Below are positions 1 through 60,860 of a stretch of DNA of 60,860 nt, in pieces (position 1 is the stretch's first letter; every line of letters begins with the position of its first letter). A model generated the notes under the pieces. It was not told the DNA's origin and did no database searches. It saw only the letters and a program-made list of their open reading frames with translations. Origin of the DNA: a virus; IMG/VR virus record IMGVR_UViG_3300048030_000346, positions 1 to 60,860 of that record, one strand, 5' to 3'. A program made the position numbers and the translations under genes.

Positions 1-1668
1 CCAGTCAGACAGTTTGCCTCCTGTGTCCTCGTTGATTCGGATGACACGCTTGATTCCATTTTTGCCAGTGATATGTCTATTGGACGTTACACAGCGCAGA
101 GAGCTGGCATCGGCATTAACGCAGGGCGCATCAGAGGAGTTAATTCAAAAATTCGAGGAGGCGAAGTTGCGCACACAGGAATCATCCCATTCCTAAAGAA
201 GTTTGAATCAACAGTGCGTTGTTGCACACAGAATGGTGTACGTGGCGGTAGTGCTACAACGCACTTCCCGTTTTGGCATCAAGAGATTGAGGACATACTT
301 GTACTCAAGAACAACAAAGGCACAGAAGATAATAGAGTTCGTAAGTTGGATTATTCTATTCAACTTAACAAAACAATGTACGAAAGGTTGCTCGGGGGCG
401 GCGACATTACATTGTTTAGCCCCCACGACGTACCAGGATTATACGAAGCATATTTTGGGGATCCTGACGTGTTTAAAGAAATGTACGAAATGTACGAGCG
501 AAAAACTAGCATCAAAAAACAGAAAGTTGATGCAATGGAACTATTTTCAGCATTGATCAAAGAACGTGCAGAAACTGGACGCATTTATATTATGAATGTT
601 GATCATTGTAACACGCACAGTTCATTTAAAGACACTGTTTATATGAGTAATCTATGTCAAGAAATTACACTTCCAACAAAACCACTTACTCATATAGATG
701 ATAGTGAAGGCGAAATAGCTTTGTGTATTTTAAGTGCTATTAATATTGGCACAATAAAAACATTAGATGATTTAGAAGAATTATGTGATTTAGCAGTAAG
801 AGCTTTAGAAGAAATAATTGATTACCAACGTTATCCAATCAAGGCTGCAGAGATTAGCACAAAGGCAAGACGTTCACTTGGTGTAGGCTATATTGGACTT
901 GCACATTACCTTGCTAAAAATCACGTGAGTTACGAAGAAGACAGAGCGTGGAAACTTGTACACGATTTGACAGAAGCATTTCAATACTATTTGTTAAAAG
1001 CCAGCAACAACTTAGCGCAGGAACGTGGTGCTTGTGACTACTTTGACCGCACTAAATACTCAGACGGCATTCTTCCTATTGACACATATAAGAAAGATGT
1101 CGATAACATTGTAGAGAATAAGTTAAATTATGATTGGGCATCTCTTAGGAAAGACATATTGGAATTCGGTCTTAGGCACAGCACATTGTCCGCACAAATG
1201 CCTTCAGAGAGCAGTTCCGTTGTGTCGAACGCAACAAATGGAATCGAGCCACCTAGAGGTTACCTGTCCGTTAAGAAGAGTAAAAAAGGGCCTCTTAAGC
1301 AGATTGTTCCACAGTACCAAACTCTAAAGAACTATTACACATTGTTATGGGAAATGAATGGTAATCAAGGATATATAAATGTTGTTGCAGTTATGCAAAA
1401 GTTCTTTGATCAAGCAATTAGTGGCAACTGGAGTTACAATCCTACACAATATCCTGACAATGAAGTTCCAATGAGTGTAATGATACAAGACCTATTACAA
1501 ACATATAAACTAGGATGGAAAACTAGTTATTATCAAAACACTTATGATTATAAAACTGATCCAAGTGAATTACAGGAAGAAACACAAGTAGATCAACCTT
1601 TGGCACGTGGTGAATTTACTGGCACAGATGACGAGTATGAAGAATACTGCGAAGCCTGCGCAATATAA
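1..1668 (+). CDS. nrdA: Ribonucleotide reductase class Ia, large subunit (5' truncated)
   Basis: Catalytic alpha subunit of the aerobic class Ia ribonucleotide reductase, converting NDPs to dNDPs for phage DNA synthesis. The frame is open from base 1, so about 200 N-terminal residues lie outside the window; 555 remain (E. coli NrdA has 761). FASCVLVDS carries the redox cysteine matching E. coli Cys225; SNLCQEI holds the active-site Asn/Cys/Glu; LCILSAIN has the partner cysteine; YYQNT is the radical-relay tyrosine pair; CEAC near the C-terminus is the shuttle pair that glutaredoxin reduces. All catalytic residues visible here are intact. nrdB and a glutaredoxin follow on the same strand. The stop codon is embedded in a TATAAATA late-promoter motif. 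Confidence 0.98.
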   Translation, partial: PVRQFASCVLVDSDDTLDSIFASDMSIGRYTAQRAGIGINAGRIRGVNSKIRGGEVAHTGIIPFLKKFESTVRCCTQNGVRGGSATTHFPFWHQEIEDILVLKNNKGTEDNRVRKLDYSIQLNKTMYERLLGGGDITLFSPHDVPGLYEAYFGDPDVFKEMYEMYERKTSIKKQKVDAMELFSALIKERAETGRIYIMNVDHCNTHSSFKDTVYMSNLCQEITLPTKPLTHIDDSEGEIALCILSAINIGTIKTLDDLEELCDLAVRALEEIIDYQRYPIKAAEISTKARRSLGVGYIGLAHYLAKNHVSYEEDRAWKLVHDLTEAFQYYLLKASNNLAQERGACDYFDRTKYSDGILPIDTYKKDVDNIVENKLNYDWASLRKDILEFGLRHSTLSAQMPSESSSVVSNATNGIEPPRGYLSVKKSKKGPLKQIVPQYQTLKNYYTLLWEMNGNQGYINVVAVMQKFFDQAISGNWSYNPTQYPDNEVPMSVMIQDLLQTYKLGWKTSYYQNTYDYKTDPSELQEETQVDQPLARGEFTGTDDEYEEYCEACAI

Positions 1669-1671
1669 ATA
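1664..1671 (+). promoter_or_regulatory. T4-type late promoter TATAAATA
   Basis: A perfect TATAAATA, the T4 late-promoter box, overlaps the nrdA stop codon and lies 71 bases before the nrdB start. Late transcription of nrdB is inferred from the motif alone. Confidence 0.55.
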
Positions 1672-1680
1672 CAAAACTAG

Positions 1681-1709
1681 TTGACATACAGCCTTAATGG
1701 CTGTATAGT
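1681..1709 (+). promoter_or_regulatory. Sigma70-like promoter with internal hairpin, upstream of nrdB
   Basis: TTGACA at 1681-1686 and TATAGT at 1704-1709 are separated by 17 bases. An 8-bp perfect inverted repeat (ATACAGCC / GGCTGTAT, 1686-1706) fills the spacer and runs into the -10 box, so this could be an operator or a short terminator stem as well as a promoter. An SD-like AGAGGA precedes the nrdB ATG. Confidence 0.7.
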
Positions 1710-1742
1710 TATCTATAGAGATACACAGAAAGAGGAATCTAA

Positions 1743-2846
1743 ATGTCAAAGACAGTTTTTAATAAAGAGAAGGTAGACTTCACAAAACAGAATATGTTCT
1801 TCGGAGCAGATCAAAACACACAGCGTTATGATGTGTTTAAATTTCCAGTGTTTGATAAATTGAATCAAACAATGCTAGGATACTTTTGGCGTCCTGAAGA
1901 AGTAAGTCTACAAAAAGATAGAGCTGACTTTGCAAACTTCCGTCCAGAACAGAAGCACATCTTTACAGCAAATCTAAAGTATCAAACACTGCTCGACAGT
2001 GTACAAGGACGTGGCCCTTGTTTAGCATTTTTGCCACACGTATCACTTCCTGAACTAGAGGGCTGTATTGTTACTTGGGATTTCTTTGAAACAATCCATT
2101 CACGCAGTTATACACACATTATGAAAAATGTGTATGCTGATCCTGCAGAAGTGTTTGACACTATTCTAGATGATGAAAAAATTATTGCTAGAGCAACTAG
2201 TGTAACCAAACACTACGATGCATTCAACGAAGCAGCAGATGCATATTTCCATCGTGGCGAAGGTTCGATGTATGATGTTAAGAAGAAAATGTATCTAGCA
2301 ATGATGACAGTTAATATATTAGAAGGACTACGTTTTTACGTAAGTTTTGCTTGTACGTTTGGCTTTGGCGAACTAAAATTAATGGAAGGGTCTGCAAAGA
2401 TTATCTCATTAATTGCTCGTGACGAAGCACAGCATCTAGCACTAAGCACACACGTATTGAAGTTGTGGGCAAACGGCAAAGACGATCCAGAAATGGCCAA
2501 AATTGCAAAAGACTGCCAAGAGGAAGTTTACGACTTATGGCGTGAATGTGTAGCTGAAGAAAAAGATTGGGCAGAATACCTTTTCAAAGACGGATCAATG
2601 ATTGGGTTAAACACAACGTTATTAAATCAATATGTCGAGTACATTGCAAACCGTAGATTAAAAGCACTAGGTATGCAAGCAATATTTGATCAACCAGTGA
2701 ATACCAACCCACTTCCTTGGACACAACATTGGTTAAGTAGCTCTGGGCTACAAGTTGCTCCACAAGAGACAGAAGTTGAATCATATGTTATTGGTGGTAT
2801 CAAACAAGACGTAAGCAAAGACAGCCTAAAAGGATTTTCACTATGA
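1743..2846 (+). CDS. nrdB: Ribonucleotide reductase class Ia, small (radical) subunit
   Basis: Beta subunit that carries the di-iron centre and stable tyrosyl radical of class Ia ribonucleotide reductase. The 367-residue length fits the family. The iron ligands are visible: the Asp in YQTLLDS, ETIHSRSY (Glu, His and the radical tyrosine, Y123 here), the Glu in ILEGLRFY and DEAQH (Glu, His). The C-terminal tail, which docks on NrdA, ends DSLKGFSL. The gene has its own sigma70-like promoter at 1681-1709, and its last bases overlap the glutaredoxin start by 4 bases, so the two are translationally coupled. Confidence 0.98.
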   Translation: MSKTVFNKEKVDFTKQNMFFGADQNTQRYDVFKFPVFDKLNQTMLGYFWRPEEVSLQKDRADFANFRPEQKHIFTANLKYQTLLDSVQGRGPCLAFLPHVSLPELEGCIVTWDFFETIHSRSYTHIMKNVYADPAEVFDTILDDEKIIARATSVTKHYDAFNEAADAYFHRGEGSMYDVKKKMYLAMMTVNILEGLRFYVSFACTFGFGELKLMEGSAKIISLIARDEAQHLALSTHVLKLWANGKDDPEMAKIAKDCQEEVYDLWRECVAEEKDWAEYLFKDGSMIGLNTTLLNQYVEYIANRRLKALGMQAIFDQPVNTNPLPWTQHWLSSSGLQVAPQETEVESYVIGGIKQDVSKDSLKGFSL

Positions 2847-3094
2847 TACAAATTTGGGGAAAACCGGCGTGTCCGAGTTGTACAAAGGCAAAGATGTTTT
2901 GTGAAAAAAGTAACTTTGAGTTTGAATATTTAGAAATGGGAAAAGACTTTGAAAGAGAAAGAGTTTTAGAAGAATTTCCAGAAGCTCGCACATTTCCACA
3001 AATAGTAATTAACGGACATAAAGTAGGCGGATATGAACAATTACTTTCATATGTCGAAAATACAAACTATACAGGAACAGGATATACACTATAA
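2843..3094 (+). CDS. Glutaredoxin (NrdC/NrdH type)
   Basis: Small 83-residue thiol-disulfide oxidoreductase with the active-site motif CPSC near the N-terminus, followed by the cis-proline segment FPQIVINGHKVGGYEQL typical of glutaredoxins. It overlaps the end of nrdB (ATGA), so its job is most likely to recycle the C-terminal cysteine pair of NrdA. The Ser in the active site differs from the more usual CPYC. It is the size of T4 NrdC (87 residues). Confidence 0.93.
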   Translation: MIQIWGKPACPSCTKAKMFCEKSNFEFEYLEMGKDFERERVLEEFPEARTFPQIVINGHKVGGYEQLLSYVENTNYTGTGYTL

Positions 3095-3387
3095 TGTTAT
3101 TAGAAGCACCATATAAAATGAATGATACTGTAACCATTAAAACAGCCGCAGGAGGTGATGAAATTGTCTGCCGATTTGTTGAAGAGGATAATACGACAAT
3201 TACAATTACAAAGCCTATGGCATTAATGTCTACTCCTGAGGGTATTGGATTAGGTCCATATACTTTTACAGTAGATCCTAAAAGCAATATCAAAATAAAT
3301 AAAAGTGCAGTGGTTTTTTGCCATAAAACAGAAGATAATATGGCAAAGCAATATGTACAAAGCACCACAGGAATTGCATTAGCTTAG
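3094..3387 (+). CDS. Conserved phage protein of unknown function
   Basis: 97 residues, soluble, rich in beta-prone segments (DTVTIKTAAGGDEIVCRF, TTITITKPMALM). It starts on the last base of the glutaredoxin stop codon and lies just before the PAAR gene. I recognise no catalytic motif. The small beta-rich fold and its position next to a spike-tip protein would fit a virion or baseplate component, but that is inference from context only. Confidence 0.75.
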   Translation: MLLEAPYKMNDTVTIKTAAGGDEIVCRFVEEDNTTITITKPMALMSTPEGIGLGPYTFTVDPKSNIKINKSAVVFCHKTEDNMAKQYVQSTTGIALA

Positions 3388-3395
3388 GAAAATTT

Positions 3396-3743
3396 ATGCC
3401 TTTAGTTGCAAGAAAAGATGGAGTAGATATAGTAAACACAATTCACGTGAGTGTTGGTGATGCTGATCCTGATGACGGCATTGCTTGCGATGCTGCTCCA
3501 CAAAACATAGTAACAGCAGACGGTAGTAGCGATGTTTTTGTAGAAAATGTAGGGGTTGTTAGAAAAGGCGATAACGAAGTAGCACACACCATTCCTGGAT
3601 GTAGCACACATCAAACAGGCCTAGCTACACACAGCGCAAATGTATTTGCTAACAATCTTAACATAGGACGTAAAGACGATACATACGGCTGTGGTGCAAA
3701 AATTACTTCAGTGACTCAATCAACAGTACACGCAAACAGTTAA
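3396..3743 (+). CDS. PAAR-motif protein, tail spike tip
   Basis: A 115-residue protein with the repeated glycine/histidine-rich, beta-hairpin pattern of PAAR proteins, which cap the central spike of contractile tails and help pierce the outer membrane; T4 gp5.4 is the phage example. Spaced His and Cys residues (AHTIPGCSTHQTG near residue 65 and YGCGAK near the C-terminus) could form the metal site that sharpens the tip. It is the only clear tail component in this window. A GGAAAA tract precedes the ATG. Confidence 0.82.
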   Translation: MPLVARKDGVDIVNTIHVSVGDADPDDGIACDAAPQNIVTADGSSDVFVENVGVVRKGDNEVAHTIPGCSTHQTGLATHSANVFANNLNIGRKDDTYGCGAKITSVTQSTVHANS

Positions 3744-3746
3744 CAC

Positions 3747-3775
3747 TTGACAATTCTGTAATAATTTACTATAAT
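3747..3775 (+). promoter_or_regulatory. Consensus sigma70 promoter
   Basis: TTGACA at 3747-3752, exactly 17 bases, then TATAAT at 3770-3775: a full match to the sigma70 consensus. It precedes the HAD phosphatase gene, which has an SD-like GAAAGAGAG 5' of its ATG. Confidence 0.85.
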
Positions 3776-3794
3776 AATATAGAAAGAGAGATCT

Positions 3795-4367
3795 ATGAAA
3801 AAAATAATTACAGATGTTGACGGAGTATTACTGGATTGGAATACAAAATTCAACGAGTGGATGGAAGAAGAAGGCTTTGCTATACAAAGTCCAGACAACT
3901 ATGCAGTCAATCTGCGATATGATATCAATAGAGATCAAGCTGAAGGACTTATAAAAGACTTCAACGAAAGCGTTTGGATATCACATTTAGCTTATCTACG
4001 TGATGCAAAAGAAGGTGTGCAAAAACTTGTAGACAATGGCTTTGAGATTGATATTTGCACAGCAGTTGGAACAAATGAGTATGTTCAAGAAACTAGGAAT
4101 CGACATCTAAGATACTTGTTTGGTAAAAAGACTTTTGACAAAATGCATTATGTTACGGCTAATGGTCCTAAAGATCACATACTTGAACAGTATGACGGAA
4201 CAGGCTTGTATTGGTTAGAAGATAAACCTGAAAATGCTGTAACAGGATTGAAGTTTGGTTTGAAGCCTATTCTAATTAGCCATCCTTGGAACACTTGGTT
4301 TCATCATCCTGAAGTAGAAAGAGTAGATGACTGGAAAAAAGTGTGCGAGATAATACTGGATGAGTGA
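3795..4367 (+). CDS. HAD-superfamily phosphatase, 5'-nucleotidase-like
   Basis: 190-residue haloacid-dehalogenase family hydrolase. Motif I is ITDVDGVLLDW, with the nucleophile and acid Asp residues; DICTAVG matches motif II and WLEDKPEN matches the metal-binding motif IV. The size and motif layout resemble 5'(3')-deoxyribonucleotidases. In a phage with its own ribonucleotide reductase, a role in nucleotide salvage is plausible, but the substrate cannot be read from the sequence. It is expressed from a consensus promoter directly upstream and heads a string of overlapping genes. Confidence 0.82.
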   Translation: MKKIITDVDGVLLDWNTKFNEWMEEEGFAIQSPDNYAVNLRYDINRDQAEGLIKDFNESVWISHLAYLRDAKEGVQKLVDNGFEIDICTAVGTNEYVQETRNRHLRYLFGKKTFDKMHYVTANGPKDHILEQYDGTGLYWLEDKPENAVTGLKFGLKPILISHPWNTWFHHPEVERVDDWKKVCEIILDE

Positions 4368-4539
4368 CACACACGAACAACTTAAATTAGCATTTGCAAC
4401 ATATCTCAAAGAAATAGAAAACTTTGAAGAGAATGGTGTAAAGGTTAGTGCGGTTCGTGCAAGGCAGGCACTTAATGATCTAAAAAAACTAATTACAGAT
4501 CGTAGACAAGAAATACAGCAAATGAAGAACGACATATAA
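4360..4539 (+). CDS. Small charged helical protein
   Basis: A 59-residue, highly charged, probably all-helical protein that starts with MSDTHEQLKLAF. It overlaps the HAD gene by 8 bases and the next gene by one base. Short charged helical proteins of this kind occur in marine T4-like phages and are sometimes labelled histone-like. I see no motif that proves DNA binding. Confidence 0.75.
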   Translation: MSDTHEQLKLAFATYLKEIENFEENGVKVSAVRARQALNDLKKLITDRRQEIQQMKNDI

Positions 4540-4802
4540 TGATAAAATATGAATTTGAAGACAAATACCAATTAGTTCCTACAACTATTATGGTTTGTGA
4601 AGATACAGCAAGATGTTTGATACGGTTTCCTAATTGGAAAAACAAAGACGAGATCATAAAATACATAGATAAAAATAATTATATATGTGCTGGTGTTTAT
4701 AGCAGTGACGAAGAACTATTGAAAGAAATGAATTTTTATCTAGCTGGCGATATGATTACTACATTAGAAGATTATAATCTTCTGGAAAGACAGTTTACAT
4801 AA
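4539..4802 (+). CDS. Hypothetical protein
   Basis: 87 residues, acidic, mixed alpha/beta, no signal peptide or membrane segment. The segments TARCLIRF and NNYICAGVYSS look like small beta strands. It overlaps the previous stop codon (TAATG) and ends inside a TAAATA motif that sits 4 bases before the desaturase ATG. Function unknown. Confidence 0.7.
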   Translation: MIKYEFEDKYQLVPTTIMVCEDTARCLIRFPNWKNKDEIIKYIDKNNYICAGVYSSDEELLKEMNFYLAGDMITTLEDYNLLERQFT

Positions 4803-4805
4803 ATA
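4800..4805 (+). promoter_or_regulatory. Late-promoter motif TAAATA placed for a leaderless start
   Basis: TAAATA followed by only 4 bases before the desaturase ATG at 4810, with no adjacent Shine-Dalgarno sequence. In T4 late promoters transcription begins about six bases after this box, which would be at the start codon. Confidence 0.5.
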
Positions 4806-4809
4806 TTAA

Positions 4810-5562
4810 ATGAAAAACTCTAATGTTCAAACTATACAAAAAAATTATATACATTTGTGGGTAATACATATACCTGCAATAATAGGAATAATATATTCTT
4901 TTTACATACTTCCACTTATAGTCTGTATTTTATTAATATTAATTGCATATTTATTAGCCCTATTTTCAACAAGTGTTGGATATCATCGATATTTTACTCA
5001 TCAATCTTTTAAAACTAATAAATTTTGGCATTATACATTAGTCTTCTTATCAACATTATCCGGTGCTGGTCCTATACCTGTTTGGGTTTCTTCACATACC
5101 ACTCATCATAAATTTAGTGACAAAGATGGAGATCCTCATTCTCCAAAAATTTACGGAAGAATAGGCGCATTTTTTGTAGGTTGGTTTATTTGGCCTACAC
5201 CAAAAGATAAAAAATTACAAGAATTAAGTTACGGTTTATTGTACAAACGTTCTAAATTAATGAAATTTACTACTGATTACTATATCTTAATAAATGTTTG
5301 TGTGTTACTTGGTTTGTTCTTCATTTCACCAATTTTATTTTCATTGTATTGTTTTCATTGTATACTGGTATTAACTCAATCTTCAATAGTTAATACTTGG
5401 GGACATTGGTACGGTGAGGTACAAGATTGGGATAAGGCAAAATATTTACTATGCTGGTTTGACTTACTATATCACGGTAGTCATCATAAAACTCCGTATA
5501 GATACAGGTTTGGAACCGTTGACCCTAGTGCCACTGTTATCGAACTTATAAAGTCTAATTAA
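4810..5562 (+). CDS. Membrane fatty-acid desaturase
   Basis: Integral-membrane di-iron desaturase that would insert a cis double bond into acyl chains. All three histidine boxes are present: HRYFTH (59-64), HTTHH (96-100) and HGSHH (222-226), with membrane-spanning stretches at residues 16-50 and roughly 145-195. At 250 residues it is near the short end for the acyl-CoA/acyl-lipid delta-9 family. The spacing of the boxes and the NTWGHWYGE segment fit that family. As a phage gene it suggests adjustment of host membrane fluidity during infection. A TAAATA motif ends 4 bases before the ATG and no SD is visible. Confidence 0.92.
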   Translation: MKNSNVQTIQKNYIHLWVIHIPAIIGIIYSFYILPLIVCILLILIAYLLALFSTSVGYHRYFTHQSFKTNKFWHYTLVFLSTLSGAGPIPVWVSSHTTHHKFSDKDGDPHSPKIYGRIGAFFVGWFIWPTPKDKKLQELSYGLLYKRSKLMKFTTDYYILINVCVLLGLFFISPILFSLYCFHCILVLTQSSIVNTWGHWYGEVQDWDKAKYLLCWFDLLYHGSHHKTPYRYRFGTVDPSATVIELIKSN

Positions 5563-5597
5563 TAACCTATGTTAGCGCCCAATGTATAACAATTTTG

Positions 5598-5603
5598 TAA
5601 ATA
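5598..5603 (+). promoter_or_regulatory. Late-promoter motif TAAATA placed for a leaderless start
   Basis: TAAATA, 4 bases, then the ATG at 5608, in an AT-rich gap with no Shine-Dalgarno sequence. Confidence 0.5.
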
Positions 5604-5607
5604 CAGT

Positions 5608-5820
5608 ATGTTGAGAAACGACCTTAAAGAAGAATACAGAATATTCTATATGGTTAAAGGCCACCTCGACGCATCACCCAACACAGTCATAAGTAGTTAC
5701 AATAGTTATTTTAATCGTCTATGGCGTGACGGCGCAGATGGTGCACCTCTTTATGAATATGATGAGAACTTTGAACAAGAGTGGAGAAAACGGTATGAAC
5801 AAGATACAATTACTAACTGA
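5608..5820 (+). CDS. Hypothetical protein
   Basis: 70 residues, strongly acidic C-terminal half, with aromatic residues spread through it. It has no signal peptide and no recognised motif. It begins 4 bases after a TAAATA box and its end overlaps the next gene by 26 bases, so the two are probably co-translated. Function unknown. Confidence 0.65.
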   Translation: MLRNDLKEEYRIFYMVKGHLDASPNTVISSYNSYFNRLWRDGADGAPLYEYDENFEQEWRKRYEQDTITN

Positions 5821-6007
5821 CGATGAACTTATGTTTATGGAAAAAATGTTAGGCGAAGCCCTGTCAAAAGAAATGGAACAAGATAAGACTTGGCAAAACA
5901 AGAATGGATATTCTAGACCGTTTCAAAAACAGCGCAAAATATTAAACTGTCTTAATGCAGTAAAATCTCAGCGTCAACTTCAAAAAATTAAATCTACTAA
6001 ATGGTAA
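5795..6007 (+). CDS. Hypothetical protein
   Basis: 70 residues. I chose the ATG at 5795 because GTGGAGA lies 5-11 bases upstream; an earlier in-frame ATG at 5726 lacks such a site and would overlap the previous gene deeply. The N-terminal half is acidic and helical (DDELMFMEKMLGEAL); the C-terminal half is basic (RPFQKQRK, RQLQKIKS). No known motif. Its stop is 9 bases before the tmRNA promoter. Confidence 0.65.
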   Translation: MNKIQLLTDDELMFMEKMLGEALSKEMEQDKTWQNKNGYSRPFQKQRKILNCLNAVKSQRQLQKIKSTKW

Positions 6008-6015
6008 CTTGTCTG

Positions 6016-6046
6016 TTGACACAAGCTTAAATCTATGTTATAAATA
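6016..6046 (+). promoter_or_regulatory. Combined sigma70 and late promoter of the tmRNA gene
   Basis: TTGACA (6016-6021), 17 bases, TATAAA (6039-6044). The -10 region is at the same time a perfect T4 late box, TATAAATA (6039-6046). The tmRNA could therefore be made in both early and late infection. Confidence 0.7.
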
Positions 6047-6050
6047 GACT

Positions 6051-6340
6051 GTAGACGTTGAAGCAACGTGAACGCATACTGGACCCGGGGGCAGTACCCG
6101 GCAGCTCCACCATAATTACTTTGTAGCGTAAAAACTACAAATTTACGGCATAGAGTAATTATGATGGGGCTGAACTAGGATCGACAGGTGTGAAAGTGAA
6201 GTGGAGTTTACCGGATGACTGCGTTATTGGTCAACATTCACAATTGCAAATGACAATCGTGCGCCAGCAATGGCAATTGCAGCCTAATTAGGTATGCGGG
6301 GTATGGGTTCCACCTAGCAACAGAACGGGCCTCATTCCAA
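6051..6340 (+). ncRNA. ssrA: Permuted (two-piece type) transfer-messenger RNA
   Basis: tmRNA rescues stalled ribosomes and adds a degradation tag. Gene order is permuted: the acceptor piece comes first and ends in the encoded CCA at 6110-6112; an intervening segment at 6113-6165 follows, with ATAATTAC/GTAATTAT ends that can pair; the coding piece starts at 6166. GGGGCTG (6166-6172) pairs fully with CAGCTCC (6102-6108), including a G3-U pair, the alanine-tRNA identity signal. The T stem is CCGGG/CCCGG with an atypical GGCAGTA loop. The tag frame at 6246-6287 reads ANDNRAPAMAIAA and then TAA. This organisation is typical of alphaproteobacteria. The outer ends are approximate: the 5' end is placed from the promoter and the 3' end before the next SD. 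Confidence 0.93.
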
Positions 6341-6356
6341 AACAAGGGAGAATTGT

Positions 6357-6971
6357 ATGATAGGAATTTTTAAAAACATTGATAGAAGTATGTTGCTCAA
6401 ACTAGTGTTATTACACGTAGTTGTTATCACAGTAAGTAATGCACTAGTTGCTATTCCAGTAGAAATAGCTGGTATCAAATTAACTTGGGCAGCATTTACG
6501 TTCCCATTAGTTGTTTTAGCAACTGACTTAACAGTTAGAATGTTAGGTAAGAATATTGCTCGAGCAACAATTGCAGCGGCATATCCGTTGGCAATCATCG
6601 GAAGCATTGCAGTTGTAATGCTTGAAGGCGCACCACAATCAGTGGCACTGCGTATTGGTTTTGCAAGTGCAACAGCCTATGCTATTGGAACAATGTTAGA
6701 CGTTTATGTCTTCCAGTATTTGCGTGAAAAGTATAAGGCTTGGTGGTTAGCACCAGCTGTATCAACAGTAGCAGCCAATATTATTGATAGTTACACTTTC
6801 TTTTGGGTGGCATTCAACAACTCAGCAGATGAGTATATGGCAGCAAACTGGATGGAGATTGCAGGATCACAAACAGTACTGAAGATTGGCGTAGGGTTGG
6901 TTATTTTCTTACCAGCATACGGATTACTACTAAAGTATATTAATGGACGACTTTCAGAAGATAGTAAATAA
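6357..6971 (+). CDS. yhhQ: Queuosine-precursor transporter (VUT family)
   Basis: 204-residue inner-membrane protein with about six hydrophobic helices. FPLVVLATDLTVRMLGKN is the signature region of the YhhQ/VUT family, which imports 7-deazaguanine precursors (preQ0/preQ1) used for tRNA queuosine and, in some phages, for modified DNA guanine. An AAGGGAG Shine-Dalgarno sequence just after the tmRNA precedes the ATG. No other queuosine or DNA 7-deazaguanine gene was recognised in this window, so whether it serves tRNA or DNA modification is open. A hairpin terminator follows. Confidence 0.87.
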   Translation: MIGIFKNIDRSMLLKLVLLHVVVITVSNALVAIPVEIAGIKLTWAAFTFPLVVLATDLTVRMLGKNIARATIAAAYPLAIIGSIAVVMLEGAPQSVALRIGFASATAYAIGTMLDVYVFQYLREKYKAWWLAPAVSTVAANIIDSYTFFWVAFNNSADEYMAANWMEIAGSQTVLKIGVGLVIFLPAYGLLLKYINGRLSEDSK

Positions 6972-6987
6972 ATTAAATAAGAAAACA

Positions 6988-7025
6988 AATAGCCGTCTCT
7001 ATAATCTAGGGTCGGCTATTCTTTT
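6988..7025 (+). terminator. Hairpin terminator after yhhQ
   Basis: AATAGCCG (6988-6995) pairs with CGGCTATT (7013-7020), followed by CTTTT. The stem of 8 bp has a 17-base loop. Confidence 0.65.
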
Positions 7026-7041
7026 ATAAAAAGGACATTTA

Positions 7042-7380
7042 ATGAAATATGTAATTGACATCGACGGAACTATATGCAAGGAAGTAATCATTCCAGACAG
7101 CGGCGGCAAGAAGGATTATGCAAATCATATCCCAATGCCAGAACGCATTGCACGAGTAAATGCATTGTACGATGCAGGTCATACAATTAAATATATGACA
7201 GCACGAGGCTGCGTAAGTGGTGTAGATTATTTTAACTTAACAAACAATCAATTAGTTGAATGGGGTGCTAAATTTCACGAACTCAGCGTAGGCAAAAAAG
7301 AGAACTACGATGTATGGATTGACGACAAGGCATTTTGGAGTGAAAACTTCTTCCGTGAAACAGGAGAGTCATATGAGTGA
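7042..7380 (+). CDS. HAD-like phosphatase, small
   Basis: 112-residue HAD-family protein. Motif I is VIDIDGTICKE, YMTARGC is motif II, and DVWIDDKAF is the acidic motif IV. There is no large cap domain. Short HAD proteins of this kind are common in marine T4-like phages and are related to sugar-phosphate or capsule-biosynthesis phosphatases; the substrate is unknown. AAAAGGAC is the SD, and the end overlaps the aldolase start by 8 bases, which suggests a joint role in sugar-phosphate metabolism. Confidence 0.8.
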   Translation: MKYVIDIDGTICKEVIIPDSGGKKDYANHIPMPERIARVNALYDAGHTIKYMTARGCVSGVDYFNLTNNQLVEWGAKFHELSVGKKENYDVWIDDKAFWSENFFRETGESYE

Positions 7381-8188
7381 TCGCAGATTTATTGCAGCAA
7401 TGGATCACAGTGGTGGTTCGACAGGTGGCGTACTAGAACGCTACGGACGTGAGTACACAGAAGACAACAAAATGGAACGTGTACACGAAATGCGTATGCG
7501 TATGGTTAACTCACCTGACTTCAACGATTCAAACATCTGGGCAGCAATCCTCTACCAGGACACAGTCACACGTGGTATGGTTAACGTTTTGGATGAAAAA
7601 GGTATTGACACGTTCCTAAAGATTGACAGTGGATGTGATGCTGACGGAACACTCAAACAGTTTCCAGTAAAGCAGATGTTGGAGTTTGCTACAAACGGTA
7701 TTGGTCCTAAGATTTATGGTACAAAGATGCGCAGTATTGTACACGGTGAGGGAATGGTACATCCTGTACTCAAGCAACAGTTTACACTAGCTCGTACTAT
7801 TTTTGATTACGGACTTGTACCTATTATTGAACCAGAAGTACCTATCAATCATCCAATCAAAGAACAAGTTGAAGATACTCTTATGTATCAATTATATGAA
7901 TTTTTGGACGAGTTTCCAGGCAAGTGCATCCTCAAACTAACACCACCCGAAGTACCCAACTTGTATCATAATCTTACAGTGTTTGATAATGTTGAAAAGG
8001 TTGTATTTCTAAGTGGTGGATATAGTACAGCAGAAGCGTGTCAAAGGTTATCAATAAACAAAGGTATTACAGCAAGTTTTTCAAGAGCATTATCCGAAGG
8101 CTTATATTATGATTTGACAGACGAAGCATTTAATGCTAAAATAAGTACGAATATTAAAATGATTACAGGAGCCAGCATTGCCACATAG
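7373..8188 (+). CDS. Class I fructose-bisphosphate aldolase
   Basis: 271-residue Schiff-base (class I) aldolase that interconverts fructose 1,6-bisphosphate and the two triose phosphates. FIAAMDHSGGSTGGVLERYG matches the N-terminal substrate loop; FLKIDSG, GTKMRS, VPIIEPEV and CILKLTPPE carry the conserved catalytic lysines and acids; LSGGYS and SFSRAL form the phosphate-binding end. Start chosen at 7373, preceded by CAGGAGAG inside the upstream gene. Length and motifs resemble the single-domain enzymes of alphaproteobacteria. A phage copy may redirect host carbon flow. The reading frame is complete and the motifs intact. Confidence 0.93.
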   Translation: MSDRRFIAAMDHSGGSTGGVLERYGREYTEDNKMERVHEMRMRMVNSPDFNDSNIWAAILYQDTVTRGMVNVLDEKGIDTFLKIDSGCDADGTLKQFPVKQMLEFATNGIGPKIYGTKMRSIVHGEGMVHPVLKQQFTLARTIFDYGLVPIIEPEVPINHPIKEQVEDTLMYQLYEFLDEFPGKCILKLTPPEVPNLYHNLTVFDNVEKVVFLSGGYSTAEACQRLSINKGITASFSRALSEGLYYDLTDEAFNAKISTNIKMITGASIAT

Positions 8189-8603
8189 AACAAATGCAAG
8201 ACTATTTGAAGCAGGAGACTTTATATCACACGCAGGTTTGCCATTGAGTTGGAAACTAGAATGTGATGCAATACATCCAGATGAATGGCGAGCCATAGCA
8301 AGAATGGTTATGGAATACCAAGATAGACCTTTTTACAAAGCAGTAGGTATACCAAGAGGTGGATTACCATTTGCAGAAGCAATGCAAGAATATGCAAGTG
8401 GCGATCCTAATGATCAGATTATGATCTGTGATGATGTGTTTACCACAGGCACAAGTATGAAAGAGTTTATAGCGCAAGAATATCCAGACTGGTCTGCTGC
8501 TCAAGGATTTCGTTGGGTAGTATTTGCTAGACAACCTTGTAAAGAGCATCCTCATCACGTTAGAGCATTATTTACAATGCCAAAGAAATCAGACAGAAAA
8601 TGA
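8178..8603 (+). CDS. Phosphoribosyltransferase-like protein
   Basis: 141 residues with the PRPP-binding signature MICDDVFTTGTSMKEF of type I phosphoribosyltransferases and the GIPRGGLPFAEAM loop before it. It would transfer a ribosyl-phosphate group to a base, or act as a regulator with the same fold. The start is a TTG at 8178 overlapping the aldolase stop; no ATG lies nearby upstream. It overlaps the next gene by 4 bases. The base specificity cannot be read. Confidence 0.82.
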   Translation: MPHRTNARLFEAGDFISHAGLPLSWKLECDAIHPDEWRAIARMVMEYQDRPFYKAVGIPRGGLPFAEAMQEYASGDPNDQIMICDDVFTTGTSMKEFIAQEYPDWSAAQGFRWVVFARQPCKEHPHHVRALFTMPKKSDRK

Positions 8604-9511
8604 TGCAAGTAGAAAGTTTAAACGGTGTAGCTACACAAATTAATAATGTTGACATTACAAATTTAAGTGATAGTGATGCTGATAAAATAAAAAATATCTT
8701 ACGCAAAGACTTAATAGTTGTATTAAAGCATCAAGAAAGATTACCATATTGGTTTGTTAATTTTGTGGAACGTATAGGCACAGTTGCTAACTACAGACAA
8801 ATGATTTATACAAAAGAAGGGGAGTTTTATATTGGTAAGACTCCTCCTAACACTGACAAATGGGATAAAGACAAAGAACTATATCCTATACAAAGAACGA
8901 CAGGTAAAAAAAATAAAAAAGGTATTACAACTGGTATATTCAGCAGTGGTATTTTAGATTGGCACGCCAACTTAAACGGATTGGATCGTGCTGATGGTGT
9001 AGCACTACAAGGTTACGAAGGTTGTGAAAATACTAGCACAAGTTATTTGAATACAAATCTAGCATACAATGATTTAGATGATGACTTTAAAAAAGAATTA
9101 GAAGGTGTGCATTGTGAATATAGCTATACACCAGAGGTTTGGGCAAAAGGACTAAACGAAACACAGTACAAAATGATGAAAAAGGACGGCGAAGATGGTC
9201 CTTATAAAATGTGGTTGCTCCAACAAAACATCGCAGGTGTCAAAGGCATTTACTTTTACACTAACAATAAATGTAAAATAATTACACAAGACGAAACACT
9301 GTTTCAACGTTTATATGATCATATGTTCCAAGACAAATACATTTATCAGCATTGGTACGAACCAGGAGATATTGTGTTAATGGATCAATTATTAACTTTA
9401 CATAAGCGTGATCAAAACGATCCAGAAATACTTGCTGAACGTGTGTTACATAGAATTACATTTAGAATTAGTAATTACAATAATTTTATACAGGAAAAAA
9501 ATACTATATAG
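8600..9511 (+). CDS. TauD-like 2-oxoglutarate/Fe(II) dioxygenase with altered metal triad
   Basis: 303-residue protein that follows the TauD/TfdA pattern: WHANLN at the position of the HxD motif, then the TSYLNTNLAYNDL segment, and near the C-terminus the distal His (TLHKR) and the oxoglutarate-binding Arg region (HRITFRIS). The Fe ligand Asp appears replaced by Asn (His-Ala-Asn). The protein may use a weakened two-His site, use another acid, or have lost activity. It overlaps the phosphoribosyltransferase gene by 4 bases. The substrate is unknown. Confidence 0.78.
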   Translation: MMQVESLNGVATQINNVDITNLSDSDADKIKNILRKDLIVVLKHQERLPYWFVNFVERIGTVANYRQMIYTKEGEFYIGKTPPNTDKWDKDKELYPIQRTTGKKNKKGITTGIFSSGILDWHANLNGLDRADGVALQGYEGCENTSTSYLNTNLAYNDLDDDFKKELEGVHCEYSYTPEVWAKGLNETQYKMMKKDGEDGPYKMWLLQQNIAGVKGIYFYTNNKCKIITQDETLFQRLYDHMFQDKYIYQHWYEPGDIVLMDQLLTLHKRDQNDPEILAERVLHRITFRISNYNNFIQEKNTI

Positions 9512-9531
9512 TGCTACACTTTTACACACCC

Positions 9532-9568
9532 TAGCAGGGTTGACTTTATGGTCAAACCCTGCTATATA
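9532..9568 (+). promoter_or_regulatory. Sigma70-like promoter inside a long hairpin
   Basis: TTGACT (9540-9545), 17 bases, TATATA (9563-9568). The promoter lies inside a long inverted repeat, TAGCAGGGTTGAC (9532-9544) against GTCAAACCCTGCTA (9551-9564), with a single extra A. The stem could end transcription of the oxygenase gene or serve as an operator. SD-like CAGGAGA lies at 9582-9588. Confidence 0.65.
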
Positions 9569-9593
9569 TAGTACATACACACAGGAGACTTAA

Positions 9594-9956
9594 ATGAATA
9601 AACCAAGTAAACCCATTGGTTGGGCAACAACTATTTCATCACTAATTACTATGCCACGCGAGATGTGGGACAGCGTTATGACAGTAGAAAAGTCACCACT
9701 ACGCAACTTAGACCCTATGGTAGGTCATATGATCTTTCAATGTCTATTCTTTATTTGGAGTGGTATCTTTGCTGTAATGGTAGGAAGTTATTTGGCTTTT
9801 GGTATTAGTGCAGCCTTCCACATATTGCTCATCAGCGGTATCACAATCACAGTTGTGACATTCCGTCAAGCAGAAAACAATCCAGCGTCACTAAACAACA
9901 TTATGAAGTCTGGTCGTAAGTACAACGGCCGTGCAGCGGGAGGCGAACACGAATGA
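9594..9956 (+). CDS. Small membrane protein
   Basis: 120 residues with two adjacent hydrophobic segments, roughly residues 44-62 and 68-90, an N-terminal cytosolic part and a polar, glycine-rich C-terminus. It heads a group of six small, mostly membrane proteins that overlap one another up to 11136. Function unknown; the neighbourhood suggests an inner-membrane or respiratory role. Confidence 0.75.
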   Translation: MNKPSKPIGWATTISSLITMPREMWDSVMTVEKSPLRNLDPMVGHMIFQCLFFIWSGIFAVMVGSYLAFGISAAFHILLISGITITVVTFRQAENNPASLNNIMKSGRKYNGRAAGGEHE

Positions 9957-10126
9957 GTGAACAAACACAATATTGCACAACCAAAGGATTAGGCTGGGCT
10001 TTCTTAGTTATATTCTTTGTTATTGCTGTTTTACCCGTATTAATGCTTATGATGATGGTTGGATTAGAAGATTACGGCCGTTATTGTAATTTAAATATTT
10101 TACCTTGCTTTGGACTGAACAAATGA
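9953..10126 (+). CDS. Small single-pass membrane protein
   Basis: 57 residues, one long hydrophobic helix (GWAFLVIFFVIAVLPVLMLM) and a short tail with two cysteines. Starts by ATGA overlap with the previous stop and itself overlaps the next start by 4 bases. Function unknown. Confidence 0.72.
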   Translation: MSEQTQYCTTKGLGWAFLVIFFVIAVLPVLMLMMMVGLEDYGRYCNLNILPCFGLNK

Positions 10127-10308
10127 ATTATACCATTTTAAATAGACAATCTGGAGAAACATTCTCTATGAAGTTTACAAGTAAAACTCACCTAGCTGAG
10201 TGGCTTGCAGAAACAGGTTGGGACTGTTTGGGTATAACCGAACATTATCTGCCAACACGTCACGAACGTATGAAAAACAAAGAGGAGTTTGCTGGATGGG
10301 GGAGCTAG
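10123..10308 (+). CDS. Hypothetical protein
   Basis: 61 residues, soluble, starting MNYTILNRQSGETF. Start chosen at 10123 because it overlaps the previous stop (ATGA). It contains ETGWDCLGITEHY and a basic stretch near the C-terminus. No motif recognised. Confidence 0.68.
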   Translation: MNYTILNRQSGETFSMKFTSKTHLAEWLAETGWDCLGITEHYLPTRHERMKNKEEFAGWGS

Positions 10309-10526
10309 ATCCGCGACCAGTTGCTCAAGCTACATCGGAGCAAACTTTTGGCGAGTTTATGAAATGGACCAAATGGACAGTGTATGGAGCACTTGCTTTT
10401 TTCCTAGCAGTAACCAGTTGTAACTTTGGTGTAGAAACAGGCGAAGCTAAAACAGGTTCGCAATATGATGGGAGTGTATATGCTCCTACTAACTTAAATG
10501 GGTGTAAAAATTTCAAATGTCCTTAA
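10296..10526 (+). CDS. Protein resembling aa3-type cytochrome oxidase subunit IV
   Basis: 76 residues. The segment TFGEFMKWTKWTVYGALAFF closely matches the pattern of the small subunit IV of alphaproteobacterial aa3 cytochrome c oxidase (COX4_pro_2): a short polar N-terminus, then (T)F..F(M)KWT.W and one membrane helix. After the helix there is a periplasmic tail of about 35 residues with three Cys, longer than in the bacterial subunit. The ATG at 10296 has GAGGAG upstream. It may modify or mimic a host terminal-oxidase component. The family match is by eye. Confidence 0.6.
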   Translation: MGELDPRPVAQATSEQTFGEFMKWTKWTVYGALAFFLAVTSCNFGVETGEAKTGSQYDGSVYAPTNLNGCKNFKCP

Positions 10527-10930
10527 AAACTATTACAAGTAAAATACCAGAATTTTGTATGACACATTGGCTCATACGTATACCAATCATTGTTGTTTTC
10601 TTACAGCAAGGATTAGACAAATGGCCTATTGATGTTGATACAGCAGAATCCTTTGGACTAACATTGTTGGTTTGGACTTTTGTTGTACTTGGTGAAATAG
10701 GTGGAGCAATAGGTATATTAATCGGCGGATTGCTAGGTTATGTGAAAAAGACCAAAGAAATTGGTGATTTAATTACACGCTTCAGCGGTATTACCATTGC
10801 AAGTATTATGACAGGAGTTATTTGGATAGGAGAACCAGCAAGTTTTTGGGACGTTTTACTGTATGATAACTTACACGTATTGTTATGGGTAGGTGGTATG
10901 TACTTTGCCCTAAGAGGTAATAGAACTTGA
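10517..10930 (+). CDS. DoxX-like membrane protein
   Basis: 137 residues with four hydrophobic helices in the DoxX-type arrangement: first helix with a polar end (IIVVFLQQGLDKWP), the glycine-rich GEIGGAIGILIGGLLGY second, then two more, the last followed by a basic tail. DoxX-family proteins are linked to quinone or thiosulfate-related membrane redox functions in bacteria. It overlaps its neighbours on both sides. Confidence 0.68.
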   Translation: MSLKTITSKIPEFCMTHWLIRIPIIVVFLQQGLDKWPIDVDTAESFGLTLLVWTFVVLGEIGGAIGILIGGLLGYVKKTKEIGDLITRFSGITIASIMTGVIWIGEPASFWDVLLYDNLHVLLWVGGMYFALRGNRT

Positions 10931-11136
10931 GCGGACAAAGACGCTTTTTAAAAATGTGGGCAAGGACAGTAGGAATGCCAATAGGCCTTGATGACGATGA
11001 CAAGCCAGAGTTCTTACCCATAACACAAACAGATGTAAGGCGTGCATTAGCATTTAGAACATTTTGGATTGTCTTACACATATTAACTTGTTGCTTTATT
11101 ATAGCAGGCAATGCTAAAACATTAGGAGTTTGGTAA
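10927..11136 (+). CDS. Small membrane protein
   Basis: 69 residues; start is TTG, overlapping the previous TGA as TTGA. A polar N-terminus is followed by one hydrophobic segment (TFWIVLHILTCCFIIAG) near the C-terminus. Function unknown; part of the 9594-11136 membrane-protein group. Confidence 0.66.
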   Translation: MSGQRRFLKMWARTVGMPIGLDDDDKPEFLPITQTDVRRALAFRTFWIVLHILTCCFIIAGNAKTLGVW

Positions 11137-11264
11137 TGATTGAAATTATAGGATATTTTTCAGATAGTACTGTTAGACGTGTATTTAATTGTGTTTTGGA
11201 TGCAATTGAGTACAGAGATGAATTAGACGCACAATATGTAAAGGTTGAATGGAACAGTTTATGA
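11136..11264 (+). CDS. Very small hypothetical protein
   Basis: 42 residues, MIEIIGYFSDSTV at the start, acidic, no membrane segment. Starts on the last base of the previous stop codon and ends in an ATGA overlap with the next gene. Supported mainly by the close packing. Confidence 0.58.
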   Translation: MIEIIGYFSDSTVRRVFNCVLDAIEYRDELDAQYVKVEWNSL

Positions 11265-11485
11265 AATTTTTAATTATCGTTACAATGGCATTAGCAGACC
11301 CTTTTATAATTCCAATACTAGAATTTAATTCCAAAGAAGAATGTGTGGAGTATGTTATGAATCCCGATAACAGTGATAGACTGGCAGTAGAAGTTATAGC
11401 AAAAGCAGGCTTCAATGACTCAATAACATCTGTTCTATGCTTACCAGAAAATCAAAACGTGGTAGAGGTACCCGATGAAGCCTAA
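11261..11485 (+). CDS. Small secreted protein
   Basis: 74 residues with a short hydrophobic N-terminus (MKFLIIVTMALA) and then a two-cysteine soluble part (SKEECVEYV, SVLCLPENQN). Start at 11261 chosen for its ATGA overlap; an in-frame ATG exists at 11249. It resembles in layout the small protein at 31696: N-terminal hydrophobic stretch, ECV/DCV, then a second Cys. Function unknown. Confidence 0.62.
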   Translation: MKFLIIVTMALADPFIIPILEFNSKEECVEYVMNPDNSDRLAVEVIAKAGFNDSITSVLCLPENQNVVEVPDEA

Positions 11486-11693
11486 TATTAAATTTACTCT
11501 TTCAGTAAGAGATATTGAAATTATAGAGCAAGCACTTAGAGCCAAGGCAGGACGCAGGGGAATGGCAATTGCTAACGGCGAAACAAGTGATATGCTCAAA
11601 AAAGAAATGCACGAGATACAAGAATTACTCGGCAGACTACACGACCAAAAAATTTGGTACAAACCAAAAAATAAATTTGTACCGGGCGGATAA
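11475..11693 (+). CDS. Hypothetical helical protein
   Basis: 72 residues, mainly helical and charged (DIEIIEQALRAKAG, KKEMHEIQELLGRL), with a basic C-terminal end. Overlaps the previous gene by 11 bases and precedes pseudoazurin by 21 bases. Such proteins are frequent in marine T4-like phages; function unknown. Confidence 0.7.
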   Translation: MKPNIKFTLSVRDIEIIEQALRAKAGRRGMAIANGETSDMLKKEMHEIQELLGRLHDQKIWYKPKNKFVPGG

Positions 11694-11714
11694 TTATATA
11701 GAAAAGGAAAAAAT

Positions 11715-12143
11715 ATGATTAAACTATTGACTACACTAGGATTGCTTGCAGTTATGGCGACACCAGCACTAGCCGCAGACACAACAATTGAAATGTTAAA
11801 CAAACGTGACGACGGAGCTAAAATGGTTTACTCCGAAGACATTGCTCGTATCGATGTAGGCGATACAATTACTTGGGTACCAACTTCAAAAGGTCACAAT
11901 GTAGAATTTATTGCAGGTCCAGATGGCTGGGATGCACCTAAGAAATCAAAGAATGGTAAAGAAGTTGCTATTACATTTGATGCTCCAGGCATTTACCTAT
12001 ACCAATGTACCCCACACAAATCAATGGGAATGATTGCAATGGTAGTCGTTGGTGACGATACATCTAATTTAGATGCAATCACTGATATGAAAATGCGTGG
12101 CAAGTCTAAAAAGAAAATGAAAGCATTACTGGCTGATCTATAG
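11715..12143 (+). CDS. Pseudoazurin-like blue copper protein
   Basis: 142 residues: an N-terminal signal peptide (cleavage likely after ALA, residues 18-20) and a cupredoxin domain. The type 1 copper ligands are complete: His61 in KGHNVEF, then Cys98, His101 and Met106 in CTPHKSMGM, the exact spacing of pseudoazurin. It should be a periplasmic one-electron carrier, able to pass electrons between a cytochrome bc1 or other donor and terminal reductases or oxidases. Cyanophages carry plastocyanin; here the version fits a heterotrophic alphaproteobacterial host. An SD (AAAAGGAAA) precedes the ATG and it follows small membrane proteins linked to respiration. Confidence 0.92.
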   Translation: MIKLLTTLGLLAVMATPALAADTTIEMLNKRDDGAKMVYSEDIARIDVGDTITWVPTSKGHNVEFIAGPDGWDAPKKSKNGKEVAITFDAPGIYLYQCTPHKSMGMIAMVVVGDDTSNLDAITDMKMRGKSKKKMKALLADL

Positions 12144-12224
12144 ATGTTGCATAAAAACAACATAAATTTCAGATTATAACAAAATGTTGCACTCACAGCA
12201 ACGCTTGTAATAAATAACACAGCG

Positions 12225-12251
12225 AAAGGGCAAGCGTCGAACTTGCCCTTT
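12225..12251 (+). terminator. Strong hairpin between pseudoazurin and the porin-like gene
   Basis: AAAGGGCAAG (12225-12234) pairs perfectly with CTTGCCCTTT (12242-12251) around a 7-base loop. A late-type TAAATA at 12211-12216 lies just upstream, so the stem may instead sit in the 5' leader of the next mRNA. Confidence 0.6.
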
Positions 12252-12288
12252 GCTTTATGAACACATAACAAAAAAGAAGGAAATTATT

Positions 12289-13080
12289 ATGCGTAACGTA
12301 TTTACCACAATAGCAGCAATGTTCGTCGCGGGAGCGGCATTTGCTGAAGCGCCAGCAGTAGTATCGGGACCGACACTATCAGGCGAAGTTGAGTTAACAT
12401 TCTCAGAAAATGCAACCACAGACAAATGGGGTGGTGCAATGGCACTTGATTTAGATATCAATGCTAGTGGATTGGCAACTGTTGATCTAGATTTAAGTGC
12501 AGTAGACGGCGGTTCAATTACACTAGACAATTGGACAGTTGGTACAACTGTAAATAGTGTTGGAATTGCAATTGGCGACGACAACGGTGTAATGCCAGAT
12601 GCAGAAGGCAATCACACATTGACAGCGCCAGTTATGACTGAATCTGTTAAAGTTACAGCAGGTGCAGCAAGTGTAGCACTTGGTTTTACTGATTGGACAA
12701 CTGATGTAACAGATATCAGTAACGTGCAAGGTGCATACACTGTAGACGCAGGTATTGCAAGTGTTACAGGCGCATTAGATTATAACCTGGACAGTGAAAA
12801 CACAGTAATCGGCGGCGGTGTAAGCGACTTTGCTTTTGGCGGAGCAGTATTAGGCGGCGCTATGTCATATGATATGGATGCGAGTAAATTTGCATACGAA
12901 GGTACAGCAGGACTTGGTGGTTTAACAGCATACACAAACGGTGATCAAGATGACGCACTACAAAATATCGGTGGTGAATATACTATGTTGCTAGGTGGCG
13001 CTGAGCTCGAAGGCGGAGTGAACTATAATATCGATAAAGAAGAATTAACTCCATCAGTATCAGTTGGATTTTCATTCTAA
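12289..13080 (+). CDS. Outer-membrane beta-barrel (porin-like) protein
   Basis: 263 residues: signal peptide (MRNVFTTIAAMFVAGAAFA) followed by alternating hydrophobic/polar strands rich in Gly, Asp and Thr, and a C-terminal strand ending SVGFSF, the terminal Phe signal for BAM-dependent insertion. By composition it resembles small alphaproteobacterial porins. It may alter the host envelope (nutrient uptake or exclusion of other phages). Start chosen at 12289 with AGAAGGA upstream. It is bracketed by hairpins on both sides, so it is a single-gene unit. Confidence 0.8.
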   Translation: MRNVFTTIAAMFVAGAAFAEAPAVVSGPTLSGEVELTFSENATTDKWGGAMALDLDINASGLATVDLDLSAVDGGSITLDNWTVGTTVNSVGIAIGDDNGVMPDAEGNHTLTAPVMTESVKVTAGAASVALGFTDWTTDVTDISNVQGAYTVDAGIASVTGALDYNLDSENTVIGGGVSDFAFGGAVLGGAMSYDMDASKFAYEGTAGLGGLTAYTNGDQDDALQNIGGEYTMLLGGAELEGGVNYNIDKEELTPSVSVGFSF

Positions 13081-13103
13081 ACTATAAAATAAACAAAAAT
13101 TTA

Positions 13104-13127
13104 AAAGAGCCTCCGGGCTCTTTTTTT
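13104..13127 (+). terminator. Rho-independent terminator
   Basis: AAAGAGCC (13104-13111), loop TCCG, GGCTCTTT (13116-13123), then a T tract to 13127. Textbook intrinsic terminator after the porin-like gene. Confidence 0.93.
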
Positions 13128-13130
13128 GTC

Positions 13131-13138
13131 TATAAATA
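13131..13138 (+). promoter_or_regulatory. T4-type late promoter TATAAATA
   Basis: Perfect TATAAATA directly after the terminator and 56 bases before the radical SAM gene. Confidence 0.6.
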
Positions 13139-13139
13139 G

Positions 13140-13168
13140 TTGCATATTATTCTATTCTGTAGTATAAT
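13140..13168 (+). promoter_or_regulatory. Sigma70-like promoter
   Basis: TTGCAT (13140-13145), 17 bases, TATAAT (13163-13168), upstream of the radical SAM gene at 13195. Confidence 0.65.
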
Positions 13169-13194
13169 AATAAAAAATACAAAAAGGTTTATTA

Positions 13195-14883
13195 ATGCGT
13201 AAGAACAGAATCATTCTACTCAACGATATATTTGATAATGACATCTCTGGACAAACACAAGACTCTTTGCAAGATTTAGATGAAGACACGTTTAATAATT
13301 TGCATATTGAACAACAAGAAAAATCAAACAAAAAGTATGAAGTCAAAATGATTTCATCTAATAACAAATATACTTTTTGGAGTAGGTATATGGGTCCTTA
13401 TGCAGTGGCAAGTGCTGTACATCAAAATTGTCCTGACTGGGAAGTTGTAGTTATTGATTGGTTTACAAAAATTGAGCACTTTCACGATTACTTAGAAAAT
13501 TTTATAAATGAAGACACAGTTTATATTGGATTAAGCACAACATTTTTGTTGAATACATTTAATCCAAGAGCACAAGATTTTAACCTATGGTTTACAAGAC
13601 AACGACAAGTAGATGAATGGTTTAGTAAAATTAAGGATATAAATCCTGATATAGAATTTATACTAGGTGGCGCTATAACCGACTTATGGTATAAAATACA
13701 TTTTAAAACAAGACCAGAGGCAAAATTTCCGGTAGCTTTCCAAAAACACATTAACTATGTGTTTAATGGCTATGCAGAAGATACCATAGTAGAATTTTTA
13801 AATGGAAATCTTGATCCAAAAAAGGTACACGAAAAAAATGGTATCTTTTTTATCAACGAAACAAAAATGGCATCAACTGGTGCAAAAGTATTACAAAGCA
13901 ACTATCAACACTCAATGGCTATTAAGAATGGCGAATGGTTACCACTTGAGGTAAGCAAAGGTTGTAGGTTTGGTTGTAAGTTTTGTTTCTATGACATTAG
14001 AGGCACACTTATTAAGGACAAAGATTGTTTGCGTGAAGAACTTATGTACAACTATGAAAACTTTGGTGTCACAGGATATATGCTCACAGATGATACAGTT
14101 AACGACAGTCCAGCAAAAATAGATATGTTACACAGTGTCATAAAAAGTTTGCCGTTTAAAATGGAATGGATTAGTTATTGTAGGCCCGATATGTTTAGTA
14201 AGTATCCTGAAATGTGGCATAAAATGATTGATATGGGTTGCAAAGGTGTGTTCTTGGGTGTAGAAACACTTGATCATACAGCAGGTAAACTTGCAGGTAA
14301 AGGATTAGATCCAGAACGTATGAAAGAAATATTAGTTTGGATGCGTGAAGTTGCACAAGACGATGTTTTTATTCTTGCTAGTATGATTATTGGATTGCCT
14401 GGCGAAACAAAAGAAAGTTTGATAAAAACAGCAGAATGGTTCCAAGAGCAAACAGTGCTAGACAAAATACAATATGAATTATTCTTTGTAAGTGACGGTA
14501 ACGATAGTAAGTCTCCTGCATTTACAGGTAAGCCTGATAACCCATACGGAATACATTTAGAATATTATCCAAACTACTATTGGAAGCATAACAGTATGGA
14601 CCTACACGATGCACAAAAAATTGCAATCGAATGGGAAAAAATGTTAGTGGATCATCCTAAGACAGCATTTGAAAGACACTTTAGTTACAACACCAATTTC
14701 TGGGCGTATCCAAGGCTACGTAGTTTAGGATACAATCATTTAGAGTCAGTGAAAATATTAACAGCTAAAGTTGTACCACAGGATGTTTATCAAAAAAACA
14801 GACAATGGATTGATAATTATCACACTGAACTTAAATTGATAAATCACGTACAATCATTAAAACAGGAAGAAATGTTAGCGTGA
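13195..14883 (+). CDS. Radical SAM protein, B12-binding-domain type
   Basis: 562 residues. The 4Fe-4S cluster motif CRFGCKFC (C257, C261, C264) reductively cleaves SAM to a deoxyadenosyl radical. The N-terminal 200 residues have the alpha/beta layout of cobalamin-binding domains (VASAVHQNCPDWEVVVIDW, FILGGAITD), though no DxHxxG lower-ligand motif is evident, so B12 binding is doubtful. Conserved radical SAM segments GVFLGVETLD and IIGLPGET follow. Substrate unknown. The gene overlaps the SDR gene by 4 bases and is one of eight radical SAM genes in the window, the only one standing far from the others with a dehydrogenase partner. Confidence 0.9.
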   Translation: MRKNRIILLNDIFDNDISGQTQDSLQDLDEDTFNNLHIEQQEKSNKKYEVKMISSNNKYTFWSRYMGPYAVASAVHQNCPDWEVVVIDWFTKIEHFHDYLENFINEDTVYIGLSTTFLLNTFNPRAQDFNLWFTRQRQVDEWFSKIKDINPDIEFILGGAITDLWYKIHFKTRPEAKFPVAFQKHINYVFNGYAEDTIVEFLNGNLDPKKVHEKNGIFFINETKMASTGAKVLQSNYQHSMAIKNGEWLPLEVSKGCRFGCKFCFYDIRGTLIKDKDCLREELMYNYENFGVTGYMLTDDTVNDSPAKIDMLHSVIKSLPFKMEWISYCRPDMFSKYPEMWHKMIDMGCKGVFLGVETLDHTAGKLAGKGLDPERMKEILVWMREVAQDDVFILASMIIGLPGETKESLIKTAEWFQEQTVLDKIQYELFFVSDGNDSKSPAFTGKPDNPYGIHLEYYPNYYWKHNSMDLHDAQKIAIEWEKMLVDHPKTAFERHFSYNTNFWAYPRLRSLGYNHLESVKILTAKVVPQDVYQKNRQWIDNYHTELKLINHVQSLKQEEMLA

Positions 14884-15434
14884 AGATTGCATTAACAGGC
14901 CATACCAAAGGAATTGGCAATGCAATTAAACAACTGTTAGAGAATGAACACGAAATTGTTGGTTTTAGTAGAACAAATGGTTATAACATAAATGAACCTG
15001 ATGCAATATATGAGCTTGCAAAAGATGCAGATGTTTTTATAAACAATGCACAGTTTCAAAATTATCAAACAAAATTATTTGATTTGTTTTGGGAAGATTG
15101 GAAATATAAACATAAAACTATTATCAATATGAATAGTTCTAGTAAATATCCAGAATTCCAAGCAGGGTTTGGTAACTACGTTAAAAACAAGCAAGAACTA
15201 GATGAAAATGTTAAAGCCAAAACATTACGTATGAGAGCCGGTGTTAGTACTTTTAATTGTAGAGTAACAAATTTAATTATTGGTTGGACAGACACTGATA
15301 TGATAAAGTTTCTCAGGCATATTAAGAAAATGCCGCCTAGTAAAGTTGCAGAAACGGTTAAATGGGTGTTAGATCAACCCCAAGATATACAAATATTTGA
15401 ATTAGCAGTGTGGCATCAGAATACTTCTCCATAA
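14880..15434 (+). CDS. Short-chain dehydrogenase/reductase-like protein
   Basis: 184 residues with a Rossmann start, IALTGHTKGIGNAI, matching the TGxxxGIG dinucleotide motif; FINNAQ corresponds to the NNAG motif; the catalytic pair is seen as YVKNK, with a Ser run (NMNSSSKY) before it. Shorter than the usual 250 residues, lacking part of the C-terminal substrate region. The start is GTG, overlapping the upstream TGA (GTGA), so it is coupled to the radical SAM enzyme and may act on its product. Confidence 0.82.
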   Translation: MKIALTGHTKGIGNAIKQLLENEHEIVGFSRTNGYNINEPDAIYELAKDADVFINNAQFQNYQTKLFDLFWEDWKYKHKTIINMNSSSKYPEFQAGFGNYVKNKQELDENVKAKTLRMRAGVSTFNCRVTNLIIGWTDTDMIKFLRHIKKMPPSKVAETVKWVLDQPQDIQIFELAVWHQNTSP

Positions 15435-15468
15435 ATAATACGGGCACATTATTTAGAGAGGGCAAAAA

Positions 15469-15945
15469 ATGCAAACACAAAATGAATATGACGTAATACT
15501 ACTTAAATGCGTTGACGGTGATACAGTAGACGTAGACATTGACCTAGGATTCAACGTATGGTTAAAAGATGAGCGTGTAAGAATTATGGGCATTGATACC
15601 CCAGAATCACGCACTAGTGATAAAGTAGAAAAAGTTTTTGGACTGGCTGCAAAGAAAAGATTAAAAGAATTACTTGAGAATGGTGGAAAACTTATCACAA
15701 CTGAAAACAAACACGGCGAAGATATGAAGGGCAAGTTTGGCCGCATCTTGGGTGACTTTAGAGCACCAAATGGCGACTTAGTGACTGATATTATGATAGC
15801 AGAAGGACATTGCGTTGCATACTTTGGCGGTAGTAAAGAAGAAATACAAATGAAGCATATGGCCAATAGAGAGAAACTGTTGCGTGAAGGTGTGGTAAGT
15901 AAAGAAGCAGTCGAGGAAGCTGAAAAACTTATGGAAGGAAAGTAA
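15469..15945 (+). CDS. Staphylococcal-nuclease-like (SNase) protein
   Basis: 158 residues with the OB-fold nuclease pattern: CVDGDTVDVDIDLGF, RVRIMGIDTPESR (catalytic Arg and Glu, metal Asp) and KFGRILGDF with the second Arg. These nucleases hydrolyse DNA or RNA with calcium. No signal peptide, so it acts in the cytoplasm, possibly on host nucleic acid. A late TAAATA box at 15432-15437 and GAGAGGGCA as SD precede it. Confidence 0.9.
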   Translation: MQTQNEYDVILLKCVDGDTVDVDIDLGFNVWLKDERVRIMGIDTPESRTSDKVEKVFGLAAKKRLKELLENGGKLITTENKHGEDMKGKFGRILGDFRAPNGDLVTDIMIAEGHCVAYFGGSKEEIQMKHMANREKLLREGVVSKEAVEEAEKLMEGK

Positions 15946-15953
15946 ATTAGCTA

Positions 15954-16193
15954 ATGAACACTAATTACACAACAATTGCAGAAATTAGGAGCTGGATACA
16001 TCGTGCAGTTTCAAATGTAGAAGATCAGTTGAAACGAATAGATGAAACTCATCCTAACTATCAATGGCTTATAGATAGATTAGCTTATTTAAAAGAACAT
16101 AGTGAGAAATACAATTCTATGACGGGCAAACAAATGCCAAAGCCGAGAGATCGTAGCAATTTAAAACAATACAATAGACCTCGAAGTTTTTAG
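15954..16193 (+). CDS. Hypothetical protein
   Basis: 79 residues. The first half is helical (YTTIAEIRSWIHRAVSNVED), the C-terminal 25 residues are basic and proline-containing, a layout that could bind nucleic acid. It follows the nuclease by 8 bases, probably in the same transcript. Function unknown. Confidence 0.68.
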   Translation: MNTNYTTIAEIRSWIHRAVSNVEDQLKRIDETHPNYQWLIDRLAYLKEHSEKYNSMTGKQMPKPRDRSNLKQYNRPRSF

Positions 16194-16194
16194 G

Positions 16195-16223
16195 TTGACA
16201 AAGTAATAGCTCCTGTATATACT
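16195..16223 (+). promoter_or_regulatory. Sigma70-like promoter
   Basis: TTGACA (16195-16200), 17 bases, TATACT (16218-16223), before the gene at 16254. CAGGAG (16242-16247) is the SD. Confidence 0.78.
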
Positions 16224-16253
16224 AATGTAGTAATAACAATACAGGAGTTTATT

Positions 16254-16610
16254 ATGTCGATGCACTTAGTTGGTCCTTATATGACCACCACAAAGTATAA
16301 TCGTAAACAAAAGACTAGCAGGAATAAACGTCTTGCAGCGAAACAAGCAGAACACGAAAAGTGGCTTGAGTCTATGGGAGTTGGCAAAAGCACAGCCAAG
16401 CACACAAACGAGATACCTGATTACAGTACAAATGAAACAGTCAAATTAGGCAATAATATTGCAGGACACGGTCCAGCAAAAGAGTCTATGGTATATTCAG
16501 GTGAACGCCAATTACTAGGTATTGCAACAATGCACAAGAGCAATATGGTACCAGTATTTGCGGATAGAAAAGAAGATGCAAAAGACATCTCCGCAATGCG
16601 CAGAAATTAA
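16254..16610 (+). CDS. Conserved phage protein of unknown function
   Basis: 118 residues, basic N-terminus beginning MSMHLVGPYMTTTKY, a Lys/Arg-rich helix and a conserved-looking C-terminal part (LLGIATMHKSNMVPVF). I recognise this as a protein found repeatedly in large and T4-like phages without an assigned function. It has its own sigma70-like promoter and SD, which suggests early expression, and precedes the endolysin by 12 bases. Confidence 0.78.
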   Translation: MSMHLVGPYMTTTKYNRKQKTSRNKRLAAKQAEHEKWLESMGVGKSTAKHTNEIPDYSTNETVKLGNNIAGHGPAKESMVYSGERQLLGIATMHKSNMVPVFADRKEDAKDISAMRRN

Positions 16611-16622
16611 TAAAAGGTAGAT

Positions 16623-17105
16623 ATGAAAAAATTTTTAACAGCAGTTTTTTTGCTGGCTGCATCTAGTGTAGAAGCAGAAGCACAAAATAACTTATTTGAC
16701 TTTGGCTCTCATCCTCAAGAACATTGTCTAGCTCTAAATGTTTATTATGAAGCAAGAGGGAGTAATCTTGCCGATAAAGCAGCAGTGGCAGATGTGGTTT
16801 TAAATCGAGTAAATGACAGCCGCTATCCAAACACAATTTGTGATGTTGTACACGATGGATATAAAAAAGGAAAAAAGAATTGCCAATTTAGCTGGTACTG
16901 TGATGGTAAGTCAGATAATCCACAGGATCAAGATCGTTGGGCTGAAGCACAAATGATTGCTTGGGGAATAATTAAGTTTGACAAATATCGTGGCATTACC
17001 GAAGGCGCAACACATTATCACGCTACATATGTGTCTCCACGTTGGGCAAAGACACTACAATTAGTAGGTAGGATAGGTGCGCATATATTCTACCGGTGGG
17101 AGTGA
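16623..17105 (+). CDS. Cell-wall hydrolase of the SleB family, exported endolysin
   Basis: 160 residues: signal peptide (MKKFLTAVFLLAASSVEAEA) then a Hydrolase_2/SleB domain. LNVYYEARGSN with Glu43 is the catalytic region, VLNRVNDSRYP and CQFSWYCDG are family landmarks, THYHATYVSPRWA closes the domain. It cleaves peptidoglycan, probably as a lytic transglycosylase, at lysis. The export signal means it could reach the periplasm by the host Sec route without a large-hole holin. Confidence 0.9.
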   Translation: MKKFLTAVFLLAASSVEAEAQNNLFDFGSHPQEHCLALNVYYEARGSNLADKAAVADVVLNRVNDSRYPNTICDVVHDGYKKGKKNCQFSWYCDGKSDNPQDQDRWAEAQMIAWGIIKFDKYRGITEGATHYHATYVSPRWAKTLQLVGRIGAHIFYRWE

Positions 17106-17106
17106 T

Positions 17107-17112
17107 TAAATA
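17107..17112 (+). promoter_or_regulatory. Late-promoter motif TAAATA placed for a leaderless start
   Basis: TAAATA, 5 bases, then the ATG at 17118; no SD visible directly before this start. Confidence 0.45.
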
Positions 17113-17117
17113 ATATA

Positions 17118-19313
17118 ATGATATTTGGTTTCTTTGTAATGATAACGGCGCTTACTATTAGCGCCGTTGCTATCTACTACTCGGTAAGCGGCCTTGTGGC
17201 AATTTTTGCAGCAGCCGCCATACCTATTATAGTTATGGGCACAGCTCTTGAAGTTGGAAAACTTGTTACGGCAGTATGGCTACATTGGTATTGGGATAAA
17301 GCAAAATGGTGGCTCAAAACTTATCTCAGTATCAGTGTAATAGTTTTAATGTTTATAACAAGTATGGGTATTTTTGGTTTCTTATCAAAAGCACATATCG
17401 AACAAACTAGTGCTGCCGAAGAAGGCTTAGCACAAATAGAACGCATTGATAAAGAAGTGCTAAGAATACAAGACTTGATTAGTAGAGCAGAAACACGTAT
17501 TGCTGATGCTGAAGCAAGTGTAGGCATTGGCAACAACGAAACTCAAGCACAAATAGATAAAGAACAAACTCGTATCGATACTGCCTACGAACGTATACAA
17601 CCTGCTATAGATGAACAAAATGTAATCATACAAACACAACTGGATAATTTAGAAGATCGTGTGGCTGTATACGAAGAAGAAATTACAAGTTTAGATAACG
17701 AATTACAGCGTCTAAGAGATGTAGCTGATAGCTACAGAGGAGAATTAGAAACTACTACAGTTGCAAGTATAGAAGAGCAAGTGCAACCCTATAACGATCA
17801 GATTGCACAACTAGATGAAGATTTACAACGTATCAACACACAAGCAAATGAATACGAACAACGTATAAGTGAAGTAAGTATCGACAACAGTGCAATTGAA
17901 GCATTACAGCAACAGATTGCCGATATAGAAAATGCAATTGTAGTTACTACTAATAAATTGCAAAGTACAGAACGTGCCAAGATACAAGAAGGTCAGGCGG
18001 TTATAGGTGTTACCAGTGACGGGCTATTTGGCGGAAACACTAGAACTGCTCTTGCTAAATGGGTAGACGCACAGCAATCACGTATAAACACATTACAAAC
18101 ACAAGCAATAGAATTAAGAACACAAGCACAAGGCACCTTAGATGTTGAAAGAACACGACTAACAGATCTAGTAAAAGATTTGCGTGGACCGCAGACTGAA
18201 ACTATACTACAGCGTAAGCAAAGTCTTTTAGATGCAATTGATCAAATTAGATCAAATAGTATTGATGAAGCCAAAGAAACAAAATCTAATATACAATTAA
18301 AGATTGACAATGTTTTGAATACTGATATTCCTTCTAATAGGAGTGCAAGGCAAACTGCTCAAGAGCAAATTACTGTCTTACGTAAAGCAGACGATCCACG
18401 TATCAATGCTGCCAGACAAACTATAAAAGATCTTAGAGCCGGTGCAGAGTCACAAATTGCAGCCAGCAATAATCTTATACAAAGATTGCGTGATAGCCTA
18501 ACAGTAGGCAAAGACACAGACGTTGAAGTATTAGTAAATGCTCAACAGAAAAAGATTGTAGAATTTAATAATACTATTGACAGTTTAACTGAAGACAAGT
18601 ATACTCTACAAGCAGAATATAGGAAACTTGAAGCAGAAGTAGGACCAATTAAATATCTTGCAGAATTCATTTACGATGAAGCTGATAAAGATGTACTAGA
18701 GGAAGCGGTAAGATGGGTAATTATAGTAATTATATTTGTATTCGATCCATTAGCGGTCCTTTTGCTTATAGCGAGCCAAGCCACATTTGAGATGCGCAGA
18801 CAGGAGCGTCTTCGGCTAGGCTCGGAGGGAAATAACAATGACAATAAAAGCAATGATCATCAGTATGATGAATATGCACAATCACGAGACGATGTTGGAC
18901 GACTTGAAGAAAATACCAGAGAGCCAGGAACAGGAACCAGTACCAGAGAAGACTTTGATTCAGTCTCCTATGCCAAGTTGTATAACAATGATAGAACCGG
19001 CTATGATGGAAGAAGTGTTGCCGACAGAGTTCTTGAATCCAGACAAGAACAACGACGATTAGAAGTAGAACATAAAGAACAAACCGACGAAGAGTTTAAA
19101 GAAGCTAAACGGTTATGGAAACTAAAAAATCCAGATCAAACCGCCAAAGATGTAAAAGAACAATATATATTAGGTAACATTGATAATTTGCCTTGGGATA
19201 TATCTTTTATAGCAAAGGATGCCAAAGGCAAACAATACACAGGTTACGTACAAAACAATGAACAAAACCAAGAAAGCGTATGGCAGAAAATAGGTTCGAA
19301 TGACAAAGATTAA
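17118..19313 (+). CDS. Large membrane-anchored coiled-coil protein
   Basis: 731 residues. Three hydrophobic segments fill residues 1-95, then a long heptad-rich coiled coil runs from about 100 to 520, interrupted near 294-315 by a stretch resembling a peptidoglycan-binding repeat (VTSDGLFGGNTRTALAKW). A further hydrophobic pair lies at 532-557 (WVIIVIIFVFDPLAVLLLIA), followed by a charged cytosolic tail. The layout suggests a protein spanning the periplasm from the inner membrane. Similar proteins occur in marine T4-like phages. Role unknown: an envelope scaffold, spanin-like function or superinfection barrier are all possible. It follows the endolysin by 12 bases. Confidence 0.82.
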   Translation: MIFGFFVMITALTISAVAIYYSVSGLVAIFAAAAIPIIVMGTALEVGKLVTAVWLHWYWDKAKWWLKTYLSISVIVLMFITSMGIFGFLSKAHIEQTSAAEEGLAQIERIDKEVLRIQDLISRAETRIADAEASVGIGNNETQAQIDKEQTRIDTAYERIQPAIDEQNVIIQTQLDNLEDRVAVYEEEITSLDNELQRLRDVADSYRGELETTTVASIEEQVQPYNDQIAQLDEDLQRINTQANEYEQRISEVSIDNSAIEALQQQIADIENAIVVTTNKLQSTERAKIQEGQAVIGVTSDGLFGGNTRTALAKWVDAQQSRINTLQTQAIELRTQAQGTLDVERTRLTDLVKDLRGPQTETILQRKQSLLDAIDQIRSNSIDEAKETKSNIQLKIDNVLNTDIPSNRSARQTAQEQITVLRKADDPRINAARQTIKDLRAGAESQIAASNNLIQRLRDSLTVGKDTDVEVLVNAQQKKIVEFNNTIDSLTEDKYTLQAEYRKLEAEVGPIKYLAEFIYDEADKDVLEEAVRWVIIVIIFVFDPLAVLLLIASQATFEMRRQERLRLGSEGNNNDNKSNDHQYDEYAQSRDDVGRLEENTREPGTGTSTREDFDSVSYAKLYNNDRTGYDGRSVADRVLESRQEQRRLEVEHKEQTDEEFKEAKRLWKLKNPDQTAKDVKEQYILGNIDNLPWDISFIAKDAKGKQYTGYVQNNEQNQESVWQKIGSNDKD

Positions 19314-19710
19314 TGTAATTACAGCACCGGATATTTTACACAATCAAAACAAAAATATATTACTAGTAAATCCCAGTACAGATGTGCGTAATGATTTTCA
19401 AAAATATCTTGAAACTGTAAGCACATCAATTAATGTTTATTTGTATGATCCACAAACAGAAGAAGAAACAGATATTGCGTGGTTACTTGCAATAGCAAAA
19501 ATATGCGAAACTGTTATTTTGGATTTAGATCAAATGCCAATTTTAGAAAAGAAATTTTCTAGTTACTTAATTAGTTTACCCAACGTTTTTTACTTGACAA
19601 AAGACGATGTTACACCTTATACTAAACTTAGCCTTAATAGAATATATGATCTAACTTGGCTAGCTGAACCCAATGAAGGACAAAATGAAAAACAATCGAA
19701 AAAAACATAA
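19300..19710 (+). CDS. Hypothetical protein
   Basis: 136 residues with alternating strand/helix segments (NKNILLVNPSTDVRNDF, AKICETVILDLDQMP, NVFYLTKDDVTPYTK), like a small Rossmann-type fold but without a nucleotide-binding glycine motif. Overlaps the large membrane protein by 14 bases and the bS21 gene by 26 bases. Function unknown. Confidence 0.7.
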   Translation: MTKINVITAPDILHNQNKNILLVNPSTDVRNDFQKYLETVSTSINVYLYDPQTEEETDIAWLLAIAKICETVILDLDQMPILEKKFSSYLISLPNVFYLTKDDVTPYTKLSLNRIYDLTWLAEPNEGQNEKQSKKT

Positions 19711-19936
19711 CGACGACTGGAACAAACAAGGTTTACAAGTTAATGTAATAAACAACGATGTAACCAAAGCAATGCGAAAGCTCAAGAAAAAGATCTCAGA
19801 AGATGGATTAATGCAAGAGCTAAGAAAGCGTGAATATTTTGAAAGTAAAGGCACTAAAAAAAGACTTGCAAAAAAAGCTGCCATTAGACGATTCAAAAGA
19901 AATCAAATAAAATTAAAAGATCAGTTAGGTTATTAA
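19685..19936 (+). CDS. rpsU: Ribosomal protein bS21
   Basis: 83 residues. The pattern VNVINNDVTKAMRKLKKKI, GLMQELRKREYFESK, then KKRLAKKAAIRRFKR follows bacterial S21 throughout: the N-terminal strand, the ExRRREFYE-like helix and the basic C-terminal helix. bS21 sits on the 30S platform beside the anti-Shine-Dalgarno end of 16S rRNA and affects initiation. I chose 19685 because GAAGGA lies just upstream; an ATG at 19673 is also in frame. Phage-encoded bS21 has been described in pelagiphages and large phages, where it is thought to replace the host protein. Confidence 0.88.
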   Translation: MKNNRKKHNDDWNKQGLQVNVINNDVTKAMRKLKKKISEDGLMQELRKREYFESKGTKKRLAKKAAIRRFKRNQIKLKDQLGY

Positions 19937-21076
19937 ATGCGTCTCGAAGAAGACATTAAATTAGATTACAAAGACGTTCTTATACGTCCAAAACGCAGTA
20001 CATTGCATAGCCGGAAACAAGTGAAATTAAATCGTAAGTTTCAATTTCGGCATTATGATCACGACATTGCAGAACCATTGCCTGATGAATATCATTATAT
20101 GGGTATTCCTATTATGGCAAGCAATATGGATGGTGTCGGAACGTTTCGTATGGCTGATAAATTAGCAGAAGGCGAAATGTTTACTTGTCTTGTAAAAACT
20201 TTCAGTGCTGAAGAGTTGATAGAATATTTTAATTCTGATATTGGGCTTGAACGTACTGAAAATGTTGCAATGAGTATTGGCACAGGCGAAAGTGATTATA
20301 ACAAATTATTGAAAGTGAAAAAAGAATGTGACTACAGGCTTAAATATGTATGTATGGACATTGCCAATGGTTACAGCGATCACTTTGCACAACACGTTCG
20401 TAAAGTAAGAGACGATTTTCCAGACTTGGTAATCATTGCAGGTAATGTTGTTACACGAGAAATGACGGAGGAACTTATTCTTGCAGGAGCTGATATTGTT
20501 AAAGTGGGCATTGGTCCCGGGTCTGTTTGCACTACTAGGATACAAACTGGTGTGGGATATCCGCAACTATCTGCAGTCATCGAATGCGCTGATGCAGCAC
20601 ACGGACTTGGTGGTCACATTATTGCTGACGGTGGGTGTAATAGCTCTGGAGATGTCGCTAAAGCCTTTGCAGCCGGTGCAGATTTTGTTATGCTTGGTGG
20701 TATGCTTGCTGGGCACGATGAAGGCGGCGGCGAAGTAATTACTAGAAAGTATATTACAGATGAATTCCAGGATGATGGAAGGACTCGAAAGTTTAAAGAA
20801 AAACATTTTGTGCAATTCTACGGTATGAGTAGTGAAAGTGCAAATGACAAGCATTTTGGTGGACTAAAAAATTATCGTTCATCAGAAGGACGCACAGTGC
20901 TTGTGCCTTATAGAGGACCTGTAGCTAGAACAGTACAAGAGATCCTTGGAGGAGTGCGTAGTGCGTGTACCTATACAGGTGCATTAAAACTCAAGCAACT
21001 TAGTAAGTGTGCAACTTTTATTCGTTGCTCACAAACACACAATTCGGTGTATGAATCATCGACAATTGGTAAATAA
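19937..21076 (+). CDS. guaC: GMP reductase
   Basis: 379-residue TIM-barrel enzyme of the IMPDH/GMPR family. It resembles GMP reductase rather than IMP dehydrogenase: [15 protein letters not shown] at the N-terminus, [20 protein letters not shown] with the catalytic Cys198, [15 protein letters not shown] and [11 protein letters not shown], with no CBS insert. It converts GMP to IMP with NADPH. For the phage this can recycle guanine nucleotides into the adenine pool or shift (p)ppGpp precursors. Starts directly after the bS21 stop. A bulged GAAA-loop hairpin lies downstream. Confidence 0.93.
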
Positions 21077-21079
21077 CTG

Positions 21080-21098
21080 TGAGCGCCGAAAGGGCTCA
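21080..21098 (+). terminator. Small hairpin after guaC
   Basis: TGAGC-G-CC pairs with GGGCTCA around a GAAA tetraloop, with one bulged base. The following bases are AT-rich without a clean T run, so termination is possible but not certain. Confidence 0.45.
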
Positions 21099-21128
21099 AT
21101 ATAATTCTTGCTTTATAAGGAGAAACAA

Positions 21129-21575
21129 ATGACAAGATTACAAACACTAAACCTACCTGAATTTCACAGAGCAACTATTGGCTTTGATAGAATGTTTAAC
21201 CAACTCAACAAAGAGTTTGCAAACAGTAAATCACAAGGTTACCCACCATACAATGTAGTAGAAATCAACGAAGACGAATATATGATCTCGTTGGCGGTTG
21301 CTGGATTTGGTATGGACAATTTAGACATTACATTGGAGAAAAATGTATTGACTGTTGAAGGTACTACTCCTAAAGGAGATGAAGAAGTTAACTACCTACA
21401 CAAAGGTATTGGCGGACGCAACTTCCGTAGAGAGTTTACTCTAGCAGAGCATATTGAAGTAGAACAAGCCGGGCTTGAACTAGGTATGCTTAACATTCAT
21501 TTGGTGCGCAATGTACCAGAAGCACAGAAACCAAAGAAAATTTCTATCAAAAACTTTGATGCAATTGAAGGCTAA
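21129..21575 (+). CDS. Small heat-shock protein Hsp20
   Basis: 148 residues with an alpha-crystallin domain: YNVVEINEDEYMISLAVAGF opens the domain, the LDITLEKNVLTVEG strands follow, then RNFRREFTLAEHIEV. Holds unfolded proteins in a refoldable state; many cyanophages and pelagiphages carry it, and a scaffold role in assembly is suspected. The start at 21129 has AAGGAGA 5 bases upstream, so the in-frame ATG at 21108 is not needed. Ends before an intrinsic terminator. Confidence 0.92.
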   Translation: MTRLQTLNLPEFHRATIGFDRMFNQLNKEFANSKSQGYPPYNVVEINEDEYMISLAVAGFGMDNLDITLEKNVLTVEGTTPKGDEEVNYLHKGIGGRNFRREFTLAEHIEVEQAGLELGMLNIHLVRNVPEAQKPKKISIKNFDAIEG

Positions 21576-21580
21576 TAGTT

Positions 21581-21607
21581 ATGGGGGAGTAACAGCCCCC
21601 CATTTTT
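21581..21607 (+). terminator. Intrinsic terminator between hsp20 and clpS
   Basis: ATGGGGG pairs with CCCCCAT around a short loop, followed by TTTTT (21581-21607). The gene after it has its own SD, TTAGGAG. Confidence 0.8.
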
Positions 21608-21618
21608 AGGAGAAAAAT

Positions 21619-21921
21619 ATGAATAAAACTGATGTAGTAATTGACGAAAAAATTGAAATTGATATTTCAGAACCTAAGGATTGCAAAGTCATTTTCCTTA
21701 ATGATGATAAAACACCAATGGATTTTGTTGTAAGTATTTTACAAGAAATATTCAAACACTCTTTTGAAACTGCTTCTGCTTTAACCATTCAAATTCACGA
21801 AGAAGGAAGCGGAGTTGCAGGTATATATAGTTACGAAATAGCAGAACAAAAAGCTACGGAAACTGTAAATTTAGCAAGGCAAAATGGGTTTCAGCTAAAT
21901 GTAAAAATTGAGGAAGAATGA
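21619..21921 (+). CDS. clpS: ClpS, N-degron adaptor of the Clp protease
   Basis: 100 residues. CKVIFLNDDKTPMDFVVSIL is the ClpS signature (the DD region that gates the N-degron pocket), then an amphipathic helix, IHEEGSGVAGIYSYEIAE and the closing helix. ClpS hands proteins with N-terminal Leu, Phe, Trp or Tyr to ClpAP, and blocks ClpA from tmRNA-tagged substrates. A phage copy next to phage ClpP (43837) and tmRNA would reset which proteins the host protease removes. Overlaps the heme oxygenase gene by 4 bases. Confidence 0.93.
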   Translation: MNKTDVVIDEKIEIDISEPKDCKVIFLNDDKTPMDFVVSILQEIFKHSFETASALTIQIHEEGSGVAGIYSYEIAEQKATETVNLARQNGFQLNVKIEEE

Positions 21922-22445
21922 GCAAACTTAAAGAACTTACTTGGGAGAATCATCAAAATGCTGAAAGAACAGCATTTGCCAGGAAACTTATGAATGGTAT
22001 TACTCCTGAACAATATCACACCTACTTGTACAATCAATTTATTATCTACGGTTCTCTTGAATCATTAGCTGACTTAGACGGCATTGAAGACATACGCAGA
22101 GCCAAACGCATTAGTATTGATTTAAAAGAATTAGAACACGAATATGGTTTTAAAAGAACAAAAGATAAACTAAAACCTAGTGCTGTAGATTATATTAATT
22201 ACCTTCCTACACTTGATAGTGATGAACTAATGGCCCACGTTTATGTTAGACACTTTGGAGATATGTATGGAGGTCAAATGATTAAAAAACGTATTCCATT
22301 TACAAAAGGTGTTATGTATGATTTTGATAATGTCGAAGACCTTAAAATAAAAGTTCGTACTGTGTTGGATGACGAAATGGCAGAGGAAGCAAATATTTGT
22401 TTTAAATATGCAACCAAATTGTTTGAGGAATTAAATAATGAGTGA
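21918..22445 (+). CDS. Heme oxygenase
   Basis: 175-residue all-helical heme oxygenase. His12 in WENHQNAE is the proximal heme ligand and FGDMYGGQMI is the distal-helix glycine motif. It opens heme to biliverdin IX-alpha, CO and iron with reduced ferredoxin as donor. Directly followed, with an 8-base overlap, by a bilin reductase gene, so the product is probably handed on. Phage heme oxygenases are known from cyanophages; in a heterotroph host, iron release or a non-photosynthetic bilin pigment may be the point. Confidence 0.93.
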   Translation: MSKLKELTWENHQNAERTAFARKLMNGITPEQYHTYLYNQFIIYGSLESLADLDGIEDIRRAKRISIDLKELEHEYGFKRTKDKLKPSAVDYINYLPTLDSDELMAHVYVRHFGDMYGGQMIKKRIPFTKGVMYDFDNVEDLKIKVRTVLDDEMAEEANICFKYATKLFEELNNE

Positions 22446-23124
22446 AGTTTGGGAAACCTTAATAGAAATACAAGACAGGTTAATTGATGCATTTGACGCT
22501 ACGGGTACAGAAATACAAGAGCCAGGAATGGATAGATTCAATCAGCCTGGTTGGTTAAACAGAGTATGGCAAAGTGACAGCTATCGTAGAGCACACATTG
22601 ATGTTGTGGATGTGCGTGAAACCAAAGGTTTGTGGATGATGCATTGTTGTGTTTTTCCAAGACTAGACAATAACGGTCCTGTTTTTGGACTAGATGTTAT
22701 TGCTGGTAAAAATAAAATTACAGGGTTCTTCCACGACTACAGTAGAACTATAGATGCCGATCATCCAATGATTGAAGCATTTGGTGACGAAGTAAGCAAA
22801 CTTGAATGGCGCAAAGAACGTGAACTACCTGAATGGGCTCAAGCAATCTTCTCACCGCATATGGTAGCAGCAGGCAATGTGAACAAACGTGAAGAACTTG
22901 ATCAACTGTTAGAGTTGAGTTTAGACAGTGTAGATGCTTATCTTACAGACATTGGTAATCATAATCATACAGCAGATACAGACGAAGTAAAAACAGCACA
23001 GAATCGTTATGCACATTATCAAAAACAAAATCCGCACACTCCTAAAACAATGACCAGTTTAGGACTCGACGAAGAGGATGTACGAGTATTCGTACAGGAA
23101 TGTTTATTCCCTGACATTGACTAA
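22438..23124 (+). CDS. pcyX: Ferredoxin-dependent bilin reductase, PcyX-like
   Basis: 228 residues. The pattern HIDVVDVRETKGLWMMHCCV, FPRLDNNGPVFGLDVIAGKN and a C-terminus with Y..YQKQNPHTPK and VFVQECLFPDID matches the HY2/PcyA/PebS family that reduces biliverdin. The catalytic Asp (D86, in FGLDVI) and His69 are present. The partnership with heme oxygenase outside a cyanobacterial setting corresponds to PcyX, a phage enzyme reported from uncultured oceanic viruses that makes phycoerythrobilin. The assignment to PcyX rather than PebS or PcyA rests on context and overall look; a tree would settle it. A late TAAATA box spans its stop codon. Confidence 0.85.
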   Translation: MSEVWETLIEIQDRLIDAFDATGTEIQEPGMDRFNQPGWLNRVWQSDSYRRAHIDVVDVRETKGLWMMHCCVFPRLDNNGPVFGLDVIAGKNKITGFFHDYSRTIDADHPMIEAFGDEVSKLEWRKERELPEWAQAIFSPHMVAAGNVNKREELDQLLELSLDSVDAYLTDIGNHNHTADTDEVKTAQNRYAHYQKQNPHTPKTMTSLGLDEEDVRVFVQECLFPDID

Positions 23125-23127
23125 ATA
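23122..23127 (+). promoter_or_regulatory. Late-promoter motif TAAATA
   Basis: TAAATA overlaps the pcyX stop codon; 18 bases later the next ATG follows a clear CAGGAG SD. Late expression would fit a packaged protein. Confidence 0.55.
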
Positions 23128-23145
23128 CAATATCAGGAGTGAAAA

Positions 23146-24216
23146 ATGCGTTATAAAGACCTTGTTGAATACACAGACTTAAGTCAAGAAAAAGATCAAA
23201 TTATATCAACTATATCCGGATTGTCGGCAGATAATCAAGATGAAGCTAATTTATTAGATAGAATATGGAAAATACTTAACAGTGGTACTATTAGTAGTAA
23301 CATTGACAATGCTTTTGATATTCCTCTTCAAGATGAAAATATGGGTCAAAAAGAAAAGTTACTAGTGCGCCAAGATATGACTAAAATTTTTAGTACAATC
23401 GAAAGCGATTATAAAACAATGAGCGCTCTTCTTAAAAGATTAGAAGGCGGCGGCGTAGTAGATATTACATCTCTGTCAAAGCCACTCAATACCTTTAGCG
23501 CAGTGTTTGGAGACGAAGCCGGAGGTGCAGCTTTTAGAAAATTAGCAGCATATGGTGTAGGTAAAAAACAAAAAGGTCCAGGCGAATATGGACTAGCCTG
23601 TTTATCAAACAAAATTAGACTTGCACAAGGCGAAGGCGATTTAGAAATAGATGGAATTGGGAAAGTAGAACTTAAAGCAGCTATGAGTTCTAGTGGTGGA
23701 CGTATCGGTTACGGTGGCGGAAGTCAAAAAGCAAAACGTGCAGTCCTACAAAAGTATGAAGAAAAAATACCGTCAGTAATTGGAGCCATTGGACAAAAAG
23801 GCGGAAGTCTCGGACTAGGACCTTTTATGGCTGCTTTAAATCAAGACCTTCCTACAAATGTTCCAGAAAACCAAAAGGTAAGAAAAGCATTAATGCTTGA
23901 TTTACTGCAAATGGATATGGAGAATTATGCTGCATCAGTTGCAGATAAAATTGCAACAACTGAAGACACAGCACAAGTTGAACTAGCTTATTTGGCTGCA
24001 AACTTTGAATGGTATAAAAATAGAGACGACTTTGATGCACTATTGCTAATGAGTATTCCTAATCAAAAAACTGCAATGCTAAAAAATGCAGCAGATTTAC
24101 AAGCATTCAGAACAGGCGGACACGCAGGCGGCTTATCAATCAGTGTTATACCAACACAAGCAGGTGCTGGCCGAGAACAATGGGCTCAACTTACTTTAAA
24201 CAAAGCAATGATTTAA
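23146..24216 (+). CDS. Unknown protein with capsid-targeting-like N-terminus, possible nuclease
   Basis: 356 residues. It begins MRYKDLVEYTDL, close to the T4 capsid-targeting pattern (MKTYQEFIAE, cut after Glu), so the protein may be packed in the head and injected. In the middle, DLEIDGIGKVELKA carries an Asp then Glu-x-Lys arrangement reminiscent of PD-(D/E)xK nucleases, followed by a Ser/Gly-rich loop (SSSGGRIGYGGGS). A similar D..VDGQGVSAKG stretch occurs in the protein at 38567. The nuclease idea is inference from a short motif. Preceded by a late TAAATA box and a good SD. Confidence 0.72.
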   Translation: MRYKDLVEYTDLSQEKDQIISTISGLSADNQDEANLLDRIWKILNSGTISSNIDNAFDIPLQDENMGQKEKLLVRQDMTKIFSTIESDYKTMSALLKRLEGGGVVDITSLSKPLNTFSAVFGDEAGGAAFRKLAAYGVGKKQKGPGEYGLACLSNKIRLAQGEGDLEIDGIGKVELKAAMSSSGGRIGYGGGSQKAKRAVLQKYEEKIPSVIGAIGQKGGSLGLGPFMAALNQDLPTNVPENQKVRKALMLDLLQMDMENYAASVADKIATTEDTAQVELAYLAANFEWYKNRDDFDALLLMSIPNQKTAMLKNAADLQAFRTGGHAGGLSISVIPTQAGAGREQWAQLTLNKAMI

Positions 24217-24237
24217 TATTCTCAACTTTTTTGTTAA

Positions 24238-24243
24238 TAAATA
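24238..24243 (+). promoter_or_regulatory. Late-promoter motif TAAATA placed for a leaderless start
   Basis: TAAATA, 5 bases, ATG of csgF at 24249; the upstream region is T-rich with no SD. Confidence 0.5.
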
Positions 24244-24248
24244 GCTTT

Positions 24249-24722
24249 ATGCAATATTATTTTAAAATTATTTTTTTCATATTAATGGTTACCCCCGGAG
24301 TAGCCAGCGGCGATTTAGTACACAATTTTAAATCTCCTACATTTACAGGACAAGGCTACAGTGCTCATATGTTGAGCCTTGAACAACTTACTTTTAATCG
24401 TAAAGAAGATATCAGAAAAGATGCGGAACGTGAAGCAGAACGCATTGAGCGTGAACTTGAAAACACGGTGCTTAATAAGTTTATCCGTAACTTAGAATCA
24501 CGTATATATGCTACACTTAGTAAACAGTTAGTTGACAATATGTTTGCAGCCTGCGGAGCAGATGATCAGCCTGCGTGTTCTAATTCAGGAACCACAGAAG
24601 TTGAAGGAGCAGAAATTGCTTGGAGCAAAGATGAAGTCACAGGAAGTATAACACTTATTATCGATGGTCCAGATGGCTACACGGAAATAGTGATACCAGG
24701 AATGGGGGAATTTAACTTTTGA
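24249..24722 (+). CDS. csgF: CsgF-like curli assembly protein
   Basis: 157 residues: signal peptide to about residue 21 (FILMVTPGVASG), then the CsgF hallmark, mature start DLVHNFKSPTFTG, which in E. coli inserts into the CsgG pore. The middle helix is charged (RKDAEREAERIERELE), longer than in E. coli CsgF. The end NFERxLxSRI-like segment appears as FIRNLESRIYATLSKQLVDNMF, and GSITLIIDGPDGYTEIVIP matches the conserved C-terminal strands. CsgF couples the CsgG channel to nucleation at the surface. Start chosen at 24249 because it begins the signal peptide; the frame is open farther upstream. Confidence 0.88.
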   Translation: MQYYFKIIFFILMVTPGVASGDLVHNFKSPTFTGQGYSAHMLSLEQLTFNRKEDIRKDAEREAERIERELENTVLNKFIRNLESRIYATLSKQLVDNMFAACGADDQPACSNSGTTEVEGAEIAWSKDEVTGSITLIIDGPDGYTEIVIPGMGEFNF

Positions 24723-25519
24723 AATTTATAGCAATATTAGCAATGTTATTTGTTGCAGGTTGTGCAACACAAGGAGAAGTTCCAACTATGCTGCAAAATG
24801 CTGCAAAAGTGCAGGATAATCCAATGGTAGAAGAATTAAATAAACTTCAGCCATTGGATGGTCCTGTAATGACAGTAGGTGTTTATGAGTTTGCAGATAA
24901 AACAGGGCAACGTAAACCCTCTGAAAGTATTTCAAACTTGAGTAGTGCAGTTACACAAGGTGCAGAAGTTTGGGTAATAGATGCACTATTGCAAGCAGGC
25001 AACGGTACTTGGTTTGAAGTTGTAGAACGAGGTGGAATGGATCACGTGATCAAAGAACGTCAGGTTATACGCAATACAAGGGAAAACTATGGTGAAAAAG
25101 AAGTTTCTCTATCACCTATGAAATTTGCAGGTATATTACTAGAAGGCGGTATTATAGGATATGACAGTAATATTTCTACAGGCGGCAATGGTGCTATGTA
25201 TATGGGAATCGGTACTGCGGTAGAATATAGAGTTGATACTGTGACAGTTGCAATGCGTCTTGTAAGCGTAAGCACAGGTCGTGTATTGGTAAGCGTAGCA
25301 GCAGAAAAATCAATTGCTAGTTACAGACAAGGTGCAAACGCATTCAAGTTTTTTGATTTAGGTACACAAGCATTAGAAATCGAAACTGGATATAGTGTAA
25401 ATGAAGCATCAAATTATGCCGTGCGTCAAGCCATCGAGGCCGCAGTAATTGAAATGATTTATCAAGGTGCTGCACAAAATCTATGGAAATTTAAACAAGA
25501 CAGTACTTCTTCATCTTAG
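24719..25519 (+). CDS. csgG: CsgG-like curli secretion channel lipoprotein
   Basis: 266 residues. Lipoprotein signal MKFIAILAMLFVAGCATQ with the lipobox cysteine C15; then the CsgG core: VGVYEFADKTGQRKP, ESISNLSSAVTQGAEVWVIDAL, ERGGMDHVIKERQVIR, LEGGIIGYDSNISTGGNGA, and LVSVSTGRVL. E. coli CsgG forms a nine-subunit outer-membrane pore for unfolded curlin subunits, and these segments follow it closely. Start codon is TTG, overlapping the csgF stop as TTGA. Its end overlaps the convergent Fis-like gene by 29 bases. With csgF and two curlin-like genes it makes a compact fibre-export system. Confidence 0.95.
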   Translation: MKFIAILAMLFVAGCATQGEVPTMLQNAAKVQDNPMVEELNKLQPLDGPVMTVGVYEFADKTGQRKPSESISNLSSAVTQGAEVWVIDALLQAGNGTWFEVVERGGMDHVIKERQVIRNTRENYGEKEVSLSPMKFAGILLEGGIIGYDSNISTGGNGAMYMGIGTAVEYRVDTVTVAMRLVSVSTGRVLVSVAAEKSIASYRQGANAFKFFDLGTQALEIETGYSVNEASNYAVRQAIEAAVIEMIYQGAAQNLWKFKQDSTSSS

Positions 25520-25760
25520 CCAATAAGGTTTCTCTTTTTATTCCTAACTTATCAGCAGTGTGTGTGCGATTGTGATTGCACTCTTTTAGAGCCGCTGCAA
25601 TCCTATCTATTATAAAATCGTCTACTTCTTGGTGCAAACATTTATCATCTTGTCTTTCTTCGGGCGGCCATATCTCGTCAAATACATCCCAAAAGGCCTG
25701 CTGTTCTTTATGATTTTTTTCTGCTTGTTTTAATGCCATCATAACTGTATTTAGTTTCAT
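25491..25760 (-). CDS. Fis-type helix-turn-helix regulator
   Basis: 89 residues. The C-terminal part, ECNHNRTHTADKLGIKRETL, is the Fis/NtrC-family HTH_8 (N.NRTxTAxxLGIxRxTL); the N-terminal half is acidic and helical, without an AAA+ domain, as in Fis itself. It is the only minus-strand gene within this long plus-strand block and lies between csgG and the first curlin gene, so it may control them. Its promoter is one arm of a perfect palindrome at 25806-25836. Ends with a 29-base convergent overlap with csgG. Confidence 0.82.
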   Translation of the reverse strand: MKLNTVMMALKQAEKNHKEQQAFWDVFDEIWPPEERQDDKCLHQEVDDFIIDRIAAALKECNHNRTHTADKLGIKRETLLAKMKKYCLV

Positions 25761-25805
25761 TATATACCCGCTTTACTGTAAAAATATTTACACTAAATAA
25801 CATTG

Positions 25806-25836
25806 TATTTATAATAATATCAACATATTATAAATA
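25806..25836. promoter_or_regulatory. Divergent late promoters forming an 11-bp perfect palindrome
   Basis: TATTTATAATA (25806-25816) and its exact complement TATTATAAATA (25826-25836) face each other across 9 bases. Each arm contains TATAAATA reading outward: minus strand toward the Fis-like gene, plus strand toward the curlin gene. The element can act as back-to-back late promoters and, by symmetry, as a binding site for a dimer. Confidence 0.7.
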
Positions 25837-25866
25837 TATTTGGCTAAAAGCCGGAGGTGGAAAAAT

Positions 25867-26604
25867 ATGAGGGCAATATTATATGGGTTCATCCTATCAT
25901 TGGTTCTCGTAAGTGCAGCAAATGCAAACGAGATTTACATTACACAAATAGGTGACACCCTTGATTTAGATATTACACAAGATGGGACTGACAACGAATT
26001 TGGTGATTCAACCACCGACGCAATGCTTGATGGCGATGATATGACTTTTAGTATTACTCAAACAGGTAATGCAAACATAATTGATGCAAAAATAAAAGGT
26101 AATACATATACTGGTACTTGGACTTTTACAGGCAACAACAATTTTGTTGATTTAGTCTGCGATAATACCTCAGGTGTAAACTGTGAAAACGTCACACTGA
26201 ATATTGCAACTACAGGAGATACCAACAAGTATTATTTAGAAATTGGTGAAACAGCAGATGCAGACGGAGCGCAAATTGATTTTACAGTAGAGGGCGACGG
26301 AAGCATATTGATCACAGAAGTTGACGGCACAAGTGCGGTAGTCAATGTTACAATAGACAATAATTCTACACTTTCGTCAGCTACAACCTCAGACTCATCA
26401 TCAACTTACACAACAGAACAAGGCGGTGTGTTAGTCGAAATAGATCAAGACGGCGATGGAGACAGCGCAGGACACAGTGTAACACTAGATATCACCGGCG
26501 GCGGCAGCAACTACAAAATTAAACAAAGTGGTGTAAAAGATAACACAGTAGATGCTACATTCTCAGGCGATGGACAAGACGTTGATATTACGCAGTCTGA
26601 TTAG
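25867..26604 (+). CDS. Curlin-repeat-like secreted protein 1
   Basis: 245 residues: signal peptide (MRAILYGFILSLVLVSAANA) followed by Asn/Gln/Gly/Asp-rich beta-helix-like repeats, for example TQIGDTLDLDITQDGTDNEF and SITQTGNANIIDAKIKGN, close to the curlin pattern (QxGxxNxxxxxQxGxxN). It is degenerate relative to CsgA, with longer spacers, and has a single Cys pair in the middle (VCDNTSGVNC). Likely CsgG substrate forming or nucleating an extracellular fibre. Start at 25867 has GGAGGTGG upstream and removes a basic pre-sequence. Confidence 0.8.
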   Translation: MRAILYGFILSLVLVSAANANEIYITQIGDTLDLDITQDGTDNEFGDSTTDAMLDGDDMTFSITQTGNANIIDAKIKGNTYTGTWTFTGNNNFVDLVCDNTSGVNCENVTLNIATTGDTNKYYLEIGETADADGAQIDFTVEGDGSILITEVDGTSAVVNVTIDNNSTLSSATTSDSSSTYTTEQGGVLVEIDQDGDGDSAGHSVTLDITGGGSNYKIKQSGVKDNTVDATFSGDGQDVDITQSD

Positions 26605-27688
26605 TGCATTATTACTAACAACCCCAGTGTATGCAAATATTGGCAAAATAGCAGAACATAAAGGTTCTAGCACAATTCAGCGTGAAGCAGAAAAATACAC
26701 TGGCGAAGTAGGACTTGGTCTTGAAATGAACGATAGGATCGTTACAGGCAAAGGTTCAATGCGTATGGACTTTATAGATGACACTCGTGTTGATGTAACA
26801 GAACATTCACGTATGACCATAGACGAATTTATATATGATCCCAACACAAAAACTGGTGCGCTGAGTATGAAAGCCACACTAGGAGCAGTTAGATATGCAT
26901 CAGGACAAATAGCAAAGAATAGCAGACAAAGAGTGAATATAAGAACACCAAGTGCTACAATAAACGTGCGAGGCACAGACTTTATGATGATTATTGACGA
27001 AGTAGGTGGATCAATGATAACACTGTTACCAAGTTGTGACGCTAGTGGTTCTTGTGTTATAGGAGAAATATCAGTAGAATCAGATGTTGGTCAAATTATA
27101 ATGAATCAAGCTTATCAAACCACTGTGGTGCCACATAGAGGTGCAACTCCAGGCCCAAGTGTAATATTAGATTTACCTGAGAATATGCTTACAGCAATGT
27201 TGCTTGTACGTAAAGTTTCACCTTACACAGAAGAAATAACCAAAACCTATCCAAATACAAATTTATTAGACATTGACTTTTTAAATTTTGACGAGTTAGA
27301 TAGAGATCCTTTAGTTGAAAATATAAAAAGTATTTGGGTTACAGATTTGGATAATATGACTTACTTGAATCCTGTGTGGATTGACGAAATGGAGAGACAG
27401 TTGGCAGAAATACTAGCACAGTGGATTGACGAACTTTCTGTACAAAACCAAGAATTATTAGATGTAAAGCTTTTAGGACTAGACCCTGAAACTAATATTT
27501 TTTACGATGAAAATTATCCTAATTTTATAGTGCGTAGGCAAGAAGGCGATCAACACATATTCCAACTTACATTGGATCAAGGTTATGGATATAATATAGA
27601 TATGGAACAGGAGGGCTTCTATGCATACGGCTACCGTGTTGGCGTGGGCGGCGGGAATAGTATTAATATTTCCCAACGTGGCTTTTAG
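26570..27688 (+). CDS. FecR-domain secreted protein
   Basis: 372 residues from the ATG at 26570 (a TTG at 26582 would give a tidier signal peptide, ILRSLISALLLTTPVYA). The FecR domain covers about residues 30-190: IGKIAEHKGSSTIQR, LEMNDRIVTGKGSMRMDF, RMTIDEFIYD, and RTPSATINVRGTDF are its standard strands. The C-terminal 180 residues are acidic and end in an Asn/Gly stretch (VGVGGGNSINISQRGF) resembling a curlin repeat, suggesting it joins the fibre. FecR proteins are envelope signalling or anchoring modules, often found near CHASE2 cyclases. It overlaps the curlin genes on both sides. Confidence 0.85.
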   Translation: MDKTLILRSLISALLLTTPVYANIGKIAEHKGSSTIQREAEKYTGEVGLGLEMNDRIVTGKGSMRMDFIDDTRVDVTEHSRMTIDEFIYDPNTKTGALSMKATLGAVRYASGQIAKNSRQRVNIRTPSATINVRGTDFMMIIDEVGGSMITLLPSCDASGSCVIGEISVESDVGQIIMNQAYQTTVVPHRGATPGPSVILDLPENMLTAMLLVRKVSPYTEEITKTYPNTNLLDIDFLNFDELDRDPLVENIKSIWVTDLDNMTYLNPVWIDEMERQLAEILAQWIDELSVQNQELLDVKLLGLDPETNIFYDENYPNFIVRRQEGDQHIFQLTLDQGYGYNIDMEQEGFYAYGYRVGVGGGNSINISQRGF

Positions 27689-28301
27689 TAACGAAATCTA
27701 TATAAACCAAGCAGGCGACAACCTTGAATTGGAAGTGCAACAGCGTAGCGAGGACAACTATGTTAGTTTAAACAGCAATGGTGGTTCTAACAATATTACA
27801 ATTCGTCAAGGTATGCACGTAGATGGCACTATTGACATAGACGAAGAAGGTGGACACGAAGCATATTGGACTATAACTGGAGATGGAAACACAGTGGGAA
27901 GTGCGCAAACAGACACAAACAGAAGTGGTGGAGGCGCAGCACATCACCTTGCAAATATAGTAAATGGTGATAACAATGAAGTTAACCATACGCAAATGGG
28001 AAAACAAGGACACGATGGCTTTGTAGAAATACAAGGCGACGGTAATACTGTAGATTTATATCAAAGAGGCAATGGTGGGCAAAAATGGGCAGATGTTGCA
28101 CTCACAGGAGACGGACACTCAGTTGATATTATGCAAAGAGGAACTCAATATGCAGAAGCAGAAGTAGACCTAACAAATTCAGGCGGTGCATACAACTTTG
28201 AACTTACTCAGAATGTTTCAACTGCATCTAGCCATTATAGCGTCACAGGATATTGTACTAACAGTAGTGGTTGTAGTTTGTCTGTTAATAGGAACAACTA
28301 A
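27621..28301 (+). CDS. Curlin-repeat-like secreted protein 2
   Basis: 226 residues, signal peptide to about residue 23 (IVLIFPNVAFS), then curlin-like repeats with clearer periodicity than the first copy: GDNLELEVQQRSEDNYVSL, GDGNTVDLYQRGNGG, GDGHSVDIMQRGTQY. The mature start NEIYINQAGDNLELEV parallels NEIYITQIGDTLDLDI of the first curlin, so the two are paralogues, perhaps a major and a nucleating subunit. Ends with a Cys pair (GYCTNSSGCSL). CAGGAGGG is the SD; the start lies 68 bases inside the FecR gene. Confidence 0.83.
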   Translation: MHTATVLAWAAGIVLIFPNVAFSNEIYINQAGDNLELEVQQRSEDNYVSLNSNGGSNNITIRQGMHVDGTIDIDEEGGHEAYWTITGDGNTVGSAQTDTNRSGGGAAHHLANIVNGDNNEVNHTQMGKQGHDGFVEIQGDGNTVDLYQRGNGGQKWADVALTGDGHSVDIMQRGTQYAEAEVDLTNSGGAYNFELTQNVSTASSHYSVTGYCTNSSGCSLSVNRNN

Positions 28302-28648
28302 TGAATAGTATAATTGAAGCATTCACATTAAGTTTAGGTTTAAGTTTACATCTTGGATTTGACGATCACTACAATAGTGTACATCCCCATATTAGGTTTG
28401 AACACGAAAATTTTATCACAGGCGCATATTATAACAGTTTAGAAAATTTAAGTGTATATGCAGGACACAGACAAGAAATAAACAACTTTGGTTTTGAAGC
28501 TGCACTTGTAACAGGCTACAACAATGGATCACTTACTCCGTATGTCAGAGGCACATATGACGTAGGTAAAATGAGAATGTTCTTAGCACCAGGCATAGAA
28601 AGTAAAGATATCGGCGTAGTTTTTGGATTGGAGATTATGCTTAAATAA
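28301..28648 (+). CDS. Small outer-membrane-barrel-like protein
   Basis: 115 residues, alternating polar and aromatic strands: HPHIRFEHENFITGAYYNSL and ENLSVYAGHRQEI, then TPYVRGTYDVGKMRMFLAPG. The pattern fits a small family of phage and proteobacterial envelope proteins with the GAYxNSxxxxSVYAG signature. The N-terminus is only weakly signal-like. Starts on the last base of the curlin stop codon, so it belongs to the fibre operon. Confidence 0.7.
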   Translation: MNSIIEAFTLSLGLSLHLGFDDHYNSVHPHIRFEHENFITGAYYNSLENLSVYAGHRQEINNFGFEAALVTGYNNGSLTPYVRGTYDVGKMRMFLAPGIESKDIGVVFGLEIMLK

Positions 28649-28710
28649 CAATCAAAGAATATGGACCGCGGCGTGAGGGCGCAACCGGCATCATAACAAG
28701 AGGGTAAAAA

Positions 28711-30618
28711 ATGAAAAGAATAATGATTGCCAGTGTAATGGCAGCACTACTTGGTACAACAGCATTAGCAGATACAAGTAGCATTAGTACAACAGCAACA
28801 GGTATGGGTGTACTAGAAAACAGTTATGTAAAAGCCGGAGTGAATGGCACAGCAGGTACTTTTGGATCAGGCGGAAGCACTCGTCCAGGACTACAGTTTG
28901 ACAGCACAGGTTCAGGCACATTTCCAGCAGATAGCGCACAAGGCGACTACCTAACACCAGGTTCACCGTTTGATGGCTTTGCTATTAAGATAGATGGTAC
29001 TAACAGCAAAAATAATAACCAGGGCGGAAGTACTTGGGTAGATGCAGATGGTTTAACAAACGGTGATAATTCACTTACTTGGACTGGTACAAATTCTGCT
29101 CACAGTGGATGGGAAATAGAAAACACATATACATTAGGTGATACATCAGAACACATTGAGATTGGCACACAGATTACAGCAGGTAGTGATGCTACTGCAC
29201 TTAGCTTTGGACGCTTTATTGATCCAGATGCTATGCCAGAAGCAGGCGATACTAGTGCTACAGACAACGTGCTAGGTTATGGTGTTATTCCAGATAGTAA
29301 CGTAGCATTTGCAGAAGCAACAGTATCACGCTATGCCCTAGGACTGTACTCTACAGACTCTAACGTTGATGCAGGTATTACAGGCTGGTCAACAGAGGCA
29401 GATGCTTATACAGAAAATGCTTTTGACTCAGAGTCAAACACAAACACAGGCGACAACACTATTGGACTAAGTTGGAACTGGGCCGATGTAAGCACAGGCG
29501 ATATACTTACAGCAAGTTACGCATACATATTTGGACCAAGTGCGTTTGATGCTGCCGATGCTGCTATTACAGCAGGCGCAGGTGGCGGTGGTGACATCAG
29601 TAGTTGGGGTACATTAGAAGATGTTGGTAGTGCTACAGACGCAGCAGCCGGAGCAGCAGAACCAGTGATTACAACTGAAACTGTTGTAGACACTAGTATG
29701 CCAGTGCTAACACAGTCACAAACTACACACAATAGCACAACAGCAGCAGGCGTGCAAACTATAGCAAGAGAAACTACTACAATAGTTACAACACCTATGG
29801 TTACTAATACATACACTGATGGCACACTTACTTCAAGCGCAGCAGCAGATTCAGTAGCAGTATCAACTGTAACTGACCCAGGCAGCTTTACAGGACGTAT
29901 GGACACTGGTAAAAAGATTGGACAAGCTGTAGACTTACACAGTTTGGGTTTTGCTGATTATGTAGCTGGTAGCCGTATTACATCAGATTTAGGGCACGGA
30001 TGTAGTGCTGAAAGTCGTGTGTTAGGTATCGGTGGATCGACCACTACAGACGATTTAATCACCATTGAAGGTGGTATCAACAGAATAACTACAAAAGCTG
30101 ACGCTTGTAGTACAGGTGATATGACCACTCTACATATGGGCGTAGGAGCAAGCAAAGCATTAGATGAATTCACAGTACGTGGTACAATCAATCGTGCTAG
30201 TCAAGATATTACATATGAAAGACACATTGGTACCTTTACTAACCAAGGCGAATATGCTATTAGTGACACTTGGGTAAATGTAGAAGTTGAACCAAACACA
30301 GGACAAGTTCGTCCAGTGCTAGGTATTGTAGCAGGCAAGCGTTCAACAGATGCTTATACAGAAACAGGAAGTGTACAAAGTGCTATAGCTCACGAAGCAA
30401 TTGATGAATCGTATCGTTATGCTACACTAGGTGCTAATTTTGATCTCGACTTTGGTACAGCACATATTAGTAGAACCACCGAAGGTACTACAAATATTGG
30501 TATTGGCATTGACAAGCAAGTTACAGAAAATGTAAAGTTTGTAGGCGACTTTCAAAGAAGTATCAGTGATGACGCTAGTAGCAATATGTTAAGTGTTGGT
30601 CTTAAAATCCAGTTTTGA
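28711..30618 (+). CDS. Autotransporter-like surface protein
   Basis: 635 residues: signal peptide (MIASVMAALLGTTALA), a Thr/Ser/Gly/Asp-rich passenger of about 370 residues, a low-complexity Ala/Thr linker (near 285-375), and a C-terminal part of about 240 residues with barrel-like strands ending LSVGLKIQF, the Phe-terminal outer-membrane signal. This is the layout of a type V secreted adhesin, though the barrel is short for that class. It follows the curlin genes, with its own SD (AGAGGG), and may be a surface adhesin or receptor mask. Confidence 0.72.
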   Translation: MKRIMIASVMAALLGTTALADTSSISTTATGMGVLENSYVKAGVNGTAGTFGSGGSTRPGLQFDSTGSGTFPADSAQGDYLTPGSPFDGFAIKIDGTNSKNNNQGGSTWVDADGLTNGDNSLTWTGTNSAHSGWEIENTYTLGDTSEHIEIGTQITAGSDATALSFGRFIDPDAMPEAGDTSATDNVLGYGVIPDSNVAFAEATVSRYALGLYSTDSNVDAGITGWSTEADAYTENAFDSESNTNTGDNTIGLSWNWADVSTGDILTASYAYIFGPSAFDAADAAITAGAGGGGDISSWGTLEDVGSATDAAAGAAEPVITTETVVDTSMPVLTQSQTTHNSTTAAGVQTIARETTTIVTTPMVTNTYTDGTLTSSAAADSVAVSTVTDPGSFTGRMDTGKKIGQAVDLHSLGFADYVAGSRITSDLGHGCSAESRVLGIGGSTTTDDLITIEGGINRITTKADACSTGDMTTLHMGVGASKALDEFTVRGTINRASQDITYERHIGTFTNQGEYAISDTWVNVEVEPNTGQVRPVLGIVAGKRSTDAYTETGSVQSAIAHEAIDESYRYATLGANFDLDFGTAHISRTTEGTTNIGIGIDKQVTENVKFVGDFQRSISDDASSNMLSVGLKIQF

Positions 30619-30624
30619 TAAATA
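30619..30624 (+). promoter_or_regulatory. Late-promoter motif TAAATA
   Basis: TAAATA directly behind the TGA of the autotransporter-like gene and 36 bases before the next ATG, which has GAGGGCA as SD. Confidence 0.55.
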
Positions 30625-30660
30625 CCTTTAGTAGAGGGCATCTACTAGAAATGAGGGCAA

Positions 30661-31143
30661 ATGATAGATCCAGTATCAGCTATTGGTCTGGCCACGGCAG
30701 CATATCGCGGAATCAAGTCAGCAATAGACACCGGAAAAGAACTGCACGATATGGCAGGCACACTATCGCAGTGGGCAGGCGCAATGAGTGATTTAGACTT
30801 TTCACACAAACAAGCACAAAATCCACCAATGTTCAAAAAACTGTTTGGCGCAAGTCAAATAGAGCAAAATGCTCTAGAAATTTGGGGACACAAACAGAAA
30901 GCAAAAGAAATGCGTGAAGAAATGAAAACGCACATCAGCTTTTACTACGGTCCAAGTGCTTGGGACGAAATTGTACGCATTGAAGGTGAAATGCGTAAAA
31001 AACGTGCTGCCGAAGTTTATGCAAAAGAAGAACGCAAACAAGTTATTGTAGAATGGATAGTTGGGTCAATAGCAGCAATTATAGGTGCAGGTTTGCTTGT
31101 GTTTGTAGTTTACATAATCGGAAAAATTAATGGAAGTTGGTAA
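30661..31143 (+). CDS. Membrane-tethered phage protein of unknown function
   Basis: 160 residues: an amphipathic N-terminus (MIDPVSAIGLATAAYRGI), a charged helical middle, and one C-terminal membrane helix (VGSIAAIIGAGLLVFVVYII). The arrangement suggests a tail-anchored protein facing the cytoplasm. I have the impression of a conserved marine T4-like phage protein but no function. Its stop overlaps the next start (TAATG). Confidence 0.75.
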   Translation: MIDPVSAIGLATAAYRGIKSAIDTGKELHDMAGTLSQWAGAMSDLDFSHKQAQNPPMFKKLFGASQIEQNALEIWGHKQKAKEMREEMKTHISFYYGPSAWDEIVRIEGEMRKKRAAEVYAKEERKQVIVEWIVGSIAAIIGAGLLVFVVYIIGKINGSW

Positions 31144-31511
31144 TGTTAGGCCGTTTACTTGCACGTTTTTTACAACCATTTATAATAGAAATGGTAGACA
31201 AACGTTTTAAGGAAAAAATGTATGAAAGATACTATGAGTCAAAACAAAAAGAACTACAAGAACGAATCAAACGACTCCGTAACAATTTTCCGCCACCAGC
31301 ACAAAGGATTCAAATTGAAACCAAAAGAGAAAAAGAGCCCAGTACTATATTGGAAGTACCCGGACATTCCCAACCCAGAGTACGGAAAAAGACTGCTAAA
31401 GTAAACAATGAAAACTGGTATGAAGATACTATGGCAGAAGTTGAGAAAGCCAGGAAGAAGCGTGAAGAGCAGGATTCATTAAAAGCTAAGTTAAATAAAA
31501 AAACTTGGTAA
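31143..31511 (+). CDS. Hypothetical charged protein
   Basis: 122 residues, short hydrophobic N-terminus (MLGRLLARFLQPFIIEMVD), then a very basic and glutamate-rich helical region. ATG at 31143 chosen over a TTG two codons upstream because it overlaps the previous stop. Function unknown; probably works with the preceding membrane protein. Confidence 0.7.
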   Translation: MLGRLLARFLQPFIIEMVDKRFKEKMYERYYESKQKELQERIKRLRNNFPPPAQRIQIETKREKEPSTILEVPGHSQPRVRKKTAKVNNENWYEDTMAEVEKARKKREEQDSLKAKLNKKTW

Positions 31512-31514
31512 ATA
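31509..31514 (+). promoter_or_regulatory. Late-promoter motif TAAATA
   Basis: TAAATA contains the stop codon of the gene before it; AAGGAGAGG and an ATG follow within 24 bases. Confidence 0.5.
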
Positions 31515-31531
31515 CTCGTAAGGAGAGGGCA

Positions 31532-31708
31532 ATGAAATTTGAAAAGGAAATACCTGTGGCTGACAAATTACCTGCAGATACAGTAATGGTTGGAGAAGAA
31601 ATGTCGATATTAGCAGACGCAAGCAACAAACACATTAGAGAGTTTCTAGTTAAAAATGGTGAGCATTTAAAGTCAGCACTAGTGGAGAAAGTATTATGTG
31701 GGCACTAA
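31532..31708 (+). CDS. Hypothetical small protein
   Basis: 58 residues, acidic, MKFEKEIPVADKLPADTV at the start, a short helix at the end with one Cys. Start fixed by AAGGAGAGGGCA directly upstream. Overlaps the next gene by 13 bases. Function unknown. Confidence 0.65.
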   Translation: MKFEKEIPVADKLPADTVMVGEEMSILADASNKHIREFLVKNGEHLKSALVEKVLCGH

Positions 31709-31866
31709 TATGGTTAGCACTAACAAGCACTCAGGAAATGGAACTTTATCACTTAGCTAATTATGCTGACAAAGAAGATTGTGTTACAGCATTAAGTAAA
31801 GCAGCAGTGCTTGTGACAGATAGAAATCAAACTGTAGATTGTGTTTGGATAGATTTGAATAAATGA
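31696..31866 (+). CDS. Small secreted two-cysteine protein
   Basis: 56 residues: short hydrophobic start (MWALIWLALTSTQ), then a soluble part with two Cys (KEDCVTAL, VDCVWIDL) that could form a disulfide in the periplasm. It overlaps the cyclase start as ATGA, so it is co-translated with it and could be a small periplasmic partner of the CHASE2 sensor domain. Layout resembles the protein at 11261. Confidence 0.6.
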   Translation: MWALIWLALTSTQEMELYHLANYADKEDCVTALSKAAVLVTDRNQTVDCVWIDLNK

Positions 31867-33908
31867 AAAAACTAATATTTTCCCCAATATGGAGCATTAT
31901 AGTTTTGGGCATTCTTGCGTGGGTAATGCAAAGTAATCCACCATTTTTAGAAAGTCTTAAACTACGATACTTTGACACACTTATTGTAAATCAACAACCT
32001 GTTGAAAACAACATTTACACAGTGAACATCGATGAACCAAGTTTAGAGGCATACGGACAATGGCCGTGGCCGAGAGGTGATTATGGTAGCCTTATAGAGG
32101 ATTTATATGCCAGAGGCGCTGGACTAGTGGTGTTCAATGTGTTGATGTCGGAAACAGACAGATCAGGTGAAGATGCTACATTAGCCTTAACTATGCAGCA
32201 ATTGCCTGTTATCGTTACAATGTTGGGTGCAGAGGAGAATAAGAATGAAGCGATCAATCCTGGTGCTACTATTGTTAACAGCGATTATATTGGTACCATT
32301 CCTAGTGTTCCTGGTATTATTGCTAATGTACCTGATGTGGAATTCAACGCAGTAGGCAGTGGAATAACCAACAGTTGGGCAGAAGTAGACGGCGTAACAA
32401 GACGAATACCTTTAGTGGTTGAAAGCGGCGGCACATTGTATCCAAATGTTACAATGGAAGTGCTACGTGTTCTAGCAGGTGATCCTTCGTTCCAAATCAA
32501 ACTATCACCTATGGGTGTAGACAAACTACGCATACCGCAGTTTGGTATAATACAAACATCACCTACAGGCGAAGTGTGGATAGACTGGAGCCAACGCAGC
32601 AAAAGCGTGAGCGCAGTAGACTTACCAGATGACTTTGCTGGCGGTATAGTGTTTGTAGGACCAACAGCAGCAGGGCTTACACAGCCACTAGCAACAGCAG
32701 CAGGCAGCGTATTTCCACACGAAGTACAAGCAGCAATGCTAGGAACAGTGTTTAATCAATCAAATATTAGCAGACATCCAGACGCAGAACAGTGGGCAGA
32801 GTTAGCCGCCTTTATAGCAGTAGGTATAGTACTAATTTTAATCGCACGATGGACATATGTAGGTATAGCCTTTTTTGTGCTTGCAGTTGGCGGCAGCATT
32901 TATGGTAGCAACTATATTTTTGCACAGTATGCCTTGCTCGTAGACGGTGCTTTACCTGCTGCATTTTTAATTCTTGTAGGATTAATACGTTATGTATTAA
33001 AGTTTGTTGACGAGTTTTTACAAAAGAACGCTATCAAAAAACAGTTTGCTGGATATGCATCTCCTACAGTTGTGCGTATGTTACAAGAAAATCCTGCTTT
33101 AATCAAAGAAGGAATGAAAAAAGAAGTTAGTATAGTGTTCAGTGATTTGCGTGGATTTACACCACTAGGTGAATCTTTTGGTGATGATGTTAAAGGTCTT
33201 ACTAAAATTATGAATGGCTATATGGACAGTATTACACAACCTGTTTTAGATATGGATGGAATGATTATCAAGTACATAGGCGATGCAAGTATGCACATAC
33301 ACAATGCGCCTATAGATGATCCTAACCACGCTCGTTCAGCAGTACAGTGTGGCTTAGATATGCTTAAAGCAGTGGAAAAATTTAATGAAAAAGTTATTAT
33401 ACCTGATGGTCGTCCTGCTGTTGGTATGGGTGCTGGTATCAACACAGGGTTGGGTTACCTTGGTGAAATGGGAAGTACTAAACGTCATTCATATGATGTC
33501 CTTGGAGACGCTGTCAGCACCGCAGCAAGAGTAGAAAGCAAGTGTAAAGAGTACGGATGTCTACTACTTGTTGGAGAATCTACATACGAGCAAACAAAAG
33601 ACGATTTCTTCTATCTCAAAGTAGATGACTTGCAAGTCAAAGGCAAAAGTGTAGGACTTAGTATATATACAGTACTCGATGGCGGTCCACCTGCTTGGTC
33701 TGTTCCCCAACGTAGACACGCCGATATGCATACTGCATATAAAGCACAGGACTGGGATGAAGCTATACGTTTATGTAAAACAATATACACTAATTTTGAC
33801 CATAGAATGGAAAAATATTATGATATGTGGATTGAACGATGCGAGTATATGAAAACACAAGACTTGCCTTCAGATTGGAATGGCGTTTTTGTGGCCACAA
33901 GTAAATAA
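31863..33908 (+). CDS. CHASE2-domain class III adenylate cyclase
   Basis: 681 residues. N-terminal membrane helix, periplasmic CHASE2 sensor (about 35-305, with VNIDEPSLEAYGQWPWPRGD and the FVGPTAAGL end), three further helices (about 315-390), then a class III cyclase domain. SIVFSDLRGFT (Asp428) and YIGDASM (Asp474) bind the two metals; Lys470 and Asp545 are the adenine-selecting pair, predicting cAMP. In GDAVSTAARVES the transition-state Arg556 is present but the Asn four residues before it is Ser552. So it is an adenylate cyclase by motif, possibly of reduced activity. It follows the FecR/curli locus, a pairing also seen in bacteria. Confidence 0.93.
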   Translation: MKKLIFSPIWSIIVLGILAWVMQSNPPFLESLKLRYFDTLIVNQQPVENNIYTVNIDEPSLEAYGQWPWPRGDYGSLIEDLYARGAGLVVFNVLMSETDRSGEDATLALTMQQLPVIVTMLGAEENKNEAINPGATIVNSDYIGTIPSVPGIIANVPDVEFNAVGSGITNSWAEVDGVTRRIPLVVESGGTLYPNVTMEVLRVLAGDPSFQIKLSPMGVDKLRIPQFGIIQTSPTGEVWIDWSQRSKSVSAVDLPDDFAGGIVFVGPTAAGLTQPLATAAGSVFPHEVQAAMLGTVFNQSNISRHPDAEQWAELAAFIAVGIVLILIARWTYVGIAFFVLAVGGSIYGSNYIFAQYALLVDGALPAAFLILVGLIRYVLKFVDEFLQKNAIKKQFAGYASPTVVRMLQENPALIKEGMKKEVSIVFSDLRGFTPLGESFGDDVKGLTKIMNGYMDSITQPVLDMDGMIIKYIGDASMHIHNAPIDDPNHARSAVQCGLDMLKAVEKFNEKVIIPDGRPAVGMGAGINTGLGYLGEMGSTKRHSYDVLGDAVSTAARVESKCKEYGCLLLVGESTYEQTKDDFFYLKVDDLQVKGKSVGLSIYTVLDGGPPAWSVPQRRHADMHTAYKAQDWDEAIRLCKTIYTNFDHRMEKYYDMWIERCEYMKTQDLPSDWNGVFVATSK

Positions 33909-33911
33909 TAT

Positions 33912-34580
33912 ATGCTGCATTTATTGTTCAAGAATTATTTTAATAAGCCTTTTGTTGAAGAAAAGCGTAAAACCGATGACATAAATGTTATTTGGATACA
34001 CGGGGCAAACCAAACTAGTTTAAGTTTTAATTATTTACGAAATAAAACTAAATTTACAAATGAAATTTTTGTAAATTATAGTAGTGCTGATAAGTTTTAC
34101 TATAATCTTGATAAGATAAGCGAACAAATTCAAAACAAAGGACCACACTTTGTCATAGGACACAGTATGGGTGGATTATATGCTTTACACCTAACACAGA
34201 TGCATAGAATAGTAGGAGGTGTAAGTATTAGCACACCGTTTGCTGGAAGCTGGACAGCAGACTGGGCAAAATATATTGTTCCTAGTTATCCATTATTTAG
34301 AGATGTAGGTCGTAGAAGTTTGCCTATAAAAAATGCAACTGATGTAAAATTAAACATTCCTTGGACACAGATAATTACTACTAGCGGAATGGTACCATAT
34401 CACGGAGGCCCTAATGACGGCGTTGTTACACTTGAAAGTATGCAATCAAGGAATGATATGGATAAGGTAGAACTAGCACACACGCATTATGAAACTATGG
34501 TATCACATCAGGTTGCCGAAGTTATTCAGAATTCGTACTCTCGTGTTTCAGAAGAAGTGCATTCACTTCGTCAGTCTTAA
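33912..34580 (+). CDS. Alpha/beta-hydrolase, lipase-like
   Basis: 222 residues. IWIHGANQT is the oxyanion region, HFVIGHSMGGLYAL the nucleophile elbow with Ser85, PNDGVV gives the acid Asp and ELAHTHYET the catalytic His. Small cap region, similar to esterase/lipase-like hydrolases. No signal peptide, so a cytoplasmic esterase or lipase. It follows the cyclase by 3 bases. Its end overlaps the convergent gene at 34522. Substrate unknown. Confidence 0.85.
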   Translation: MLHLLFKNYFNKPFVEEKRKTDDINVIWIHGANQTSLSFNYLRNKTKFTNEIFVNYSSADKFYYNLDKISEQIQNKGPHFVIGHSMGGLYALHLTQMHRIVGGVSISTPFAGSWTADWAKYIVPSYPLFRDVGRRSLPIKNATDVKLNIPWTQIITTSGMVPYHGGPNDGVVTLESMQSRNDMDKVELAHTHYETMVSHQVAEVIQNSYSRVSEEVHSLRQS

Positions 34581-34749
34581 CTAACCAACCACTTTCATTT
34601 ACAACAAATACATCGCCGGGCTTGTATAACCAATGATCTTTTTGTGTGCCATCTTGAGCTACACCCATTACTTCACCTTCCCAATCGCCCTTCACCTTAA
34701 ATCCTTTACCGCCAGGAATACTATCAATATTATAGTCTACCCACATCAT
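34522..34749 (-). CDS. Hypothetical protein
   Basis: 75 residues, beta-rich, Trp and Gly rich (KGDWEGEVMGVAQDGTQKDH, KPGDVFVVNESGWLV), like a small SH3-type barrel. Lies at the end of the minus-strand block, convergent with the hydrolase with a 59-base overlap. Overlaps the gene before it by 4 bases (ATGA). Function unknown. Confidence 0.68.
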   Translation of the reverse strand: MMWVDYNIDSIPGGKGFKVKGDWEGEVMGVAQDGTQKDHWLYKPGDVFVVNESGWLVKTDEVNALLLKHESTNSE

Positions 34750-35018
34750 AATGCTTTCTCCACTAGTTTTGCGCTAGGATACTTTAACATAAACAAAGTA
34801 CCCTGTTTGCTATTTGGTATTTCTACGTAAATGTCACAACGACAATAAATGTCTTCTGGTAAAGTTTGACTATTAGTACGTAACCAAACCCACTGCCAAT
34901 CATTTTCTTCTACTGTTTTAAAAATATCTGCACCAATTTCTCGTTGTATCCACATCGCTTCCATTGGCTTGTTGACGTGCGACCATTTATATTCGCATTG
35001 TCCAATATAATATCTCAT
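34746..35018 (-). CDS. Hypothetical protein
   Basis: 90 residues, aromatic-rich (WQWVWLRTN), with two near-adjacent Cys (YCRCDIYVEI). Mixed alpha/beta, no signal peptide. Sits between the Cys-rich micro-protein and the small barrel-like protein, in one minus-strand run. Function unknown. Confidence 0.68.
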   Translation of the reverse strand: MRYYIGQCEYKWSHVNKPMEAMWIQREIGADIFKTVEENDWQWVWLRTNSQTLPEDIYCRCDIYVEIPNSKQGTLFMLKYPSAKLVEKAL

Positions 35019-35026
35019 ACATTTAC

Positions 35027-35152
35027 TTATTTTTTTATTTTATCTTCGCAATCACATCTGAAGCAAACATCATTTACACACTTAGAACAATCCGGCTTAT
35101 TGCAATGGCAATCGTGTCCGCAAGTTTTACACTGGCGAACAGGACCGCTCAC
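35027..35152 (-). CDS. Cysteine-rich micro-protein
   Basis: 41 residues with nine Cys and two His in CxxC/CxC spacing (QCKTCGHDCHCNKPDCSKC, then VCFRCDCED), a metal-binding or zinc-knuckle type. The start is GTG, overlapping the preceding TGA on this strand (GTGA). It could store or chelate metal, or bind nucleic acid; similar micro-proteins occur in marine phages. Confidence 0.72.
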   Translation of the reverse strand: MSGPVRQCKTCGHDCHCNKPDCSKCVNDVCFRCDCEDKIKK

Positions 35153-35502
35153 CTTGCCGTTCTCTTTTTTAACGGCTCTTTAGTTTCTTTGTTGCCACCT
35201 GAATCAAAATCATTGCTTTGGGTTTTGTATTCATCAACTAAACGTTGTAACTCGTCTTGACGTTGAGGATTAAGTTTTGCACGATATTCTAAAACCATAC
35301 TTAGTTTACTGTTTAAACGGATAAGATCATTGTCTAGCATACGCACACGGTCAACAAGTTTAATTAGTGTACCCATTGCTTGACCAATAACTACGTCAAT
35401 TTCATTTGTAACCCATTTCCAAATAAAGAATATAAAGTAGGCCATACCCATTGTTGCAACAATAGGAAATCCATACTCTGCTATTACCTTGCCTAAATCC
35501 AT
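35149..35502 (-). CDS. Holin-like membrane protein 1
   Basis: 117 residues: a short N-terminal segment MDLGKVIAEYGFPIVA leading into one membrane helix, then a coiled-coil region (VDRVRMLDNDLIRLNSKL) and a polar tail. The EYGFPI-helix-coiled-coil layout is that of the small BhlA/UviB-type holins. It has a near relative at 35681-35959. A holin would permeabilise the inner membrane at lysis; this is inferred from layout. Confidence 0.66.
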   Translation of the reverse strand: MDLGKVIAEYGFPIVATMGMAYFIFFIWKWVTNEIDVVIGQAMGTLIKLVDRVRMLDNDLIRLNSKLSMVLEYRAKLNPQRQDELQRLVDEYKTQSNDFDSGGNKETKEPLKKRTAR

Positions 35503-35712
35503 TTATTCACCGAACATACTAATTAGTGCTGGCCCAAATTCTCCAGCAGTCCAACCTAGTGCTACTATAGCAACTACTCCCATAACTAGCCATTTCATTT
35601 TGAAATCGTCTACGTCCATTCTAAATGCAACTAATTCGTTTCCTAAAATTCTTATTGCAAGTTCTAACTTGCCTTTGTCATCAGTCCCGTCTGGCATCAT
35701 CTTTTCCTTCAT
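35503..35712 (-). CDS. Small membrane protein between the holin-like genes
   Basis: 69 residues, helical charged N-terminus and one membrane helix near the C-terminus (WLVMGVVAIVALGWTAGEFG). Overlaps the end of the gene before it by 32 bases and abuts the next one. Possibly an accessory of the two holin-like proteins. Confidence 0.65.
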   Translation of the reverse strand: MKEKMMPDGTDDKGKLELAIRILGNELVAFRMDVDDFKMKWLVMGVVAIVALGWTAGEFGPALISMFGE

Positions 35713-35959
35713 TTGCTGCGATTCGATCTGTATTTGGTCTAACGTTTAATGCATAACTTAATAATGCATCAATCTTAACAAGATCATTATTCATAGTTTG
35801 GACACGATTATCCAGTTGCCCAATTATATTTTTTAGTGTTGTGACACTTGAAGTAACACCTGCTAGTATAAACTTCAGTGTTAAAAAAACAAATCCCCCT
35901 GCGGCACCCGCTGCGGCAATAGGAAAACCAACATCAGCTACTAGTGATAAAAAGTCCAT
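35681..35959 (-). CDS. Holin-like membrane protein 2
   Basis: 92 residues from the ATG at 35959, which has GGAGC upstream on the minus strand. MDFLSLVADVGFPIAAAGAA, one membrane helix and a heptad-like stretch (LDNRVQTMNNDLVKIDALL) repeat the layout of the protein at 35149; the two share FPIxA and the xxDNDLxxxxxxLxxxL spacing. A late-type TAAATA box lies on this strand at 35994-35999. Holin function is inferred. Confidence 0.66.
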   Translation of the reverse strand: MDFLSLVADVGFPIAAAGAAGGFVFLTLKFILAGVTSSVTTLKNIIGQLDNRVQTMNNDLVKIDALLSYALNVRPNTDRIAANEGKDDARRD

Positions 35960-35993
35960 TCTTGCTCCAATAAGCGCCCTCACGCTCTATAGG

Positions 35994-35999
35994 TATTTA
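35994..35999 (-). promoter_or_regulatory. Late-promoter motif TAAATA, minus strand
   Basis: TAAATA on the minus strand, 34 bases before the ATG of holin-like protein 2, consistent with late lysis genes. Confidence 0.5.
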
Positions 36000-36002
36000 C
36001 CA

Positions 36003-36929
36003 TTAAACTGCCTTTATAAAAGGGCATCCTCGTTCCGGCCAACAGTCTTCCATATCAAAGTATTTGAATAATTCTTTTATATCTTTAGGATCTAAATATT
36101 TTCTTGTATGTGTATGTAATCCAGCTACAAAATATTTGTATCCCATTAAAGCTGCATTATGCTCTTCACTTTTTATATAAAATTCTAATCCTTTTAACAT
36201 TCGCGGATCTTTAAAACAATGCTCCCAAATGGTTAATGTGTTACCTGGTACATTTCCTTGATCTTGTATACCTTTTGCAATGCAATATATTTCATATAGA
36301 TAAAATTCAGCCATATTAGAATATTCACCGCACCAACTTAGCATCCACTTGTGCAATTCTTTTTTGCCTTTGAAATGTTTTACAAGTTTTTGTACTGATT
36401 TCTTCTTCATAACAAATGGAGTTATATTCGTACTAAGTTTTAAATGTTGCACACCTCTAAATCTTACATCTAGCTTTGCACAGCAAACCATACACCAAGA
36501 TCTCAAATAATGATCGGCAAATGATATATCTTCAGGATGTGTTTGTTTTACGTCACTTAATCTACAAGGCTTTACAAAAAAGTTTTTACAATCAAATACA
36601 GTGTAATTTTCTGTTGTGACTATATCTGATACAAATAACTTTAACAATTGTTGATTATAAATAGGCTCAGTATGTAGCCTATATTCTATGTCATTCAAGT
36701 CATAATCATTAAAAAATAAATCCTTATGATATAGTTTTGTATCAAATTTTACTAAAAGAGGATCACAAGTTTCTTTATACCATTTTCTAAAATGAGGATA
36801 TCTTGCTGCATCTTCATTGTAAATAAAAACTAATCTACAAGGCTGTAAAAATTTGTTTATAGATCTTACTAGTAATTCAAAGTTCCATAAATCTCTATCA
36901 CATATTACACAAACTAATGTTGAATTCAT
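36003..36929 (-). CDS. Glycosyltransferase-like protein (DUF6492-like)
   Basis: 308 residues. N-terminal strand/helix pattern STLVCVICDRDLWNFELLV as in GT-A-type transferases, and FDCKNFFVKPC, where an acidic-aromatic segment stands at the place of the metal-binding DxD. The overall order fits the DUF6492 group of putative glycosyltransferases. It could add a sugar to the phage or host surface. ATG at 36929 chosen because GGAGGT on the minus strand is 10 bases upstream. Its promoter region is shared with the divergent gene at 36997. Confidence 0.7.
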   Translation of the reverse strand: MNSTLVCVICDRDLWNFELLVRSINKFLQPCRLVFIYNEDAARYPHFRKWYKETCDPLLVKFDTKLYHKDLFFNDYDLNDIEYRLHTEPIYNQQLLKLFVSDIVTTENYTVFDCKNFFVKPCRLSDVKQTHPEDISFADHYLRSWCMVCCAKLDVRFRGVQHLKLSTNITPFVMKKKSVQKLVKHFKGKKELHKWMLSWCGEYSNMAEFYLYEIYCIAKGIQDQGNVPGNTLTIWEHCFKDPRMLKGLEFYIKSEEHNAALMGYKYFVAGLHTHTRKYLDPKDIKELFKYFDMEDCWPERGCPFIKAV

Positions 36930-36936
36930 AAAAAGG

Positions 36937-36965
36937 TTGACCTCCAAGAATATTTATGTTACACT
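36937..36965 (+). promoter_or_regulatory. Sigma70-like promoter in a divergent gap
   Basis: TTGACC (36937-36942), 17 bases, TACACT (36960-36965). The -35 box overlaps the minus-strand SD of the glycosyltransferase, so the two directions share a 67-base gap. Confidence 0.65.
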
Positions 36966-36996
36966 AGTCGTGTTAGAATATAGAATGGAAGAAACT

Positions 36997-37719
36997 ATGG
37001 CAACCAGTGAAGAAAAAAAAGAATTAGTTGATGAGATTATTGGACCTCGTTACTATAAAATTATTATAAATGGATATGGCGGCGAGTCGGCATATATGAG
37101 CTTGACTAAACCAGCATTTGAGTTTTGGAACAAACAAGTAGAGGAACACGGCGATAACGATCTTGTCAATTACCTAGTCAACTCGGAAGACGGCGATTTT
37201 GATTTTGACGAAATTACTGAAATTCCTTCTGAGGCAGACTTTTTAATGAGTCCCGATGCTGACGGAGAAAGTTGGCGCAGTAGTTGGTACGAAGCACCTA
37301 CTGAATTTGAACACAGTTGGGGCGGTGAATATAGTAGTTCAAACATTACTGTAGACGAAGTAGAATCGGATGAATATAACGGCAAATGGATTGCAGATGT
37401 TATTGAAAATAAAAACATTTCGGATTGTGTTGATAGCGACGAAGATTGGGAAACATTAGTCGAAATGGATGTATGCAGCGATACGCCAGAAGGTACGGAA
37501 TATATTGCACAAATGTACAGCAGTGAAAAAGGCTGTTTCTTTGAAGGCGTAGCCGAAACTGTAGGCGAATTTGATATCAAAAAACTGAGAATCCGTACTA
37601 CGGAATATTTAAATGGAGAAGATACAATTACCGAAGTTGAGTATGATGGTGTTGAAGTTGAGAACTATGGCGGCGATACAAACGGTAAGGGTTACTATGC
37701 TTCAGTATGGAAGGCATAA
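36997..37719 (+). CDS. Hypothetical acidic protein
   Basis: 240 residues, strongly acidic (long Glu/Asp-rich stretches), Trp and Tyr scattered (WGGEYSSSNITVDEVESDEY). Start at 36997 follows GGAAGAAAC; an ATG at 36985 is also possible. No catalytic motif. The high negative charge would suit a DNA mimic or an inhibitor of a basic protein, but that is speculation. It has its own promoter. The stop codon forms part of a TAAATA box. Confidence 0.72.
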   Translation: MATSEEKKELVDEIIGPRYYKIIINGYGGESAYMSLTKPAFEFWNKQVEEHGDNDLVNYLVNSEDGDFDFDEITEIPSEADFLMSPDADGESWRSSWYEAPTEFEHSWGGEYSSSNITVDEVESDEYNGKWIADVIENKNISDCVDSDEDWETLVEMDVCSDTPEGTEYIAQMYSSEKGCFFEGVAETVGEFDIKKLRIRTTEYLNGEDTITEVEYDGVEVENYGGDTNGKGYYASVWKA

Positions 37720-37722
37720 ATA
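37717..37722 (+). promoter_or_regulatory. Late-promoter motif TAAATA placed for a leaderless start
   Basis: TAAATA begins with the stop codon of the previous gene and ends 4 bases before the ATG at 37727. Confidence 0.5.
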
Positions 37723-37726
37723 GCAT

Positions 37727-37909
37727 ATGATAGAATATAAAGTTGAGGAAATATTTGAGGATGATCCAGATAATCCTGATAACGTTCTTATGAAAATTCC
37801 AGATGAAGTTAGTGAAAAAATGGGCTGGAAGCCTGGTGATGTTTTAAGGATAACACAAGATGAGAAAGGCAGCATCTCCATTACAAAAGTAGACAATGGC
37901 AAAAAATAG
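37727..37909 (+). CDS. AbrB/SpoVT-like swapped-hairpin protein
   Basis: 60 residues. LMKIPDEVSEKMGWKPGDVL and ITQDEKGSISITKV match the AbrB-type DNA-binding swapped-hairpin fold (IPxxxxxxLGxxxGDxLxV). Such proteins are transition regulators or antitoxins; no toxin partner is seen next to it. Overlaps the IF-1 gene by 14 bases, so the two are co-translated. Confidence 0.75.
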   Translation: MIEYKVEEIFEDDPDNPDNVLMKIPDEVSEKMGWKPGDVLRITQDEKGSISITKVDNGKK

Positions 37910-38114
37910 TGATATAATAGAAGTAGAAGGCAGCATAATTGATGTGCTGCCAAATCAAATGTTTAAGGTAGAACTTGATAATAAACATTTAGTAATATGT
38001 TATACAGGCGGTAAAATGCGCCAGTTTAAGATAAGACTAGTCGCAGGTGACAGGGTTTTAATTGAAATGACTCCTTATGACCTTGAGAAGGGTCGCATTA
38101 CCCGAAGATTATAG
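37896..38114 (+). CDS. infA: Translation initiation factor IF-1
   Basis: 72 residues, the size of bacterial IF-1. DIIEVEGSIIDVLPNQMFKV, GGKMRQFKIRLVAGDRVLIE and MTPYDLEKGRITRRL track the S1-type OB fold of InfA from end to end. IF-1 sits in the 30S A site and speeds initiation with IF-2 and IF-3. Together with bS21, tRNAs and tmRNA encoded in this window it gives the phage several handles on host initiation. The gene overlaps the AbrB-like gene; its stop is next to the promoter of the following gene. Confidence 0.93.
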   Translation: MAKNSDIIEVEGSIIDVLPNQMFKVELDNKHLVICYTGGKMRQFKIRLVAGDRVLIEMTPYDLEKGRITRRL

Positions 38115-38115
38115 G

Positions 38116-38144
38116 TTGACAATCGTTATACTATGTGCTATATT
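38116..38144 (+). promoter_or_regulatory. Sigma70-like promoter
   Basis: TTGACA (38116-38121), 17 bases, TATATT (38139-38144), upstream of the metallopeptidase gene at 38172, which has GAGGGTAC as SD. Confidence 0.78.
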
Positions 38145-38171
38145 AGTATATAAGCAACGTATGAGGGTACA

Positions 38172-38570
38172 ATGATTTATGTACAAGGCGGAACTAAACA
38201 GCAACGTAGATATGCCTATAGCATAATTGAGTTTGTGTGTAACAAGTTTAAAATTAATCCAGATATCGAAGTTTACTTTCGTAGACTTACAAATGAGCAC
38301 AGTCTTGGTGGATGTGTGCAAGTAGACAACGGCGAATATGAAATCGATATAAAGCGTAGTTTGCGTTTACGTGATTTATTGACTACATTAGCACACGAAA
38401 TTGTACACGTAAAACAGTATGAATTAGGACAACTTGCACAAAACAGTGAAAGTCATATCGAGTATTGGGATAGACCTAGTGAAATTGAAGCACACGGTCG
38501 TGAAACAGGTTTGTTTATTCGCTGGGCTGAAGAAAACAACTTAGCAAGCAAGAAGTGGACGCAGGTATGA
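38172..38570 (+). CDS. SprT-like zinc metallopeptidase
   Basis: 132 residues with the zinc site HEIVH (His75, Glu76, His79) in TLAHEIVHVKQYELGQL and a downstream Glu region (RPSEIEAHGRE) for the third ligand. SprT/SprTN-type proteins remove DNA-bound proteins or act as minigluzincins; the phage target is unknown. Own promoter upstream, ATGA overlap with the next gene. Confidence 0.82.
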   Translation: MIYVQGGTKQQRRYAYSIIEFVCNKFKINPDIEVYFRRLTNEHSLGGCVQVDNGEYEIDIKRSLRLRDLLTTLAHEIVHVKQYELGQLAQNSESHIEYWDRPSEIEAHGRETGLFIRWAEENNLASKKWTQV

Positions 38571-39766
38571 AGTACCCTGAAACTGAACTTAGAAATTTTT
38601 TAGTTGAAAAATTGTCACTGAACAAAGATCGTGTTACAAGGCACAACGGTGAAACACCGGTGCATTTACGTTTTAAAAGTAATTGCGGACTCAATACATT
38701 TGAGCAGTTACAAGAAAGTCTTGCCAATGTCGGACTTACATACAACACTGTACCTTACAAATATTACAGCAGAAGTCCAGACTACGGAGACCAAGGATTG
38801 GTTGTAAACTTCAAAGGTGAAAAAGTTGGTGTACAATTCAATGTACCAAAAGAAGGCAATATGTCTCGTAAACAATTTACACCTGATGCACTAGGATTGA
38901 ATGGTAAAACATTTGATAACAAGCAAGAGTTTGCAACAGCAGTAAGAGCTGGTATTGCAGACAGTGAATTTAGCGATTTCTTACTTAGTTTGTTGTACAA
39001 TGTAGAAACAGAATGGCCAATTGAAGGGTTAGAAGCTATACGTGAAGCAGATGTAAACAGAATTACAAGCGATTACGGTGAAGTCCTTTGTGCATATTCT
39101 TTTGTATTGAAAGGACACACTGTATATTTTCCAAAAGGTAGCAATCATAAAATTGCAGACTTTTATGTAGATGGACAAGGTGTAAGTGCAAAAGGTAGAG
39201 GCACTGGTGGCAAAGTTAATTTAAGTGCATTCGCAGAATTTATTGATACATACACTACAACAGGCAAATTTTTATATAGTGTAGCAACACACAATAGAAA
39301 TGATTTTGTAAAATATGCCGCTGAACTTTGTCCTGAAGTTAAAGCAATTACTGATTGGGTAGGTGGCACTGATAGAGATGCATTATCCAAATTTGTAGCT
39401 AAAACATCATATAAAGAGTTTTATACTTATATCCAAAATACACCAGAACATAATGGCTTAGGTATGCCTGACGCAGGTGGACGTCCTGAAGCATTATGGA
39501 ACGAAGGAAGTTTACACCCTATTGATTTTACGATCAATACATTGGTAAGCCGCTTGTGGGGTGAAAATGCAGTCAAAGAAATAAGTATTATTGCTACACA
39601 GTTTCTTAATGAACCTATGTTTGTTGTACTTGACATTGAAAATAATCAATGTATAATTAAAGAAACTAACTTTAGCGATGTTGCTAATTGGAAAACAGTT
39701 TACTGGAGCCGTGCTACAAGTGCTTGGCATAATTGGATGGGCGTAGAGCCATTGAAAGGTCTATAA
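38567..39766 (+). CDS. Phage protein of unknown function, possible nuclease fold
   Basis: 399 residues. Start at 38567 overlaps the previous stop (ATGA). The mid part KIADFYVDGQGVSAKGRGTG has an Asp and a downstream Ser-x-Lys arrangement like a degenerate PD-(D/E)xK site, resembling DLEIDGIGKVELKA in the protein at 23146. The C-terminal part has several Trp (WKTVYWSRATSAWHNW). It directly precedes a DNA methyltransferase gene (1-base overlap), so a restriction-type or DNA-processing partner is conceivable, but unproven. Confidence 0.7.
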   Translation: MKYPETELRNFLVEKLSLNKDRVTRHNGETPVHLRFKSNCGLNTFEQLQESLANVGLTYNTVPYKYYSRSPDYGDQGLVVNFKGEKVGVQFNVPKEGNMSRKQFTPDALGLNGKTFDNKQEFATAVRAGIADSEFSDFLLSLLYNVETEWPIEGLEAIREADVNRITSDYGEVLCAYSFVLKGHTVYFPKGSNHKIADFYVDGQGVSAKGRGTGGKVNLSAFAEFIDTYTTTGKFLYSVATHNRNDFVKYAAELCPEVKAITDWVGGTDRDALSKFVAKTSYKEFYTYIQNTPEHNGLGMPDAGGRPEALWNEGSLHPIDFTINTLVSRLWGENAVKEISIIATQFLNEPMFVVLDIENNQCIIKETNFSDVANWKTVYWSRATSAWHNWMGVEPLKGL

Positions 39767-40689
39767 TGATTACAACTTATCAAGGTGCTATGCAAGAACA
39801 ACTTGATAACGTTGCAGACGGCAGCATAGATTTATTACTTACAGATCCACCATATAACATCAGCGATAAGGGCGCAAAGCCGGAATGGGTTGATAAAGAA
39901 ACTGGTGAAAACAAAAATAGTATACACAATCAAAAGTTTGGCGAAGGGTTTGATGAAGATTGGGATAGTGTTACACACGAAGAATTTTTATTACAACTCG
40001 ATGAATGGAGCAAATTATGGTTTGCTAAAATGCGTAAAGGTGCTGCCTTTGCAGTGTTTATAAGTGATCAATATGTATCTTATCTATATAAAATTATGGA
40101 GGCAAATGGCTTTGAACCTAAGCGTGTCTTTACTTGGAAAAAGCCAGCAGCAGTTCCATTCAATAGGAAAGTAAATCCAGTAAGTGGTTGCGAATATATA
40201 TTGTGGGGTATCAAGCCCAAAGGACCAAGAACATTTAACAGTGCCACCGACTGGGGTAACATTGTAGATAGATATGCAGTTGCTGATAAAGTTAGTAGTA
40301 TTGTTTATAAAATGGTAAAAAATAATATAAACAAAACAAGTATGGATGAAATTTTTACTGACGCTTTGTTTGAAGCAGAACAAATGATTGCAAAACGAAA
40401 AGTTGAAAATGGTAAAATACAAGCAATTATACCAAATACAATTACATTCAGTGGCGGCATAGTAAACAAAATACATCCAACACAAAAACCAGTAGAATTA
40501 TTACAATACTTTATTGAACTACTAAGCAACAAAGGTGATACAATATTAGATACATTTGCAGGAAGCGGTAGCACAGGAATTGCTGCCGATACTTGTGGCA
40601 GAAATGCAATATTGATTGAGCGTGATAAAGCAATGTTTGATAAAATGGACAAACAATTTTTTACAACAAATTTGTTTGAAGAAACGTAA
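39766..40689 (+). CDS. Site-specific DNA methyltransferase, beta class
   Basis: 307 residues. Motif IV LLLTDPPYNIS (residues 23-33) comes first and the SAM-binding motif I DTFAGSGSTGIAA near the C-terminus, after HPTQKPVELLQYF: the beta-group order. DPPY indicates N6-adenine or N4-cytosine methylation. It could mark phage DNA against host restriction or copy the GANTC methylation of alphaproteobacteria (CcrM is also beta class); recognition cannot be read here. Starts on the stop codon of the gene before it. Confidence 0.9.
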   Translation: MITTYQGAMQEQLDNVADGSIDLLLTDPPYNISDKGAKPEWVDKETGENKNSIHNQKFGEGFDEDWDSVTHEEFLLQLDEWSKLWFAKMRKGAAFAVFISDQYVSYLYKIMEANGFEPKRVFTWKKPAAVPFNRKVNPVSGCEYILWGIKPKGPRTFNSATDWGNIVDRYAVADKVSSIVYKMVKNNINKTSMDEIFTDALFEAEQMIAKRKVENGKIQAIIPNTITFSGGIVNKIHPTQKPVELLQYFIELLSNKGDTILDTFAGSGSTGIAADTCGRNAILIERDKAMFDKMDKQFFTTNLFEET

Positions 40690-40697
40690 TAAAAAGC

Positions 40698-40726
40698 TTG
40701 ACAATATACAATCCAGCTGCTATAAA
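40698..40726 (+). promoter_or_regulatory. Sigma70-like promoter
   Basis: TTGACA (40698-40703), 17 bases, TATAAA (40721-40726), right after the methyltransferase and 16 bases before the next ATG. Confidence 0.75.
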
Positions 40727-40742
40727 AATATATAAACATTAT

Positions 40743-41465
40743 ATGGCACACACAAGGGCATCAGTTGATATGACAGCATACAAAACAGAATACTTGATAG
40801 AGCTTGCTTATGCGGCTTATAAGGCTAACAAAGGCTATGAAAAACATACACGCAGACACAGCGAAAACCCGCCAACTTACAGCAACAAAGAACTTATTGC
40901 GTATACCGCTAGTGCGCACAACGAGCAAAGTCCTTTTATTCCAGAAGATTTTACTCCACTTGTAGTCACAGATCAAGACCGTGCAGACGTTGCTGAAGGC
41001 AAGAAACATATGCGCCGTTACACTTTGTTAGCAATGGGTGATTTACCACAGTTTGAAGCAGATTTGTTTGCAGCATATAGCAGTGACGAAATGCCCATTG
41101 GACGTATTGGTTTATTGGCATACTTACCTGCTTTTATTGAACGACAAGTAAAGGACAGATTATACAAGCAAAGAATCAAAACTGAGTTTACAGAAAGCAA
41201 ACATCTTGTAGGTGATAAACTTGAACCCAGTGAGATTGAAATATTAAAAGTTATTCCTTTGAACGGTGACTGGATAAGCGAACCTGCTTATATGCATTTC
41301 GGTGCTATTGGCAATAACCTTGTTTGTTTTACAAACAAGCTTTTGTATGCTGTTGGAGAAACATATGATATTGTTGCTCGTATAAAAGGCACTGATGTTG
41401 AGCGTGATACTAAAACGCCAATGACTCGTTTGAATTACGTAAAACTTAGATCACAAAAGGTGTAA
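40743..41465 (+). CDS. Hypothetical protein
   Basis: 240 residues, helical N-terminal two thirds, basic patches (KHTRRHSENPP, RQVKDRLYKQRIK), and a C-terminal part that looks like a small OB/beta domain (GETYDIVARIKGTDVERDT). ATG at 40743 chosen as the first after the promoter; no SD is evident, and the leader would be about 10 bases. Function unknown. The stop codon is part of TAAATA. Confidence 0.68.
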   Translation: MAHTRASVDMTAYKTEYLIELAYAAYKANKGYEKHTRRHSENPPTYSNKELIAYTASAHNEQSPFIPEDFTPLVVTDQDRADVAEGKKHMRRYTLLAMGDLPQFEADLFAAYSSDEMPIGRIGLLAYLPAFIERQVKDRLYKQRIKTEFTESKHLVGDKLEPSEIEILKVIPLNGDWISEPAYMHFGAIGNNLVCFTNKLLYAVGETYDIVARIKGTDVERDTKTPMTRLNYVKLRSQKV

Positions 41466-41468
41466 ATA
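41463..41468 (+). promoter_or_regulatory. Late-promoter motif TAAATA placed for a leaderless start
   Basis: Contains the stop codon of the preceding gene; 4 bases separate it from the ATG at 41473. Confidence 0.5.
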
Positions 41469-41472
41469 CATT

Positions 41473-41685
41473 ATGTTAGATATATTATACAATGAAGTAA
41501 CTTATTGGTTATTTGGTACTGCAATAATTTTTACTTTTGTAGGACGCTATATAGGTGATAAAGAAAATCAAGCATATTTGGTTGAAGGAGTCATTGATAG
41601 TTTAATAAAAAATGGCTACATCAAAACCAAAGGTCAAGGCGAAAAACTAGAAATATTGAAGCATTGGGAAACGCAGGATGATTAA
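41473..41685 (+). CDS. Small membrane-anchored protein
   Basis: 70 residues, one N-terminal membrane helix (WLFGTAIIFTFVGRYIG) and a cytosolic helical tail. Overlaps the next gene by 8 bases. Function unknown. Confidence 0.68.
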   Translation: MLDILYNEVTYWLFGTAIIFTFVGRYIGDKENQAYLVEGVIDSLIKNGYIKTKGQGEKLEILKHWETQDD

Positions 41686-41833
41686 AACATTTGTAATTGA
41701 TACTTTAAAAGTTGAACATCATATCTATGCTATGAATTTGACCGATGCATTAAATACATTTGATGGAAAAGCAGAAGACATTATTTGCATCAAAGAATAT
41801 GAGAATTATAGCGAGGAAGACACTTTACATTAG
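41678..41833 (+). CDS. Very small hypothetical protein
   Basis: 51 residues, MIKTFVIDTLKVEHHIYAM at the start, acidic at the end. Starts within the end of the membrane-protein gene, with GCAGGA upstream. Followed 10 bases later by the next start. Confidence 0.58.
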   Translation: MIKTFVIDTLKVEHHIYAMNLTDALNTFDGKAEDIICIKEYENYSEEDTLH

Positions 41834-41843
41834 GGGAGTAGTG

Positions 41844-42047
41844 ATGAGTCACGATTACTTAGGATTCGAAGATACAATAGATGAAGACGATTATGGATTT
41901 ATTTTAGATACAAACGGCAACTTAAAAGGTATATGGGTACCTCAAGGTGCCGAAGACGAAGATATTCCTGATGCAATTGTAAATTTAATACAAGAAAAAT
42001 GGGGCATTGATGTCAACAAAGAAGAAGCTTACGGATACTTGCATTGA
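41844..42047 (+). CDS. Hypothetical acidic protein
   Basis: 67 residues, 20 or more acidic side chains, MSHDYLGFEDTIDEDDYGF at the N-terminus. Start fixed by AGGGGAG 8-14 bases upstream. Its stop overlaps a TTG start (TTGA). Function unknown. Confidence 0.68.
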   Translation: MSHDYLGFEDTIDEDDYGFILDTNGNLKGIWVPQGAEDEDIPDAIVNLIQEKWGIDVNKEEAYGYLH

Positions 42048-42271
42048 CGCCTATAGAAATATTTGAATACAAGTTAGCTTGGAAGCCTGGATATACTGTA
42101 AGGCTACATAGTGATTTGCGTAGTCGAGGCAAAGACTTTTGTAAAGCATTACTTAAACAGCAATGGGATGTGTCAATATATACTGATAACTATGAAGATA
42201 CGTTTTATTTTGAAAATAAATCAGATGCAGATAAATTTGCATCTACTTGGCCGGAGTATGTAAACCAATGA
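42044..42271 (+). CDS. Hypothetical protein
   Basis: 75 residues, start codon TTG in a TTGA overlap with the previous stop. Alternating strand/helix pattern (GYTVRLHSDL, CKALLKQQWDVSIYTD) like a small ferredoxin-type fold. Overlaps the next gene by 4 bases. Function unknown. Confidence 0.62.
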   Translation: MTPIEIFEYKLAWKPGYTVRLHSDLRSRGKDFCKALLKQQWDVSIYTDNYEDTFYFENKSDADKFASTWPEYVNQ

Positions 42272-42543
42272 CAGAAAAATTATCAAAAACAGAAGCAATT
42301 GGAAAGATTATTGAACTTGCAAAAGATATTGATGTAAAAGATTCAATTGATTATAGTTTTTTAAATATGAGTGAAGACGCTGCCTATGATATGGTAGCAA
42401 ACAATGTACTTACTCAGATGTATGAAACACCAGAACATTATAGAGAAACTATTATGATGGCAAGTATGACCAAAATACTCGTTGAAAATTTGGTATTGAA
42501 ATCAAGGCTACAAAATATTGAAAAATCAACCAAACAAGGATAA
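42268..42543 (+). CDS. Hypothetical helical protein
   Basis: 91 residues, helical, with SKTEAIGKIIELAKDIDVKD at the start. Similar short helical proteins are widespread in T4-like marine phages. Overlaps the following radical SAM gene by 26 bases. Function unknown. Confidence 0.7.
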   Translation: MTEKLSKTEAIGKIIELAKDIDVKDSIDYSFLNMSEDAAYDMVANNVLTQMYETPEHYRETIMMASMTKILVENLVLKSRLQNIEKSTKQG

Positions 42544-43789
42544 TACGTTCTGTTATTATCCTTTCCACGAAATTACACTTAAAATGTGGGAAGGAGAAAA
42601 ACTTGCAGCTACTTCACCTTGTTGTATGATGTTTAATACATACAATGAAGGATTGCAAATTGAAAATATGGATTTAAAAACACCAGAAGAATTATTTAAT
42701 TCTAAAGAGATGCAGCAGCTTAGAAAAGATGCATTGAAGGGTGTAAGAAATCCTTTATGTGACATCTGCTGGAAACTTGAAGATAACGGGCAAACAAGTT
42801 TTAGAATGTATAGTTTACCTCAAGGCAGAGATTCAATGCCGAAAAAGGAACTAAAAAATCCCCAATTAGCTACTATTGATATTACTTTAAGCAATGTGTG
42901 CAATCTTCGTTGTAGAATGTGCGATGTGTCAAATAGTAATAGGTTAAACATAGATTTTGATATATTAGAAGCACAAGGCACTAGAAATGAATTTGCCAAT
43001 ATCACCGGTGCTATGGCTCACAAATATCCCCGCAAAGAAGCAGCCAAATCTAAACAATTTGAATGGTTGTATGAAAATACACACAAGATAAAAACTTTAA
43101 AAGCAAGCGGCGGTGAACCATTTTATGACAAACATATAATACGGTTATTAGAGCAATATATTAAAACAGGAGCTGCTCAAGATACAACATTACACTTTCA
43201 TACAAATGCAACAATGATTGATGACAGAGTTATTGATATTATAAAACATTTTAAGAAAAATTTTAACACGTTTAGTATCGACGGCACAGATAAAGTTTAT
43301 GAATATATCAGACACGAAGCTGACTGGAATATTTTGAACAAAAATGTTAAAAATTATGCAGCTTTAGACAATGTAGAATTAATTGACTTAAATATGGTTG
43401 TGACAGCACACAACTTACATAATGTTCCTGACTATGTAAATTGGGCTAAAAAATTGCAAAAGAAAATTAACATTGTTTACAGTGAAGTATATCCACAACA
43501 CAGAGGAATACATATTTCAAGTTTACCAAATAAAATGTTGAAAGATGTACATAAAAAAATTAGTAATATAGATGAACCAGAAGACAGAGACCAGTATTTG
43601 GGATTAGACGTTCTAAAAGAATTTGTTGAAAAAGCAATGGATGTTCCAGAAAATATAAAAAAAGGTAAACAGAAAAAATTATATAGAGAAACTGTTATTT
43701 TGGATGCTGCACGTAATCAAAGTTATAAAGATTATTTGTACCCTCAAATGGTTAATTTATTAGATAAATTAAAAAAACTTTATGATTGA
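42518..43789 (+). CDS. Twitch-domain radical SAM protein
   Basis: 423 residues. An N-terminal Cys-rich region (FCYYPFHEITLKM, SPCCMMFN, CDICWKLE) precedes the radical SAM core with cluster motif CNLRCRMC (C128, C132, C135) and SGGEPFYDKH as the SAM-binding GGE motif. The extra Cys set marks the SPASM/twitch group, which often modify peptides or proteins. Start is a TTG inside the previous gene, the only start that retains the whole Cys region. The substrate is unknown. It lies apart from the larger cluster at 53029-60860 but has the same domain order. Confidence 0.88.
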   Translation: MKNQPNKDNTFCYYPFHEITLKMWEGEKLAATSPCCMMFNTYNEGLQIENMDLKTPEELFNSKEMQQLRKDALKGVRNPLCDICWKLEDNGQTSFRMYSLPQGRDSMPKKELKNPQLATIDITLSNVCNLRCRMCDVSNSNRLNIDFDILEAQGTRNEFANITGAMAHKYPRKEAAKSKQFEWLYENTHKIKTLKASGGEPFYDKHIIRLLEQYIKTGAAQDTTLHFHTNATMIDDRVIDIIKHFKKNFNTFSIDGTDKVYEYIRHEADWNILNKNVKNYAALDNVELIDLNMVVTAHNLHNVPDYVNWAKKLQKKINIVYSEVYPQHRGIHISSLPNKMLKDVHKKISNIDEPEDRDQYLGLDVLKEFVEKAMDVPENIKKGKQKKLYRETVILDAARNQSYKDYLYPQMVNLLDKLKKLYD

Positions 43790-43814
43790 CCAATCATAAA
43801 AAATAGTATACAAT
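43786..43814 (+). promoter_or_regulatory. Sigma70-like promoter of clpP
   Basis: TTGACC (43786-43791), 17 bases, TACAAT (43809-43814); AGAAGGA SD follows before clpP. Confidence 0.72.
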
Positions 43815-43836
43815 AAACAAAAAGAAGGAATAATTT

Positions 43837-44454
43837 ATGCCACTCGTACCTATTGTTGTAGAAAGTGAATCTAAAGGTGAACGCAGTTATGACATTTATA
43901 GTCGTCTGCTAAAAGACCGTATTATTATGATGCAAGGTGTTGTTGAAGACACTATGGCAAATCTTATTGTAGCACAGATGCTATTCTTAGAAAGTCAAAA
44001 TCAAAATAAGCCAATCAAGTTGTATGTAAACAGCCCAGGTGGTAGTGTTACATCAGGACTTGCAATTTATGACACAATGCAATTTGTAAAAGCACCTGTG
44101 CATACAATGGTAATGGGACAGGCAGCAAGTATGGGCAGTTTCCTAGCACAAGCTGGTGCCGCTGGACATAGATATGTTTTACCAGAATCACGTACAATGA
44201 TTCACAGAGTAAGCTCGGGTACACGTGGCACAAGCGGTAGTGTACACGTACAAGAACTACAAATGGAAGATGCCATACGTTCATTTGATGAAGGTAAGAG
44301 GCTTAACAAGCGTCTAACTGAGTTGTACGTAAAACATAACAGTGCAGGCAAAACCTTTGAAGAACTGTTTGACACTATGAAGTTTGATACATTCCTATCA
44401 GCACAAGAAGCAGTGGATGCAGGACTAGCAGACAAAGTTATAGATGGTAGATGA
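43837..44454 (+). CDS. clpP: ATP-dependent Clp protease, proteolytic subunit
   Basis: 205 residues, family-typical. The catalytic triad is intact: Ser98 in GQAASMGSF, His123 in [10 protein letters not shown] and Asp172 in [11 protein letters not shown], almost the E. coli numbering. [15 protein letters not shown] and [17 protein letters not shown] complete the signature. ClpP forms the 14-subunit chamber that pairs with host ClpA or ClpX. With ClpS and tmRNA in the same window it could retarget protein turnover; it could also serve in head maturation, a role held by ClpP-like proteases in other phages, although a T4-like phage should have its own prohead protease. Overlaps the next gene by 4 bases. 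Confidence 0.96.
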
Positions 44455-45074
44455 AATACAGTAAGTCAATAAATATTGATTTTGATCAAGAAGGTATGTT
44501 GAATACCTATAAAGAAAATATTGGCTACTATATAGATAACCCAAAAGAAATTAAATTTAATTCTAATTTTATAAATGCCTATACTAGTTACTTGATTAAT
44601 GCTACAGATTATAACTGGCCTATTGATAATATTTTAAATCAATTTGACATTGATGTAGATACAATTAAGGTATTTGTAACAAAGCCAAATAAAAAATTAT
44701 TTTTACATCGAGATAAAGTAGCGGACAGTGATGTAATGAGACAATGGGCAATCAACATTCCTATTTTAAATGGCGAATGTGGTTACAATGAATGGTTTGA
44801 AGATGATGTAAATGATTTTGGCAATGAAAATATTGTACACGGCGGTGTTGCCACAATGCCACAAGGACTACACGATGATTATATATGTGCAGAGTCTTGT
44901 GTGATCAATGGCGTTACACTTTTACGCACAGACGTTATGCACAGAGCTCGCAACGATACTGATAAATTGAGAGTTGTTTTGAGTATTAGAGGAAATCCAG
45001 ACGTAAGTTGGAATAACATATTGGAGAAAGTAAATGAGTACAACCAAAGTACAGGAAACAGTAGCAGCACTTAA
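44451..45074 (+). CDS. 2-oxoglutarate/Fe(II) oxygenase-like protein 1
   Basis: 207 residues. FLHRDKVAD gives the His-x-Asp iron site and [17 protein letters not shown] the distal His with the oxoglutarate Arg, the arrangement of small phage oxygenases. Such proteins may hydroxylate a protein, a small molecule or a nucleobase. It follows clpP with a 4-base overlap and its end overlaps the SH3-like gene by 41 bases. Confidence 0.75.
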
Positions 45075-45381
45075 AGGCATCCCTACTAAAGAAGAATTAG
45101 TAGAAATGTTAGGTAATGAAATTGTAGATGTAACATTTAAAAAACTCAGTGGCGATGAACGTAAAATGAAGTGTACATTAATACCTAGTATGTTACCTCC
45201 TGCTCAACGTGATGATAAACTGAGTCAAACTAAAATACGCAACCTAGAAGAAAAAACTTTAGTAGTATGGGCAATTGATATTGAACCAAGTGCGTGGAGA
45301 AGTTTCCGTTACGATCGTGTTACATCAACGGAAATTGATAAGTACTATGGTAACGGTACAGAGGACACAGCAAACTATTGA
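45034..45381 (+). CDS. WYL_2 / SH3-barrel phage protein
   Basis: 115 residues, VDVTFKKLSGDERKMKCTLI and LVVWAIDIEPSAWRSFRYDRV, the characteristic layout of a small Sm/SH3-like barrel family (WYL_2) found in most T4-like marine phages. Function unknown; nucleic-acid binding is suspected from the fold. The start lies inside the previous gene and the end overlaps the next as TTGA. Confidence 0.8.
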   Translation: MSTTKVQETVAALKGIPTKEELVEMLGNEIVDVTFKKLSGDERKMKCTLIPSMLPPAQRDDKLSQTKIRNLEEKTLVVWAIDIEPSAWRSFRYDRVTSTEIDKYYGNGTEDTANY

Positions 45382-45917
45382 TACTTACAACTAAATTAGA
45401 TTATAATTTTAATGTATTCTTGAATGCAGATTATGAGCAACACAAAGGTAGTTGTATCAGTTATCAGGTGCGTGAGCAAGAAGACATACATAAAACATTT
45501 GGCGGATTTCCTGAAAGTTACAGTGAAGATAACACCAAAATACAACAACTATGGTTTGATAATGGTGATATAGATTACAATGAAATAGGTGCAAAACTCA
45601 ACATTGAGCCTATAACTGTAAGCACAATACTTCAGCCACCGGGTAACACTATCACAATGCACAGAGATACCTTTTTTAAAATAAACAATATGTATCCCGG
45701 TGATGACAGAAAAAAAGTTCGTGCTAACATTTACCTAGAAGACTGGGCACCAGGGCATTTTATTAACTATCAAGACAAAGATAAACAATGGCAAACAAGC
45801 ACACATTGGAGTGCAGGTGACGGATTTATTTGGGATAGCGATCATTTACATCTAAGTGCTAATGCAGGACTAACACCAAAGTATACCTTACAAATATCAG
45901 GATTTTGGAAAAATTAG
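45378..45917 (+). CDS. 2-oxoglutarate/Fe(II) oxygenase-like protein 2
   Basis: 179 residues; TTG start in a TTGA overlap. ITMHRDTFFKI is the HxD motif and SDHLHLSANAG carries the distal His; KYTLQISGFW closes the barrel. Different in sequence from the oxygenase two genes upstream but with the same motif order, so two small oxygenases flank an SH3-like protein. Substrate unknown. Confidence 0.75.
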   Translation: MILTTKLDYNFNVFLNADYEQHKGSCISYQVREQEDIHKTFGGFPESYSEDNTKIQQLWFDNGDIDYNEIGAKLNIEPITVSTILQPPGNTITMHRDTFFKINNMYPGDDRKKVRANIYLEDWAPGHFINYQDKDKQWQTSTHWSAGDGFIWDSDHLHLSANAGLTPKYTLQISGFWKN

Positions 45918-45918
45918 G

Positions 45919-45954
45919 TTGACTATTATTTTTTATTGTGTTATAAAATAAATA
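45919..45954 (+). promoter_or_regulatory. Sigma70-like promoter followed by late TAAATA motif
   Basis: TTGACT (45919-45924), 17 bases, TATAAA (45942-45947), then TAAATA at 45949-45954. Both could drive the glycine-zipper gene; SD GGAGG at 45968-45972. Confidence 0.65.
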
Positions 45955-45977
45955 TAGGCACACACACGGAGGCTACT

Positions 45978-46490
45978 ATGAAAAAATTACTAACAACTAC
46001 TGCTATCCTTGCAACAATCGCAACGACTGCAATATCAGCTCAAGCGGAAACAGTTTATGCAACTGTAACCCAAATTAATCCAAGATACGAATCAGTTTAT
46101 AGAAATACACCTACTACACAATGTCAAGATGTAAGTGTTCCGATTTATGGCCAAACTCAAGGCAACGGCGCAAGCGGCGGTGATGTACTAGGCGGTATGA
46201 TTATTGGCGGACTGTTAGGAAAAGGTGCCACAGGAAAAGATAAGGGTGCTGCTATAGGTGCAATTTTAGGTGGAGTTATTGCAGCAGATAACAAACAATC
46301 TCAACAAGTTGTTACAGGGTATAGAAACGAACGTCAGTGTACTGAAGTTATGACAAGAGAACAAGTCACTGTTATAAAAGATTATAAAATTAGATTCCAG
46401 TGGAATGGATTTGGCGGTACAGCTTACACGTTTAATGATTACCGTGTTGGTGACCGTATTCCTGTTGAAGTAAAATTAAGGGCAAAATAA
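45978..46490 (+). CDS. Glycine-zipper outer-membrane protein (17-kDa antigen-like)
   Basis: 170 residues: signal peptide to about 21 (LATIATTAISAQA), no lipobox, then a glycine-zipper membrane stretch, GGDVLGGMIIGGLLGKG and GAAIGAILGGVIAAD, flanked by beta-rich ends with a Cys in each. Same group as Rickettsia 17-kDa surface antigen and SlyB-like proteins. It would sit in or under the outer membrane. ATG at 45978 chosen because it opens the signal peptide and has GGAGG upstream. Confidence 0.83.
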   Translation: MKKLLTTTAILATIATTAISAQAETVYATVTQINPRYESVYRNTPTTQCQDVSVPIYGQTQGNGASGGDVLGGMIIGGLLGKGATGKDKGAAIGAILGGVIAADNKQSQQVVTGYRNERQCTEVMTREQVTVIKDYKIRFQWNGFGGTAYTFNDYRVGDRIPVEVKLRAK

Positions 46491-46690
46491 TGTCTGGCAA
46501 TGAGATATTTACAATTCTGTATGATATTATAGACAGACTTGAAAGAATCGAAGAAAAATTAGACTTTGAGTTTGAAGACTTGCCTGAGGATATTGATGAA
46601 ACATTTGATCGTGTTTTTGAAGATGTAAAAAAGCCGAAGCTAAGTATAGTACGAAATGATAACATAGTAGAGTTTGATAAAGATGATTGA
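46490..46690 (+). CDS. Hypothetical acidic protein
   Basis: 66 residues, acidic, amphipathic helix LYDIIDRLERIEEKLDF followed by FEDLPEDIDETFDRVFED. Starts at the stop codon of the glycine-zipper gene (TAATG). Function unknown. Confidence 0.68.
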   Translation: MSGNEIFTILYDIIDRLERIEEKLDFEFEDLPEDIDETFDRVFEDVKKPKLSIVRNDNIVEFDKDD

Positions 46691-46886
46691 TATTTTAGAT
46701 ATTACACCAGGTGAATCATATGCCTGTAAATATAAAGTAAACGATGAAGAAAAGTTTGGTTTAATTTTACTACGAGATGTAGATAAAAAACTTGTTAAGG
46801 TACAGGATTTGTCTTCTTCAGAGCAAGCGGTTGTGCCTTTTGATTTAATCTATGATATAGATGAAGTTGAATGGGTGGATAATTAA
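46683..46886 (+). CDS. Hypothetical small barrel-like protein
   Basis: 67 residues, beta-rich (ITPGESYACKYKVNDEEKFG, KLVKVQDLSSSEQAVVPF), a composition seen in small SH3-like phage proteins. ATG at 46683 overlaps the previous gene by 8 bases. Function unknown. Confidence 0.66.
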   Translation: MIDILDITPGESYACKYKVNDEEKFGLILLRDVDKKLVKVQDLSSSEQAVVPFDLIYDIDEVEWVDN

Positions 46887-46898
46887 TACATTTTTCGG

Positions 46899-46927
46899 TT
46901 GACTGATACAGTAACTTGTAGTATTTT
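46899..46927 (+). promoter_or_regulatory. Sigma70-like promoter
   Basis: TTGACT (46899-46904), 17 bases, TATTTT (46922-46927). Upstream of the short genes that lead into the tRNA cluster; SD TAGGAG. Confidence 0.6.
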
Positions 46928-46946
46928 GTTTATGTAGGAGTAGACA

Positions 46947-47132
46947 ATGAGTTATATGAAATTTTACAGTATCGAGCACACATTTACACAGCCTTATAGG
47001 ACACACGGTTTACTTTGGGAAACAATTCAAGCTCAAAGTATTTGTGACGAAATGGAATTTCTTGAAACTCAATTGCGCACTACTGCACTTGCATCACAGA
47101 TGCTCAATGATATTGGAGTAAAAACAAAATGA
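46947..47132 (+). CDS. Hypothetical protein
   Basis: 61 residues, MSYMKFYSIEHTFTQPYRTH at the start, helical C-terminal half. SD TAGGAGTAG upstream. ATGA overlap with the next gene. Function unknown. Confidence 0.63.
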   Translation: MSYMKFYSIEHTFTQPYRTHGLLWETIQAQSICDEMEFLETQLRTTALASQMLNDIGVKTK

Positions 47133-47320
47133 TGGTAATTGGATACAAACCAAATGCAAACTTTGTAGAAGCAACGAATGTTATAAACAAGCATACAAAT
47201 TTTAGTATTCGTGACATAAAGCAGATGGTCGAACACATTAAAGAAGGCAATGGTGTAAAGTTACCTGATGATTTTGTTTTACGAGAAGACTTAGAGGATA
47301 TAAACTTTCTAATAGATTAG
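47129..47320 (+). CDS. Hypothetical protein
   Basis: 63 residues; NFSIRDIKQMVEHIKEG and LPDDFVLREDLEDINFLID form a helix-hairpin-like pattern seen in small T4-like marine phage proteins. Its stop codon shares the G at 47320 with the first tRNA, so it is probably transcribed with the tRNA cluster. Confidence 0.66.
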   Translation: MMVIGYKPNANFVEATNVINKHTNFSIRDIKQMVEHIKEGNGVKLPDDFVLREDLEDINFLID

Positions 47321-47409
47321 GTGAGGTGGCTGAGTGGCCGAAAGCGTCGGATTACTAATCCGAAGAACGTGAAAGCGTTCCCTGGGTTCGAATCCCAGTC
47401 TCACTGCCA
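47320..47409 (+). tRNA. tRNA-Ser with anticodon ACT
   Basis: Class II tRNA: 7-bp acceptor stem with G-U ends, long variable arm (GAACG/CGTTC), T arm CTGGG-TTCGAAT-CCCAG, discriminator G, encoded CCA. The anticodon loop is TTACTAA, giving ACT, which reads AGU. Bacterial tRNAs for AGU/AGC normally have GCT; A at position 34 is unusual. Confidence 0.92.
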
Positions 47410-47411
47410 AA

Positions 47412-47485
47412 GCGGGTATCGTATAATGGTATTATTACAGATTTCCAATCTGAAGACAGGAGTTCGATTCTCCTTACCCGCTCCA
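47412..47485 (+). tRNA. tRNA-Gly, anticodon TCC
   Basis: Acceptor GCGGGTA/TACCCGC perfect, T arm AGGAG-TTCGATT-CTCCT, discriminator T, encoded CCA. Anticodon loop TTTCCAA gives TCC, reading GGA and GGG. Confidence 0.93.
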
Positions 47486-47493
47486 AGAATAAC

Positions 47494-47570
47494 ACTCCTC
47501 TAGCTCAATTGGTTAGAGCAGAGCGCTCATAACGCTTTGGTTGGGGGTTCGAGTCCCTCGGGGAGTACCA
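47494..47570 (+). tRNA. tRNA with CAT anticodon (elongator Met or Ile2)
   Basis: Acceptor ACTCCTC/GGGGAGT, T arm with TTCGAGT loop, discriminator A, encoded CCA. The loop CTCATAA gives CAT. Its fully paired A1-U72 end rules against an initiator tRNA; Met or lysidine-modified Ile cannot be told apart here. Confidence 0.92.
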
Positions 47571-47574
47571 TCTT

Positions 47575-47649
47575 ATGGGTGAAGTGTTAATGGTTGCACG
47601 TCGGATTCCAAATCCGAAAGACAGAGTTCGATTCTTTGCACCTATGCCA
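47575..47649 (+). tRNA. tRNA-Trp, anticodon CCA
   Basis: Acceptor ATGGGTG/CACCTAT (one G-U), T arm CAGAG-TTCGATT-CTTTG, discriminator G, encoded CCA. Anticodon loop TTCCAAA gives CCA, reading UGG. Confidence 0.88.
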
Positions 47650-47661
47650 AACTAAGAAAAC

Positions 47662-47667
47662 TAAATA
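47662..47667 (+). promoter_or_regulatory. Late-promoter motif TAAATA placed for a leaderless start
   Basis: TAAATA, 5 bases, ATG at 47673, no SD; lies 12 bases after the last tRNA. Confidence 0.5.
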
Positions 47668-47672
47668 CTTTT

Positions 47673-47897
47673 ATGTATACAGTAGAATTTGATCACGATG
47701 AGATTTGCATAACTGTAATGGATGACACCGGCACTTACGGTGATATTAAAGTACGTTCATACGACGATATAGTTTATATTACACAAGATGATGAAGCACT
47801 AGATGTCGAATTTGTACTTGAATTGAATCCAAAAATGTGGGAAGAACTTATAACTGCTATACATTCACCTGAAGGCTTTTTCAAAAGGGTAAAATAA
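47673..47897 (+). CDS. Hypothetical beta-rich protein
   Basis: 74 residues, acidic, beta-rich N-terminal half (YTVEFDHDEICITVMDDTG) and a helical end (PKMWEELITAIHSPEGFF). The last base of the stop codon is the first base of the next ATG. Function unknown. Confidence 0.66.
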   Translation: MYTVEFDHDEICITVMDDTGTYGDIKVRSYDDIVYITQDDEALDVEFVLELNPKMWEELITAIHSPEGFFKRVK

Positions 47898-48055
47898 TGT
47901 TTCGAGCAGTAAAAGAAACTATTTGGCATCTAACTTGTATCAAGTGTAAAAATTGGTTTACATATGCAACAATGGAAAAAATGTGTATTGATAGATATAC
48001 ATTCCATTGTCCACATTGTGGCAAGCAAGGTAAGTGTGAAATAGAAAAAGATTGA
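47897..48055 (+). CDS. Small zinc-ribbon protein
   Basis: 52 residues with two CxxC knuckles (LTCIKCKNWF and FHCPHCGKQGKC), the layout of a zinc ribbon that could bind nucleic acid or protein. Starts at the previous stop (TAATG). Its stop codon lies within the -35 box of the next promoter. Confidence 0.72.
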   Translation: MFRAVKETIWHLTCIKCKNWFTYATMEKMCIDRYTFHCPHCGKQGKCEIEKD

Positions 48056-48080
48056 CATAATAAGTTCTTTATGTTAATAT
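48052..48080 (+). promoter_or_regulatory. Sigma70-like promoter
   Basis: TTGACA (48052-48057), 17 bases, TAATAT (48075-48080). A late TAAATA follows at 48092-48097, so the operon downstream has both promoter types. Confidence 0.65.
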
Positions 48081-48091
48081 ATACTAGGCGA

Positions 48092-48097
48092 TAAATA
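48092..48097 (+). promoter_or_regulatory. Late-promoter motif TAAATA
   Basis: GATAAATA 20 bases before the ATG at 48118, with ACAGGAG as SD. Heads the operon of putative packaged proteins. Confidence 0.55.
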
Positions 48098-48117
48098 CTC
48101 TATAACAGGAGAAAAAG

Positions 48118-48861
48118 ATGGGCGGCAGAGTATTTGATGGTACTAGTGATTTTGATCACAATGCTATAGAAGAACTTTTAGATCTAGTGAACAATAAGAT
48201 TCTCAAAGGCACAGGTATAGAATGTATTCCTGTAGGCAGTGCTGCTACACCTACACCAGGTAAACGCTCTGGGGACTTAGATGTAATTGTTGATGCTAAT
48301 GCTGTGATAAGTTATTTTAAAAGCACAAACGTTAAAGAAGCAAAACAAGCATTGAGTAATTACATTACCCAAAAAGGTTTCAACACAAAAGTTATAGGCA
48401 CAAATGTACACGTACAAATGCCACTTGGCGGCGAAAGTCATCAATTAGATATAATGGTAGTTGATGATGCAGCCGTTGTAAGCAAATTTCATAAACACGA
48501 CATACCACAAGGTTCTAAGTATAAAGGTATACACAAGCAACTTGCTATTGCAAAACTTGCAAAAGCCAAAGGTATGTTGTGGAGTGCTTGGAAAGGTTTA
48601 TTTTACCGCACAGAACAAAATAAAGCAGGTGAATTTATTTCTAGCGATCTAAATGATATTGCAAAAGCATTGTTAGGCGATGCCGCAAATGCTAACGATC
48701 TTGGTAGCTTAGAAACCATAATGGCAAAGTTGCCACCTAACGAAGCAGATGCATTAATGGCAGAACTAGAGCAAGATCGTAACTGGAAAACAGAATCAGT
48801 AGAGTTGGATAGAATTAAACAACTAGCAGGCTTAACTTTGAACAGCGTGAGAATGTTATGA
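48118..48861 (+). CDS. Polymerase-beta-type nucleotidyltransferase
   Basis: 247 residues. IPVGSAATPTPGKRSGDLDV is the GS...DxD nucleotidyltransferase motif and HQLDIMVVDD supplies the third carboxylate. The N-terminus MGGRVFDGTSDFD carries no capsid-targeting signature. Such enzymes attach a nucleotide to RNA, protein or a small molecule. Overlaps the next gene by 4 bases; the neighbour has a ligase-like KxDG motif, so the two may form an RNA or DNA end-processing pair. Confidence 0.82.
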   Translation: MGGRVFDGTSDFDHNAIEELLDLVNNKILKGTGIECIPVGSAATPTPGKRSGDLDVIVDANAVISYFKSTNVKEAKQALSNYITQKGFNTKVIGTNVHVQMPLGGESHQLDIMVVDDAAVVSKFHKHDIPQGSKYKGIHKQLAIAKLAKAKGMLWSAWKGLFYRTEQNKAGEFISSDLNDIAKALLGDAANANDLGSLETIMAKLPPNEADALMAELEQDRNWKTESVELDRIKQLAGLTLNSVRML

Positions 48862-49982
48862 GATATGCAGAACTAGTTGAAGCCAAACAACTTGGTAGAG
48901 CATTTAACCATTTAGAGGATCTAGTATTTTTCTATGGCAGTGCCGGGACAATTGAAGCTCTGGAACATTTAAAAGATTTTGCAAGCCAAGAAGGCAGCAA
49001 CAGCATACGTATGAAGTGGGACGGTAATCCACAGATATATTGGGGAAGAGCAGAAAAAGGCGGTCCACTTGTATTAGCAGGACACAATGCTTGGAGTAAA
49101 GGAGCTGCCGCTACAAGTGCAGATGAAGTAGCAGACTTTATAATAAATAAATCAGGTAATCCTAAAACACCAGAAGAAGTTGCTGCACGTAGAGAATTTG
49201 GTAATAAATTTGCAAGTCTATACAATGATTTTGATAAAGCAACGCCAAGTGACTTTGTAGGTTATGTTTATGCTGATGGATTATTTTTAGATCAACCGGC
49301 ACAAAAAAATGGCGTGTATACATTTTGTCCAAATCCAAAATCCGAAACTTGCTATCACGTAAAAGCAGATAGCGACTTAGGTAGACAAATTGCAAAAGCA
49401 AATATAATGGTTGTTGGACACGCTTACTTTCCAGAATTTGGTGCACCTGATGCAACACAGGAACCTATGCAAGACTTTAGTGCCTTTAATTTGAATCCAA
49501 ATGTAGTTGTTTTAGGTCCAGTTTATAATACAAAGCCAGTCAAAGTAAACACAACAGCAATTGACAAAGTAGAATCATTTGTTAAAGCACAAGGTCCTAA
49601 AATGGATGAATTTTTAGCAAGTGTACCTGGATTAAGTGATTTGAAAAATATAATTTATACATATGTAAATCAAACAGCAAAAGCAAAACAATTAGATAGC
49701 CTAAGTGAGCAGCATTTCTTTCAATGGTTGCAAAGCAGTAAAGTAAGTGCTCCAAAGCAAGCCAAAATAGGCGAACTTAATCAAAGAACAAAAGCAATTG
49801 GTGCTATATTTGAACTTGTGAAAATGATACAACGTATGAAGGATCAAATTATAGACCAAATTGAAGGCGAGCAAGGAGACATTTGGGACACAAACGGCGA
49901 AGGAAGAGTGCGTTATGCAGGAATGGATAAGCAGTTTGGCAATGTAAAATTAGTACCAAGGAAAAGGTGGACACCGGCGTGA
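48858..49982 (+). CDS. DUF6267-like protein with KxDG motif and capsid-targeting-like N-terminus
   Basis: 374 residues, start MRYAELVEAKQLG, matching the M(K/R)xxxL/I-x-E-A pattern of T4 head-targeting peptides. SIRMKWDGNPQIYWGR has a Lys-x-Asp-Gly like motif I of nucleotidyl-transferring ligases; whether motifs III-V exist is not clear by eye. A family of this type (DUF6267) is common in cyanophages without assigned function. If processed like T4 internal proteins it would be cut after the Glu at residue 8. Confidence 0.78.
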   Translation: MRYAELVEAKQLGRAFNHLEDLVFFYGSAGTIEALEHLKDFASQEGSNSIRMKWDGNPQIYWGRAEKGGPLVLAGHNAWSKGAAATSADEVADFIINKSGNPKTPEEVAARREFGNKFASLYNDFDKATPSDFVGYVYADGLFLDQPAQKNGVYTFCPNPKSETCYHVKADSDLGRQIAKANIMVVGHAYFPEFGAPDATQEPMQDFSAFNLNPNVVVLGPVYNTKPVKVNTTAIDKVESFVKAQGPKMDEFLASVPGLSDLKNIIYTYVNQTAKAKQLDSLSEQHFFQWLQSSKVSAPKQAKIGELNQRTKAIGAIFELVKMIQRMKDQIIDQIEGEQGDIWDTNGEGRVRYAGMDKQFGNVKLVPRKRWTPA

Positions 49983-50506
49983 GATTTAGAGAAATTATAA
50001 AAGAAGCAAGTTACAATAGCTGGGATCATCAAGAATCTGCTGATTACAGCAAATTTTTAGAAAGAACATTTGGTGCTCCTGATGAAATGACTGACGAACA
50101 AACTGTATGGCACAACATTGATGGATTCAAACGTGTAGTGGTTAGAGATGAATATATTTTACACGGATCACCAGCACCACATTATGATTTTTGTTATTCT
50201 TATGTTGATTTGGAAGTACCAGAAGAGCTAAGTGACGAGTTAGCACAATGTAGTGGTAGTATACTAATTGATCATTTAAAGAATGAAGTAGGCGCACGTT
50301 GTGGTAGCCTTACTGCAAATGCAACAACATTGAACTTTGTAATGGATGTTGTAGCAGGAAGAACAAAACCAGAAAAAGAAGAATACGAAAAACGTATACT
50401 TGGTATGAAAGACAAGTTTCAGCGTGGTATGAAATATTCTTTAGATTGGTGGCCTGATGAGGCAGGAGATGCGGATCCTGAAAATCCGTATTACGCAGAG
50501 GAATAA
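49979..50506 (+). CDS. Unknown protein with capsid-targeting-like N-terminus
   Basis: 175 residues; start GTG overlapping the previous TGA (GTGA), giving MRFREIIKEASYNS, close to MKTYQEFIAEA of T4 internal proteins. The body is mixed alpha/beta and acidic at the end (DWWPDEAGDADPENPYY). No catalytic motif. Likely a virion-internal protein by this signal. Followed 2 bases later by the transglycosylase. Confidence 0.7.
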   Translation: MRFREIIKEASYNSWDHQESADYSKFLERTFGAPDEMTDEQTVWHNIDGFKRVVVRDEYILHGSPAPHYDFCYSYVDLEVPEELSDELAQCSGSILIDHLKNEVGARCGSLTANATTLNFVMDVVAGRTKPEKEEYEKRILGMKDKFQRGMKYSLDWWPDEAGDADPENPYYAEE

Positions 50507-50508
50507 TT

Positions 50509-51258
50509 ATGAAGTTACTTGAGTTGACAAATGCCTTCCAGCACCTAGATCCTAATATGTCTAGAGGATTGTATAGTGCTAGAGATAAAGAGGCAACTAA
50601 AGAGCTACAAGCGTGGTTAAATGACAACGGCTATGATTCGGGTAAAGTAGATGGTATATACGGACCAAAGACTATACAAGCGGTACGAAACTTTCAAAGC
50701 GATGCTGGACTTAAAACAGACGGAGATGCTGGTAAAGATACAATCAGTAAAATTGTAAAAATAGCAACAGGAGTTGAACCTTTGCCTACTCAAGTGCAAA
50801 GAGGAATAGACCCTGACGCAAAAAAACTTCCTAAAATTAGTGCGTGGAAAGCAGGAGATGTGGTAAATCTACTAGGACATTATGCTGCAAAATATAGAAT
50901 AAACAAAGATTTTGTAATGGCTATTGCACAAAAAGAAAGCAATATGGATCCAACTGCTATAGGCGATACTAATTTAATACACAAAGCATACGGGATAATG
51001 CAAGTGCGTAAGCCAGCAATGGACGATGTAAACAAAGCATATGGAACTGATTATACAGAAAGCGACTTGATGGAATTAAATCCACAAGCAATAGCAGAAG
51101 TAGGCGTAGGATATCTTGCAGCAGCAAGAGATAGATATGGTGCTAAAAGTTACTTAGAAATAGCTGCAATTTATAATGGCGGGCCAGCTGGACCAAATAA
51201 CAGACAAGCAAGAAATTATGCTATCGATGTACTAAAAATAATGCAGGAGGCATCTTAG
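50509..51258 (+). CDS. Lytic transglycosylase with peptidoglycan-binding domain
   Basis: 249 residues. N-terminal peptidoglycan-binding repeat (ELQAWLNDNGYDSGKVDGIY, AVRNFQSDAGL) then an SLT domain: AIAQKESNMDP with catalytic Glu143, AYGIMQVRK, GVGYLAAARDRYG and AAIYNGG. It cleaves the glycan chains of peptidoglycan. The start MKLLELTNAFQ resembles the head-targeting N-termini of its neighbours, and its place in that late operon suggests a virion enzyme for entry rather than a lysis enzyme. Confidence 0.88.
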   Translation: MKLLELTNAFQHLDPNMSRGLYSARDKEATKELQAWLNDNGYDSGKVDGIYGPKTIQAVRNFQSDAGLKTDGDAGKDTISKIVKIATGVEPLPTQVQRGIDPDAKKLPKISAWKAGDVVNLLGHYAAKYRINKDFVMAIAQKESNMDPTAIGDTNLIHKAYGIMQVRKPAMDDVNKAYGTDYTESDLMELNPQAIAEVGVGYLAAARDRYGAKSYLEIAAIYNGGPAGPNNRQARNYAIDVLKIMQEAS

Positions 51259-51849
51259 ATGAAACTAAGAGAACTATTTGAAGCACCAGGAGAAACAGTA
51301 GGACTTATATTTGGAAGATTCAATCCTCCACACAAAGGACACAAAGCCGCCTGGGAAATGGCAGCTAAAGAAACACATTGGTACGTAGGTACAAATGCAG
51401 GCACAGTTGGACCTAAAGATCCACTGCCATCTCAAGTAAAGGTTCTTGCAATGGAAACTATTATGCCAGAAGTATCAGAGCATATCGTTTTCAGTCAAAG
51501 TTGGCTTACACTTGCAAGTGAGCTGTATTCAAAGCATCCTGATGCAACACTGGTATTATTTACTGATGAAGCTTGGGTGCCAAAAACAATAGCACAATAT
51601 AACGGACAAGAAGGTCCTCACGGTACATATAACTTTAAAGATATAGAAACTAAGCCTACACCACGTTTGAGTAGTGCAACAGCATTGCGTAAAGCAGTGC
51701 TAGACAACAGTCCTGAAGAGTTTGCAAATGCAGCAGGTGTACCAGCAGATACTATAATCGATGTACCAGGCGAAAACATAACTTTCTTCGATATGGTTGC
51801 AAAATACTTAGAACCACATAGAGAAAAACTTCTTGCAAAAAAGGATTAG
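51259..51849 (+). CDS. Nucleotidylyltransferase of the NMNAT/cytidylyltransferase type
   Basis: 196 residues. GLIFGRFNPPHKGHKAAWEM has the GRFxPPHxGH signature with the HxGH site and RLSSATALRKAV is the ISSTxxR-like motif. It would join a nucleoside monophosphate to a phosphorylated substrate such as NMN. The start MKLRELFEAPGE has a possible head-protease site (LFE-A) ahead of the Rossmann start, so the enzyme may be packaged. Directly follows the transglycosylase stop. Confidence 0.87.
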   Translation: MKLRELFEAPGETVGLIFGRFNPPHKGHKAAWEMAAKETHWYVGTNAGTVGPKDPLPSQVKVLAMETIMPEVSEHIVFSQSWLTLASELYSKHPDATLVLFTDEAWVPKTIAQYNGQEGPHGTYNFKDIETKPTPRLSSATALRKAVLDNSPEEFANAAGVPADTIIDVPGENITFFDMVAKYLEPHREKLLAKKD

Positions 51850-51866
51850 TTGTTATATAATACATT

Positions 51867-53036
51867 ATGACTCACGGCTTCTTCTTAGCAGACATTAAAT
51901 CCTATCCTTTTGGACAAACAGCATTAGGCACTGAAACCATAGAGCAAGGATTCAGTTTAGAAAATATGTTTGGTCATTTTGACGATTTTACATTTAGAAA
52001 CTTTTACAATTTAAATAGAATTGACAAGATTAAAGTAGATAAAAAATTTATTATGGCATCGGTTAATATGCCTTTATCATACAAAATTAAATTAAGTTTT
52101 GATACAATACAAAAAATTAACAATGACGCTGATACTTTCTTAGTTATGATAAGCATTTTAGAAGGTGAAATGGATTATGCAAAAATATTAAAGGAACTTA
52201 GCAAACAGCGTATCAACAAAGAAAAAGTTATTATAATCACAAGTTGTTATTCACATTTAGAAAACCAGTTCGGTTTGAAATTTGTTTATATTGATTATTG
52301 GGAAAGTTTTACAAGATACCATCAACGTTTTTTACCCAACGCAACCGATAGGCGTGCAATAAATTTAGATACTGAAAAAAAGTTTTTGTGCTTAAATAGA
52401 AATCAAAAAGCACATAGGATTTGGTTTTATTTTAATTTATACAGATTAAAAATGCATAAACAATCTCATACTAGCTATCATCTACCATTACTTGATATAG
52501 AACAATATAACACAATGGCTCGTAGCAGCTTTGTAACGAAATATATTCCAAGTAGTTTATATCCTGAATATGAACAGTTTCTTAATAAAACCTATGAAGG
52601 TATTGTTTTAGATAAACTAAGTGCTGACCCAATTAATTATAATTCTACTATTTACGATTACTACAATGATAGTTTGTTTAGTATAGTTACAGAAAGTAGT
52701 TTTAGATTTACATTTCTAACAGAAAAAACATTCAAAGCTATTGTGCATTGTCACCCGTTTTTTATTATAGGAAATAAACAACATCACTGGCTGCTACGTG
52801 AAAACGGATATCACACATTTGAGGATTTTTTTGATATAGAAAAAGTGGAAAATTTTGACGAAGCAAGTTCTTTGTTGAGTAAAATTAAGTACACTGATAT
52901 ACAAGATTATAAAAATAAATTTGGTAAAGAATTTATTGATAAATTATATAGTAACTATGAAAACTTTTACAATAGACGCATTAGCTGGTTGGCTATTGAG
53001 AAAAAATTATTTTTAGCAAGTGGAAGCAATGACTGA
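51867..53036 (+). CDS. Putative glycosyltransferase
   Basis: 389 residues. The C-terminal third, FSIVTESSF then FLTEKTFKAIVHCHPFFIIG and LLRENGYHTFEDFFD, is the donor-site pattern of GT-B/exostosin-like transferases; KKFLCLNRNQKAHRIW is a second conserved block. A TATAAT with weak -35 lies directly before the ATG. It stands at the head of the radical SAM cassette and overlaps its first gene by 8 bases, so the sugar transfer and the radical chemistry may act on one product. Confidence 0.72.
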   Translation: MTHGFFLADIKSYPFGQTALGTETIEQGFSLENMFGHFDDFTFRNFYNLNRIDKIKVDKKFIMASVNMPLSYKIKLSFDTIQKINNDADTFLVMISILEGEMDYAKILKELSKQRINKEKVIIITSCYSHLENQFGLKFVYIDYWESFTRYHQRFLPNATDRRAINLDTEKKFLCLNRNQKAHRIWFYFNLYRLKMHKQSHTSYHLPLLDIEQYNTMARSSFVTKYIPSSLYPEYEQFLNKTYEGIVLDKLSADPINYNSTIYDYYNDSLFSIVTESSFRFTFLTEKTFKAIVHCHPFFIIGNKQHHWLLRENGYHTFEDFFDIEKVENFDEASSLLSKIKYTDIQDYKNKFGKEFIDKLYSNYENFYNRRISWLAIEKKLFLASGSND

Positions 53037-54237
53037 GTTTAAAGAAAACTTTTGTATGGCACCCTGGACACATATGAGTGTTTGGCAAACCGGAGATGCA
53101 TATCCGTGCTGTATATACCATTGGGATATGCCTGTTGATAATATTAATCGCAATGGTTTAAAAGGAGCGTGGAATAGTGAAAAAATGCGTGAACTTCGTA
53201 TGCGTATGCTTGCAAACGAACCTAGTGAAGGTTGTGTAAAATGTACAAATTATGATAAGCAAGGAATTATAAGTTACAGACACAAGTTTAATACAGAATA
53301 CAATCATCATTTTGATCTTGTAAAAACAACACAAGAAGACGGCACAGTAGATCAAATGAATTTGGCCTACTTTGATATAAGATTTAGCAATTTATGCAAT
53401 ATGAAATGTAGAAGTTGCGGACCGCATTTTAGTAGTAAATGGTCTGAAGATTTAACAGGCAAGCCAGAAATTGTACAAATTAACCACCAAGATATGTGGG
53501 AAGAAATAGAAGATGTTTTACCAAACATAGAAGAAGTATACTTTACAGGCGGCGAAAGTTTGTTTATGCCACAGCATTATAGATTGCTAGATATGCTTAT
53601 AGAGCGTGGACTCAAACCGAGACTGACATACAACAGCAACGCCACACGCCTCAGCTTAAAAGGCAAACACATAAAAGATTACTGGCAGCACTTTGATAAT
53701 ATATTTTATTGTGTTAGCTTAGATCAAGTAGGTAAGAAAGCAGAGTATACAAGAGCCGGACAAACTTGGGATACAGTTTTTACAAATTTGAGCTGGATAC
53801 GTGATAACTTTGAACACAGCTATGACAAGGGTGTTGTTATACAACCTAATCCTACTATTAGTGCCTTAAATGTTGTAGACTTGCGTAGCATTGTAAATTA
53901 TCTTTTTGAACATAATATTCCTACTGATTATGATATTAATCTAAGTAATTTGCTGGTAGGACCTGATTGGTTAAGTTGTACAATTTTGCCAGAGAATTTA
54001 AAAAGCCTTGCAAAACAAAATATAGAATTATTAAAACAAGATATCGATGCTATAAAAATGTATCCGCAACGTAAAGAATTCTTACATAACGGACTAGACA
54101 ATATCATAAACTTTATGTATAATAGTGATGATACACACTTAATACCCGAATTTAGGAAGCAGATGCAAAAGATGGATTTAAAGCGTGGAGAAAACTTTTT
54201 AAAAGTTTTTCCTGAACTAAAGGATTTGTATGTCTAG
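53029..54237 (+). CDS. Twitch-domain radical SAM protein, cassette member 1
   Basis: 402 residues. N-terminal Cys-rich twitch-like part (NFCMAPWTHMSVW, YPCCIYHW, CVKCTNYD), core CNMKCRSCG (C123, C127, C130), TGGESLFMP as the GGE motif. Start ATG at 53029 chosen because it opens the conserved region; it overlaps the glycosyltransferase. Close in layout to members 2, 4 and 6, so the group arose by duplication. Substrate unknown; the twitch/SPASM group often acts on peptides. Confidence 0.9.
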   Translation: MTEFKENFCMAPWTHMSVWQTGDAYPCCIYHWDMPVDNINRNGLKGAWNSEKMRELRMRMLANEPSEGCVKCTNYDKQGIISYRHKFNTEYNHHFDLVKTTQEDGTVDQMNLAYFDIRFSNLCNMKCRSCGPHFSSKWSEDLTGKPEIVQINHQDMWEEIEDVLPNIEEVYFTGGESLFMPQHYRLLDMLIERGLKPRLTYNSNATRLSLKGKHIKDYWQHFDNIFYCVSLDQVGKKAEYTRAGQTWDTVFTNLSWIRDNFEHSYDKGVVIQPNPTISALNVVDLRSIVNYLFEHNIPTDYDINLSNLLVGPDWLSCTILPENLKSLAKQNIELLKQDIDAIKMYPQRKEFLHNGLDNIINFMYNSDDTHLIPEFRKQMQKMDLKRGENFLKVFPELKDLYV

Positions 54238-55438
54238 TATAAAAGAAAACAAACATTTTTGTATGATGCCTTGGGTACATATGCATTTATGGCCTGCTGG
54301 ATTTACATATCCGTGTTGTATGAGTGATCCTGATTATCCTATTGGTAATACACAAAAGCAAAGTTTACAAGACATATGGAACGGTGAGCAAATGCGCAAA
54401 ATACGTTTGAATATGTTATCAGGTGAACCAAGCCAAGAATGTAGACGTTGTTATGAGCTCGAAGACAACGGAATGCAAACTTTACGCAACAGTAGTATTA
54501 ATAATTTTGCAGAACAACACTGGCAAAAAGTTATGGATACAAGCGATGATGGCAGTGCTGGTGATGTGAATATGGCTTATATGGATATACGTTTTAGTAA
54601 TTTATGTAATTTAAAATGTCGAAGTTGTGGACCACAATTTAGTAGTAGCTGGTTTGAAGACCACAAACAAATGTATGGAGAATTGAATCACCCTAAAATA
54701 TTGCAAGTACGTGACGAAATGAAAAGTTTTATGGATGAACTCGATCCGTTACTAGAAAGTGTAGAACGTGTATATTGGGCCGGAGGTGAGCCTTTAATAA
54801 CACAGGCACATTATGATATACTCGATAAATGGATTAAAATGGGGAAACGTGATGTAGCAATGGACTATACAACTAACTTTACACAAATGAGATTCAAAAA
54901 GAAAACAGCATTTGAATATTGGAATGCATTTGATAAAGTTAGAGTTGCAGGAAGTTTAGATGCAAATCATAAACGTGGAGAATATTTACGCAAGAATATG
55001 GATTGGGATATTGTAGTGCAAAACAGGCGTGATATGATTGAGCAATGTCCGCAAGTGTATTTTGAATTGACCCCTACTGTGAGCGTGTATAACGTGTTAA
55101 ACCTACCAGATTTTCACAAAGAGTGGGTAGAAGACGGATTGTTAGATCCACAAAACATAAGAATAAATATTCTGCTTGATCCAACTTATATGAGATTAAG
55201 TATATTACCACAGGAAAAGAAAGATAAAATTAGAAAGCGTTACGAAGAACATTTAGATTATTTAGACCAATTTGATGATATCAAACACGTAAAAAATGAT
55301 TACGAAAGCATTTTAAATTTTATTAATGATGACAGATCAGCAGAAGTAAAAATGTTTTTATTTAAAACATTCAAAGTAGATAAACTTAGACAAGAAGATT
55401 TGTTTAAAGTATTTCCTGAATTAGAAGGTATTGCATAA
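54230..55438 (+). CDS. Twitch-domain radical SAM protein, cassette member 2
   Basis: 402 residues. Same order as member 1: HFCMMPWVHMHLWP, YPCCMSDP, CRRCYELE, core CNLKCRSCGPQFSSSW (C126, C130, C133) and WAGGEPLIT. It is the closest relative of member 1 in the window (shared MxxxDIRFSNLCNxKCRSCG). Overlaps both neighbours (8 bases and 1 base). Confidence 0.9.
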   Translation: MSSIKENKHFCMMPWVHMHLWPAGFTYPCCMSDPDYPIGNTQKQSLQDIWNGEQMRKIRLNMLSGEPSQECRRCYELEDNGMQTLRNSSINNFAEQHWQKVMDTSDDGSAGDVNMAYMDIRFSNLCNLKCRSCGPQFSSSWFEDHKQMYGELNHPKILQVRDEMKSFMDELDPLLESVERVYWAGGEPLITQAHYDILDKWIKMGKRDVAMDYTTNFTQMRFKKKTAFEYWNAFDKVRVAGSLDANHKRGEYLRKNMDWDIVVQNRRDMIEQCPQVYFELTPTVSVYNVLNLPDFHKEWVEDGLLDPQNIRINILLDPTYMRLSILPQEKKDKIRKRYEEHLDYLDQFDDIKHVKNDYESILNFINDDRSAEVKMFLFKTFKVDKLRQEDLFKVFPELEGIA

Positions 55439-57594
55439 TGGGATTTTTTGAGTATAAGGATCCGGAAAGAGAAAAACCTGATAAGCCAACGTTTAGCGAA
55501 GATAAACACGTTGCTACAATGCAGGTTATACAGCAATACAGTAAACCTGTGCAAAAAGGGTTGCAAGAACTTACTATTGAGTATGATGTAAATAGAAAAA
55601 CAAAAGTTTGTTTGTGTTTACTACCAGAATGGGATCCTAGTTTTCCGCCATATAATGTTGCAAAACTTGCAAGTGCAATTAAACGTGCAGGATATGCTTG
55701 TAAAAGTTTTGATATTAATGTTGATAGTTACAGCAGATTTTTGAATGAAAAATGGGATATTCCTTTTGATCCTTGGAATCCATTACGTGACTGGCACTGG
55801 TACAAAGATGAATATTACAAAGACATACACCACCATCTAGAGCCTATTTTGCTTGAATACATTGAAGAAATGGAAAAGTTTAAACCAGATGTAGTTGGAT
55901 TTAGTTTGTACTATTGCAACGAAGAACCTTGCAAATGGATGGCTACAGAAATTAAGAAACGTATGCCCAATGTTAAAATTATTGTTGGAGGCCCTGCAAC
56001 ACACGCAAGTTATTATAAAGGTGAAGAAATTTATGATTACGTTGTAAACGGCGAAGGTGAACAACCGTTGTTGTTAATGCTTTCAAGTATTGAAAATAAA
56101 AAACAAATAGAATACAACGAAGATGCTGTCAGTAAAATTGTTAGACAGCCAGAAAATCAACGATACAATCTAAGCACATTACCATTGCCTGATTACAGTG
56201 ACTTTGACTTCAGCAAGTATAAATTTCCTAATGGTGCTTTATGTGAAATATCTAGAGGATGTATTGCTAAATGTACATTCTGCGAAGAAACACACTTTTG
56301 GAAGTATAGACAAAGAAATGCATATAGCACATTAAATGAAATTGAACATATGTATTACGAACACGGAACAAATGTGTTTTGGTTTATTGACAGCCTTGTA
56401 AATGGTAACCTAAATGAGTTACGTGGTTTTGTAAAAGGTGTAGCAGAAAAAGGTTTAGACATACACTGGACCGGGTATGCTCGTTGTGATGGTAGAATGG
56501 ATGCTGAGTTCTTTAAAGATCTAAAAGCAGGCGGATGCGAAGTGCTTAACTATGGTATAGAATCAGGCAGTCAAAAAGTACTTGATGCTATGGACAAAAA
56601 AGTCAAAGTTGAAGAAATGGAAGCAAACTTTAGAGATGGGTTTGCAGCCGGAGTTGACGCAATGACAAATTGGATTGTAGGATTTCCCAACGAAGGTCCT
56701 TTTGAACTTGAGGAAACACTTACATTTTTATGGCGTATACGCAATCAAGGATTGATAGCAGTTAGCCAAGGAACAGGCTTTAGTGTTGGTGTTGATACTA
56801 TTGTAGGACAAAACTTTGAAAAGTTCAATCTGCTTCCCTTTTATTATTATGATCATTGGATTACAAAAGATTTAAAACAAAGTATTGTACATAAACTTAT
56901 CAAAATGAAAAGCTTCAGTATTTTTACAGACTTCTTACAAACAGATAAAATTTGTAGTTTGCCTACAAGACACAGTTTACGTGAAAAACATTATAAGATT
57001 GAATTTAATGATCCAAATAGATTGAATACTCTTGAGTATGATTTTGAAGAATTCAATTACAATATTATCACTCCCGGATTAGGAAACTTTGCTGATAGTC
57101 TTGTAAATGAGATTTGGCCTTTCTTGCGAATACTTTGGAGAACCAAAGGTGGATACAAACTTAATCTAAAGTTTAAAAAAGAATGGGAATATGAAGAGTG
57201 GGGTAATAGAAATGCAGCGCCACTTGATGCAAACTATGATTTTGAAATAGACGACGAAGGCAATTGGACTGCTGATTTTTGGTGGGATTACCAACAAGAT
57301 CCATACGACACTTGGGATGACAAATATTGGATCGAAGATGGTAGAGAAAAAATGAGTGTTGATCCTTGGAGCCCAGTATGGGCTATTATGGACTTTACTA
57401 GAGACAACGGCAATGCTGTCATACGTGCCAGAAAACTTGCTTGGAAAGGTGATACAGATAAAAAAGGTAAAGACCCTTACAATGCATTTGATAATGATGT
57501 ATTTAGACAGCATCAAAAAGAATTTTTTAGATTTAGAGATACAGATCTAAGTTTTAAATATGCGTGGCAAGGAAAAGGACATTGGAATGTCTGA
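55438..57594 (+). CDS. Radical SAM protein with cobalamin-binding-like domain, cassette member 3
   Basis: 718 residues. Residues 55-215 have the Rossmann-type layout of B12-binding domains (VCLCLLPEWDPSFPPYN, KPDVVGFSLYYCNEEPCKWM, VKIIVGGPATHASY), without a DxHxxG motif. Radical SAM core CIAKCTFC (C275, C279, C282), YGIESGSQKVLDAM and WIVGFPNEGP follow, then an acidic, Trp-rich C-terminal domain of about 180 residues that I do not recognise. This family includes methyltransferases and ring-forming enzymes. Larger than the cassette neighbours and distinct from them. Confidence 0.9.
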   Translation: MGFFEYKDPEREKPDKPTFSEDKHVATMQVIQQYSKPVQKGLQELTIEYDVNRKTKVCLCLLPEWDPSFPPYNVAKLASAIKRAGYACKSFDINVDSYSRFLNEKWDIPFDPWNPLRDWHWYKDEYYKDIHHHLEPILLEYIEEMEKFKPDVVGFSLYYCNEEPCKWMATEIKKRMPNVKIIVGGPATHASYYKGEEIYDYVVNGEGEQPLLLMLSSIENKKQIEYNEDAVSKIVRQPENQRYNLSTLPLPDYSDFDFSKYKFPNGALCEISRGCIAKCTFCEETHFWKYRQRNAYSTLNEIEHMYYEHGTNVFWFIDSLVNGNLNELRGFVKGVAEKGLDIHWTGYARCDGRMDAEFFKDLKAGGCEVLNYGIESGSQKVLDAMDKKVKVEEMEANFRDGFAAGVDAMTNWIVGFPNEGPFELEETLTFLWRIRNQGLIAVSQGTGFSVGVDTIVGQNFEKFNLLPFYYYDHWITKDLKQSIVHKLIKMKSFSIFTDFLQTDKICSLPTRHSLREKHYKIEFNDPNRLNTLEYDFEEFNYNIITPGLGNFADSLVNEIWPFLRILWRTKGGYKLNLKFKKEWEYEEWGNRNAAPLDANYDFEIDDEGNWTADFWWDYQQDPYDTWDDKYWIEDGREKMSVDPWSPVWAIMDFTRDNGNAVIRARKLAWKGDTDKKGKDPYNAFDNDVFRQHQKEFFRFRDTDLSFKYAWQGKGHWNV

Positions 57595-58792
57595 TACATA
57601 TTGTGTCTATCCATTTATAAACATACACACAAACACAGACGGTAGATGTAAATTATGCTGTCACGTTTATAGTGAAGATTATATACAAGTAGATGGCAAG
57701 GATGCAGTGCTTGGTAAAACAGATTGGTATAATATTTGGAACAGCAAGTATATGTTTGATGTAAGAGCAAATATGTATGCTGGTAAGCCTGTTAAAGAGT
57801 GCAATCGTTGCTACGAACACGAAGCCAAAGGATTACAAAGCAGTAGACAATGGGCAAATGAAAACTATAAAATGCCCGACCACGGCAACCCTACACACTT
57901 AGAACTTAGGCTCGGTAACAAATGTAATTTAAAATGCAATAGTTGCTGGAGTGTAAGCAGTAGTCAAATATACAAAGAACGTAAAAAAATATTAGCAAAC
58001 GAAACTGTACCAAAGTGGCTGGACGATCAATGGCAACACGAAATAAAAAGTGTAGAAGCATTTGATTGGCAATGGTACGAAACACAGGAGTTCCGTGACT
58101 TTGTAGATCAAGTTGCACCTACGCTAGAACGTTTGTATATGACTGGTGGTGAGCCCACTATGATTGATGCTAACCAATATGTATTAGATAAACTTGTAGA
58201 AGTAGGAAATAATAAATGTCACGTAGCCTGGACAACAAATATGACTACTTGGCCAGAAGGCTTTTATGACAAATTAGAGTTTTTCGATTCAAGCGAAGTA
58301 CAGATGAGCATAGATGGCTATGGTGATCACAATATGTATATACGCTACCCAACTGATTGGAAAAAAGTAGAAGAGAATTTTACAAAAGCAATGACACTGC
58401 CTGAAAAAGTACAACTTAAAATTTACTTTGTATATCAAGCGTGGAATGTTTTTGATGTTGATAGACTTGTACGTTGGCTAGAAGAACGACAAACAAGACG
58501 TGTAGACTTTGTGCCTATTTTCCTTGAGCATCCTGATCAATTGCACAGTTGCGTTTGGCCAACTGAAATCAAGCACAAGATTATAGGCAAGTTGTTTACA
58601 TTGGAAACCACTCTGCACAAAGATCCTGTTCAAAGAATCATTAACTACACACAGAACACCCATAAATATTCTGAAGAAAACATTACACGTATGAAACAAT
58701 TTATTGCAATCAATGACAAGTATAGACAATACAAGTTTGCAGATATTTTTCCTACACTAAATTATATATTGGAAGATGTATGCAAGACATAA
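57587..58792 (+). CDS. Twitch-domain radical SAM protein, cassette member 4
   Basis: 401 residues. YCVYPFINIHTNTDGRCKLC, CNRCYEHE, core CNLKCNSCWSVSSSQ (C113, C117, C120), TGGEPTMI. ATG at 57587 lies inside the end of member 3. Shares the N-terminal twitch pattern but has a longer, Trp-rich middle segment (DWQWYETQEFRDF). Substrate unknown. Confidence 0.9.
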   Translation: MSDTYCVYPFINIHTNTDGRCKLCCHVYSEDYIQVDGKDAVLGKTDWYNIWNSKYMFDVRANMYAGKPVKECNRCYEHEAKGLQSSRQWANENYKMPDHGNPTHLELRLGNKCNLKCNSCWSVSSSQIYKERKKILANETVPKWLDDQWQHEIKSVEAFDWQWYETQEFRDFVDQVAPTLERLYMTGGEPTMIDANQYVLDKLVEVGNNKCHVAWTTNMTTWPEGFYDKLEFFDSSEVQMSIDGYGDHNMYIRYPTDWKKVEENFTKAMTLPEKVQLKIYFVYQAWNVFDVDRLVRWLEERQTRRVDFVPIFLEHPDQLHSCVWPTEIKHKIIGKLFTLETTLHKDPVQRIINYTQNTHKYSEENITRMKQFIAINDKYRQYKFADIFPTLNYILEDVCKT

Positions 58793-59772
58793 AAGCTATT
58801 ATACCTGCTAAAGATAAATGGGTAAGTTTAGTATGGCAAGTCAACGACTGGTGCAACTTTCGTTGTACTTATTGTAGTGAATGGAACTGGGCCGGTCGTA
58901 ACAAAAATGAAGACGATATTGATTTAATTGTGGAAACACTTGAACGTATTATGCTTCATTACAAAGACAAAGGTTATAGATATTTTAAACTATACCTAAG
59001 TGGAGGTGAGCCTACATTTTGGAAAGGTATTATTCCTGTTGTAGAAAAATTTAGAGAAATAGCAGAATGGCCCGGTAGTTGTGTGGGAATAAACACAAAT
59101 TTTAGCAGACCAGTAAGTTGGTGGGAAAAGCATCATCATCTTTTTGAAGATGTTGTTGCAAGTTATCACGCAGAATGGACCAAAGAAGAAAAATATTTGC
59201 AGTCATATAAATTTTTACAAGACAAAAAAAATTATCTTTGTAGTAGAATAATGATGCATCATAAACATTTCCAACAATGCATTGACTTTGGCGATAAAAT
59301 AAAAGATACTTGTGATAATTATATGATAGAATATGCGCCTGTGTATGACGAATTACGTCCTAGCACTGACCCGTATTTCTACGAAGAACAATGGCAAATG
59401 GATTTCTTTAAAACAAATAGTAGTGCAAGGCAACAAGTTATACCTATACACAAAGAACCAAATTATGCTTGGGCAAAGGTGCATTACGCAGATGATACAG
59501 TAGAAGCAATTGATACGAATTTGATTATTACAGAAGGTAAAAACTTCTTTAAAGGATGGACTTGTAATATACACGAAAGTTTACACATACATCCTAATGG
59601 CAGAATACAACAAGCAAGTTGCGGTGTTGGTCCTATAGTAGGCAATATTGTACAAGGTAAATTTGATATTAAACTAAGTGAAGGTATAATTTGTCCAAAA
59701 ACACATTGTCATTGTGCAGCAGATTTTAACATAAGTAAAGCGAGGCCTGAAAATGTCAACCTCATCGCCTGA
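58780..59772 (+). CDS. Radical SAM protein with C-terminal auxiliary cysteines, cassette member 5
   Basis: 330 residues. Unlike its neighbours, the cluster motif CNFRCTYC lies at the very N-terminus (C25, C29, C32), followed by SGGEPTFWKG. Five Cys at the C-terminus (TCNIHES, SCGVG, CPKTHCHCA) form a SPASM-like auxiliary cluster region. It therefore has the domain order of true SPASM enzymes such as peptide-maturing sulfatase-type proteins. Overlaps members 4 and 6. Confidence 0.9.
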   Translation: MQDIKAIIPAKDKWVSLVWQVNDWCNFRCTYCSEWNWAGRNKNEDDIDLIVETLERIMLHYKDKGYRYFKLYLSGGEPTFWKGIIPVVEKFREIAEWPGSCVGINTNFSRPVSWWEKHHHLFEDVVASYHAEWTKEEKYLQSYKFLQDKKNYLCSRIMMHHKHFQQCIDFGDKIKDTCDNYMIEYAPVYDELRPSTDPYFYEEQWQMDFFKTNSSARQQVIPIHKEPNYAWAKVHYADDTVEAIDTNLIITEGKNFFKGWTCNIHESLHIHPNGRIQQASCGVGPIVGNIVQGKFDIKLSEGIICPKTHCHCAADFNISKARPENVNLIA

Positions 59773-60860
59773 TACATTTTGCTATCACGCTATGCAAAGT
59801 TTTAGCACTCATCCTCACGGACGTAGTAGACCTTGTTGTTTTAGTAGACAAGAAACAAGAAAGTTTATGCCTGGTATAAACTTCCAAGATACTCCAGAAT
59901 ACAACGATAAGGTAAACGCAGCTGAAAATATAAGCGAGTTTATAAATGATCCTGAAATAATGAAAATAAGAGAAGAATTATTAAAAGGAGAGCAACCAAA
60001 GGGTTGTGCTGATTGTTTTAAATTAGAAAACGATGGCATACGTAGTTTTAGACAGACTTCAAACGAAATATACGAAGAGCATATAGATAAAAGTTTAAAA
60101 AACGTAAGTGAAGATGGGTTTTTAGATCCACAAGCAATTACATATCTAGATATAAGTTTAGGTAATGTATGCAATCTTAAATGTCGTAGTTGTAATCCTT
60201 GGGCTAGTCACAGATGGATTGAAGAAGGTCCTACAGTTCCACACACAGATTGGGACGAAACTGCATATAAAATCGGAAAACTTAGTAGTACAGATCCTTG
60301 GTTTATAAAAGCATTTGCTGAAGATTTCTTTGATGATGTTCTGCCAAATGTAAAAATTATTAATTTTATCGGTGGCGAGCCTTTGGTTGTAGACGAACAC
60401 TATACTTGGTTAGAACACATTATCGAAAAAGGATGGAGTCAGAACATTGAACTACATTATAATACTAATGGTACAACCATTCCAGATAGACTTTTAGATA
60501 TTTGGGATAAATTTAGAGGAGTTGTGTTAAGTTTAAGTATTGATGCTACAGATGACTTGGCTTATTATGTAAGATTTCCTAGCAAATGGAAAATTATAAA
60601 ACGTAACATAGAAAAACTGAAAAAGTTTAGTAAAACACGCACAGGTGTAATCGTACATACACACGTTACAATTAGTGTTATGAATTTGCACGACTTGCCT
60701 AATGTTTTAAATTGGTGTAAAGAAAACTACGATACGTGGCATTACACTTGGGATTGGGGCAATCACGGATATCAAAATTGTTTACCTCATTTTAACATTG
60801 TTGAATATCCACGTAATCAACATATTAGAAATTTACCAGAAGAACGTAAAAAACTTATGA
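59753..60860 (+). CDS. Twitch-domain radical SAM protein, cassette member 6 (3' truncated by window end)
   Basis: 369 residues visible, frame open to the window end. TFCYHAMQSFSTHPHGRSR, PCCFSRQ, CADCFKLE, core CNLKCRSCNPWASHRW (C140, C144, C147) and IGGEPLVVDEH. Starts inside member 5, 20 bases before its stop. Layout as in members 1, 2 and 4. The cassette probably continues beyond the window. Confidence 0.9.
   Translation, partial: MSTSSPDTFCYHAMQSFSTHPHGRSRPCCFSRQETRKFMPGINFQDTPEYNDKVNAAENISEFINDPEIMKIREELLKGEQPKGCADCFKLENDGIRSFRQTSNEIYEEHIDKSLKNVSEDGFLDPQAITYLDISLGNVCNLKCRSCNPWASHRWIEEGPTVPHTDWDETAYKIGKLSSTDPWFIKAFAEDFFDDVLPNVKIINFIGGEPLVVDEHYTWLEHIIEKGWSQNIELHYNTNGTTIPDRLLDIWDKFRGVVLSLSIDATDDLAYYVRFPSKWKIIKRNIEKLKKFSKTRTGVIVHTHVTISVMNLHDLPNVLNWCKENYDTWHYTWDWGNHGYQNCLPHFNIVEYPRNQHIRNLPEERKKLM

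Follow-up and report, generated by a model that had tools for sequence, protein, structure and literature searches.

A phage curli-type locus in which a FecR-domain protein ends like a curlin and pairs with a CHASE2-cyclase

In the marine phage sequence analysed here (IMG/VR record IMGVR_UViG_3300048030_000346, positions 1 to 60,860; 60,860 nucleotides, hereafter the window), csgF, csgG, two curlin-repeat genes and a fecR gene whose product has a curlin-like end form a single run at 24249-28301. With middling confidence, and reading from the sequence, we propose that this locus would build surface fibres during infection, with the FecR protein docked at the export pore and read by a cyclase, and with Fis-like regulation. 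A phage curli locus is not new as a kind, since the order csgF-csgG-curlin-FecR-curlin-adenylate cyclase, present in the window, has already been described in marine phages (PMC9599517; also PMC7029224 and PMC9004378). What we add are counts for FecR and the cyclase, the FecR-CHASE2 pairing, the curlin-like FecR tail and a Fis-like gene with its palindrome.

The initial annotation, made by eye from the sequence, had named CsgF, CsgG with a lipobox, two curlin-repeat proteins and a FecR protein with a curlin-like C-terminus, and had concluded that pore, coupling factor and substrates are all encoded together. Profile matches and tail tests bear this out: CsgG, CsgF and the curlin repeats all match their Pfam families, CsgF and both curlins over the cut-off and CsgG strongly (Table 1). 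Its core run stands, but its limits were too narrow, for the Fis-like gene, the palindrome and the CHASE2-cyclase also belong. The cyclase had been left out of it, as had the regulator.

Table 1. Features of the phage curli locus, with positions in the window
Feature	Position	Strand	Basis
CsgF-like exported protein	24249..24722	+	Pfam CsgF 4.9e-9, over cut-off; aligned with 7 phage relatives
CsgG outer-membrane export lipoprotein	24719..25519	+	TTG start, lipobox VAGC; Pfam CsgG 2.1e-48
Fis-like helix-turn-helix protein, 89 aa	25491..25760	-	Pfam HTH_8 2e-10; antisense, divergent from curlin 1
Palindrome TGTAAAAATATTTACA, predicted operator of Fis-like protein	25777..25792		conservation and gene association
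TATAAATA box facing Fis-like gene, T4-late-like, weak	25806..25813	-	core conserved
TATAAATA box facing curlin 1, T4-late-like, weak	25829..25836	+	TAAATA invariant in 9 rows
Curlin 1, exported beta-solenoid, curlin repeats at both ends	25867..26604	+	Pfam Curlin_rpt 5e-5, over cut-off
FecR-domain protein, exported, curlin-like C-terminal strands	26570..27688	+	PF04773 1.8e-7
Curlin 2, exported, curlin repeats and two-cysteine end	27621..28301	+	Pfam Curlin_rpt 4.3e-7, over cut-off, 4 stretches
Small PagP-like protein, loosely associated	28301..28648	+	PHROG 3600 5.7e-12; TAATG overlap with curlin 2
635-aa exported protein, possibly autotransporter-like, optional	28711..30618	+	signal peptide by eye
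CHASE2-class III adenylate cyclase, inner-membrane sensor	31863..33908	+	Pfam CHASE2 3.2e-36, Guanylate_cyc 6.9e-19

Comparison with known systems separates a shared core from what the phages carry in addition. The 22 cellular alphaproteobacterial curli loci have the same csgF-csgG-curlins order, with curlin frames in 21, and the ends of three cellular curlins resemble that of phage curlin 2. Neither FecR nor CHASE2 was found near any of these loci (0/22 for each), in contrast to phage CsgG loci, where, among the distinct ones retrieved with sufficient flanking sequence, CsgF occurs in 66/66, FecR in 41/41 and the CHASE2-cyclase in 29/29. Both FecR and the cyclase are likewise called foreign to bacterial curli operons in PMC9599517. 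The pelagiphage type VIII secretion module (HTVC008M, Melnitz, HTVC023P-type), whose hosts are Pelagibacter or OM43, shares the gene order of the window and is similarly without CsgE, whereas the window has a Fis-like gene and palindrome between csgG and curlin 1, and, ahead of the cyclase, genes for a PagP-like protein and for an exported protein of 635 aa. A histidine kinase ahead of podophage modules is also described in PMC9599517. With E. coli curli (csgBAC-csgDEFG) the phage locus has CsgG, CsgF and curlin repeats in common, but it lacks CsgE, its pore-loop residues are changed, and its mature curlins, judged by eye, begin at the first repeat.

The pore and its substrates are retained together in the relatives examined. 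CsgG is 47-48% identical to the CsgG of HTVC008M and Melnitz and matches solved E. coli CsgG structures at 5.1e-42; for CsgF, searching the PDB by profile brought up no chain. The mature part of CsgF lies near GDLVHNFKSPTF, behind a signal peptide recognised by eye. The pore-constriction residues of E. coli CsgG, Y51, N55 and F56, align with S, N and L; the loop is present, with N kept, F changed to L and Y not kept. Loss of the curlins from relatives that keep csgGF, which would have spoken against the initial annotation, was not seen, because curlin frames stay with csgGF: a curlin 1 frame lies between CsgG and FecR in 97/97 distinct loci, and the curlin 2 place is filled in 46 of the 52 loci with enough downstream sequence, the other six having no frame beside FecR. 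At E 0.01, Curlin_rpt is matched by only 46/68 curlin 1 proteins of relatives and by 40 of the 46 frames in the curlin 2 place; one of the 46 is a relative of the 635-aa protein. The window's curlin 2 has no Q among its last 16 residues; the AlphaFold2 model of curlin 1 is all-beta (pLDDT 82.5). Wherever dS was computable in the pairs compared, dN was below dS, indicating purifying selection on the parts of the locus, and pN/pS places curlin 1 (0.14-0.36) under about the same constraint as CsgG (0.21-0.28), with curlin 2 diverging faster (0.39-0.62).

As to purpose, our guess is that the fibres confer stickiness on infected cells or on what is left of them, a role hinted at by the PA14 domain that some second curlins carry; in HTVC008M curlin 2 this domain scores over the cut-off. 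Alternatively, instead of aggregating cells the fibres might mask the host surface or its receptors and keep other phages out, a role we think rather unlikely even though protection from competing viruses has been proposed (PMC9599517), no clumping was seen in Melnitz-infected cultures (PMC9004378), and the faster divergence of curlin 2 would fit. Against masking, PA14 suits sticking better than shielding.

The curlin-like C-terminus of FecR is real and general among viral-type FecRs, and scores like cellular curlin ends. The pattern [NS]x[IV]x[ILV]xQ closes 87/88 distinct viral-type FecRs as against 1/606 control ORFs, and a score matrix built only from 46 cellular curlin ends gave a median of 7.8 for phage FecR (87/88 scored) and -14.7 for controls (314/606 scored). 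Single tails match a curlin HMM weakly, with a mean best of 0.5 bits compared with -1.9 for shuffled tails; of 229 FecR frames, none reached E 0.01. The structural model of FecR is moderate (pLDDT 73.9, linker below 50), and its C-terminal region gave no structure match. The model nevertheless resembles PupR (6ovk; Z 14.1, 119 residues, 2.5 A), which works on its outer-membrane receptor from the periplasmic side, and residues 21-115 resemble 5ix9, the cell-surface anchoring domain of the adhesin MpAFP (Z 10.2, 73/76 residues, 2.3 A). Folds of these two types serve the periplasmic side of outer-membrane pores (see also PMC13090378). The adhesin retention system, whose domain shares the fold of residues 21-115, has a type 1 exporter and control by the LapG protease (PMC13090378).

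Judged by gene neighbourhood, the phage FecR belongs with a membrane sensor, the CHASE2-cyclase. The cyclase is found in 52/52 phage loci, in one of them on the opposite strand, and in Alphaproteobacteria at large FecR lies within 5 kb of a CHASE2 gene in 16/57 cases, with about 0.43 expected. The Burkholderia BiofilmReg system (PMC5192318) likewise encodes an exported FecR-domain protein beside a CHASE2 membrane sensor and is linked to biofilm, but there a LysM-FecR goes with a histidine kinase, where the phage has a curlin-tailed FecR and a cyclase. Cellular FecR-CHASE2 pairs also exist without curli genes, which would allow FecR and cyclase to act on host cAMP signalling alone and merely ride with the curli genes. 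We find this doubtful, given that neither is missing where phage CsgG loci were retrieved with sufficient flanking sequence, and that fecR sits between the two curlin genes with overlapping frames and encodes a protein ending like a curlin.

On the fibre reading, the phage locus would be a copied curli (type VIII secretion) operon of the alphaproteobacterial type with an added sensor pair and, in this clade, an added Fis-like regulator. During infection CsgG and CsgF would make an outer-membrane pore, through which curlin 1 and curlin 2 would exit and stack into surface fibres. FecR would be exported to the periplasm, where its folded N-terminal domain may dock under the pore and its curlin-like C-terminal strand may anchor, cap or nucleate the fibre. 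In the inner membrane, the cyclase could then read FecR through its CHASE2 ectodomain and convert export state to cAMP. Points that tell against the fibre reading are the altered pore-loop residues, the weak HMM matches of single FecR tails, the curlin 2 end without Q, the moderate FecR model, the incomplete Curlin_rpt matches and the six empty curlin 2 places among relatives, and the lack of clumping in Melnitz-infected cultures. Taken furthest, the locus might be a self-reporting fibre exporter. In it FecR would plug the CsgG pore from the periplasm and send its curlin-like tail outward to tether or nucleate the fibre, so standing in for CsgE and CsgB; the cyclase would sense whether the plug is engaged and report it as cAMP, and a dedicated Fis-like switch, acting on an operator of its own, would time the curlins. 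We offer this version tentatively, as one that could well prove wrong; no such plug-and-report device was found in the 22 cellular curli loci examined.

A quite different proposal, which for Melnitz was drawn from modelling of CsgGF and from a riboswitch (PMC9004378), sees in CsgG-CsgF a bare pore that has been redeployed either for pinholin-like timing of lysis or for uptake, with the curlins as remnants. The absence of CsgE, the usual gate, could be counted in its favour. We too found no CsgE match in the window record, as the initial annotation had noted, but the weight given there to this absence is misplaced: CsgE is also missing from 23/23 alphaproteobacterial genomes with csgF, so its absence says little, and curli of the alphaproteobacterial form are not defined by this E. 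coli-type gate. A bare pore would need neither CsgF nor curlins, yet a curlin 1 frame is present in all 97 loci and constrained about like CsgG, and most frames in the curlin 2 place match Curlin_rpt. The joint retention of pore, coupling factor and substrates appears to favour a fibre, and the lysis pore, which we hold to be improbable, fits less well. Of the functional suggestions in the initial annotation, an amyloid-like coat would agree with pore, coupling factor and substrates staying together in relatives, while its lysis-pore idea leaves the curlins unexplained. Least credible, and in our view very improbable, is an iron-responsive module with FecR as the ferric citrate regulator named in PMC9599517: despite the PF04773 match and PupR-like fold shared with the periplasmic part of FecR iron-signalling anti-sigma factors, their cytoplasmic anti-sigma part and membrane helix are absent, because by eye the signal peptide leads straight into the domain and no internal hydrophobic 19-mer was found, and FecR pairs with CHASE2 and has a curlin-like end.

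Regulation of the fibre genes is suggested by the Fis-like gene. Of the 92 distinct loci whose upstream sequence was long enough, 31 have it, either here or divergently ahead of csgF; it is not core, because it was not found in the other 61. The palindrome is invariant save one base across 9 aligned rows and has 2 exact sites in the window against 0.33 expected. With one mismatch allowed, TGTAA-N6-TTACA occurs in 30/32 loci with a Fis-like gene, compared with 1/64 upstream of csgF and 2/64 after csgG in loci without it. The palindrome is thus the probable operator of the Fis-like protein, which by binding it would govern how the operon's curlin half is expressed. The TATAAATA sites number 6 in the window where 9.3 are expected, and are not significant alone.

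Phage curli modules were present at all 65 GOV2.0 stations and are hence widespread in the ocean (PMC9599517), and they occur in hosts reported to be without curli genes. A text search of PMC9599517 gave no CHASE2, PA14, signal peptide, palindrome or helix-turn-helix. Recasting FecR from an iron regulator to a curlin-ended pore partner of the CHASE2 cyclase makes the purpose of the module simply testable, and a palindrome travelling with a phage regulator gene opens similarly simple tests. If true, plug-and-report would be a novel mechanism by which amyloid export is gated and monitored.

Two genes, for a small protein and then a 635-aa exported protein, follow the curli run on its 3' side. 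The first had been described as a small barrel, and its PHROG 3600 match is PagP-like, but its outer-membrane place is doubtful because no signal peptide was seen in its sequence; downstream relatives occur in 14/52 loci. For the second, called autotransporter-like, a signal peptide is visible by eye, but neither Pfam nor PHROG gave a family at E 1, and NCBIfam gave only a chance-level match (0.088, far below cut-off); relatives occur in 9/52 loci. The window record also carries an alpha-type, two-piece tmRNA, for which coverage among the matches listed in genomes is only about 30-47 bases.

The initial annotation had described a curli-type run on a phage genome, with CsgF, CsgG, two curlins, FecR, a small barrel and an autotransporter-like protein in series, and this arrangement was recovered, with the small barrel proving PagP-like and the last protein 635 aa long. 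The window is a virus record of 60,860 bases. Curlin 1 and FecR overlap by 35 bases and FecR and curlin 2 by 68 bases, and these frame overlaps point to a single transcript. Signal peptides in the locus proteins were read by eye; a crude hydrophobicity test (19-residue mean >1.6) flagged CsgF, CsgG, both curlins and the 635-aa protein and left FecR and the small barrel unflagged, so that by itself it does not separate these last two. The phage nature of the window is seen in a head maturation protease at 43837 and an nrdA that matches cyanophages, and comparison of the DNA at 50000-57900 with phages gave no match.

Features of the curli-type locus (window positions)
Feature	Position	Strand	Remark
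CsgF	24249-24722	+	
CsgG	24719-25519	+	
Fis-like gene	25491-25760	antisense	
Curlin 1	25867-26604	+	
FecR	26570-27688	+	
Curlin 2	27621-28301	+	
PagP-like protein	28301-28648	+	115 aa
635-aa exported protein	28711-30618	+	
CHASE2-adenylate cyclase	31863-33908	+	three small genes between the 635-aa gene and the cyclase

The module belongs to an already published kind, since it is in print and the pelagiphages HTVC008M and Melnitz carry it in a gene order identical to that of the window. Reports of csgF and csgG in pelagimyophages, together with a proposal of 'sibling capture', date from 2020 (available portion of PMC7029224).

Our scans kept the best 80 loci, to which 20 loci from another scan and the two named phages were added, so that distant phages are under-represented and the counts describe this phage's neighbourhood; totals of 97, 88, 67 and 52 count each distinct protein once, identical ones having been removed. 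Among these best-scoring loci, CsgF lies upstream of CsgG in 66/66 (67 distinct CsgG proteins, CsgG scans), with FecR downstream in all 41 whose flank reaches 3.5 kb and the cyclase downstream in all 29 whose flank reaches 7.8 kb. The expectation that relatives keep the curlin genes alongside csgGF was borne out in the same set: the curlin 1 place holds a well-aligning frame of at least 200 aa in all 97 distinct FecR-centred loci, and the curlin 2 place holds a frame (any of at least 150 aa) in 46 of the 52 loci whose downstream sequence reaches 4.8 kb. Matches to Curlin_rpt were found in 46/68 curlin 1 frames and in 40 of the 46 curlin 2-place frames, one of which (in locus L134) is instead a relative of the 635-aa protein. 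The cyclase is present in 52/52 of these best-scoring loci with sufficient downstream sequence, on the opposite strand in one. Purifying selection was found wherever it could be computed (rough dN/dS estimates from comparison with at most seven relatives, dS being near saturation), and pN/pS values place curlin 1 (0.14-0.36) under about the same constraint as CsgG (0.21-0.28), with constraint on curlin 2 (0.39-0.62) weaker.

Cellular curli operons provide the comparison by which the phage module can be judged. CsgF scored over the cut-off in 3/240 Alphaproteobacteria drawn class-wide and in 21/150 genomes of one order. The 22 cellular loci examined (L285 and L286 with short flanks; G481, at a contig end, left out) have the order csgF-csgG-curlins as in the phages, with curlin frames in 21/22, and FecR was found in 0/22, as was CHASE2 or a cyclase. 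FecR and the cyclase are additions in the phages relative to cellular operons, a point made earlier in the available portion of PMC9599517, which calls both foreign to bacterial curli operons. In three cellular loci (L266, L275 and L278) the curlins have the C-terminal sequence YTINQTGC...GCGxVSVTQ, which closely resembles many phage curlin 2 ends such as YSLTGICTNTAGCAITVSQN in locus L008. CsgE, reported missing by the initial annotation, is indeed not found in the window, but it was likewise not found in the 23 cellular genomes searched, which leaves the observation little weight, the phage lack being probably inherited.

CsgG was found in 2/147 genomes of the SAR11 family of the single-cell genome L202, both with the complete phage-type module, and from this module, with flanks inspected by eye, both genomes were judged phage-like. 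A distant member of the CsgG family, of ~25% identity, is encoded by giant Brevundimonas phages, as at 5893-6783 in Kabachok (L287), where the annotation shows no neighbouring CsgF, curlin or FecR; this gene may be related to HfaB, the holdfast anchor of the phages' hosts.

An iron-regulator role is improbable for the phage FecR. The protein begins with a signal peptide (read by eye) followed directly by its domain, and the crude 19-residue test found no internal hydrophobic segment. Its AlphaFold2 model (pLDDT 73.9) consists of a beta domain at 25-190, a poor linker, a helix at 267-297 and a C-terminal beta region at 303-369. The N-terminal part of the model resembles 6ovk, the signalling domain of PupR (Z 14.1, 2.5 A, 119 residues), and also 5ix9, a cell-surface anchoring domain (Z 10.2, 2.3 A, 73/76 residues) which we take to be that of the adhesin MpAFP. 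Retention modules keep adhesins in outer-membrane pores, acting from the periplasmic side (available portion of PMC13090378).

At the other end of the protein, the C-terminal motif [NS]x[IV]x[ILV]xQ occurs in 87/88 viral-type FecRs of the best-scoring loci, against 1/606 control ORFs and 2/77 bacterial FecRs, both of the latter being SAR11 proteins. A tail score matrix for which 46 cellular curlin ends were the sole input, with the best Q taken in every group, gave a median of 7.8 for phage FecR (best-scoring loci; 54/87 at 4 or above), -11.7 for bacterial FecR (3 at 4 or above of the 33 scored, from 77 in all) and -14.7 for controls (4/314 at 4 or above). The window FecR scored 17.5 and curlin 1 12.2, curlin 2 being unscorable for want of a Q near its end. 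Always using the last Q instead gave medians of -0.2 for phage FecR and -15.7 for controls. A quick curlin HMM matched 0/229 FecRs at E 0.01, with weak single-sequence bits, so the case for the tail is carried by the motif and matrix tests. These sequence comparisons support a likeness between the FecR tail and curlin ends, and because the HMM scores are weak and the sequences mutually related, descent from a curlin is left unproven.

The pairing of FecR with CHASE2 extends to cellular genomes. From 58 genomes sampled, 27 alphaproteobacterial genomes carried CHASE2, and in these 16/57 CHASE2 genes have a FecR gene no more than 5 kb away, against ~0.43 expected (two CHASE2 places under the curated cut-off omitted; one of the 16 pairs comes from the seed genome G003, chosen for its FecR). 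In the SAR11 genome L214 the sole CHASE2 gene is not beside the FecR locus. Several SAR11 single-cell genomes (L202, L216, L225-L228 and L245) have a small FecR ~1.3 kb from a CHASE2 protein, in which no cyclase match was found. Alignment of the phage cyclases places metal-binding aspartates and one purine-site lysine, at the positions that we presume for these residues, in invariant columns, which suggests cAMP as the product. A Burkholderia biofilm operon also combines a FecR protein with CHASE2, carried there on a histidine kinase (available portion of PMC5192318) and in the phage on an adenylate cyclase. Our inference is that CHASE2 has FecR as its periplasmic partner.

On the sequences and models together, the most likely function of the module is that curlin fibres would be exported during infection, while FecR would dock at the export pore and be sensed by the cyclase. 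Such fibres might serve adhesion or aggregation, or receptor masking, the two being indistinguishable on present evidence. A lysis role was proposed for Melnitz in 2022, and infected cultures were reported not to clump (available portion of PMC9004378); a pore serving lysis alone is the less likely reading here, because the curlins are conserved.

As to the curlins themselves, regular-expression motif counts for curlin 1 were often no higher than in shuffles, so we relied upon Pfam, conservation and the model instead; its best Foldseek E was 0.2, for which reason it is called a beta-solenoid and nothing narrower. Second curlins have a variable N-terminus among phages: in that of HTVC008M a PA14 domain scores over the cut-off, PA14 is found at E 0.01 in 3/46 curlin 2-place frames, and those of L062, L095 and L172 have a different N-terminal domain without a Pfam match. 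A legend in the available portion of PMC6650083, on an adhesin sugar-binding domain, gives PA14 as one adhesion domain of the RTX adhesins, and in our reading the PA14 of second curlins is the same. A barrel fused to curlin 2 and anchoring it in the outer membrane was ruled out, because the long curlin 2 has extra repeats in Melnitz and the PA14 domain in HTVC008M; the small barrel in relatives is a separate gene or absent. Both downstream proteins are optional, relatives of the 635-aa protein being found in 9/52 and the PagP-like protein in 14/52 best-scoring loci. The L134 relative (5609-7081) lies directly after FecR, occupying the curlin 2 place. PDB sequence searches with CsgF, FecR and the 635-aa protein returned nothing useful.

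The Fis-like gene varies in position: among 92 distinct best-scoring loci, 13 have it between csgG and curlin 1 and 18 have it upstream of csgF in divergent orientation, and none was found in 61. Its promoter contains the palindrome TGTAA-N6-TTACA (25777-25792), which is exact in 13/13 loci with the gene between csgG and curlin 1; with the gene upstream of csgF it is exact in 11/19 and within one mismatch in 17/19, a looser flank rule giving 19 such loci here and not 18. Loci without the gene have the exact palindrome in 0/64 upstream of csgF and 0/64 after csgG (1/64 and 2/64 with one mismatch), the background being 0.014 exact sites per 400 bases. Because the site moves with the gene, it is most likely the operator of the Fis-like protein. 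It resembles what we take to be a Crp/Fnr-type site; a cAMP receptor site was nevertheless rejected, the palindrome being near-absent without the Fis-like gene despite the generality of the cyclase. A second exact copy lies at 39052-39067, far from the curli genes. Palindrome, operator and helix-turn-helix are terms not found in the available text of PMC9599517. The case for T4-late promoters is weak: TATAAATA has 6 copies in the window where 9.3 would be expected, and it stands upstream of curlin 1 in just 9/97 best-scoring loci; what backs the T4-late-like box is its conservation in the alignment, timing being unproven.

Elsewhere in the window, a permuted two-piece alphaproteobacterial tmRNA with the tag ANDNRAPAMAIAA lies at 6012-6336. 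It matched 242/289 alphaproteobacterial genomes, but the matches listed span just ~30-47 bases, so no host was assigned. Just upstream of the curli genes (21918-23124), a heme oxygenase (Pfam 9.1e-15) adjoins a ferredoxin-dependent bilin reductase (3.4e-17), a pairing known from marine phages. A ClpS adaptor protein (21619-21921; 2.8e-26) and an IMP dehydrogenase/GMP reductase family protein (19937-21076; 4.6e-71) are also encoded, as are four radical SAM proteins (13195-14883, 42518-43789, 54230-55438 and 55438-57594), one with a B12-binding domain.
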